Source: Candidatus Moraniibacteriota bacterium
GTDB taxonomy: Bacteria > Patescibacteriota > Minisyncoccia > Moranbacterales > GWC2-37-73
Assembly (NCBI GenBank): GCA_013336225.1
Contig: JAAXUC010000004.1
Coordinates: 1-32,420, forward strand
Reading direction: 5' to 3'
Length of the DNA: 32,420 bases
Shown: in pieces, positions 1 to 32,420 of the stretch
Layout of the letters: every line of letters begins with the position of its first letter
Position numbering within the stretch: position 1 is the first letter of the stretch
Position numbers and translations under genes: made by a program
The notes under the pieces: generated by a model
The model's database searches: none
What the model was told of the DNA's origin: nothing
The model's input: the letters and a program-made list of their open reading frames with translations, nothing else

Positions 1-603
1 TGGCAATCGATGCTTTTGTCTGCTGGCATTGAACCTTCCAAGCAAATCTTCATTAATGGTTTCATCACGGTTGATGGAAAAAAGATGAGCAAAAGTACGG
101 GCAATGTGATTAGCCCGGCAGAAATGGCGGAAAAATTTGGTATTGATGGCACTCGCTATCTTCTTTTGAGTGGCGGAAATTTTGGGGAAGATATGGATAT
201 TACTTGGGAAAAAATGACTGAAAAATTCAACGCTGATTTGGCCAATGGACTTGGTAATTTGGTTTCGCGCGTCGTGAAATTGAGCTCAGAATTTAATTAT
301 GAAATTAAGGGTGTAACTATGACTTCAGAGTTCGCCAAATTAATTGAAACAATGGAGATGGGACGCGCCCTGGGATATGTTTGGGATAAGGTGCGCGAGG
401 ACAATAAATTTATCGAGGAAAATAAGCCTTGGGAGCTGGCAAAGACCGATATCGCAAAATTTGCAAATGTGATGCAGAAACTTTTTATAGATTTAAATTA
501 TATCGCTGAGCACTTGATTCCATTTTTGCCTGACACTGCTGAGAAAATAAAAACAGCCTTGGAAATGAAAAAGGCTGAACCACTTTTTCAAAGAATTAAG
601 TAA
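1..603 (+). CDS. metG: Methionyl-tRNA synthetase, C-terminal part (5' end outside window)
   Basis: Charges tRNA-Met with methionine in the cytoplasm. The frame is open from base 1 (W-Q-S before the first internal Met at position 10), so the gene begins upstream and only about 200 C-terminal residues are seen. The class I signature KMSKS is present in the context DGKKMSKSTGNVISP, followed by a DGTRYLLL segment and the alpha-helical anticodon-binding domain (KFNADLANGLGNLVSR, ENKPWELAK), all typical of MetG. The protein stops soon after this domain, so it lacks the optional C-terminal EMAP/Trbp111-like tRNA-binding domain. The next gene starts 6 nt after the stop, suggesting co-transcription. 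Identity is secure. Confidence 0.95.
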   Translation, partial: WQSMLLSAGIEPSKQIFINGFITVDGKKMSKSTGNVISPAEMAEKFGIDGTRYLLLSGGNFGEDMDITWEKMTEKFNADLANGLGNLVSRVVKLSSEFNYEIKGVTMTSEFAKLIETMEMGRALGYVWDKVREDNKFIEENKPWELAKTDIAKFANVMQKLFIDLNYIAEHLIPFLPDTAEKIKTALEMKKAEPLFQRIK

Positions 604-609
604 TTTTTA

Positions 610-1017
610 ATGAAAAATATCATGGAAGAAGAAAAAAAGATCATCAAAGAATGTGTCACACCGGAAGCCAATGATTGTATTTCTTATGGAGTTGACATTA
701 ATCAAGAGGTGACGCCTATTGCCATCAGAGATACAATTGTGAGTTGTTTTGCAGATGCACACGCCAAGGAATTGGAACATTTGCGAGAGTTTGGCGAGAT
801 GAGTGAGGATGAGTTTGCTGAGATGAAAAAAATGAATGTTGAAATGCTTATCAAGAAATCTTTTGTTGATACTGGTGGTGACTTTGAAAACCCAACAAAA
901 GATTCCATTGAAAAGGCGATCAATGTTTTGGCTGCCTATGCCAGTAATTTCAGAAATCAGGAAATTGTGCAAAAAAATTATCACAAAGTCATGTGTCTTG
1001 TCCGCGCATTGAAATAG
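610..1017 (+). CDS. Hypothetical protein, 135 aa, downstream of metG
   Basis: Family not recognised. It is a soluble, acidic, mainly helical-looking protein with no signal peptide or membrane segment. It contains an E-rich stretch (LREFGEMSEDEFAEMKK) and five scattered cysteines but no spaced metal motif. Its first codon lies 6 nt after metG, so it is probably translated from the same message. An alternative start is the Met at 622 (MEEEKK); neither has a Shine-Dalgarno. Codon use resembles its neighbours. The antisense open frames over it look like shadows. Confidence 0.7.
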   Translation: MKNIMEEEKKIIKECVTPEANDCISYGVDINQEVTPIAIRDTIVSCFADAHAKELEHLREFGEMSEDEFAEMKKMNVEMLIKKSFVDTGGDFENPTKDSIEKAINVLAAYASNFRNQEIVQKNYHKVMCLVRALK

Positions 1018-1135
1018 AAAACCCTTCCTATTGTTTAGAAATTAAAAATTAAAAATTAAAAATTAGAGCATCTTATTTTACTTATTTATTATTACATAAG
1101 AATAAGTTTTTATTTATTTCGCTTAACTTGAAATC

Positions 1136-1978
1136 ATGCAACTCTTCGATACTCATGCCCATGTCAATTTCAATGCCTACAAAGACGACGGAGAAGAAGT
1201 TCTCCGTCGCTGTCTTGCTAACGGCATGAGTGTGGTCAATGTTGGTTCGCAGTTTTCCACCAGCAAGCGCGCAGTGGAATATGCTCATCTTTTTGATGAT
1301 AATGCGTATGCCGCAGTCGGCATTCATCCGGTGCACCTCAAGAAAGGCAGCTTCACGCATCATGATCCAGGGGAATTGACTGAAGAGGAAATTCCAACTA
1401 CGGGAGAAAAATTTGAATATGAAAAATATCTAAAGTTAGCCAAAGATGAAAAAGTGGTGGCTATTGGTGAAATCGGTTTGGACTATCATCATTTCGAGGA
1501 AGGCGATGACATTGAATTTTTGAAAAATTTGCAAAAAGAAACGTTATTAGAATTTATCAGATTGGCCAATGATGTGCAAAAACCTGTGATGCTGCATTGT
1601 TGGGATGGCTATGATGATTTGTTGGAAATCTTGGAAAAATATCCAGTTGATAAAAAAGGAATTGTGCATAGCTTCATCGGGTCATATAAGACAGCTAACA
1701 AATTTATTCAGTTGGGTTACATGATTGGGATGAACGGCATCGTTACTTATGGCGATAGCTACGACAGATTGATAAAAGAAATTGAACTCAAAGATATCGT
1801 CATTGAAACTGATTGTCCATATCTCACTCCGCGCCCTTTGGAACGAGGAATTCGCAATGAACCACTTTTCGTGAAAGAAGTTGCACAAAAAATTGCAGAT
1901 GTGAAAGGAATTTCCATTGAAGAAGTGGCGCAGATAACTTCGCAAAATGCAAAACGTATCCTTATCTTGTCATCCTGA
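1136..1978 (+). CDS. tatD: TatD family metal-dependent hydrolase/DNase
   Basis: Predicted cytosolic metal-dependent deoxyribonuclease of the TatD/YcfH amidohydrolase-fold family. Seen in order: N-terminal metal motif DTHAHVN (residues 4-10), AAVGIHPVHL, the conserved GEIGLDYH with its Glu ligand, VMLHCWD, a histidine in GIVHSFIGS, and the C-terminal ETDCPYLTPRP with the catalytic Asp. The 280 aa length is slightly above the usual 255-265, the surplus being an acidic insert after IHPVHL. The last residues (LSS) and the TGA stop are encoded by a REP-like palindrome (1969-1994), so a repeat insertion appears to have rewritten the C-terminus just after the normal NAKR-hydrophobic ending. No Shine-Dalgarno is visible. 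Confidence 0.93.
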   Translation: MQLFDTHAHVNFNAYKDDGEEVLRRCLANGMSVVNVGSQFSTSKRAVEYAHLFDDNAYAAVGIHPVHLKKGSFTHHDPGELTEEEIPTTGEKFEYEKYLKLAKDEKVVAIGEIGLDYHHFEEGDDIEFLKNLQKETLLEFIRLANDVQKPVMLHCWDGYDDLLEILEKYPVDKKGIVHSFIGSYKTANKFIQLGYMIGMNGIVTYGDSYDRLIKEIELKDIVIETDCPYLTPRPLERGIRNEPLFVKEVAQKIADVKGISIEEVAQITSQNAKRILILSS

Positions 1979-1994
1979 ACTTGTTTCAGGATCT
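1969..1994 (+). repeat. REP-like palindrome, left end of GIY-YIG unit
   Basis: Reads GTCATCCTGAACTTGTTTCA then GGATCT. The stem ATCCTGAA/TTCAGGAT encloses a CTTGT loop. It overlaps the last codons and stop of tatD. An inverted copy lies at 2287-2312 with the stem pair changed from C-G to G-C (ATGCTGAA/TTCAGCAT), a compensatory difference that supports a functional hairpin. Confidence 0.85.
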
Positions 1995-2002
1995 ATATTA
2001 TC

Positions 2003-2311
2003 ATGAAGCAATATTGTGTTTATATAATGACAAATATAGATAACTCAACTTTGTATATTGGGGTGACGGGTAATCTCTCAAAAAGAATTTATGAACACAA
2101 AAATAAAGTAGTAGAAGGTTTTACTAAAAAATATAATATAGACAAGCTTATATATTTTGAACAAACTGAAGATGTGCAAAATGCGCTAAGAAGAGAAAAG
2201 CAATTAAAAAATTAGCACAGAGATTGGAAGATGAATTTGATAAATAGTCTTAATCCAAAGTGGGATGATTTAGCTGGTACTCTTCTGGATGCTGAAACAA
2301 GTTCAGCATGA
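2003..2311 (+). pseudogene. GIY-YIG endonuclease domain protein interrupted by an amber codon
   Basis: Small single-domain GIY-YIG nuclease. The core is visible as YCVYIMTN (the GIY position), LYIGVTGNL (the YIG position) and KRIYEHKN (conserved Arg and His), then VEGFTKKYNIDKLIYFE and ALRREKQLKN. After residue 70 a TAG interrupts the frame. The same frame continues as HRDWKMNLINSLNPKWDDL to a TGA at 2309-2311. That tail matches the usual C-terminus of these ~85-100 aa proteins, where a Trp normally follows KN. The TAG is therefore best read as a TGG to TAG nonsense change. A 70-residue product retaining the catalytic N-terminus could still be made. Confidence 0.8.
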
Positions 2312-2312
2312 C
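2287..2312 (-). repeat. REP-like palindrome, right end of GIY-YIG unit
   Basis: On the minus strand it reads GTCATGCTGAACTTGTTTCA then GCATCC, matching the 1969-1994 copy at 23 of 26 positions, two of the changes being the compensated stem pair. It contains the TGA that ends the extended GIY-YIG frame. Confidence 0.85.
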
Positions 2313-2324
2313 AATCTATACATG

Positions 2325-2361
2325 AAAAAACCGCTACACAATTTTTTTGTGAGCGGTTTTT
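2325..2361. terminator. Bidirectional intrinsic terminator
   Basis: AAAAAACCGCT...AGCGGTTTTT forms a GC-rich stem (ACCGCT/AGCGGT plus CAC/GTG across a one-base bulge) with a T run on each strand. It lies between the + strand GIY-YIG unit and the convergent minus-strand gene at 2379-2588, so it can end both. Confidence 0.8.
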
Positions 2362-2378
2362 GCTTGTTGGGCGATGAT

Positions 2379-2588
2379 TCACCCTGTGATACTGACTGAG
2401 AGTGAATATTCTGAGTTGTCTCCACCTTCAAGTGCTTTGCTGATAGTGATTCTTTTTCCAGAATTAAGCACTAGTGTTATTGGTTGGTCATAATTGCGCA
2501 GATTTTGAACTGCAACATCTAAGGTTTTAGCTTGCGTGTGTCTCATTTCAAGTTCATTTTCTCCTGACAAAATGGCGAGTAGTAGCAT
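2379..2588 (-). CDS. Small hypothetical protein, 69 aa
   Basis: Family unknown. The protein begins MLLLAILSGENELEMRHTQA and has a Thr/Leu/Val-rich middle (ITLVLNSGKRITI) suggesting a small beta-rich fold. There is no clear membrane segment. The start is fixed by a strong AAAAAAAGGAG Shine-Dalgarno 7 nt upstream. It is the second gene of a minus-strand unit: the interrupted gene 2615-2941 lies just upstream with a TAA 26 nt before this start, and a terminator (2325-2361) follows its stop. No separate promoter is visible, so it probably depends on the promoter near 3000. Confidence 0.7.
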   Translation of the reverse strand: MLLLAILSGENELEMRHTQAKTLDVAVQNLRNYDQPITLVLNSGKRITISKALEGGDNSEYSLSVSITG

Positions 2589-2614
2589 GGTTAAACTCCT
2601 TTTTTTGGGATTTT

Positions 2615-2941
2615 TTAATCGTCAAAGTTGTTCCAATTTCTGTTTCTGTTTTCTTGGAGCGTATGCCAGTCTCTGGCAATCGATGTTACATGAGCAATAT
2701 TTGTCAGGTCATAGATCCCAATAACTCCAATACTGCGATCCTTGGCACAATGTTCAGCCTCTCCAATTTTTTGGGGAGGATTAGTGTTTGCTCTATATCA
2801 TGATGCTGTATATCTCCAGGTGCCTGCTTTAAGATCGAGTTCTAATCCTGGCAGATCATCTTTCAATGTTACCGCTTCTGGATAGGAGCTATGCTTCGGA
2901 CAATAAATGATCGCTACCAGATTTTCCAGTAAATGTTTCAT
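2615..2941 (-). pseudogene. Small gene with an in-frame TGA after codon 47
   Basis: The start (ATG 2941-2939) has an AAAGGAT Shine-Dalgarno and encodes MKHLLENLVAIIYCPKH... for 47 residues to a TGA at 2798-2800. The same frame then runs 60 more codons (YRANTNPPQKIGEAEH ... NRNWNNFDD) to a TAA directly before the Shine-Dalgarno of the next gene. The continuation looks coding: varied composition, conserved-looking blocks such as SIGVIGIYDLTNIAHV, and an exact fit to operon spacing. TGA is a stop elsewhere in the window, so this is either a nonsense mutation or an unusual readthrough site. A 47-residue product is possible. No family recognised. Confidence 0.6.
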
Positions 2942-2970
2942 GGAACAATCCTTTCTTTGTTAAAGAATAT

Positions 2971-3020
2971 TTCAGCTTGGCTGAAGTAATATTATTACAT
3001 ATAAGACCTGCAGGCGTCAA
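2971..3020 (-). promoter_or_regulatory. Promoter plus start-site hairpin for the 2941/2588 genes
   Basis: Minus strand: -35 TTGACG (3015-3020), 17-bp spacer, -10 TAATAA (2992-2997), then 6 nt, then the inverted repeat TTCAGC-CAA-GCTGAA (2971-2985). The -10 is weak but the spacing and the hairpin match the other small-gene promoters in this window. Confidence 0.55.
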
Positions 3021-3102
3021 TATTTGATATGTCTTTATTGATTGAAATATTCGACCAATGAGAGTACTATAAATATGTAGGTAATTATTTAATTTAATCT
3101 CG

Positions 3103-3129
3103 GTGAAATGGTCGCTTTGCGAATTTCAC
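3103..3129 (+). other. Leader hairpin upstream of the SPFH gene
   Basis: GTGAAA...TTTCAC encloses an inner TCGC-TTT-GCGA stem, ending 16 nt before the SPFH start codon. It has no T run, so it is not a terminator. It may be an RNA leader structure or an operator. Confidence 0.4.
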
Positions 3130-3145
3130 TGGACAAGAAAACATT

Positions 3146-3922
3146 ATGGACATTCTAGTGCAACTGTTTCCGGCAATTGTAATTATTGTGATTATCTTGT
3201 TGGCAAAGTCACTCAAGGTCTTAAAAGAGTATGAAAGAGGGGTGATCTTCTTTTTGGGTAAAGCAACTGGCGTGAGGGGGCCTGGGCTCATCATCTTGAT
3301 TCCAATTTTGGAAAAAATGACTCGCATCGTTCTGCGCACAGTGACCATGGACATTCCATCTCAAAAAATCATCACCAAAGACAATGTTTCAATTGACATT
3401 GCAGCGGTGGCATATTATCACATCATTGATCCGATGAAAGCAGTGGTGGCAATAGAAGATGTGTATAAGGCTGTGAATCAAATTTCTCAAACGACAGTGC
3501 GAAACGTGGTTGGGCAATTTTCACTTGACCAATTGCTTTCACAAACTGTGGACATCAATGCGCAAATAAAAAATGTGATTGATCAACACACTGAGCCGTG
3601 GGGAGCGCAGGTGACTGCGGTGGAAATCAAAGACATTGCTCTGCCTGAAAACATGCAACGTGCCATGGCCAAGGAAGCTGAAGCTGAAAGAGAAAAGCGC
3701 GCCAAAATCATTGCAGCTGATGGGGAATTCCAAGCTTCAATTAAATTGGGAGAAGCAGCTGACATCATCGCATCTCATCCGGTTGCCTTGCAACTTCGCA
3801 CTTTGCAAACCATGGCTGAAATTTCCGTGGAGAAAAATTCTACAATTATTTTCCCAGCCCAAATGATGGGAACAGTGAGTGAGGCTTTTAAGATGATCAG
3901 TGGGGATGATGTGAAAAAATAG
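3146..3922 (+). CDS. SPFH/Band 7 (stomatin/slipin-like) membrane protein
   Basis: Membrane-anchored scaffold protein of the stomatin/prohibitin class, thought to organise membrane microdomains and regulate membrane proteases or channels. A single N-terminal hydrophobic hairpin (about residues 3-20, ending [19 protein letters not shown]) precedes the SPFH domain, with the typical [22 protein letters not shown], the motif TVTMDIPSQ and the [11 protein letters not shown] block. A charged helix ([20 protein letters not shown]) and a C-terminal helix complete a standard 258-residue slipin. No NfeD partner is adjacent. Genes upstream and downstream on the other strand are unrelated, so it appears to be a single-gene unit ended by the hairpin at 3943-3979. 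No Shine-Dalgarno is visible. Confidence 0.92.
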
Positions 3923-3942
3923 TATTATAAAATTTGCATATT

Positions 3943-3979
3943 AAAAAGCCGCTCTGCGATGATTCGCGCGAGCGGCTTT
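3943..3979. terminator. Bidirectional terminator between SPFH gene and 3996-4397
   Basis: Stem AAAGCCGCT (3945-3953) with AGCGGCTTT (3971-3979). There is a five-T run on the minus strand and a weaker T-rich tail on the plus strand, so it can end both convergent units. Confidence 0.75.
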
Positions 3980-3995
3980 GAGATTTTGTGAGTTT

Positions 3996-4397
3996 TTAAA
4001 AAATTCCAAATTTCTTCTTTTTAGGTCTTGCTACCTCGAGAACTTCCTCAATAGCTTTTGCTGTGCTATTATAGTGTATGCTAAAAATTTCGCACTCACC
4101 GATGTGAAACAGAGTGCGCATAAACCATTCTTGAGCCGAAATCCGTACTCCCATTTTGTTTAGTTCAAAAGCTCGCATTTGCATGGCTACGATGATTCTA
4201 ATAAGGATAGTTTCTTGTTTTTTATCCAGAGCATGTTCACTTAGTTTCAATCCAAGATCGATCGATTGTTTTACCGTAATAAGTTGTTGCGCGGACATGT
4301 TGCTGACCTCAGAAAAAAGTGAATAAAATCCTTCAAAAAGATCTTCTGGGTTAAGTGTGTGAATCCTTGCTAAACTGTCTATGAAGTTTTCTGACAT
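3996..4397 (-). CDS. Hypothetical helical protein, 133 aa
   Basis: Family not recognised. An AAAGGAG Shine-Dalgarno 7 nt upstream fixes the start at MSENFIDSLARIHTLNPEDL, although the frame is open much further upstream. The sequence looks wholly alpha-helical and soluble, with an amphipathic run (SAQQLITVKQSIDLGLKLSE) and a basic tail PKKKKFGIF. It is the second gene of a two-gene unit after the small membrane protein 4448-4630 (50-nt gap), served by the consensus promoter at 4677-4705 and ended by the hairpin at 3943-3979. Confidence 0.72.
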   Translation of the reverse strand: MSENFIDSLARIHTLNPEDLFEGFYSLFSEVSNMSAQQLITVKQSIDLGLKLSEHALDKKQETILIRIIVAMQMRAFELNKMGVRISAQEWFMRTLFHIGECEIFSIHYNSTAKAIEEVLEVARPKKKKFGIF

Positions 4398-4447
4398 GGT
4401 TAATCTCCTTTGTTTAGAGATATTTTTGATAAAAATATTAAACAGCT

Positions 4448-4630
4448 TCAGCCCTTGGAGATTGCTAGTAATACGAGGCATCCTCCGATTGCAAGTGCTG
4501 CGAAGTTTAGCCGCACTTGTTCCCAAAAAGTGCAGTGATAAATTGCACCTTGATGTTTTTCGATCAATGCCAGAATTATGGCAAGTGTAAACATTGCAAC
4601 AAGCATGCCAAACAGTTTCAAAAATTCCAT
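4448..4630 (-). CDS. Small two-helix membrane protein, 60 aa
   Basis: Two hydrophobic segments are visible: LFGMLVAMFTLAIILALI (about 6-23) and LNFAALAIGGCLVLLAI (about 41-57), joined by a polar loop with His and Cys. This predicts a hairpin membrane protein. The start is set by an AAAGGAG site 6 nt upstream. It is the first gene after a perfect TTGACA-17-TATAAT promoter and is followed by the 133-aa gene. Function unknown. The protein has the size of a phage or toxin-type small membrane protein, but nothing specific supports that. Confidence 0.7.
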   Translation of the reverse strand: MEFLKLFGMLVAMFTLAIILALIEKHQGAIYHCTFWEQVRLNFAALAIGGCLVLLAISKG

Positions 4631-4655
4631 TGTACTCTCCTTTGTTAAAGAAATG

Positions 4656-4705
4656 GTTGGGCACTGCCAACTATGTATTATACTCCTTTTTTAATAAAAT
4701 GTCAA
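4656..4705 (-). promoter_or_regulatory. Consensus sigma70 promoter with start-site inverted repeat
   Basis: Minus strand: TTGACA (4700-4705), exactly 17 bp, TATAAT (4677-4682), both perfect consensus. Five nt further lies GTTGG-CAGTGC-CCAAC (4656-4671), which would fall at the transcript's 5' end. Drives 4448-4630 and 3996-4397. Confidence 0.85.
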
Positions 4706-4722
4706 TAGCAGCCGCATTTTGC

Positions 4723-4751
4723 TTGACGTAAAGCCATATTCACGAGATAAT
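4723..4751 (+). promoter_or_regulatory. Promoter of the ATP synthase locus
   Basis: TTGACG (4723-4728), 17-bp spacer, GATAAT (4746-4751), diverging from the minus-strand promoter at 4677-4705. The leader contains a small hairpin GTGTTT/AAACAC (4762-4780) ending 2 nt before the atpI-like start codon. Confidence 0.7.
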
Positions 4752-4782
4752 GGATAGCGTGGTGTTTTAAATGTAAACACAA

Positions 4783-5058
4783 ATGGAAGAGCAGAAAAAA
4801 ACAATCACTCCTTGGTGGCAACCTGGCATGCAGCTGTTTTTGCGGCTTTCTGGCTGGATTGGTGGACCAATAATTGTGGCAGTTTTTTTGGGAAAATATT
4901 TGGATCGCAGATATCATAGTGAGCCTTGGCTTTTTTTGGCCACAGTTGGAATTGCATTTGTCATTTCAATGATTGCGCTGATAGCAATAGGATTTAAGGA
5001 ATTCAAGAAGATTGAAAAGGAGGCTGCTAACGAAAAATTAGATAAAGAAAACAAATAA
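4783..5058 (+). CDS. atpI: AtpI/AtpZ-like F0F1 ATP synthase assembly membrane protein
   Basis: Small membrane protein of the AtpI/AtpZ group, thought to assist c-ring assembly or cation supply to the F0 sector. Two transmembrane helices are seen: LSGWIGGPIIVAVFLGKYL (about 23-41) and WLFLATVGIAFVISMIALIAIG (about 49-70). The motif GKYLDRRY between them is typical of the family, followed by a lysine/glutamate-rich cytoplasmic tail. Its stop TAA shares one base with the atpB start (ATAATG), implying translational coupling. First gene of the atp locus. Family placement is firm, precise role less so. Confidence 0.85.
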   Translation: MEEQKKTITPWWQPGMQLFLRLSGWIGGPIIVAVFLGKYLDRRYHSEPWLFLATVGIAFVISMIALIAIGFKEFKKIEKEAANEKLDKENK

Positions 5059-5915
5059 TGTCTGAATCTTTGGCACAACAAAATATTGAAAATACTCAAG
5101 AAGTTTCTCATGAAGCAACTCTTTTTGCTGAGCCGATTTTGCATGTGGGAAATTTCACTATCACCAACTCTTTGATTATGAGTTGGATTACAGTTGCCGT
5201 TTTGGTGACTTTTTTTGTGTTGGCTGGAAAAAAAGCCAAGAAGTCTGCCAAAAAAGCGCCGACTGGAATTCATAATTTTTTCGAAATCATCTTGGAGCAA
5301 GCCTTGAACATGGCTGATAGTGTGACGGGGGATCGCAAAAAAACTCTCAAATTTTTGCCGATCGTGTTGGCACTTTTTCTTTTCATTTTGGTGAGCAATT
5401 GGATGGGACTTTTGCCTGGCGTGGGAACGATCGGTTTCGTGGAAAATGCAGAGCATGGAAAAGTTTTCATTCCGCTTTTTCGCGGAGCAACAGCTGATCT
5501 TAACACCACTTTGGCAATTGCACTGTTCTCAGTCATCATCTCGCATGTCTTTGGGGTGATTGCAGTCGGAGCTTGGAATCATTTCAATAAATTTGTGAAT
5601 CTGAAAGCCATTTTGGCAATTCCCAAGAAAATCAAAAAAGATCCATCCATCTTGATGGTGAATCCAATCAAAATTTTTGTGGGCTTGATTGAAATTGTGA
5701 GTGAAATTGCCAAGATCGCATCATTATCTCTTCGACTTTTCGGAAATATTTTTGCCGGGGAAGTTTTGCTGGCTTCAATGATGGCCATTTCCGCCTTCCT
5801 GCTGCCATTGCCGTTCATGTTTTTGGAATTGATTGTGGGAATTGTACAGGCGTTGGTGTTTGCGATTTTGACGCTGGCATTTGTTTCAATTGCCACGACG
5901 AATGATGAACACTAG
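5058..5915 (+). CDS. atpB: F0F1 ATP synthase subunit a
   Basis: Membrane stator subunit forming the proton half-channels next to the c-ring. The 285-residue protein has about five to six hydrophobic helices. The essential stator arginine is in SLSLRLFGNIFAGEVLLA (Arg226), and helix blocks FILVSNWMGLLPGVGTIGF and ALVFAILTLAFVSIATT match subunit a. It overlaps the atpI-like gene by one base. A short hairpin CCAATGC-AAA-GCATTGG follows directly after the stop (5917-5933), then an AT-rich repeat and a minus-strand gene separate it from atpE. Confidence 0.96.
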   Translation: MSESLAQQNIENTQEVSHEATLFAEPILHVGNFTITNSLIMSWITVAVLVTFFVLAGKKAKKSAKKAPTGIHNFFEIILEQALNMADSVTGDRKKTLKFLPIVLALFLFILVSNWMGLLPGVGTIGFVENAEHGKVFIPLFRGATADLNTTLAIALFSVIISHVFGVIAVGAWNHFNKFVNLKAILAIPKKIKKDPSILMVNPIKIFVGLIEIVSEIAKIASLSLRLFGNIFAGEVLLASMMAISAFLLPLPFMFLELIVGIVQALVFAILTLAFVSIATTNDEH

Positions 5916-5933
5916 ACCAATGCAAAGCATTGG

Positions 5934-6050
5934 AATTTCGAATTTAGAATTTTGAATTTCGAATCAAATCAGAATGGCTGAATGTTTAAAAATTAGTCAT
6001 TAGGAAATTAAAAATTGATTCAAAATTCAGAATTCGAAATTAAAAATTAT
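5934..6050. repeat. AT-rich hairpin repeat, family B copy 1
   Basis: Left arm AATTTCGAATTTAGAATTTT pairs with the right arm GATTCAAAATTCAGAATTCG about 60 nt later. The loop contains ATCAGAATG..TGAATGTTTAAAA, which recurs in the copy at 7402-7523. No coding potential. Confidence 0.75.
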
Positions 6051-6056
6051 TTTTGA

Positions 6057-6080
6057 GTTTTGATAGTAGTTTTGAAAAAT
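6057..6080 (-). repeat. Recurrent post-terminator motif, copy 1
   Basis: Plus-strand TTTTGATAGTAGTTTTGAAA, immediately beyond the U-run of a minus-strand small-gene terminator. Near-identical copies lie at 11886-11909 and 10957-10980, and a related form (GATGAGTATTTTGAAAA) at about 11507-11524 and 12313-12329, each next to a small-gene terminator. Confidence 0.65.
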
Positions 6081-6088
6081 TAGAAAAG

Positions 6089-6117
6089 AAAAAAGCCATC
6101 GTCCGAAGAAGATGGCT
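6089..6117 (-). terminator. Terminator of small gene 6153-6338
   Basis: Minus strand AGCCATC...GATGGCT stem followed by a run of six T. Confidence 0.75.
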
Positions 6118-6152
6118 GTCAATTGTTTTACAACTGCTGCCCGTGAGCGTCG

Positions 6153-6338
6153 CTATCTCCGAGCTTCTTTGATAGCAATGTAAACACAAAGGGTAATTCC
6201 TATTGAGAAACAAGTTCCCGATACAACACACGCTGCTGCAATAGGCAATCCAACTGTGTATGGTCCTTTGATGACTAACATCGCGAAGTAGAAACCAATA
6301 CTGTTAAAGATTGCTGCTGCAATTAAGAAACCTATCAT
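6153..6338 (-). CDS. Small two-helix membrane protein, 61 aa, between atpB and atpE
   Basis: Begins MIGFLIAAAIFNSIGFYFAM and has two hydrophobic segments (about 2-22 and 29-54: VGLPIAAACVVSGTCFSIGI), ending IKEARR. The start is set by an AAAAAAGGAG site 6 nt upstream; the frame is open further upstream but that part overlaps the promoter. It is its own transcription unit, antisense to and inside the atp locus, with a good promoter (6386-6414) and terminator (6089-6117). Family unknown. Its position next to the F0 genes could mean an F0-associated small protein, or simply insertion. Confidence 0.68.
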   Translation of the reverse strand: MIGFLIAAAIFNSIGFYFAMLVIKGPYTVGLPIAAACVVSGTCFSIGITLCVYIAIKEARR

Positions 6339-6363
6339 GGAAGACTCCTTTTTTAAAAGATTT

Positions 6364-6414
6364 GTTGAATCATTGTCAACTGTATAGTATACACCCAATT
6401 CACCAAAAAGTCAA
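6364..6414 (-). promoter_or_regulatory. Sigma70 promoter with start-site inverted repeat
   Basis: Minus strand TTGACT (6409-6414), 17 bp, TATACT (6386-6391), then 5 nt, then GTTGA-CAATGAT-TCAAC (6364-6380). Same layout as 4656-4705, 11409-11459 and 12205-12265. Confidence 0.82.
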
Positions 6415-6432
6415 GTGTGCTGAACTGATAAA

Positions 6433-6461
6433 TTGCCAAATTGTGAAAATAAGGCTATAAT
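6433..6461 (+). promoter_or_regulatory. Promoter upstream of atpE
   Basis: TTGCCA (6433-6438), 17-bp spacer, TATAAT (6456-6461). It would restart transcription of atpE-F-H-A-G after the small-gene insertion. The family A palindrome (6476-6545) lies in the resulting leader. Confidence 0.65.
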
Positions 6462-6475
6462 AAAGCATAATTTGC

Positions 6476-6847
<372 letters not shown>

Positions 6848-6909
6848 TCTTTGATCCTGCCGCTTTCGAGCGACAGGAGAATAAGATCATTTATCAATTA
6901 GAAAATACT

Positions 6910-7401
6910 ATGGAAGAATTAATTAAAACATTTCACATCGACATTAAACTCATCCTCGCTCAATTGGTGAACTTTGCTATTGTGCTTTTCGTGTTGAAGA
7001 AATTTGCCTATGGTCCAGTGCTGAAGATGATGGAAGAGCGTACAGTGAAAATTGAAAAGGGCATCAAAGATGCTGAAAATGCTGGGAAAAAATTGACTGA
7101 GATCACTGAAAAAGAAAAAGCAGTGTTGGTTGAAGCTCGCAAGCTTGCGCAAGAAATTGTGGCTAAAGCTGAAGCCGTGGCAATTAAGAATAAGGAAGAA
7201 ATCATTGTTGAGGCTAAGGCGCAAGGCGAAAAAATTCTTGCTGACAGCGCAAAAAAGATTGAGCAGGAAAAGAATCAAATGCTGCAAGAAGTGAAAGGGC
7301 AAATCGCGAGCCTAGTCATTTCTGCAACGAGTAAGATTATCGATGAGAAGTTGGATTTGGAAAAAGATAAGGCTATTATAGAAAAAGCGATAAATGACTA
7401 G
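6910..7401 (+). CDS. atpF: F0F1 ATP synthase subunit b
   Basis: Peripheral stalk subunit linking F0 to F1. One N-terminal transmembrane helix (about 12-30, LILAQLVNFAIVLFVLKKF) precedes a long charged coiled-coil rich in Lys, Glu and Ala (DAENAGKKLTEITEKEKAV onward), ending in a helix that binds delta. At 163 residues it is the standard length. It lies 62 nt after atpE with no Shine-Dalgarno, and a family B repeat starts immediately after its stop. Confidence 0.95.
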   Translation: MEELIKTFHIDIKLILAQLVNFAIVLFVLKKFAYGPVLKMMEERTVKIEKGIKDAENAGKKLTEITEKEKAVLVEARKLAQEIVAKAEAVAIKNKEEIIVEAKAQGEKILADSAKKIEQEKNQMLQEVKGQIASLVISATSKIIDEKLDLEKDKAIIEKAIND

Positions 7402-7523
7402 GAATTTCGAAGTATGAATTTTGAATTTCGAATGAAATCAGAATGAAAGAATGTTTAAAACATTAAAAATTTAGAAATTAAAAATTGATTCAAAATTCAA
7501 AATTGGAAATTCAAAATTATTTT
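7402..7523. repeat. AT-rich hairpin repeat, family B copy 2
   Basis: Fills the whole atpF-atpH gap. GAATTTTGAATTTCGAAT is mirrored by ATTGATTCAAAATTCAAAATT, and the core AAATCAGAATG...GAATGTTTAAAA is shared with 5934-6050. Confidence 0.75.
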
Positions 7524-7524
7524 T

Positions 7525-7926
7525 ATGAAAATAAGCATTAAACAATATTCCCAAACACTTTTTGATCTGACAGATGGGAAATCTGAGCAGGATGTTTTGG
7601 CTGTGCTTAAAAATTTTGCCGAACAACTCAAGCGAGATGGTCAATTGAAAAATGCTGGGAAAATTATGGAAAAATTCAGTGACTTGCATGATGCTGCTAA
7701 TGGAATGGTGGTGGCTGAAGTTGTTGTTTCCAAGGAAATCGCGACTGATGAACTTGAAAAAGTGAGAGAATTTGTTGCAAAAAAATATGCCGCCAAAGAG
7801 GTTGAACTGAAAATTGTGATTGATGAGAAAATTCAGGGAGGAATTGTTATAAGGGTTGGGGATGAAGTGATTGATGGAAGTGTTGCGATGCAGCTCAAGA
7901 GATTAAAAAATATTTTAAGTAAATAA
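7525..7926 (+). CDS. atpH: F0F1 ATP synthase subunit delta (short form)
   Basis: Joins the peripheral stalk to the top of F1. The N-terminal [14 protein letters not shown] and the C-terminal [20 protein letters not shown] followed by KRLKNIL are the two diagnostic delta/OSCP blocks. At 133 residues it is about 45 shorter than typical (about 175-180), the loss falling in the middle of the helical N-terminal domain. Both ends are intact, so this looks like a lineage-specific short form rather than a truncation. It lies 22 nt before atpA. Confidence 0.9.
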
Positions 7927-7948
7927 TTATCGTTTTAATAAAAAGAAT

Positions 7949-9451
7949 ATGAATAAAGATTTCATAGTTGAACAATTGAAAAAGCAGATTGAAAATTTCA
8001 CAACTGAAACCACCACGGAGAAAGTTGGCAGCGTGATTGAAATTGGGGATGGTGTGGCTCGCGTTTCTGGACTTTCAGATTTGATGGCCAGCGAAATGGT
8101 TGAATTTACCAATGGAGAAATCGGCGTGGCGCTTAATCTTGAAGAAGATCGCGTGGGTGTGATCGTGCTTGGAAATTATACTGCAATCAAAGAAGGTGAC
8201 GTTGTGAAGGCGACTGGCAAAGTTCTTTCAATTCCAGTGGCTGATGCCATGATTGGACGTGTGATTAATCCGCTTGGAATTCCAGTGGATGGCAAAGGAG
8301 ACATTGTGGCTGACAAGTTCTATCCAGTGGAAAAAATTGCGCCTGGTGTGATCACTCGAAAATCAGTGCATCAACCTGTGCAAACTGGGATTAAAGCTAT
8401 TGATGCGATGATTCCAATTGGACGCGGACAGCGCGAACTGATCATTGGTGATCGTCAGACTGGAAAGACTGCAATTGCAATTGACACCATCATCAATCAA
8501 AAAGGTCAAAACATGAAATGCATCTATGTGGCCATTGGTCAGAAGGAATCAAAAATTGCACGCATCTTGGGAGAATTGGAAAAACGCGGAGCCATGGAAT
8601 ATACCACCATCATTGTGGCGGGAGCTTCTGAATCTTCAGCGCTTTCATACATTTCCCCATATTCAGGTTGCGCTTTGGGAGAATATTTCATGGATAAAGG
8701 GGAAGACGTTTTGATTGTGTTTGATGATCTTTCTCGTCATGCTTGGGCATATCGTCAAATCTCCTTGATTTTGAAACGTCCGCCTGGACGCGAAGCTTAT
8801 CCTGGAGATGTTTTCTATTTGCATTCTCGTCTTTTGGAAAGAAGTGCGAAACTTAATGAAGATTTTGGTGGTGGTTCGATGACTGCACTTCCGATTATTG
8901 AAACTCAAGCTGGAGATGTTTCAGCGTACATTCCGACCAATGTGATTTCAATCACAGACGGACAAATCTTTTTGGAGTCAGATCTTTTCTATAAAGGAAT
9001 TCGTCCAGCGGTGAATGTGGGACTTTCAGTTTCTCGCGTGGGTGGTTCTGCTCAAATCAAAGCCATGAAAAAAGTGGCTGGAAAAATTCGTTTGGAGCTT
9101 GCCCAGTTTCGCGAGTTGGAAGCTTTTGCTCAATTCGGATCTGATCTTGATGAGCGAACTCGCGCGCAGATTGAACGCGGAAGAAGATCAGTTGAAATTC
9201 TCAAGCAAGGACAATATGAACCAATGTTGGTTGAGCATCAAGTTGCAATTCTCTATGCCTTGGCAAATGGATTTGTGGATGATGTGCCAGTGGAAGACGT
9301 CCGCTCCTGGGAAGCAGATTTTCACAAATATCTTGATTCGCAAGCCAAAGAAACAGTGGCTATGATTGCTGAAAAGAAAGAGCTTAGCGACGAAGTGATT
9401 GCCGCCTTGGAAAAAGCAATCAAAGAATTTAAAGAAGTTTATCAAAAGTAG
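7949..9451 (+). CDS. atpA: F0F1 ATP synthase subunit alpha
   Basis: Regulatory nucleotide-binding subunit of the F1 hexamer. The N-terminal barrel ([17 protein letters not shown]) is followed by the Walker A loop GDRQTGKT (167-174), Walker B-type [17 protein letters not shown], the family signature region [17 protein letters not shown] with the arginine finger, and the C-terminal helical domain. The 500-residue length is standard. No Shine-Dalgarno. Codon use matches the rest of the operon. Confidence 0.97.
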
Positions 9452-9590
9452 TGAAAGTCTAAAGTGTAAGGTCTAGGTACTAAAACAAATCCAAAGTAAA
9501 AAGTATAAACGGCTCGCATTTTAATTTAAACTTTAGAATTTAGATTTGAATTAGACTTTAAAATTTAGCATTTAGAATTTTATAAAACAG
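9452..9590. repeat. AT-rich imperfect hairpin repeat in the atpA-atpG gap
   Basis: Variants of AAGTCTAAAGT and TTAGAATTTAGATTTGAATT recur here in both orientations (AGTCTAAAG on the left, TTAGACTTT on the right). It is a different sequence family from those at 5934 and 7402 but the same type: a non-coding, AT-rich, self-complementary gap filler. Confidence 0.55.
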
Positions 9591-9592
9591 TT

Positions 9593-10552
9593 ATGGCTTC
9601 ATCATTAGATATAAAGCGTCGAATTCGTTCGATTAATAGCACTAAAAAAATCACTCGCGCAATGGAGATGGTTAGTGCTGCCAAAATGCGCAGAGCGGTG
9701 GCTAGCGTGCTTGGTATCCGTCCCTATGCTCACAGTGCCTGGAGTGTGCTGACTAATTTGGCGCGAGCTTTTGAGGCCTCACAGGGTAGTGGCTTCTTGG
9801 ATGTGCGCGAAGTTAAAAGCGTGCTGATGGTTGTGGTGACAAGTAGTCGCGGTCTTTGTGGATCATTTAACACGCAGATTGCCAAGAAGATTAAGGAGGA
9901 AATTTTGCATCCGGAAAAATTGAAGATCAATCGCATTGGAAAAAAGAAAATTGAATCCAATGTTAAAAATGAGGATTTGAAAATTGATTTCATCACGGTT
10001 GGCAAGAAGGGTGAAAACCTGGTGCGCAAGCTTGGCAAGGAAATTGTGGCGGCTTTCGCTGATGGGGGAGCTTTTGCAAAAGTGGTCGACATCAAACCGC
10101 TGTCTAAGATTGTAATGGATGACTATTTGGCTAAGAAATATGACAAGGTTGTGGTGATTTATACTGATTATGTTTCTGCAGTGAATCAGCAAACTCGCAT
10201 TCGTCAGATTTTGCCAATTTCCAAAATTGACATTGAAAAGCAAATTGCTGAGATAGATATGCTAGCTAAGGAATATGGATTGGAAAAACCGATGGTGGAA
10301 TATAAGGTTGAGCCGAGTCCGGCAGAGGTTTTGGAATTCATCATTCCGCGCTTGATTGAGATGCAACTTTTTCATGCAATTTTGGAATCGCAAGCTTCTG
10401 AGCAAAGTGCTCGCATGCTTGCCATGAGAAACGCCACGGATGCAGCGGGAGAGATGAGTGAGGATCTGACCTTGGCATATAATCAAATCAGGCAAGGAAA
10501 GATCACGCAGGAAATTGCAGAGATCAGCGCTGGTCGCGCTGCTCTGGAGTAG
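9593..10552 (+). CDS. atpG: F0F1 ATP synthase subunit gamma
   Basis: Central rotor shaft. The N-terminal helix motif IKRRIRSINSTKKITRAMEM and SSRGLCGSFN, and the C-terminal helix block ATDAAGEMSEDLTLAYNQIR with ITQEIAEISAGRAAL, are characteristic. At 319 residues it is about 30 longer than the common form (about 286). The excess lies around 105-130 (HPEKLKINRIGKKKIESNVK), in the Rossmann-like domain facing outward. It is the last gene before the minus-strand small-gene block; a REP-like hairpin follows 10 nt after the stop. Confidence 0.95.
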   Translation: MASSLDIKRRIRSINSTKKITRAMEMVSAAKMRRAVASVLGIRPYAHSAWSVLTNLARAFEASQGSGFLDVREVKSVLMVVVTSSRGLCGSFNTQIAKKIKEEILHPEKLKINRIGKKKIESNVKNEDLKIDFITVGKKGENLVRKLGKEIVAAFADGGAFAKVVDIKPLSKIVMDDYLAKKYDKVVVIYTDYVSAVNQQTRIRQILPISKIDIEKQIAEIDMLAKEYGLEKPMVEYKVEPSPAEVLEFIIPRLIEMQLFHAILESQASEQSARMLAMRNATDAAGEMSEDLTLAYNQIRQGKITQEIAEISAGRAALE

Positions 10553-10562
10553 AACTCATTGT

Positions 10563-10590
10563 GTCATTCCCGCGAAAGCGGGAATCCAGG
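10563..10590 (+). repeat. REP-like palindrome GTCATTCCCGC type
   Basis: ATTCCCGC-GAAA-GCGGGAAT forms a perfect 8-bp stem with a GNRA-type loop, flanked by GTC and CCAGG. This is a repeat type seen in many bacteria. It may also help terminate atpG transcripts although no T run follows. Confidence 0.8.
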
Positions 10591-10902
10591 ATTTAACTCG
10601 CTAAATTATATTTTCTGATTTAAATTTAGTTTGTACCTTTATTATTAAAATTATAGTTGAATTAACTTTTCTTTTAATAGAAAAGTTACAAAAGAAATCG
10701 CAACCTGATGAAGATACTGTGGCAAAAACTTCACTCTTCACTAAAATTTACACTGCGCGCCTTCGCTTGCTAGCGGGCGCTACGTTTCAAAATTTCTTAA
10801 CGCTCATTACTCGTTTTTCGCCTACGTACTTCATATGGTTGCAGGGGAATGCGGAAATGCAGAACGCAAATTCAAAAATGCAATTCAGAACTCAATTAAT
10901 AT

Positions 10903-10948
10903 GTCATCCTGAGCGAAGTTGTGTAATCACAACGAAGTCGAAGGATCT
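10903..10948 (+). repeat. REP-like element GTCATCCTGAGCGAAG type
   Basis: Starts GTCATCCTGAGCGAAG and ends CGAAGGATCT, with an inner TTGTG-TAAT-CACAA stem. It shares the GTCATCCTGA head and AGGATCT tail with the palindrome at 1969-1994. Confidence 0.75.
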
Positions 10949-10986
10949 GAGTTAAGTTCTGATAGTATCTTTGAAAAATTGGGAAA

Positions 10987-11034
10987 ATAAAAAAGCCTCA
11001 CCATACACCAATTGGTGCTTTGGCAAGGCTTTTG
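10987..11034 (-). terminator. Terminator of small gene 11056-11382
   Basis: Nested inverted repeats AGCCT/AGGCT around CACCAATTGGTG, with a run of T on the minus strand. A second 10-bp hairpin (GAAGTGAACA/TGTTCACTTC, 11038-11062) overlaps the stop codon. Confidence 0.7.
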
Positions 11035-11055
11035 CTTGAAGTGAACAATGTTTGT

Positions 11056-11382
11056 TCACTTCTCGATCAATATGACCAGGTTGGTCAATTGTTCGAGTGA
11101 TCCTTTTGCGATGACGTGGGTCATCTGACCCGGGTTATTTTGGCCATTGTCTTGAAAAGAGATGGAAAGAGGAAAACGAAGATTCAGGTTTTCTGCTTGT
11201 ATGATGCACAGGTCTTCGAATTTTCCCGTTATTTTTATCCACTCTTCAGTTCCAAGCCCTGGTTCGAGCATGACTGCGGAACATCTCCCTGATTCTGATG
11301 CGGCCCCTGCAAGAAAATCACATAGTCTTGAATAATTTTTACGGATTTCTTGCGGGATACGTTTGCTGTTAACAGTTTTCAT
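11056..11382 (-). CDS. Hypothetical protein, 108 aa
   Basis: Family not recognised. The start MKTVNSKRIPQEIRKNYSRL is set by a strong GGAGGAGG Shine-Dalgarno; the open frame upstream overlaps the promoter. The protein looks soluble and alpha/beta: a basic helical N-terminus, then a strand-rich half (WIKITGKFEDLCIIQAENL, LRFPLSISF) and a C-terminal helix EQLTNLVILIEK. Three cysteines have no metal spacing. First of four minus-strand small genes between atpG and atpD, each with its own promoter and terminator. It ends with TGA. Confidence 0.68.
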   Translation of the reverse strand: MKTVNSKRIPQEIRKNYSRLCDFLAGAASESGRCSAVMLEPGLGTEEWIKITGKFEDLCIIQAENLNLRFPLSISFQDNGQNNPGQMTHVIAKGSLEQLTNLVILIEK

Positions 11383-11408
11383 GGTCTTCCTCCTCCTGCT
11401 TAAGATAT

Positions 11409-11459
11409 GTTGAAACGATGTCAACCATATATAATACACCTAAATCATCATTTTGTCAA
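11409..11459 (-). promoter_or_regulatory. Sigma70 promoter with start-site inverted repeat
   Basis: TTGACA (11454-11459), 17 bp, TATTAT (11431-11436), 5 nt, then GTTGA-CATCGTT-TCAAC (11409-11425). The -35 and spacer are nearly identical to those of the promoter at 12237-12265. Confidence 0.82.
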
Positions 11460-11530
11460 TAGTTTGAAGTTCTTGTTCTGTTTATGGCTAGCTTGAGCCG
11501 TGAATAGATGAGTATTTTGAAAAAGAAAAA
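11429..11530 (-). repeat. Duplicated promoter/intergenic block, copy 1
   Basis: About 100 bp, roughly 80% identical by eye to 12234-12335. It runs from the -10 box through the -35, a less conserved middle, and GTGAATAGATGAGTATTTTG up to the terminator A-run of the next cassette. Confidence 0.75.
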
Positions 11531-11555
11531 CCCCGGACAATAATGTGTCAGGGGT
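11526..11555 (-). terminator. Terminator of small gene 11579-11785
   Basis: Minus-strand stem from ACCCCGGACA/TGTCAGGGGT (one mismatch) with a T5 run. Confidence 0.75.
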
Positions 11556-11578
11556 AATGGTAGAGATTCTGATTAAGG

Positions 11579-11785
11579 TTAACGTTTTTTGGATGTAATA
11601 ATCAGAATGATGATCGGTATGATGATCATGGCCATGACGATGCAGATTGAGATGATGAGCATGGTGGTGTCACCAGGATTTAGCTTTGCTCCATGGGGAT
11701 GAGCATGAAATGTCTCATTCATGTGAGCGTGGGCTAATGTAACCATGGAAAGAACTGTGAGGAGTGATGCAAGAAACTTTTTCAT
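11579..11785 (-). CDS. Small exported/membrane protein with His-rich segment, 68 aa
   Basis: A lysine start and hydrophobic run MKKFLASLLTVLSMVTLAHA resemble a signal peptide with cleavage after AHA. It is followed by a histidine-rich stretch HMNETFHAHPHG (four His in 12 residues) and a second hydrophobic helix TMLIISICIVMAMIIIPIII ending ITSKKR. The likely topology is an extracytoplasmic His-rich head with a single anchor, or a hairpin. The His cluster suggests metal binding, which is an inference. The start has an AGGAGG site 6 nt upstream; promoter at 11827-11856. No family recognised. Confidence 0.68.
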   Translation of the reverse strand: MKKFLASLLTVLSMVTLAHAHMNETFHAHPHGAKLNPGDTTMLIISICIVMAMIIIPIIILIITSKKR

Positions 11786-11826
11786 TTGAAACCTCCTGTG
11801 GACTTAGTTTGGGAATCGTTTATAGC

Positions 11827-11856
11827 AAGGTAGCATGAAATCATGTTTTAAGTCAA
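11827..11856 (-). promoter_or_regulatory. Promoter of small gene 11579-11785
   Basis: TTGACT (11851-11856), 18-bp spacer ending in an extended-10 TGC, TACCTT (11827-11832). Weaker -10 than its neighbours, and no start-site inverted repeat. Confidence 0.5.
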
Positions 11857-11885
11857 AAATGCAATTCAAAATTCAAGAAATTGAA

Positions 11886-11909
11886 TTTTGATAGTAGTTT
11901 TGAAGAATC
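11886..11909 (-). repeat. Recurrent post-terminator motif, copy 2
   Basis: TTTTGATAGTAGTTTTGAAG, next to the U-run of the 11957-12175 gene terminator. It matches the copy at 6057-6080. Confidence 0.65.
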
Positions 11910-11916
11910 AAGAAAG

Positions 11917-11949
11917 AAAAAACCACCACTCAAGTTTCTGAGTGATGGT
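11917..11949 (-). terminator. Terminator of small gene 11957-12175
   Basis: ACCACCACTCAAG-TTT-CTGAGTGATGGT with a T6 run on the minus strand. Nearly identical to the terminator at 12331-12362. Confidence 0.78.
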
Positions 11950-11956
11950 AGTATGC

Positions 11957-12175
11957 TTATTTGAAAGTGGGGAGCCCCTTTTCTTCAAGATATGCCAATC
12001 TTCTGGCAGCTTGCAGGAGTTTATCTTCGCCACTGAGAATAAAAAGTATCCCAGGGACGATGCAATCAACGTATTGTCCAGAAAAGTAATAAGTGTTGTT
12101 ACTTATCTGGAGGCCAAGATCGCTAGCGATCCGTTCTGTGGAAATTTTTGCAGTTGAATATTCAAACGCTGGCAT
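11957..12175 (-). CDS. Small hypothetical protein, 72 aa, paralog of 12372-12608
   Basis: Unknown family, but clearly a tandem paralog of the next gene: both share MP.F.Y, the block IA.DLGL.I...YY, a central VD..VPGI.FIL.GE..LLQ.AR, and a Y.K/E-rich end. The start is set by AGGAGG 8 nt before ATG (a GTG 9 nt earlier is less likely). It looks like a compact alpha/beta soluble protein. It is a single-gene unit with promoter at 12237-12265 and terminator at 11917-11949; the terminator is also shared with the paralog, so a whole cassette was duplicated. Confidence 0.7.
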   Translation of the reverse strand: MPAFEYSTAKISTERIASDLGLQISNNTYYFSGQYVDCIVPGILFILSGEDKLLQAARRLAYLEEKGLPTFK

Positions 12176-12204
12176 GTTGCACACCTCCTCCTATTTTTTA
12201 GTGC

Positions 12205-12265
12205 GTTGAAATGATTTAAAAATCAATCAACCTTATAGTATACATCTAAATCATCATTTTGTCAA
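12205..12265 (-). promoter_or_regulatory. Sigma70 promoter with start-site inverted repeat
   Basis: TTGACA (12260-12265), 17 bp, TATACT (12237-12242), 5 nt, then a longer inverted repeat GTTGA-TTGATTT...AAATCAT-TTCAAC (12205-12231). Confidence 0.82.
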
Positions 12266-12335
12266 CAGTTTGAGATTCTAATTCTGTTTGTGGCTCAAGA
12301 AAGCCGTGAATAGATGAGTATTTTGAAAAGAAAAA
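12234..12335 (-). repeat. Duplicated promoter/intergenic block, copy 2
   Basis: Counterpart of 11429-11530. The best conserved parts are the -35/spacer region and GCCGTGAATAGATGAGTATT. Confidence 0.75.
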
Positions 12336-12362
12336 ACCACCACTCAAGTTTTTGAGTGATGG
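12331..12362 (-). terminator. Terminator of small gene 12372-12608
   Basis: AAAAAACCACCACTCAAG with matching CTTGAGTG-type arm and ATGG, T6 on the minus strand. Paralogous to 11917-11949. Confidence 0.78.
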
Positions 12363-12371
12363 CAAGATGTT

Positions 12372-12608
12372 TCATCTTGATTTTGTTTTTGATTCGGGAC
12401 GCGGGAATATCTGCTCTTTGAGATAGGGCAATTCTCTGGCGACTTGCAAAAGAGTTGCTTCTCCATCAAGAATGAAAAATATTCCAGGCACAACATGATC
12501 GACGTGATTGTTGTTCAGGTAGTAAGCGCCATCGATTATCTTGAGTCCAAGGTCCTTGGCGATTGTTTCAGGAAAAACTTCCTTTTCTGGATATGAGAAT
12601 ATTGGCAT
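12372..12608 (-). CDS. Small hypothetical protein, 78 aa, paralog of 11957-12175
   Basis: Starts MPIFSYPEKEVFPETIAKDL after an AGGAGG site; an earlier TTG in frame is unlikely. The shared family blocks are IAKDLGLKI, AYYLN, VDHVVPGIFFILDGEATLLQ and ARELPYLKEQ. The C-terminus is longer and basic (PESKTKSR). It ends in TGA. First-transcribed of the block, adjacent to atpD but on the opposite strand. Function unknown; the conserved VPGI.FIL.GE core is the best handle for a search. Confidence 0.7.
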   Translation of the reverse strand: MPIFSYPEKEVFPETIAKDLGLKIIDGAYYLNNNHVDHVVPGIFFILDGEATLLQVARELPYLKEQIFPRPESKTKSR

Positions 12609-12659
12609 TTGCAACCTCCTTTTATATTTTTTTCTTGATTAGCATTGATATATTTATTG

Positions 12660-12687
12660 ATTATATATCTAAATTGGTAGAAGTAAA
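12660..12687 (-). promoter_or_regulatory. Promoter of small gene 12372-12608
   Basis: TTTACT (12682-12687), 16 bp, TATAAT (12660-12665). No clear start-site inverted repeat here. Confidence 0.6.
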
Positions 12688-12713
12688 GTAGTAGCGGTAT
12701 TAAGAATTGAAAT

Positions 12714-12775
12714 ATTAACGAATTATGAATTAACGAATTTTGAATTTCAAGCTGTTAATGTGTTAATCCGTTAAT
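12714..12775. repeat. ATTAACG palindromic repeat, family A copy 2
   Basis: ATTAACGAATT..GAATTAACGAATTTTGAAT mirrored by GTTAATGTGTTAATCCGTTAAT. Lies 52 bp upstream of atpD. Confidence 0.75.
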
Positions 12776-12815
12776 AAATAATTTTGAATTTAAATAACAA
12801 GTAAATAATTAGTAG

Positions 12816-14198
<1,383 letters not shown>

Positions 14199-14199
14199 A

Positions 14200-14348
14200 T
14201 TTTTTATTTCATAATTTGAAATTTAAAATTTTTAATTTAAAATCAAATCAAAATGATAAAATGTCAAAATTTTAAAATAGATTTGAAATTTAAAGATTAA
14301 AAATTTAAAAATTGATTTCAAATTTCAAATTAAAAATTTCAAATTAAT
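14200..14348. repeat. AT-rich hairpin repeat, family B-like copy 3
   Basis: Fills the atpD-atpC gap. TTTGAAATTTAAAATTTTTA is mirrored by AATTGATTTCAAATTTCAAA, with a core AAATCAAAATGATAAAATGT that resembles the core of the 5934 and 7402 copies. Confidence 0.65.
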
Positions 14349-14351
14349 TGT

Positions 14352-14789
14352 ATGTCTACAAAAATAAAGTTTAAGATAGTTACTCCTGAAAAAACAGTTT
14401 CTGAGCAAGAAGTTGATCAAGTAACCTTGCCTGTTTTGGATGGGCAAGTGACCATCTTGCCAGGACATCGCAGTTATATTGCAGCGCTTAAGGCTGGGGA
14501 AGTGATGCTGAAAGTTGGTGGCAAAGAAATTTTATTGGTGACTTCAGGTGGATTCATTGAGTTTAATGACAACACCTTGGTGGTGTTGGCTGACACCGCT
14601 GAAGCAGCTGAAGATATTGATTTGAAACGCGCTGAAGAAGCACGGAAACGCGCTGAAGATTTGAAGCATGAAAAAGTCACCATGAATGAAATGGAATATG
14701 CTCGGGTGGCAGCTGCCATTGAAAAGGAAATGGCGCGCGTGCGCGTGGCCAAAAAGCATCACACCAGGCATGGAATCAAGATTGACTAG
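14352..14789 (+). CDS. atpC: F0F1 ATP synthase subunit epsilon
   Basis: Central-stalk subunit that couples gamma to the c-ring and can inhibit ATP hydrolysis. The N-terminal beta-sandwich is visible (KIVTPEKTVSEQEVDQVTLP, DGQVTILPGH, VTSGGFIEFND), followed by a full C-terminal helical hairpin (KRAEEARKRAEDLKHEKVTM onward), so the regulatory arm is retained. At 145 residues it is typical. A terminator at 14813-14833 closes the atp locus. Confidence 0.95.
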   Translation: MSTKIKFKIVTPEKTVSEQEVDQVTLPVLDGQVTILPGHRSYIAALKAGEVMLKVGGKEILLVTSGGFIEFNDNTLVVLADTAEAAEDIDLKRAEEARKRAEDLKHEKVTMNEMEYARVAAAIEKEMARVRVAKKHHTRHGIKID

Positions 14790-14812
14790 ATAGTTTTGCA
14801 CTTCATAAAAAG

Positions 14813-14833
14813 CGGAGCCATGCTCCGTTTTTT
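14813..14833 (+). terminator. Terminator of the atp locus
   Basis: CGGAGC-CAT-GCTCCG followed by TTTTTT. Confidence 0.88.
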
Positions 14834-14849
14834 GTTTTTCAGGAAACTG

Positions 14850-14879
14850 TTGACAGCCCCCTAGAAATGGGAGTAAGAT
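14850..14879 (+). promoter_or_regulatory. Promoter of the hydrogenase/complex-I-like operon
   Basis: TTGACA (14850-14855), 18-bp spacer, TAAGAT (14874-14879), located after the atpC terminator and 90 nt before the first gene of the next operon. Confidence 0.7.
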
Positions 14880-14929
14880 GAAAAATATCGTATAAACACA
14901 CTTAATAGAGCCTTGAAAATAAAAATGTC

Positions 14930-14956
14930 GCAGCAATTGCTGCCTTTTTATTTTTT
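14930..14956 (+). terminator. Terminator-like hairpin in the leader (possible attenuator)
   Basis: GCAGC-AATT-GCTGC followed by CTTTTTATTTTTT, lying between the promoter at 14850 and the start codon at 14969. The position suggests leaky termination or attenuation of the following operon. Confidence 0.55.
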
Positions 14957-14968
14957 ATATCGAATAAT

Positions 14969-15508
14969 ATGAAATTTCTTCAATTGCTTAAAATTTTGTT
15001 TTTGGGGCCGAAAGTCACTGAAAATGCTGAAAAAATCAAAGAAACAGACAAAGACGACTCTTTTGAAGCGGTGGGAAAGGAGCTTAAAGAAACCATTCAG
15101 CATCTGTATGGTGGGCGCTCATTGCGAATTCGTGCAGTTGATGCAGGATCTACCAATGCGGAAGAGATTGAATTTACCGCGCTAAATAACGCTTATTATG
15201 ACATTGACCGCTTCGGTCTGACTTTTGTGGCGTCTCCAAGGCACGCAGACATGCTGTTTGTGTCTGGACCAGTGACGCGCAATTTGGAAAAAGCTTTGCT
15301 GACAACCTATGAGGCTGCACCTAGTCCTTGCATTGTGGTGGCTCTGGGTGACGGTGCTATTGATGGCGGAATCTGGAAAGATTCCTATGCGGTGGTGGGT
15401 GGTGTGGAAAAGGTCATCCCTGTGCATATCAGAATCCCGGGAAATCCTCCTCGTCCAATTGAAATTTTGCGCGGGGTTCTTCATGCTCTTAATCAGAAAA
15501 ATTTTTAA
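14969..15508 (+). CDS. hyfI: NuoB/HyfI-like small subunit lacking all Fe-S cysteines
   Basis: Homolog of the 20-kDa small subunit of group 4 hydrogenases and complex I, which normally holds the [4Fe-4S] cluster next to the active site. The fold is well conserved: RIRAVDAGS, NAYYDIDRFGLTFVASPRHA, DMLFVSGPVTRNLEKAL, YAVVGGVEKVIPVHIRIPG and PPRPIEILRG. All four cluster ligands are replaced: the C-N-G-C motif reads T62-N-A-E65, the GDC cysteine is G129, and the PGCPP cysteine is N159. Only one Cys remains, in PSPC just upstream. The protein should be cluster-free. First gene of a five-gene operon, with no ferredoxin-type subunit. The N-terminal 50 residues are charged and variable. Confidence 0.88.
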   Translation: MKFLQLLKILFLGPKVTENAEKIKETDKDDSFEAVGKELKETIQHLYGGRSLRIRAVDAGSTNAEEIEFTALNNAYYDIDRFGLTFVASPRHADMLFVSGPVTRNLEKALLTTYEAAPSPCIVVALGDGAIDGGIWKDSYAVVGGVEKVIPVHIRIPGNPPRPIEILRGVLHALNQKNF

Positions 15509-15517
15509 TACAATTGT

Positions 15518-17521
15518 ATGACGATAGATTTCATCGCTTTCGGTTTTTTTGTTTATTTCCTGGGATTATTTTTTTCAGGAGTGTTTGCTTTGTTTGGAGG
15601 TCAATGGCGAAAATCCGCGCAACTTTTTGTGTTGGTAAACGTGCTTGGTTTTATTTTTGGAATCTTGTATCTTACTAATTTTGTTTCAAAAGAAATCGTG
15701 CTCGGCGATTGGGCTTGGCTTTTTCAATTTTCGCCAACCATCAATCTCTTGAGTGGCATCTTTTTCACGCTGATTGCTGGGGTCTCAGCTTTGGTGGGCG
15801 TGTATAGCATGCGCTATTTGGAACTGTATAGTGAAACTTATAATCCAGTGCTGACTCAATTTTTGACAGTGATTTTTGTGTTTGGAATGCAGGGTGTGTT
15901 TTTTGCCAACAACTCATTAGCCTTTTTGTTTTTTTGGGAAATGATGAGCATCGCTTCTTTTTTCTTGGTCATGGCTGATCGCAGTGAAAGTTCAGTTAAA
16001 GCTGCTTTTTTGTATTTCATTATGACGCACCTGGGAGCCTCTGCAATCTTGGGAGGATTTTTGATTTTGGGAAATGGCTTTTTGTTTTTAAATCTGGCTG
16101 ACATTGCAGTTGCTTCGCAAGGGTTGTCACCAGCGCTTTTGGGCTTGTCATTCGTTTTGTTTTTGTTTGGTTTTGGCAGCAAGGCTGGGCTAGTGCCTTT
16201 TCATGTGTGGCTGCCAGAGGCTCATCCTGAGGCGCCAAGCAACATTTCAGCTATGATGAGTGGCTTGATGCTGAAAGTGGCGGTGTATGGCTTTATTAAG
16301 GTGGCTTTTGCCTTGGTTGGTTTACCAGCCTGGGCAGCTTTGGTTGTCATCGGTCTTGGCTTGCTTTCGGCAATGGTGGGAGTTTTGTATGCCGTGATTG
16401 AAAGGGACATGAAACGAGCATTTGCATATAGCAGCATTGAAAACATGGGTATCATTTTTACAATTTTGGGAATTGCACTCTATCTTTTGACTCAAAGTTC
16501 AAATGATAATATCGTGCTGGCTTCAAATGTTTTGGTGGTGTTCGCAATTTTTCATGCCATCAATCATGCGCTTTTCAAAACTGCGCTTTTCTTGAGCAGT
16601 GGTGTGGTCATCAATCGTTTTCATTCCAAAAGGCTGGAAGTTATGGGTGGACTGGCCAAAATCATGCCATTTTTCTCCTTTGCTTTTCTGCTTGCAATTC
16701 TGGCTTCGATGCCACTGCCACCATTTGGAACATTCTATGGCGAATGGGGCTTGATCCAGAATGTCATCAACTTATTGCACAGTTCATTTTTGAATTCAAC
16801 TGCTATGTTGATAATTTTGGGCAGCATTGCTTTGATTGGTTTGATCAGTGGTTTGGCCATCTTTGCGATGGTTAAGATTTTTGGAATTTCCATGTTGGGA
16901 TTGGTGCGCGGCGATCATGTGGAAAAAAGATCTGAAAAAACTGACTATCTTCTCAGTGTTCCGATTATGATTCTTGGTTTTGGCGTGGTGGCTTTGGGAA
17001 TTTTTGCCAAATCAATCATCGCTTGGCTAAATGGATATGGAGAACTTTTGACAACCGCAGCTGCTGAGCAAGGCAATTTTGCTTTGAGCAATCTTTCTTC
17101 GGCAATGGTGTTTTTGGTGCCAGTGATTTCGTTGGCTTTGATTTATGTTTTGTATAAATTTTTCGATGGAAATATCACAGAGCGAAAATATCAAACTTGG
17201 GATTGTGGACAACCGATTGATGCTAGCATGCAATATTCCGCCACGGCTTTTTCTGGTCCGATTCGCTTTTTCTTTTTGCATTTGCTTGGCCGCGATAAGG
17301 TTTTGAAATCAAAAGCGGTGATTGAAACAAATCCTTGGATTCGTGAGTATGTTTTTTCCTTGTCATTCAGTTCTGTTTGGAAAGATAAATTGTATCAACC
17401 AATTGCAGCTATTTTGAATTTATTGGCTCAGCGACTGAAAGTCATCCAGGGTGGGCGCATTCAATATTATTTACTGTTTGTGTTGGGAACATTAATTGTC
17501 ACTTTAATTATGGTTTTATAG
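15518..17521 (+). CDS. hyfB: HyfB-like proton-translocating membrane subunit (NuoL/M, Mrp antiporter family)
   Basis: Polytopic membrane subunit of hydrogenase-4-type and complex-I-like assemblies, related to Mrp antiporter subunits and predicted to carry one ion channel. About 15 or more hydrophobic helices are seen. Conserved blocks include FFWEMMSIASFFLVM with its helix Glu, GSKAGLVPFHVWLPEAHPEA (diagnostic), MMSGLMLKVAVYGF with the channel Lys, and ERDMKRAFAYSSIENMGII. The C-terminal YQTWDCGQP is a HyfB hallmark. At 667 residues it is full-length. It lies 9 nt after the small-subunit gene. Confidence 0.92.
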   Translation: MTIDFIAFGFFVYFLGLFFSGVFALFGGQWRKSAQLFVLVNVLGFIFGILYLTNFVSKEIVLGDWAWLFQFSPTINLLSGIFFTLIAGVSALVGVYSMRYLELYSETYNPVLTQFLTVIFVFGMQGVFFANNSLAFLFFWEMMSIASFFLVMADRSESSVKAAFLYFIMTHLGASAILGGFLILGNGFLFLNLADIAVASQGLSPALLGLSFVLFLFGFGSKAGLVPFHVWLPEAHPEAPSNISAMMSGLMLKVAVYGFIKVAFALVGLPAWAALVVIGLGLLSAMVGVLYAVIERDMKRAFAYSSIENMGIIFTILGIALYLLTQSSNDNIVLASNVLVVFAIFHAINHALFKTALFLSSGVVINRFHSKRLEVMGGLAKIMPFFSFAFLLAILASMPLPPFGTFYGEWGLIQNVINLLHSSFLNSTAMLIILGSIALIGLISGLAIFAMVKIFGISMLGLVRGDHVEKRSEKTDYLLSVPIMILGFGVVALGIFAKSIIAWLNGYGELLTTAAAEQGNFALSNLSSAMVFLVPVISLALIYVLYKFFDGNITERKYQTWDCGQPIDASMQYSATAFSGPIRFFFLHLLGRDKVLKSKAVIETNPWIREYVFSLSFSSVWKDKLYQPIAAILNLLAQRLKVIQGGRIQYYLLFVLGTLIVTLIMVL

Positions 17522-17607
17522 TATGCGAAAAGCGCTCTACTAAAGCGCACATACGAAATGTTTGTAGATTCGTGATTAATTCGTAGTTTCGTATCGGTAA
17601 AAATTTT

Positions 17608-19218
17608 ATGAATTCAATTTTAGCCACATTATTACAAGGATTTTTTGTTTTAGCGATAGCACCATTTGCTGGGGGCATGGTTCGTTTTTGCAAGGCGCGT
17701 TTGCAAGGCAGGCATGGAGCTTCTCCATTTTTGCCATATTATACTTTAGCCACGCTGTTCAAAAAGCAGATGGTGATTTCGTCTGCAACTTCTTGGATTT
17801 TTAGGGCGGTGCCTTTTGTGGTGCTGTCCACCACAGTCTCCTTGGCTTTCATTTTGCCTTTGCTTTTCGTGGGCGGAAAATTGGCAAGTCTGAGCGACTT
17901 TTTGGTGGTGTCAGGAATTTTGATGATTGGTTCAATCTTCTTGGTGCTGGGCGGCCTTGATCCAGGCAGCGCTTTTGGCGGCATGGGTTCGAGTCGTGAA
18001 ATGACAATTGCTGCTTTAGTGGAACCAACAATCATCATGGTTTTTGCAGCCATGAGTTTTGTGGCCGGCAGCTTTGCAATTGATGGCATGGTGGGACAAT
18101 CTTTGATTTGGGCGCATCCATATTTGCTGCTTTCTATTTTTGCTTTTGCCTTGGTGACCTTGGCTGAAAATGCCAGATATCCAGTGGACAATCCAGCGAC
18201 TCATTTGGAACTGACCATGGTGCATGAAGCCATGATCTTGGAATATTCTGGACCATATTTGGCCATGCTAGAATATGCCAGCTCGCTCAAGCTGACAATT
18301 TTTGCCATTCTGCTTTCAAATTTCATTTTTCCATCCACTGTTGGAGTGGTTGCTAGTTTTGGATTTTTTTCTGCTTTAGTTGCTGGCATTGTGGCAATTT
18401 TTATTGCAATAATAAAAGTTGTGATTACAATGGCACTCTTGGCTTTGCTTGAATCAACCTTTGTGAAGATGCGTTTTTATCGCATGCAGGAATTTATGTC
18501 TATTGCTTTTTTCACTGCCATGTTTGGCATGTTGGTAGCATTATTTTCTTCAATGATAAATATCGAGTTTCAATATCATGCAATCTTCGCAGCTCTCTCC
18601 GTGTTTTTTGTGATACTTTTGTTTGGACGAGCTCGCGCGCAAGTGATGCTCAGATATTACGCGCTTTCATCGCTTAGCATTGCAGGTATCGCGTTGGGCT
18701 TGTCTTTCATTTTGCCAGCAGAGGAAAAGCATCATCTTTGGTTGTTTGCCTTGGTGACAGTTTTGATCAAAACGGTTCTTGTGCCAATTGTGATTAGATA
18801 TGCTCAAAGAAAGCATAAAGAATTCATCAGTTCTCCTTCATTTTTGCGTCCTGCTTCAAGTTATTTCGTGGCAGTGGTGATTTTGGGTGTGACCTTCTTT
18901 GCGATGCAGCACACGCCAATTATTGGCAAAGTTGAATTCGACACCATCTTGTATGCTTCAATTGCACTCATTGGTCTGGGACTTGCAACCATGATCGTGC
19001 ATCGAAACATTTTTTCTCAAATTCTGGGTTTGCTGATTATGGAAAATGGTTTGACTGTTTTCACTTTGGTGACAGTAAAGTCTTTGCCGCTGTTGATTGA
19101 GTTGGGTGTTTTTGTGATTATTGTGGCTAGCGCTTTTATTTTATCAATCCTGGGATCGCGCATCAGAGAATTTCATGGTTCTTCTGACACCGAAGATCTT
19201 CGATCATTAACTGAATAA
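17608..19218 (+). CDS. hyfC: HyfC-HyfE fusion membrane subunit (NuoH-like plus NuoK-like)
   Basis: Two normally separate membrane subunits in one 536-residue frame. Residues 1 to about 312 match HyfC/HycD (NuoH-like): QGRHGASPFLPYYTLATLFK, LGGLDPGSAFGGMGSSREM and AENARYPVDNPATHLELTMVH with its conserved acidic residues, the part that contacts the peripheral arm. From about 315 on it matches HyfE (NuoK-like): a hydrophobic stretch ending HRNIFSQILGLLIMENGLTV and the tail IRIREFHG-like GSRIREFHG. There is no stop or frameshift at the junction. The 86-nt gap before it contains a TATGCG-rich inverted repeat and a TTCGTAGTTTCGTA repeat. No Shine-Dalgarno. Confidence 0.88.
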   Translation: MNSILATLLQGFFVLAIAPFAGGMVRFCKARLQGRHGASPFLPYYTLATLFKKQMVISSATSWIFRAVPFVVLSTTVSLAFILPLLFVGGKLASLSDFLVVSGILMIGSIFLVLGGLDPGSAFGGMGSSREMTIAALVEPTIIMVFAAMSFVAGSFAIDGMVGQSLIWAHPYLLLSIFAFALVTLAENARYPVDNPATHLELTMVHEAMILEYSGPYLAMLEYASSLKLTIFAILLSNFIFPSTVGVVASFGFFSALVAGIVAIFIAIIKVVITMALLALLESTFVKMRFYRMQEFMSIAFFTAMFGMLVALFSSMINIEFQYHAIFAALSVFFVILLFGRARAQVMLRYYALSSLSIAGIALGLSFILPAEEKHHLWLFALVTVLIKTVLVPIVIRYAQRKHKEFISSPSFLRPASSYFVAVVILGVTFFAMQHTPIIGKVEFDTILYASIALIGLGLATMIVHRNIFSQILGLLIMENGLTVFTLVTVKSLPLLIELGVFVIIVASAFILSILGSRIREFHGSSDTEDLRSLTE

Positions 19219-19222
19219 CATT

Positions 19223-20698
19223 ATGACTCCAATTATTACAATTTTCATTATCCTTGCGGCGGCGGCCTTGGCACTTTTTTCCAAAGATGCCAAGCAAATT
19301 CGTCAAAGCACCTTAGCATTGTCCGTGCTTGGCGGCGCCTCTGTTTTTGCCATTGCGCTCCCAGTGCTTTTTCAAATGAGTCCAGCTTGGTTTGATGGTG
19401 TTTGGTTGGTGGACAATTTTTCTGCTTTGATGGTCTCTTTGGTCGCATTCTTATACATCAGCGCAGCCATTGTTAGTATCAGATATATTGGACATGAATA
19501 TGAAGAAAAGATCATAACCTTAGCTGACTTGAAATTATATTTCACACTCTTTCATATCTTTGCGCTTTGCATGATAATCACCGTGGTGGCAAACAATTCT
19601 TTGCTGCTTTGGATGGCTTTAGAGGGAACAACCTTGTCCTCAACATTCTTAGTTGGTCTGTATCGCCGAAAAACTTCAGCTGAAGCTGCTTGGAAATATA
19701 TCATCATTTGTTCAACTGGAATCAGCTTGGGCTTGCTGGGAATTTTGCTTTTTGGTTATGGTGCATCTTTAGGTGGGGTGACTGGGGGGGAGATTTTCAC
19801 CTTGACAGCCTTGGTTTCTAACGCGCATTTGATTTCCTTTGACATTGTAAGGTGGGCTTTCGTTTTCATTTTTGTGGGATTCGGCGCGAAACTTGGTTTG
19901 GTGCCAATGCATATTTGGCTCGCTGATGCGCACAGTAATGCGCCTTCTCCAATCTCAGGACTTTTCTCTGGAATCCTGCTAAATGTAGCGCTCTACGGAA
20001 TCATTCGTTTCAGATTTATCACAGATTTGGCGCTGGGCAGTAATGAGTGGACAGGGCATTTGTTTTTGTTTTTTGGATTTATTTCCATCATCGTGCCAGC
20101 CTTCATGATGTTGGTGCAAAGCAACTATAAACGCATGTTGGCGTATTCCAGCGTTGAGCATATGGGCTTGATCACTTTTGCTTTAGCACTTTCTCCTTTA
20201 GGAGCGATTGCAGCTGTGATTCATATGATTGGGCACACGCTTTCAAAATCCATGTTGTTTTTTGGCGCGGGAGAAATTTTGATAAACTATGAAACCACCA
20301 AGACAGAAAAGGTGAAAGGGCTCATGAAAAAGGCGCCATTTACAGCAACGCTGTTTTTGCTTGGAATTCTTTCAATCATTGCGCTGCCACCATCCATTTT
20401 GTTCGTAAGTGAATACACCATGTTTGCAGCTGCTTTTTTCTTGCATCCAGTTTTGTCAATTTTAATTTTGATAGCACTGAGCGTGATTGCCTATATGATG
20501 CTGCGCTCCACTATCGGCATGTTTTTTGTTGATGAAAAAAATGAGGCAGTGACAAAAAGAGAGACGTGGAACGTGGTGCACTGGATTATGACTTTGCAAT
20601 TGCTGTTGATTGTGGGACTGACATTTTTCTTTTCAACTGAAAATGGCCTCAGGTTCATTGATTTGATTGCTAAGAATATAATATATATTTCAAAATAA
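19223..20698 (+). CDS. hyfF: HyfF-like proton-translocating membrane subunit
   Basis: Second antiporter-like membrane subunit (NuoM/N-like), predicted to hold another ion channel. The diagnostic block GFGAKLGLVPMHIWLADAHS is present, followed by SGLFSGILLNVALYGIIRF, YKRMLAYSSVEHMGLITFAL and HMIGHTLSKSMLFFGAGEI with conserved His and Lys residues. Helix LLLWMALEGTTLSSTFLVGL carries the early conserved Glu. At 491 residues it is the normal size. It lies 4 nt after the fusion gene and 1 nt before hyfG, a tight operon. Confidence 0.92.
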   Translation: MTPIITIFIILAAAALALFSKDAKQIRQSTLALSVLGGASVFAIALPVLFQMSPAWFDGVWLVDNFSALMVSLVAFLYISAAIVSIRYIGHEYEEKIITLADLKLYFTLFHIFALCMIITVVANNSLLLWMALEGTTLSSTFLVGLYRRKTSAEAAWKYIIICSTGISLGLLGILLFGYGASLGGVTGGEIFTLTALVSNAHLISFDIVRWAFVFIFVGFGAKLGLVPMHIWLADAHSNAPSPISGLFSGILLNVALYGIIRFRFITDLALGSNEWTGHLFLFFGFISIIVPAFMMLVQSNYKRMLAYSSVEHMGLITFALALSPLGAIAAVIHMIGHTLSKSMLFFGAGEILINYETTKTEKVKGLMKKAPFTATLFLLGILSIIALPPSILFVSEYTMFAAAFFLHPVLSILILIALSVIAYMMLRSTIGMFFVDEKNEAVTKRETWNVVHWIMTLQLLLIVGLTFFFSTENGLRFIDLIAKNIIYISK

Positions 20699-20699
20699 T

Positions 20700-22262
20700 A
20701 TGACGACTATTCAAGAAATTCTGAAAAATTTTTCTGAAATAAGAGATATTCAACAAAAAGGCGACACCATTTTTGCGTCAATTTCGCGCGAAGATTTGGC
20801 GCGCATTTCAACAGCATTGGTCAATGAACATGGGCTTGTTTTATCTTTGTTATATGGAACTGATGACAGGAAGGAAAATGGAGCATTTGGCGTGCATGTC
20901 ATTTTTTCTCAAGACAAAAATGGTCAATGGTTCAAACTTTCAGCAGCTTTGCCAGAAAACGATCCAACATACCAATCACTGACAGCCACGATTATGGCTG
21001 CGCATTGGTATGAAAGATATGTGCAGGACATGTTTGGTGTGGTGGCTGTTGGTCATCCTGATCCGCGCAGATTGGTGCATCATGAAAACATTCCACTTGG
21101 CACTCATCCACTGCGCAAGGATTTTGCTTGGAACGCTAAATTGGAAAAAGCCAATGTGCTATATCCCATGCATCACATTAAGGGTGAAGGAATTTTTGAA
21201 ATTCCAGTGGGACCGATTCATGCTGGCATAATCGAGCCTGGGCATTTTCGTTTCAATGTGGCCGGCGAAAGAATTCTGACTTTGGAAGGAAAATTGTTTT
21301 TCACTCATAAGGGAGTGGAAAAATTGCTGGAAGGAAAAACTCCTAAAGCGGCACTGCCTTTCATTGAGGGAATTTCCGGCGACATGGCAGCTTCGCATGC
21401 TTTGGCTTATGTGCAAGCAGTGGAAACCATTGCAGCTTGCAAGGTTCCTGAGCGCGCTCAGATGCTCCGGGCTCTTGTTTGCGAGCTTGAGCGCCTAACA
21501 ATGCACATTCATGACCTGGCTAATATTGGAGGCATGGGAACAGGCTATTCTTTTATTGCAGCCAATGGATTTCGCATTAAAGAAAGAATGATGCGCCTTT
21601 CCGATGTCATTTTTGGAAATCGTTTTTGGAAAGACATGATCGTATTGGGGGGAGTTGCCAAGGATATTGATGATGTCAGACTTGAAAAAATTCTTTCCAT
21701 TGCTAAAGCTGCGCACAGTGAAATGCTGAAAATTGTGACACAGGCGTTGGCCTCAGATGGCTTTCTTGATCGTTTGCAAACCACTGGAGTGCTCCCGCTT
21801 GAAGTGGCTAAAGCTTTTGGCGCCTTGGGAATTGCTGCTCGTGGCAGCGGCCTGGATCGAGATGTTCGTCGCGATCACGCTTATGGTGCATATCAGAAAT
21901 TTCCATTTTCAGTGGTGATCAAGAAGAAAGGCGATGTGCACTCGCGCTATTTGGTTCGCATTGAGGAAATGCAGGAAACAATCAATTTGATTGAGAAATT
22001 GATAGGCAACATGGCAAAGGGAGAAATATCAACAAACATTGATATTAAAGATGGCTTTGCCGTCGGCGCAGTGGAAAGCTGGAGGGGTGAAATTTTACTG
22101 GCGTTGGAAATTAAAAATGGTGCGATCGAGCGCTGTTTTCCTCGTGATCCATCATTTTGCAATTGGGCACTTTTTGGAATCATGGGGCCAGGGAATATTG
22201 TGCCTGATTTTCCACTCATCAATAAAAGTTTGAATTTATCATATTCCGGAACTGATTTATAG
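20700..22262 (+). CDS. hyfG: HyfG/HycE-like large subunit (NuoC-NuoD fusion) lacking [NiFe] cysteines
   Basis: Homolog of the group 4 hydrogenase large subunit. Residues 1 to about 150 are the 30-kDa NuoC-like domain with YERYVQDMFGVVAVGHPDPR and HPLRKDF. The rest is the 49-kDa NuoD-like domain. The nickel-binding L1 motif RxCGxC reads E223-G-I-S-G-D-M, with Ser226 and Met229 in place of the two Cys. The C-terminal DPCxxC reads D483-P-S-F-C-N-W, with Ser485 and Asn488 in place of Cys. The retained C-terminal tail IVPDFPLINKSLNLSYSG is typical of cysteine-less energy-converting hydrogenase-related (Ehr) proteins. It therefore cannot bind a standard NiFe centre. Last gene of the operon. Confidence 0.9.
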   Translation: MTTIQEILKNFSEIRDIQQKGDTIFASISREDLARISTALVNEHGLVLSLLYGTDDRKENGAFGVHVIFSQDKNGQWFKLSAALPENDPTYQSLTATIMAAHWYERYVQDMFGVVAVGHPDPRRLVHHENIPLGTHPLRKDFAWNAKLEKANVLYPMHHIKGEGIFEIPVGPIHAGIIEPGHFRFNVAGERILTLEGKLFFTHKGVEKLLEGKTPKAALPFIEGISGDMAASHALAYVQAVETIAACKVPERAQMLRALVCELERLTMHIHDLANIGGMGTGYSFIAANGFRIKERMMRLSDVIFGNRFWKDMIVLGGVAKDIDDVRLEKILSIAKAAHSEMLKIVTQALASDGFLDRLQTTGVLPLEVAKAFGALGIAARGSGLDRDVRRDHAYGAYQKFPFSVVIKKKGDVHSRYLVRIEEMQETINLIEKLIGNMAKGEISTNIDIKDGFAVGAVESWRGEILLALEIKNGAIERCFPRDPSFCNWALFGIMGPGNIVPDFPLINKSLNLSYSGTDL

Positions 22263-22269
22263 GAAAATG

Positions 22270-22298
22270 TTGACTTGAATAGATATTGCGAGTAGAAT
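22270..22298 (+). promoter_or_regulatory. Promoter of the carbonic-anhydrase-like gene
   Basis: TTGACT (22270-22275), 17 bp, TAGAAT (22293-22298), starting 8 nt after the hyfG stop. Confidence 0.72.
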
Positions 22299-22372
22299 TA
22301 ATTTTTGCATGTAGCGAATAGGTGAAAAGTTTTTTAAAAAAATGATATCAAATAAAAAAGGAGGAAGCGAAC

Positions 22373-23329
22373 ATGAGTTCAAGAAAGTTAAGTAGTTTGG
22401 ATGGCACAATTTTAAGTACGGTGCCATTTCGTTTTAAGGGTGTGTCTGGTTGTGATGCTATGGTTGCGATGCCAATCAGTTACAATTTTGCAAAGGAAGG
22501 ACTTGATTTTGTGGAAAAATGTTTGGGTATACAGGCGTTTGACCTTTTCGGGATTCCCAGTATTTCCAAACGCATTGAAAACAGGAGTGAAACTGCAATA
22601 GGCACACTTAAGCTTGCGATTGAAAAGCATAATGCGAAAGAGATTGTGCTTATGGAGCATGTTGACTTTCACGACAGTGGCAAGTCTTCAAGGTTTAGAA
22701 ATAAGATTGAGGAGGATTATTTTCACAAGAAGGGCTTGGTTGATTGTAAGCTCAACATTCTTGAATCTTTTCCGCACGTCACCGTCAGGCTCATATATGC
22801 TAGGCTCAATGGTTTGAGAATAGCTGAATATGAGCCAGGAACAAGGATATTATTCTCGGAAATATTTGAAAATGCCGAAGAGATATTCATGGCTAATATG
22901 CCATACAGATTTAAGGATGAAATTTACTGTGACGGTGCTATTGTTGCTTGTTTGGATTTTCGTTTCAGGCGAGAGACTCGTTCTTGCGCTCGTGAATCAC
23001 TGAACATTCCAGTTTTTGATCTGATTGGTTTGCCAGGCTCATCTAAACGCCTGTTGGAAAACAGTGAAACTGGCTGGAAAGGTATCGATGTTGCATATAC
23101 CAAGCATGGTTGCAAGAAAATTGTCTTGTTTCATCATTCTGACTGTGCTGCATATGGTGGGCTCAAGAAATTCGATGGCGATCATATTGCTGAAGAATCA
23201 ATGCATCGTGGCGAACTGCGAAAGCTCAAAAAAAGAATCACGGATAAATATCCAGATGTGGAAGTCCTAATGGTTTATGCCAGAGTACTCGGAGATTATG
23301 AGCAAATACAATTTGTTTTATTTTCCTAA
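22373..23329 (+). CDS. Tandem-duplicated beta-carbonic-anhydrase-like protein
   Basis: The 318-residue protein is two copies of one domain (about 27-150 and about 187-318): both contain CD..(I/V)A, FDL.G.P..SKR..E.SET, the helix AIEKH/VAYTKHG, KEIVL/KKIVL and YAR. Domain 2 has the beta-CA zinc pattern C193-x-D195-x-R197 with H255-x-x-C258. Domain 1 has lost it (MPISY and HVDF at the same places). Beta-CAs act as dimers, so this may be a covalent pseudo-dimer with one live site. CO2 hydration is the family role but activity is unproven. A strong AAGGAGG Shine-Dalgarno and own promoter and terminator distinguish it from the operon upstream. Confidence 0.75.
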   Translation: MSSRKLSSLDGTILSTVPFRFKGVSGCDAMVAMPISYNFAKEGLDFVEKCLGIQAFDLFGIPSISKRIENRSETAIGTLKLAIEKHNAKEIVLMEHVDFHDSGKSSRFRNKIEEDYFHKKGLVDCKLNILESFPHVTVRLIYARLNGLRIAEYEPGTRILFSEIFENAEEIFMANMPYRFKDEIYCDGAIVACLDFRFRRETRSCARESLNIPVFDLIGLPGSSKRLLENSETGWKGIDVAYTKHGCKKIVLFHHSDCAAYGGLKKFDGDHIAEESMHRGELRKLKKRITDKYPDVEVLMVYARVLGDYEQIQFVLFS

Positions 23330-23335
23330 TTTAAA

Positions 23336-23367
23336 GGCGCAGTCAATAATTTGACTGCGCCTTTTTT
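23336..23367 (+). terminator. Terminator of the carbonic-anhydrase-like gene
   Basis: GGCGCAGTCAA-TAAT-TTGACTGCGCC followed by TTTTTT; perfect 11-bp stem. Confidence 0.92.
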
Positions 23368-23384
23368 CTTTTTTTAAAAAAATA

Positions 23385-23393
23385 TGGTATAGT
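23385..23393 (+). promoter_or_regulatory. Extended -10 promoter of the DUF4349 gene
   Basis: TGGTATAGT, with no good -35 and a T-rich upstream region. The predicted start lies about 20 nt before the ATG at 23422. Confidence 0.5.
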
Positions 23394-23421
23394 TTGGATA
23401 TTAAAAATAAATAAAAAATAA

Positions 23422-24417
23422 ATGAATAAGGAAGAAATAATAGAAAATATGAATCAATGTTGTGGAGGCGGTCATCATCGAAAATACGAAAGAATTTTCA
23501 TGGTTCTGGGTGGCTTTGTCTTGCTGATGCTTATTGCACTTTCCGTTGCAGCTGTTGGCTTTAAATTGCATGCAGAAAAGAGGGTTTCTCTTGGTAATAA
23601 TAGTTTTGAACATGGAAGGGTGGGAAATGCTGACAAAGGTAATTATCAAATGTCAGTTCCTCCGACTGCAGATAATCAATTTGCATTGCCACAAGATGCT
23701 GCAAAAAGCGGAGAAATTGCCATGGTGGTGAATAATTTGGAAGCTGCAAAAAAAGCTGTGACTGAGGTTGCCACCAAGGGCAATGGAAATGTGTATGCAA
23801 CCTTCATTTCTTATACTTCAAGCAGTTCAAAAAATGGTTCAATGGTGGTGCGGGTTCCAATGGAGAATTTCGAAATGGCTTTTGGGGATTTGAAAAAAGT
23901 TGGCACGCAGGTTGTGCAAGAGTCGACTTTGCAGATTGCGCCAACAAATTTTTATCCAATGCCAATGGCTGTTGAAACGCAGTCTATCGACAATCAAGCA
24001 TTGCAAAATCAAACAGTTATTGACAGCTCGGCAACATCAGTGTCAAATCCTGAAATGGCCATCTATCAGAATCCTTTGCCTGCTCAATTTGCTCAAGATA
24101 AGGGATATATTCGAGTTGTTTTTGTGGATTATGGCAATGAAACAAGCAGAGGCGGCGGGATGATACAAGGAAAAAATGTGGCAGGAAACGTTGTTGGCAT
24201 AGGGAACTTTGTCAATCAAGAGGTACGTGACAATTCGATTGTCATTATTGGCGTGAAGCTCATATTCTTGGTTGCAATATTTGGCTTGCTTATCATTGTC
24301 TTTAAAAAACTTTTTCAGCGAATGAGAAGACGCTTGGAACATAGGCGAGGTGTGCATGTGGTCAGGCAAATGCCAAAAACCCACAGACAAGTGGTGAAAA
24401 TTCAAAAGAGGAAATAA
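23422..24417 (+). CDS. DUF4349 domain membrane protein
   Basis: Cell-envelope protein of unknown function. An N-terminal cytoplasmic stretch with CCGGGHHRKYE is followed by a transmembrane helix (about 32-50, VLGGFVLLMLIALSVAAVGF). The extracytoplasmic DUF4349 core follows (GEIAMVVNNLEAAKKAVTEV, GNVYATFISYTSSSSKNGSM, VVRVPMENFEMAFGDLKKVG). A second transmembrane helix near the C-terminus (VIIGVKLIFLVAIFGLLIIV) leads to a strongly basic tail rich in Arg and Lys. The usual DUF4349 layout of two flanking helices is present, although the second half of the core is shortened. The CC/HH pair near the N-terminus may bind metal. Single-gene unit. Confidence 0.82.
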   Translation: MNKEEIIENMNQCCGGGHHRKYERIFMVLGGFVLLMLIALSVAAVGFKLHAEKRVSLGNNSFEHGRVGNADKGNYQMSVPPTADNQFALPQDAAKSGEIAMVVNNLEAAKKAVTEVATKGNGNVYATFISYTSSSSKNGSMVVRVPMENFEMAFGDLKKVGTQVVQESTLQIAPTNFYPMPMAVETQSIDNQALQNQTVIDSSATSVSNPEMAIYQNPLPAQFAQDKGYIRVVFVDYGNETSRGGGMIQGKNVAGNVVGIGNFVNQEVRDNSIVIIGVKLIFLVAIFGLLIIVFKKLFQRMRRRLEHRRGVHVVRQMPKTHRQVVKIQKRK

Positions 24418-24436
24418 TTCCTCTCCTTTAATATAT

Positions 24437-24468
24437 AAAAAAATCCTTATTTTAATAAGGATTTTTTT
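24437..24468. terminator. Bidirectional terminator between DUF4349 gene and tRNA-Leu
   Basis: AAAATCCTTATT-TTAATAAGGATTTT with T runs on both strands; serves the convergent gene and tRNA. Confidence 0.88.
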
Positions 24469-24471
24469 ATT

Positions 24472-24556
24472 TGGTGCCCAAAGAGAGATTCGAACTCTCA
24501 TGGCTTGCGCCACACGATTTTGAGTCGTGCGTGTATACCAGTTCCACCATTTGGGC
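24472..24556 (-). tRNA. tRNA-Leu, anticodon CAA
   Basis: 85 nt including an encoded CCA. Acceptor GCCCAAA pairs with TTTGGGC, D-loop TGGTGGAACTGGTA, anticodon stem CACGA/TCGTG around CTCAAAA (anticodon CAA), a long class II variable arm TGGCGCAAGCCA, and T-arm GAGAG-TTCGAAT-CTCTC. Reads UUG codons. Promoter at 24603-24631, terminator at 24437-24468. Confidence 0.95.
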
Positions 24557-24602
24557 ATATTCAGCCTTAAACAAGGCATATTTTCAAAAACAGTACCTTT
24601 TT

Positions 24603-24631
24603 ATGATAAGTGATTGATTGCCAATTGTCAA
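24603..24631 (-). promoter_or_regulatory. Promoter of tRNA-Leu
   Basis: TTGACA (24626-24631), 17 bp, TATCAT (24603-24608), directly upstream of the tRNA on the minus strand. Confidence 0.78.
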
Positions 24632-24664
24632 TGTGCTACAATAAACCCACATGAGTACATGTGG
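24614..24664 (+). promoter_or_regulatory. parA promoter with start-site hairpin, overlapping the tRNA promoter
   Basis: TTGATT (24614-24619), 17 bp ending in extended-10 TGC, TACAAT (24637-24642), 4 nt, then CCACATG-AGTA-CATGTGG (24647-24664). It interleaves with the opposing tRNA promoter, so the two cannot be occupied together. Confidence 0.62.
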
Positions 24665-24698
24665 AATTTTTAATTTTTAATTTACAATTTTTAATATA

Positions 24699-24718
24699 TT
24701 TCTGCCTATTGGCAGAAA
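24699..24718 (+). other. Second hairpin in the parA leader
   Basis: TTTCTGCC-TATT-GGCAGAAA followed by AATTT. A weak terminator or leader structure about 80 nt before parA, within a leader otherwise made of AATTTTTAA and AAATTTC repeats. Confidence 0.5.
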
Positions 24719-24800
24719 AATTTGGGTTTTAAAATTGTTTATTTTGTCATTTAGATTTGATTAAAAATTTCAAATTTCAAATTTCAAATTATCTCTTTGT

Positions 24801-25589
24801 ATGGCTAAAATTATCTCACTTATAAATCAAAAAGGCGGAGTGGGAAAGACCACCACTGCGATCAATATTGCAACTTACATGGCCTCTATGGGCAAGTTGG
24901 TGCTTCTGGTGGATCTTGATCCACAGGGCAATGCTTCGTCTGGCTTGGGTGTCGACATTCGCAATTTGGAAAAAGGATTGTATAGCACCCTGGTTGGTGG
25001 CGAGCATCCGCGTAATGTGATTATTCGCGCAGAAGGATCTGGTCATGATCTCTTGCCATCTTCTCAAGATTTGGCTGGAGCTGGCATTGAAATGGTGCAT
25101 TTTGACAATCGGGAATTCAAGCTCTATGACGTGCTGCGGCAAATTCGCACTGATTACGACTATATCATTATTGATTCTCCGCCAAGTCTGGGATTACTCA
25201 CGATCAATGGCTTGGTGGCCAGCGATGCTGTGCTCATTCCAGTGCAAACGGAATATTACGCTTTGGAAGGACTCAGTCAACTGCTTTCCACGATTGAGTT
25301 GGTGCAAAAACATTTGCAGCCAAATTTGAAAATCATGGGAGCGGTTTTGACGATGTATGACAGGCGCAATCGCTTGGCGCGCCAAGTTGTCAAAGAGATG
25401 CGCAATCATTTCCCTGGACATGTTTTTGAAAGTGTGATTCCGCGCAGTGTGCGTTTGGCTGAGGCGCCAAGTTATGGAAAATCAATTTTGAGTTTCGATA
25501 GTCTTTCCAAGGGAGCCAGATCATACAAAAATTTGGTCAAAGAAATGATAGCAAGGGATGATGAAGAAAAAAGATTAAATGCGATGTAA
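24801..25589 (+). CDS. parA: Chromosome partitioning ATPase ParA/Soj
   Basis: Nucleoid-bound ATPase that moves ParB-parS complexes to segregate the chromosome. The deviant Walker A NQKGGVGKTTTAINIA (residues 8-23), Walker A' VLLVDLDPQGNASSGLG, and Walker B YIIIDSPPSLGLLT are intact, and the C-terminal RSVRLAEAPSYGKSIL is the usual Soj block. At 262 residues it is standard and has no N-terminal HTH extension, as for chromosomal Soj. No Shine-Dalgarno. parB follows after 100 nt containing a family A palindrome. Confidence 0.96.
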   Translation: MAKIISLINQKGGVGKTTTAINIATYMASMGKLVLLVDLDPQGNASSGLGVDIRNLEKGLYSTLVGGEHPRNVIIRAEGSGHDLLPSSQDLAGAGIEMVHFDNREFKLYDVLRQIRTDYDYIIIDSPPSLGLLTINGLVASDAVLIPVQTEYYALEGLSQLLSTIELVQKHLQPNLKIMGAVLTMYDRRNRLARQVVKEMRNHFPGHVFESVIPRSVRLAEAPSYGKSILSFDSLSKGARSYKNLVKEMIARDDEEKRLNAM

Positions 25590-25614
25590 TTTTATTAAAA
25601 TTGTTTATTGGAAT

Positions 25615-25670
25615 ATTAACGAATTGTGAATTAACGAATTTTGAATGCGTTAATCCGTTAATCCGTTAAT
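25615..25670. repeat. ATTAACG palindromic repeat, family A copy 3
   Basis: ATTAACGAATTGTGAATTAA and CGAATTTTGAAT mirrored by GCGTTAATCCGTTAATCCGT. Located between parA and parB, 19 nt before parB. Closest in sequence to the copy before atpD. Confidence 0.75.
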
Positions 25671-25689
25671 TTATTAATTATAAATATTT

Positions 25690-26604
25690 ATGAGTCAACA
25701 ATTCGGACTTGGAAGGGGACTTTCGTCACTTATTCCAAATAAACAACCAGAGGCAGCTCCCCAGGCGCAAAGTCGCGATGAATTTGCAGCGCGCACGGTG
25801 GGTGCAAGCGACGACTCAATTCGGGGTGACAATTTTGTGATTGAAGTGGATGTGAATCAAATTGTGGCCAATCCGCATCAGCCACGTCATCAGTTTGATG
25901 AGGAAAAACTGGCTAATCTCGCCGCGTCAATCAAGGTGCATGGCATCATTCAACCACTTATCGTCAGCAGAAATGGTAGTAAATATGAGTTGATTGCTGG
26001 TGAGCGTCGTTTTCAGGCTTCCAAACAAGTCGGACTTAAGAAAGTTCCTGTCATTGTGCGCGAAGCTAGTGAACTTCAAAAATTGGAATTGGCCATCATT
26101 GAAAATGTGCAACGACATGATTTGAATGCTATTGAAGAGGGAAAAGCTTATCAAAAATTGGCGGATGAATATCAATTGAATCAGGAAGAAGTGGCTTTGA
26201 AAATGGGGAAATCCAGGAGTTTAGTTGCCAATAAAATGCGACTTTTGAATTTGCCAGTGGAAATTCAAAAAGGTTTGATTGACGGAAAGATCACCGAAGG
26301 TCATGCTAAAGTGATTCTGTCACTTGATAATCCAGAAAAACAAAGAGCGCTGTATGAATTGATTCTTAGAAGTAATTTGACAGTTAGGCAGGTGGAAGAA
26401 AAAACTAAAGAAATTTCAGTAAAATCATATAATCGCAGCAAAAATGTTGATCCAGAGATAAAAAGATTGGAAGACGAATTGGTGGGAATTCTCGGCACCA
26501 AAGTTCGCGTGAACAAAGCTGGTGATGGGGGCAAAATTGTGATCGAATATTATTCGCAAGAAGATCTAAATTCTTTGCTTGGAAAAATTTCCCATACTGA
26601 ATAA
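25690..26604 (+). CDS. parB: Chromosome partitioning protein ParB/Spo0J
   Basis: CTP-dependent DNA clamp that loads at parS. The N-terminal GLGRGLSSLIP motif is the ParA-stimulating peptide. The ParB/Srx domain shows NPHQPRHQFDEEKLANLAAS and the CTP-binding GERRFQASK and IIENVQRHDLNAIEEGKAY, followed by the helix-turn-helix (LNQEEVALKMGKSRSLVANK, KITEGHAKVIL) and a C-terminal dimerisation segment. At 304 residues it is typical. No parS-like TGTTTCACGTGAAACA is seen in this window. No Shine-Dalgarno. Confidence 0.96.
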   Translation: MSQQFGLGRGLSSLIPNKQPEAAPQAQSRDEFAARTVGASDDSIRGDNFVIEVDVNQIVANPHQPRHQFDEEKLANLAASIKVHGIIQPLIVSRNGSKYELIAGERRFQASKQVGLKKVPVIVREASELQKLELAIIENVQRHDLNAIEEGKAYQKLADEYQLNQEEVALKMGKSRSLVANKMRLLNLPVEIQKGLIDGKITEGHAKVILSLDNPEKQRALYELILRSNLTVRQVEEKTKEISVKSYNRSKNVDPEIKRLEDELVGILGTKVRVNKAGDGGKIVIEYYSQEDLNSLLGKISHTE

Positions 26605-26627
26605 AGATGAAAATCCTTAGGGGTACC

Positions 26628-26636
26628 TGTGGATAA
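26628..26636 (+). other. Isolated perfect DnaA-box match
   Basis: TGTGGATAA, the reverse complement of TTATCCACA, 24 nt after parB. Only one is seen, so an origin is not claimed. Confidence 0.35.
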
Positions 26637-26676
26637 CTTTCTTGACTATATATTAGTGCAGAAAGATATAAATTGT

Positions 26677-26684
26677 GCTATAAT
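26677..26684 (+). promoter_or_regulatory. Extended -10 promoter adjoining the 26692 start codon
   Basis: GCTATAAT preceded by T gives TGCTATAAT; the ATG begins 8 nt after the box, so the transcript would be nearly leaderless. The -35 region is poor. Confidence 0.55.
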
Positions 26685-26691
26685 AAACATA

Positions 26692-27081
26692 ATGAATAAG
26701 AGGAAACTTTTTTTAATAGCAGGAATTGTATTTGTTTTGACAATTTTGTTTTGGCAGCTTTTTTTGCGCGACATGAAAATTTTTGGCAAGGCAAATCTCA
26801 CTTGGAATGCGAGCAGTGAAACAGATATCAAGGGTTATAAAATTTATTACGGAACCGAAAAGCGCAAAGGTGATTGCCCAAAAGATGGAGCATATAAAAA
26901 GAAGGTAGATGTGGGAAATGTGACCTCATATCAACTCGAAAATCTTAATGACAGTTCAACTTACTATTTTTCAGTAACTTCATATAACACGGGTGGCAAA
27001 GAAAGTTGTTTTTCCGAGGAGATGAGCAAGACCGTAAAATTATCAATTTTTGATAAGATGAAAACATTATTTAAAAAATAA
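26692..27081 (+). CDS. Membrane-anchored fibronectin type III domain protein
   Basis: 129-residue surface protein. The N-terminal helix MNKRKLFLIAGIVFVLTILF anchors it, and a single FnIII domain follows (ANLTWNASSETDIKGYKIYY, then YQLENLNDSSTYYFSVTSYN). Two cysteines (about 62 and 101) could form a disulfide. A frame extending 21 codons upstream is rejected because it crosses the TATAAT box. It begins the surface-protein cluster; its stop lies 3 nt before the next gene. Probable role: adhesion or protein display, inferred from the domain. Confidence 0.78.
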   Translation: MNKRKLFLIAGIVFVLTILFWQLFLRDMKIFGKANLTWNASSETDIKGYKIYYGTEKRKGDCPKDGAYKKKVDVGNVTSYQLENLNDSSTYYFSVTSYNTGGKESCFSEEMSKTVKLSIFDKMKTLFKK

Positions 27082-27084
27082 AAA

Positions 27085-27657
27085 GTGATTGTGGAAAATA
27101 AATTTAAAAATAAAAATAAAATAATTTATATTCTCCTGGTATGCATCTTCTTGGTTGTTGGTTTTTTGCTATATGAAAATTATTCACATGTGTTGAAAAG
27201 TTCAAAAAATGCTAGTAATCAAGGTGTGGGAAAAGAGGATGGATTGGTTGCTTTTAATTTTTTACCTGAAAAAAATGCAGTAACTTTGGATAAAGATTTT
27301 ACAATTGAGATTGCAATTGATCCTAAAAAGCATTTGGTTAGTAATGCGGATTTGATTTTTTCTTATAATAAATCAGTAATGAGACTTGATAGTATCTCAC
27401 AATCTGAAAAATTTATGCAAGTGCTTGTTTCAAAAATATCGGATGACGGGGTTGTTAGTTATTCTGCTGCAACTAATTTTGGCTCAAATATTGATGCAAG
27501 AACCACATATGCAGTGTTGCATTTTCATGCTTTGAAAAAAATTGAAAATTCTCCAATCACTGTAGATCAAAAAAAATCAGGCATATATGCTGATGATAAT
27601 CCAGGCGTCAATATTTTGGGCTATTCAGATTTAGCACTTGTGTCAATTACTGAATAA
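27085..27657 (+). CDS. Membrane-anchored cohesin domain protein
   Basis: Starts at GTG (27085; another GTG at 27091). After a basic N-terminus comes a transmembrane segment (about 13-31, IIYILLVCIFLVVGFLLYEN). A cohesin fold of about 130 residues follows: FTIEIAIDPKKHLVSNADLIF, YNKSVMRLDSIS, GVVSYSAATNFG, TYAVLHFHAL, then GIYADDNPGVNILGYSDLAL. The pattern matches the cohesin domains of the two larger proteins downstream (SNADL/TNADL, YADN/YADD). Cohesins bind dockerin domains, and the next gene encodes one, so an anchor-cargo pair is inferred. Confidence 0.78.
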   Translation: MIVENKFKNKNKIIYILLVCIFLVVGFLLYENYSHVLKSSKNASNQGVGKEDGLVAFNFLPEKNAVTLDKDFTIEIAIDPKKHLVSNADLIFSYNKSVMRLDSISQSEKFMQVLVSKISDDGVVSYSAATNFGSNIDARTTYAVLHFHALKKIENSPITVDQKKSGIYADDNPGVNILGYSDLALVSITE

Positions 27658-27684
27658 CTAAAATTAATTTAAATTATAATTTTT

Positions 27685-28308
27685 ATGTTTAACAAAAATG
27701 TTATGCAAAAACAAAAAACAAAATTAGTGCTGATTTGTTCTCTCGCGCTCTTATCGCTTACTGCATTTATTGGCGATGCCAGAGCTGACTATGGTGGTGC
27801 GACTGTTTCTTGGGTGGCTCCAACTTTGGATGAAGGTGGTGGAGCTTTGACTGGACTTACTGGGTATCGAGTGTATTACAGCGCTGCAGCAATAGATTGT
27901 ACTAATTGGGATGCTGCTGATCAGGCAACGCGTTTGGCTGATGCCGGAACACTTTTACCTGCAACATACAAAACAGTCTCTGGTGGTGGAGTTTTAAAGT
28001 ATACATTTAGCAATACAACTAGTCTTACGCCAGGCTTAACGTATAACTTTGTAGTGGTAGCATATGACGCTAGCACTAATTTGAGCAAATGTGCAACTAC
28101 TGGTAGTGCTACATATGTAAGTAAGGCAGTAACATTTGCTGCTGATTTAAATAATGATAAGGCTGTGAATGGCGGCGATTTTAGTCTTTTTCGTCAAGAT
28201 TATGGAGTTGTAACTCCATCACATCAGTCAGACTTCAATGGAGATGATATTGTGAATGGCGGCGATCTTAGTCTTTTTCGTCAAGACTATAGCAAATTCT
28301 ATTTATAA
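27685..28308 (+). CDS. Secreted FnIII-dockerin protein
   Basis: An N-terminal signal peptide (KTKLVLICSLALLSLTAFIG, predicted cleavage at ARA-DY) leads to an FnIII-like domain (ATVSWVAPTLDEGG, GLTGYRVYYSAA, TPGLTYNFVVVAYDAST). The C-terminal 60 residues form a type I dockerin with two calcium-binding repeats: DLNNDKAVNGGDFSLFRQDY and DFNGDDIVNGGDLSLFRQDY, each with the D-x-N-x-D-x-x-V-N-x-x-D pattern. The first Met may be M1 or M7. Exported cargo able to bind a cohesin, probably those encoded on either side. Confidence 0.82.
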   Translation: MFNKNVMQKQKTKLVLICSLALLSLTAFIGDARADYGGATVSWVAPTLDEGGGALTGLTGYRVYYSAAAIDCTNWDAADQATRLADAGTLLPATYKTVSGGGVLKYTFSNTTSLTPGLTYNFVVVAYDASTNLSKCATTGSATYVSKAVTFAADLNNDKAVNGGDFSLFRQDYGVVTPSHQSDFNGDDIVNGGDLSLFRQDYSKFYL

Positions 28309-28367
28309 GATGCGGGACACTCTCATAGAATATCCGTATTATTGAAACAATAAAAACAAAAATTGGT

Positions 28368-30095
28368 ATGAAGAAAGCACAAAAAATATTAATATCATTG
28401 GCTCCTGTCATTATTTTTGTTGTCTTTTCGTTTATCATTACTCAAAAAGCTCAAGCTGCTGCTGATGCAACGATTTACATCAATCCTGCAACCATATCCG
28501 CCAATGCTGGTTCAGATTTTTCTGTGGATGTTTTAATTAATCCCTTGGATCATTATGTTACCAATGCTGATTTGTATTTCACTTATGATCAAAGTAAATT
28601 CACATTGACTAGCATTACAGCATCTGCCACATTTAACACGCCATTAGGGCAATCAGTTCCTGTAACGCCAGATGGAACCGGATCATATAGTGCCTCAACA
28701 ACTTTTGGTGCGCACATTTCTGCAATTACAACTTATGCAACCTTGAATTTTCATGCAGTTGCTGCTGTGACAGATTCTCCAATTACAATTACCAATAGTA
28801 CCATGGTTTATGCTGACAATTCGCCAACATATCCTGCTGATGCTGGAACTAATGTGGTTGGAACAAGAACAAGTGGTGCAGTGACCGTGACTATTTTGGA
28901 TGTCACTCCTCCTGTAATATCTGCAGCTACACCTGTAACAAATGCAAGCATTAAAAGTATAGCAGTTGGTTCTGCAGTTTCGTATTCATTAAGTGAGTCT
29001 ATTGCCAGTGGAACAATTGTTTTCACTAGAACTGGTGGTGTAGCAGATGGAGCAATACATACTTGCACACTTCAGGCTGCAGCCAGAACTACTGGGGCAC
29101 ATAATAATCTCGATCTTTCCAATACGACAAATTCCTGCACAAGCGCACAATCCTTGGTGAGCGGTGCAATATATTCAGTTGCATTTAATGCTATTGACTT
29201 AGCTGGTAATCCAGCAGTGCAAGTTTTAAATACTGGAATAACTTTTGACAACGTTTCTCCTGTGATATCTTCAGCTACACCTGCAACAAATGCAAATATT
29301 AAAAGCATAGCAGCTGGTTCTGCAGTTTCGTATTCATTAAGTGAGGCTATTGCTAGTGGAACAATTGTTTTCACTAGAACTGGTGGTGTAGCAGATGGAG
29401 CAGCTCACTCCTGTGCACTTAAGGGAACCGCATTAAATACGGGTGCTCATAGTAATATTGATCTTTCTGATACGACCAATACTTGCGCTGTTGCTCAATC
29501 ATTGGTAAGTGGGACAATATACACAATCGCATTTAATGCGACTGATTTGGCTGGTAATTCTGCAGTTCAAATTCTAAATACTGGGGTAACATTTGATAGT
29601 ACTCCTCCTGTTGGAGTTCTAATTAGTTATACCGATGGTTTCTTGGCAGCAAAATCTTTCGCATTAGTTACGAATGATGGAACTGATAATATTGGTGTGA
29701 ATGCGGGAAATAGGATTTTGCAACGTCGAGCAGCCACACCAGTTGGTGGTGTGTGCGGAGCTTTTGGATTATGGAGCACGATAACCCCGTCTGGAACTTA
29801 TCCTAACATTTTTGATACAACAATGGCTGAGAGGACTTGCTATCAATATCAGTTTATTATCTCTGATCTTGCTGGAAATCAAACAATACAAACCTCAACC
29901 AATACCATAAAGAGTTCATATCGAGCTGATATCAATAATAATGGATCAGTTTTGGGCGATGATTTTAGTACATTGCATAATAATTATGATACTGTTAATG
30001 ATAGGCCAGGGGATGTGGCCGACATTACTGGTGATAATAAAGTTAATGGTGCGGATTTTAGCATTTTGCATAATGAGTATGGAAATACTTTTTAA
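28368..30095 (+). CDS. Secreted cohesin / Ig-like repeat / dockerin protein
   Basis: 575 residues: signal peptide (cleavage near AQA-AADA), a cohesin domain (about 32-178: ATIYINPATISANAGSDFSV, PLDHYVTNADLYFTYDQS, TYATLNFHAV), two tandem 116-residue Ig-like repeats (about 180-411), a further beta-rich domain, and a C-terminal dockerin (DINNNGSVLGDDFSTLHNNY and DITGDNKVNGADFSILHNEY). A protein with both cohesin and dockerin can polymerise or act as an adaptor scaffold. The cohesin-coding DNA is identical to that of the next gene over 447 bp. No enzymatic domain is seen. Confidence 0.82.
   Translation: MKKAQKILISLAPVIIFVVFSFIITQKAQAAADATIYINPATISANAGSDFSVDVLINPLDHYVTNADLYFTYDQSKFTLTSITASATFNTPLGQSVPVTPDGTGSYSASTTFGAHISAITTYATLNFHAVAAVTDSPITITNSTMVYADNSPTYPADAGTNVVGTRTSGAVTVTILDVTPPVISAATPVTNASIKSIAVGSAVSYSLSESIASGTIVFTRTGGVADGAIHTCTLQAAARTTGAHNNLDLSNTTNSCTSAQSLVSGAIYSVAFNAIDLAGNPAVQVLNTGITFDNVSPVISSATPATNANIKSIAAGSAVSYSLSEAIASGTIVFTRTGGVADGAAHSCALKGTALNTGAHSNIDLSDTTNTCAVAQSLVSGTIYTIAFNATDLAGNSAVQILNTGVTFDSTPPVGVLISYTDGFLAAKSFALVTNDGTDNIGVNAGNRILQRRAATPVGGVCGAFGLWSTITPSGTYPNIFDTTMAERTCYQYQFIISDLAGNQTIQTSTNTIKSSYRADINNNGSVLGDDFSTLHNNYDTVNDRPGDVADITGDNKVNGADFSILHNEYGNTF
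28442..28888 (+). repeat. 447-bp perfect direct repeat, copy 1 (cohesin-coding)
   Basis: Identical base for base to 30193-30639, from the end of the signal peptide to the end of the cohesin domain. Flanking sequences are unrelated. Confidence 0.95.
28905..29600 (+). repeat. Two tandem 348-bp repeats coding Ig-like domains
   Basis: Unit 1 28905-29252 and unit 2 29253-29600, 116 codons each with no length change. Shared blocks include GSAVSYSLSE, IASGTIVFTRTGGVADGA and DLAGN.AVQ.LNTG.TFD. Confidence 0.9.
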
Positions 30096-30121
30096 ATATT
30101 ATTAATAAATTATAAAAAAAT

Positions 30122-31300
30122 ATGAAAAAAACATTAATTTCGAAATTAACGACGATCACACTTGCAGTACTTGTGGTTTTACCAGTCTTGGTTCAAAAAG
30201 CTCAAGCTGCTGCTGATGCAACGATTTACATCAATCCTGCAACCATATCCGCCAATGCTGGTTCAGATTTTTCTGTGGATGTTTTAATTAATCCCTTGGA
30301 TCATTATGTTACCAATGCTGATTTGTATTTCACTTATGATCAAAGTAAATTCACATTGACTAGCATTACAGCATCTGCCACATTTAACACGCCATTAGGG
30401 CAATCAGTTCCTGTAACGCCAGATGGAACCGGATCATATAGTGCCTCAACAACTTTTGGTGCGCACATTTCTGCAATTACAACTTATGCAACCTTGAATT
30501 TTCATGCAGTTGCTGCTGTGACAGATTCTCCAATTACAATTACCAATAGTACCATGGTTTATGCTGACAATTCGCCAACATATCCTGCTGATGCTGGAAC
30601 TAATGTGGTTGGAACAAGAACAAGTGGTGCAGTGACCGTAACCGTGCCTGTAGACGCAGCTGCTCCTGTACTTTCAGCTGCTACACCATCTGGAGCATTA
30701 GCCACTGGAACTACACAGGCAACTGTCGGTGTGAATGCAACTGATGCGACTGGACCAGTGACTTGTAAATATTCCACCACTTCTGGAACATATGATTCCT
30801 ACTCTGACACTTTTGGAGCACCATCTGGTTCAACTTATTCTTTCCTTGCCACAGGACTTGTTAATGGTGGAAGTTATGGCTATTTTGTGCGCTGCCAAGA
30901 TGCTGCTGAAACTCCGAATGTATCCAATGAATTGTTCATTGCATTTTCAGTTGCAAATCCAGTGATTAAAAACACCAGCAATAATGACGATGATGATTCA
31001 AGTCATAAAAGCAAAAAAGAAGTAACCAAACCTAGGACAATTAAGAATTCCAAGAAAAGTGTTAAGATTGGGCAAATTTTGACACAACGCGGCAAAAAGT
31101 TTTCCAAGAATACCTTTGTGAATCTATATTTCAGCAAATTTGGCGGAACATATTATGCACCAGTGAAAATTAAGACATCTTCAACTGGGTCATTTATGCT
31201 TACCTATAAAGTAAATAAGCAAAGAGGTACTTATTCTTGGTATGCTGTTGACACCAAGACTGGTAAGAGTAGCAGAAAAATTTATTACAAAGTGAAATAG
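30122..31300 (+). CDS. Secreted cohesin protein with basic C-terminal domain
   Basis: 392 residues. Its signal peptide differs from the neighbour's (LTTITLAVLVVLPVLVQKAQA), but the cohesin domain that follows is the same protein sequence. A second beta-rich domain with a Cys pair (TCKYSTTSGTYDSYSD ... FVRCQDAAETPN) comes next, then an Asp/Ser/Lys linker (NNDDDDDSSHKSKKE type). The C-terminus is a basic beta-rich domain (KKSVKIGQILTQRGKKFSKN, GGTYYAPVKIKTSSTGSFML, YSWYAVDTKTGKSSRKIYY) that may bind the cell wall or a polyanion. There is no dockerin, so this looks like a terminal anchoring scaffold. Confidence 0.8.
   Translation: MKKTLISKLTTITLAVLVVLPVLVQKAQAAADATIYINPATISANAGSDFSVDVLINPLDHYVTNADLYFTYDQSKFTLTSITASATFNTPLGQSVPVTPDGTGSYSASTTFGAHISAITTYATLNFHAVAAVTDSPITITNSTMVYADNSPTYPADAGTNVVGTRTSGAVTVTVPVDAAAPVLSAATPSGALATGTTQATVGVNATDATGPVTCKYSTTSGTYDSYSDTFGAPSGSTYSFLATGLVNGGSYGYFVRCQDAAETPNVSNELFIAFSVANPVIKNTSNNDDDDSSHKSKKEVTKPRTIKNSKKSVKIGQILTQRGKKFSKNTFVNLYFSKFGGTYYAPVKIKTSSTGSFMLTYKVNKQRGTYSWYAVDTKTGKSSRKIYYKVK
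30193..30639 (+). repeat. 447-bp perfect direct repeat, copy 2 (cohesin-coding)
   Basis: Identical to 28442-28888, offset 1751 bp. Confidence 0.95.
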
Positions 31301-31338
31301 TGTAATAACAGCCTTGAGATAATTTGCGCTTATCCCAT

Positions 31339-31370
31339 AAGCCTCGACTAAATAGTTTTTGTCGAGGCTT
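31339..31370 (+). terminator. Hairpin after the cohesin genes
   Basis: AAGCCTCGAC...GTCGAGGCTT, 10-bp stem. The T run (TTTTTT) comes only after a 9-nt gap, so termination may be weak. Confidence 0.6.
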
Positions 31371-31397
31371 CTGATCACTTTTTTATTGTTCAACAAG

Positions 31398-32420
31398 ATG
31401 GATAAACAACTAAAAAAAATTAAATTCGTTCTCATTATTATTTGCCTTATTGCAATAGGAATGATTGTTGTCTGGGTTAAATTTAAACCCACCAATAAAG
31501 CTGAAGATATTGTTGCATCTTCAAGTGGTGAAAAGGAAATTGTTATTGATAAAAAAACAGAAAAAAGCTTGATTATTCAAAATGAAGCTGGTGAAATTAG
31601 TAAAGTTGATGTTGCCAGTGGAGAAGTTCACCCTGCGAGCGCTCTTGAAAAGGAGGACTTTTCTGGGTTTGCCGGTTTTCCACTGCTTGGAGTGAATGGA
31701 AAGAATAACCTGGAACAGGGTAAAGTGATTGTCTCGAAAAATAAAGCTCAGGCAATCATTGCGGTTACAACCTATGACAATGTTGCTGCTTCGGATAATT
31801 CTGATCAGTCGCCGGCAATTTTGAGCAGCGCGGATTATCTTTGTGATGTTGCAAAAAAAACTTGTCAACAAGATGATTTATTGACCAGAACATATCAAGG
31901 GTTTGATGCAGCATTGCAGCGAAATGCCAATTCGTTTGCTTGGGATGATTTTGATGAAGAGAAGAGCTTGCTGTTTGGACACACTGTCGATGAGAATATG
32001 GATCGAATTTCTCCGGTATATGTCTGCAATGTTGAAAAGAAGATTTGCAACAAGACCGAGAGTTATGACTCAACAAAGGGGGCTGAAATGCGCGCTGCAG
32101 TGCCAGATGGATCATTGAGTCCATCACTTGAAAAATTCGTAATGGTCAATCAGCATGATCAACCAAATAATGAAACTGGAAAAACTTGGGAGCTTATTTT
32201 ATATGCGAGCAGTGATCTTTCAAAGCCACTTAAAACCTATGATATTTCCATGATAATTGATCGCGATGAAAGCGTGGCTTATGATGCAGTGCATTCAATA
32301 GCTTGGAGCGCTGATGAGAAAAAAATTGCCATCGGAACCAGTCGCAGAATCTTTATGTTTGACGTTGCAACAGGCGGTTTATCTCTGGCATATATTGCGC
32401 CAACTGATGAAGAGGGTGAT
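31398..32420 (+). CDS. Membrane-anchored protein with probable beta-propeller repeats (3' end outside window)
   Basis: Open from an ATG at 31398 through the last base (341 codons, no stop). A basic start and one hydrophobic helix (about 9-28, FVLIIICLIAIGMIVVWVKF) predict a membrane anchor with the rest outside. The extracytoplasmic part contains repeated strand-like units: YLCDVAKKTC, YVCNVEKKIC, and VHSIAWSADEKKIAIGTSRR followed by IFMFDVATG. The last is typical of TolB/WD40-like propeller blades. It follows the cohesin genes on the same strand and may belong to the same surface system. Exact family not established. Confidence 0.7.
   Translation, partial: MDKQLKKIKFVLIIICLIAIGMIVVWVKFKPTNKAEDIVASSSGEKEIVIDKKTEKSLIIQNEAGEISKVDVASGEVHPASALEKEDFSGFAGFPLLGVNGKNNLEQGKVIVSKNKAQAIIAVTTYDNVAASDNSDQSPAILSSADYLCDVAKKTCQQDDLLTRTYQGFDAALQRNANSFAWDDFDEEKSLLFGHTVDENMDRISPVYVCNVEKKICNKTESYDSTKGAEMRAAVPDGSLSPSLEKFVMVNQHDQPNNETGKTWELILYASSDLSKPLKTYDISMIIDRDESVAYDAVHSIAWSADEKKIAIGTSRRIFMFDVATGGLSLAYIAPTDEEGD

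Follow-up and report, generated by a model that had tools for sequence, protein, structure and literature searches.

A tandem carbonic-anhydrase-like protein with one set of predicted zinc ligands at an ATP synthase locus of Candidatus Moraniibacteriota

In a genome of Candidatus Moraniibacteriota bacterium (assembly GCA_013336225.1), a gene encoding two beta-carbonic-anhydrase-like domains, only the second of which retains the active-site residues, lies downstream of the genes for an F-type ATP synthase and a complex-I-like module. Its product is, on balance, probably a beta-carbonic anhydrase (CA) in which two covalently joined domains form a pseudodimer with one active site and which serves the exchange of CO2, bicarbonate and protons at an energy-converting membrane locus. 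Computation on the window, i.e., the whole stretch of 32,420 nucleotides that was analysed, and on related genomes shows paired domains, an active-site motif intact in one of them, a predicted beta-CA fold, a linkage that recurs, and members of other CA families in the corresponding position. Of the clues to the function of the tandem protein, the strongest is its setting beside ATP synthase and complex-I-like genes, which the initial annotation had passed over, and the recurrence of CAs of different kinds at this energy locus suggests that CO2/bicarbonate chemistry is tied to the energy machinery.

Two domains and one set of predicted zinc ligands

The gene, the parts of its product and the signals around it are as follows.

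22373..23329, + strand: tandem Pro_CA_2/beta-CA-like protein of 318 aa (ORF call, Pfam, half-versus-half alignment, predicted model)
22409..22822, + strand: domain 1, residues 13–150, beta-CA-like fold with P34/S36/N38/H96/F99 and without zinc cysteines
22886..23326, + strand: domain 2, residues 172–318, Pro_CA_2 with the CxDxR and HxxC motifs intact
22949..22963, + strand: codons C193 to R197, first zinc ligand and Asp-Arg dyad
23135..23146, + strand: codons H255 to C258, second and third zinc ligands
22270..22298, + strand: sigma-70-like match TTGACT-17-TAGAAT, 10 of 12 positions, in a count not above chance
22359..22364, + strand: Shine-Dalgarno AGGAGG, read from the sequence
23333..23364, + strand: intrinsic terminator, a 14-pair stem-loop followed by a T tract

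The open reading frame begins with an ATG at 22373, and its stop codon ends at 23329. The two halves of the product align almost end to end, as the initial annotation had stated: residues 13–147 compared with 172–306 give a Smith-Waterman score of 198, against a mean of 29.5 (sd 5.0) and a maximum of 53 for 1000 shuffles of the second half, by which chance similarity between the halves is ruled out. The same annotation placed the active-site set C193, D195, R197, H255 and C258 in domain 2 only, and these positions were confirmed; their counterparts in domain 1 are P34, S36, N38, H96 and F99. The motifs of beta-class CAs, CxDxR plus HxxC, are thus present in domain 2 and absent from domain 1. 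In Pfam, domain 2 matches Pro_CA_2 (PF20393) over residues 189–310 with 61.5 bits against a cut-off of 30, and the canonical Pro_CA family (PF00484) stays below its cut-off (19.7 versus 25.7 bits), grazing domain 1 only.

The strong Shine-Dalgarno sequence and the perfect terminator described earlier are both present. The gene had also been credited with a promoter of its own; a sigma-70-like match does exist upstream, but the stretch holds three such matches versus 4.2 (sd 2.0) expected from shuffles. The terminator scan reported no terminator in the gap of about 110 bases between the upstream gene and the tandem CA gene, so joint transcription of the two is possible.

An AlphaFold2 model built on 24 aligned sequences (mean pLDDT 92.5, pTM 0.89) has as its top two Foldseek matches 1ddz, the covalent tandem beta-CA of Porphyridium, and then the CsoSCA structure 2fgy. 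In VIA-align the model matches 1ddz_A with Z 22.9 over 280 residues, both halves being aligned, and 2fgy with Z 14.6 over 231 residues; the three CsoSCA chains compared (2fgy, 9g4t and 8thm) give Z 14.6, 13.6 and 13.6, again spanning both halves. Single-domain beta-CAs reach Z of about 10–12 against the model, and unrelated folds begin at Z 6.5. Since these matches extend across both halves, the model predicts an arrangement of the halves like that of the subunits in a beta-CA dimer, and the overlay proposed in the initial annotation brings the model onto covalent beta-CA pseudodimers over nearly its whole length. By sequence, a search of the PDB with the single protein gave a best E of 1.4, to a protein other than a CA, and a profile search matched no CA there below E 0.1. 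Among viral contigs 11 pattern matches were obtained, none of them a relative, and the viral structure library contained no convincing match.

Tandem forms elsewhere in Patescibacteria, for which a search had been suggested, were found. Of 93 genomes from the same order, 20 have a Pro_CA_2 match, tandem in six and single-domain in 14; with two further tandems from a wider scan (L151 and L155), eight were compared, originating from Moranbacteria-like genomes and one Falkowbacteria MAG, and including one from the same genus as the genome of the window (G002). A class-wide search of 383 genomes (E up to 1e-20) matched seven, all from the same order. In domain 2, C193, R197, H255 and C258 are kept in all eight tandems and D195 in seven, with E in its place in L149. 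In domain 1, the counterparts of both zinc cysteines are lost in all eight, and that of the histidine is still present in four. Domain 1 is nevertheless under constraint comparable to that of domain 2, as indicated by mean pairwise identities of 34.6% and 37.6%, respectively (28 pairs), and the possibility that it is a dying, decaying copy was rejected because its conservation is so close. It also has conserved residues of its own: D57, H86 and E114 in all eight proteins, H100 and H118 in at least seven. In the tree, the domain-1 sequences form one group (96/90), as do the single-domain proteins (97/90), and the domain-2 sequences group weakly (76/51); these groupings fit one fusion and one loss of the site.

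The ATP synthase locus and its carbonic anhydrases

In the window the ATP synthase operon comes first, then the complex-I-like module, and then the tandem CA gene.

4783..14789, + strand: F-type ATP synthase operon, ATPase_gene1/atpI followed by the genes for a, c, b, delta, alpha, gamma, beta and epsilon
14969..22262, + strand: complex-I/hydrogenase-4-like module with NuoB-, HyfB-, HyfC/E-, HyfF- and NuoCD-like subunits

All nine proteins of the ATP synthase operon score above their Pfam cut-offs, and the gene order is the same in relatives. In the module of the window, alignment with HycE and HycG shows other residues at the positions of the NiFe and Fe-S cysteines; S514 and G517 of the NuoCD-like protein occupy the positions of the C-terminal NiFe cysteines. 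In 18 related modules, where the NiFe check covered the N-terminal cysteine pair, this pair is absent throughout, and cysteine is missing from the Fe-S positions checked, apart from a single one each in G085 and G052, G031 being only partly readable. All 18 modules keep the antiporter residues E-K-K-K of the HyfB-like subunit; in the HyfF-like subunit the E and the first and last K are likewise kept in all 18. With its redox ligands lost and its ion-path residues kept, the module looks, as judged from sequence, like an ion translocator without redox chemistry.

A few other features of the window are also worth recording. Two small, mutually similar minus-strand ORFs (11957–12184 and 12372–12614) lie inside the operon between atpG and atpD. 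The DUF4349 protein encoded at 23422–24417 recurs in relatives between the CA, or its stand-in, and parAB. Two adjacent ORFs at 28368–31300 have a long, nearly identical N-terminal part in common; together with 27085–28308 they are presumably akin to surface proteins of the cohesin/dockerin type.

Within the order, 29 of the 93 genomes have a Pro_CA_2, CsoSCA-like or gamma-CA gene no further than 2.5 kb from atpC or the module: Pro_CA_2 in 20, a CsoSCA-like gene in the absence of Pro_CA_2 in six, and gamma-CA in the absence of either in three. In this survey nine genomes lacked an atpC match, G016 was unreadable at the locus, and an atpC edge fragment in G087 was left out. The 14 single-domain Pro_CA_2 relatives lie behind atpC. 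In the window's own family 14 of 18 genomes carry a CA-family gene at the locus; the exceptions are G007, with a SulP transporter alone, G006 and G013, with neither module nor CA, and G016, cut by the contig end. Genomes were counted as having the module by their NuoCD-like homologues, found in 20 of 93. In 12 of these 20 a CA-family gene, from one of three sequence families, is the direct neighbour of the module, five have no adjoining CA (G066, G031, G074, G052 and G080), two have only the X192 protein described below (G022 and G035), and in G016 the contig ends. Over the 93 genomes the presence of Pro_CA_2 and that of the module are uncorrelated, four genomes sharing both where 4.3 are expected (20 × 20/93).

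Of the CsoSCA-like proteins, those of L047 and L072 score above the PF20686 cut-off, and those of L064 and L068 score below it and were placed by similarity to the former two. The gamma-CA proteins give strong matches to CcmM and carbonic anhydrase models, below the equivalog cut-offs. Genes of these families are also encountered outside the locus, namely CsoSCA-like genes in five of 12 genomes, gamma-CA in one of six, and a sub-cut-off Pro_CA_2 in G008. CsoSCA-like genes (L047:1116-2147, L072:6827-7849, L064:3293-4372) stand in Patescibacteria genomes without RuBisCO and are therefore apparently outside any carboxysome.

Transporter genes of the SulP/STAS type, a family that includes the bicarbonate transporter BicA, lie directly behind atpC in four loci (L049:4774-6396, L085:1114-2742, L083:707-2356 and L116:620-2266), twice with a CA-family gene next; in G002 and G012 a SulP gene is located between atpC and CA genes of different families. 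Yet another group, X192 (L154:8563-9075, L167:8522-9109, L168:8532-9074, L223:7302-7877 and L073:2-580), adjoins atpC, Pro_CA_2 or the module; its conserved C.D and H..C motifs resemble a zinc site, it matched no family, and its predicted structure, with a pLDDT of 42.6, is too uncertain to interpret. Additionally, L048:8285-9076 encodes a protein of 263 aa (X263) with CSDGR and HEDC motifs between atpC and a tandem CA, with no Pfam or NCBIfam match. As neither family nor fold supports their identity as CAs, X192 and X263 were left out of the CA-family counts.

A wider scan with one genome per species yielded 213 relatives, of which the best 80 were kept. Of the 80 kept Pro_CA_2 loci, 49 have an ATP synthase gene no more than 2 kb away, a fraction biased upwards because ATP-linked members contributed to the scan patterns; among the 58 kept loci flanked by 2 kb or more of DNA on each side, the count is 39. 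Among the 49 weaker, more distant loci taken alone, 24 are within 2 kb of an ATP synthase gene; for a randomly chosen gene we would expect, very roughly, such proximity in 1–2% of cases. In 31 of the 80 kept loci the Pro_CA_2 gene directly follows atpC on the same strand, at no more than 500 bases. Other arrangements include a position between atpA and atpG inside the operon (L222), before atpB (L201), divergent from atpB (L196, L214 and L217), and opposite atpC (L213). The names of the MAGs with linked loci include Moran-, Falkow-, Uhr-, Magasanik-, Doudna-, Woese-, Davies- and Berkelbacteria. In the accessible text of the open-licence literature no description was found of a linkage between CA and ATP synthase in Patescibacteria, Parcubacteria or CPR, and the accessible part of PMC11974145 contains nothing on linkage of a CA with the ATP synthase or the module.

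Possible roles of the tandem protein

The tandem protein is the only CA detected in the host genome (G000). Canonical beta-CA (PF00484) was found above cut-off in none of the 93 genomes (9 of 14 controls positive), and G000 has no match to CsoSCA-like or gamma-CA families. RuBisCO was likewise found in none of the 93 genomes (5 of 14 controls positive), and a role in RuBisCO-linked CO2 concentration was rejected on this ground. Searches of G000 detected neither CarB (14 of 14 controls positive) nor biotin carboxylase (13 of 14 controls positive), and pyrimidine/arginine synthesis and biotin-dependent carboxylation were rejected as reasons for a CA in this genome. As far as these three enzymes are concerned, the common biosynthetic reasons for a CA are missing in the host.

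We infer zinc binding, catalytic activity, a role in proton or pH balance, the direction of that role and any docking of the protein. In the favoured reading, domain 2 would carry the zinc site, and domain 1, having lost its own, would be retained for its structural contribution, completing the dimer interface and perhaps also docking the enzyme. The protein would be the CA of an energy locus composed of the F1Fo ATP synthase and a redox-dead complex-I-like ion translocator; by catalysing CO2 + H2O <-> HCO3- + H+ it would supply or remove protons and bicarbonate at the cytoplasmic face. The occurrence of several CA families at the locus argues for a shared reaction and against one special docking surface. 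The initial annotation had left the choice between an asymmetric enzyme and a sensor; the covalent pair with one dead half stands, and of the two options the asymmetric enzyme is the better one, with precedents in CsoSCA and DabA.

A more specific proposal, namely that the tandem protein docks on the complex-I-like module and works as a vectorial CA, ion flow driving CO2 hydration or its reverse, is doubtful, although it draws on a known case: according to the accessible part of PMC13144422, a beta-CA-like protein with two domains and one site is paired in DAB2 with a NuoL-like subunit, and electron transfer is not required. The tandem gene lies directly after the module in G000, G017, G021, G085 and L155, and within the order the module is a neighbour of four of six tandems versus none of 14 single-domain genes (one-sided Fisher 0.003, uncorrected for kinship), an enrichment that may reflect a single event, the tandems being one group. 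On the other hand, tandems with no module next door exist (G002, G072 and L151), and the gamma-CA and CsoSCA-like proteins that also fill the slot are hard to square with one specific docking interface. The membrane-inserting finger and the long N-terminal helical domain described for DabA in the available text have no counterpart in the 318-aa model, and the ion-pair motifs that DabB is there said to lack correspond to ion-path residues kept by the HyfB- and HyfF-like subunits here, which belong to a larger complex-I-like module.

It is also unlikely that the protein is an ordinary housekeeping CA whose gene hitch-hikes behind the ATP synthase operon and so gains steady expression. Such operons are strongly expressed, and SulP, DUF4349 and other genes are likewise found behind atpC; this explanation, however, accounts poorly for the varied arrangements around ATP synthase genes, for several CA families at the same place, and for a host without RuBisCO, CarB or biotin carboxylase. 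A CO2/bicarbonate or pH sensor that uses the dead half for signalling and regulates the ATP synthase or the module would suit the conservation of domain 1 without zinc cysteines and with its own set of conserved residues, but it is improbable given that domain 2 retains the whole catalytic set and that single-domain relatives, which have no dead half, occupy the same position behind atpC. We give hardly any credence to an enzyme of beta-CA fold that acts on a different substrate, for instance COS or CS2, whose hydrolases 3vqj and 3ten stand alongside CAs among the weak PDB profile matches (E 0.35 and 1.1), since the alternative occupants of the slot, CsoSCA-like and gamma-CA, share CO2/HCO3- as common ground.

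The favoured reading, a one-site CA at an energy locus, can be extended, as a long shot, to the tandem CA, the redox-dead module and the ATP synthase forming one machine that exchanges a CO2/HCO3- disequilibrium with a proton or sodium gradient and involves no electron transfer, i.e., a larger functional analogue of DAB2, in which CA families of different ancestry (beta, CsoSCA-like and gamma) are interchangeable in one seat. If true, the machine could also run towards ion pumping, and a fermentative episymbiont would gain or balance proton-motive force by bicarbonate dehydration and loss of CO2. The locus bears on the question of how Patescibacteria energise their membrane without a recognisable respiratory chain, and a CA beside the ATP synthase and a redox-dead translocator gives it a concrete form, namely whether the proton gradient is fed, balanced or sensed through CO2/HCO3- chemistry.

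Comparison with known systems

The closest family is Pro_CA_2 (PF20393), small single-domain putative CAs, which domain 2 resembles in its above-cut-off match and in CxDxR and HxxC; the tandem protein differs in the fusion to a second copy without zinc cysteines. Small F-clade beta-CAs carrying these motifs can be active, according to the accessible text of PMC6690855, and Pro_CA_2 is likened to them by the two shared motifs. Among structures the best match is 1ddz (Z 22.9, both halves). The Porphyridium enzyme binds zinc in both halves, unlike the tandem protein, whose domain 1 has P34/H96/F99 instead of C/H/C.

The hydrogenase-4-like complexes, presumably those called energy-converting hydrogenase-related, share with the module the subunit set HyfB, HyfC/E, HyfF, NuoCD and NuoB-like; the module differs in the lost NiFe and Fe-S ligand positions and in having CA and ATP synthase genes as neighbours.

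The tandem CA gave no match to the DabA family profile of Pfam, which we take to be PF10070, at E up to 1. As far as the accessible text of PMC13144422 describes it, DabA has two beta-CA-like domains with broken symmetry and one active site, and the tandem protein is similar in this respect and in the gene for a NuoL-like subunit nearby; its length, however, is 318 aa versus over 800 for DabA. CsoSCA is described in the accessible part of PMC12918739 as a single-chain pseudodimer of two beta-CA-like domains with one active site, an organisation that the model and the ligand residues predict for the tandem protein as well. The order of the halves is reversed, however, the dead half coming first in the tandem CA, which has no PF20686 or TIGR02701 match (E up to 1) and a host without RuBisCO. 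The tandem CA appears to be a further, independent instance, next to CsoSCA and DabA, of two beta-CA domains with a single active site.
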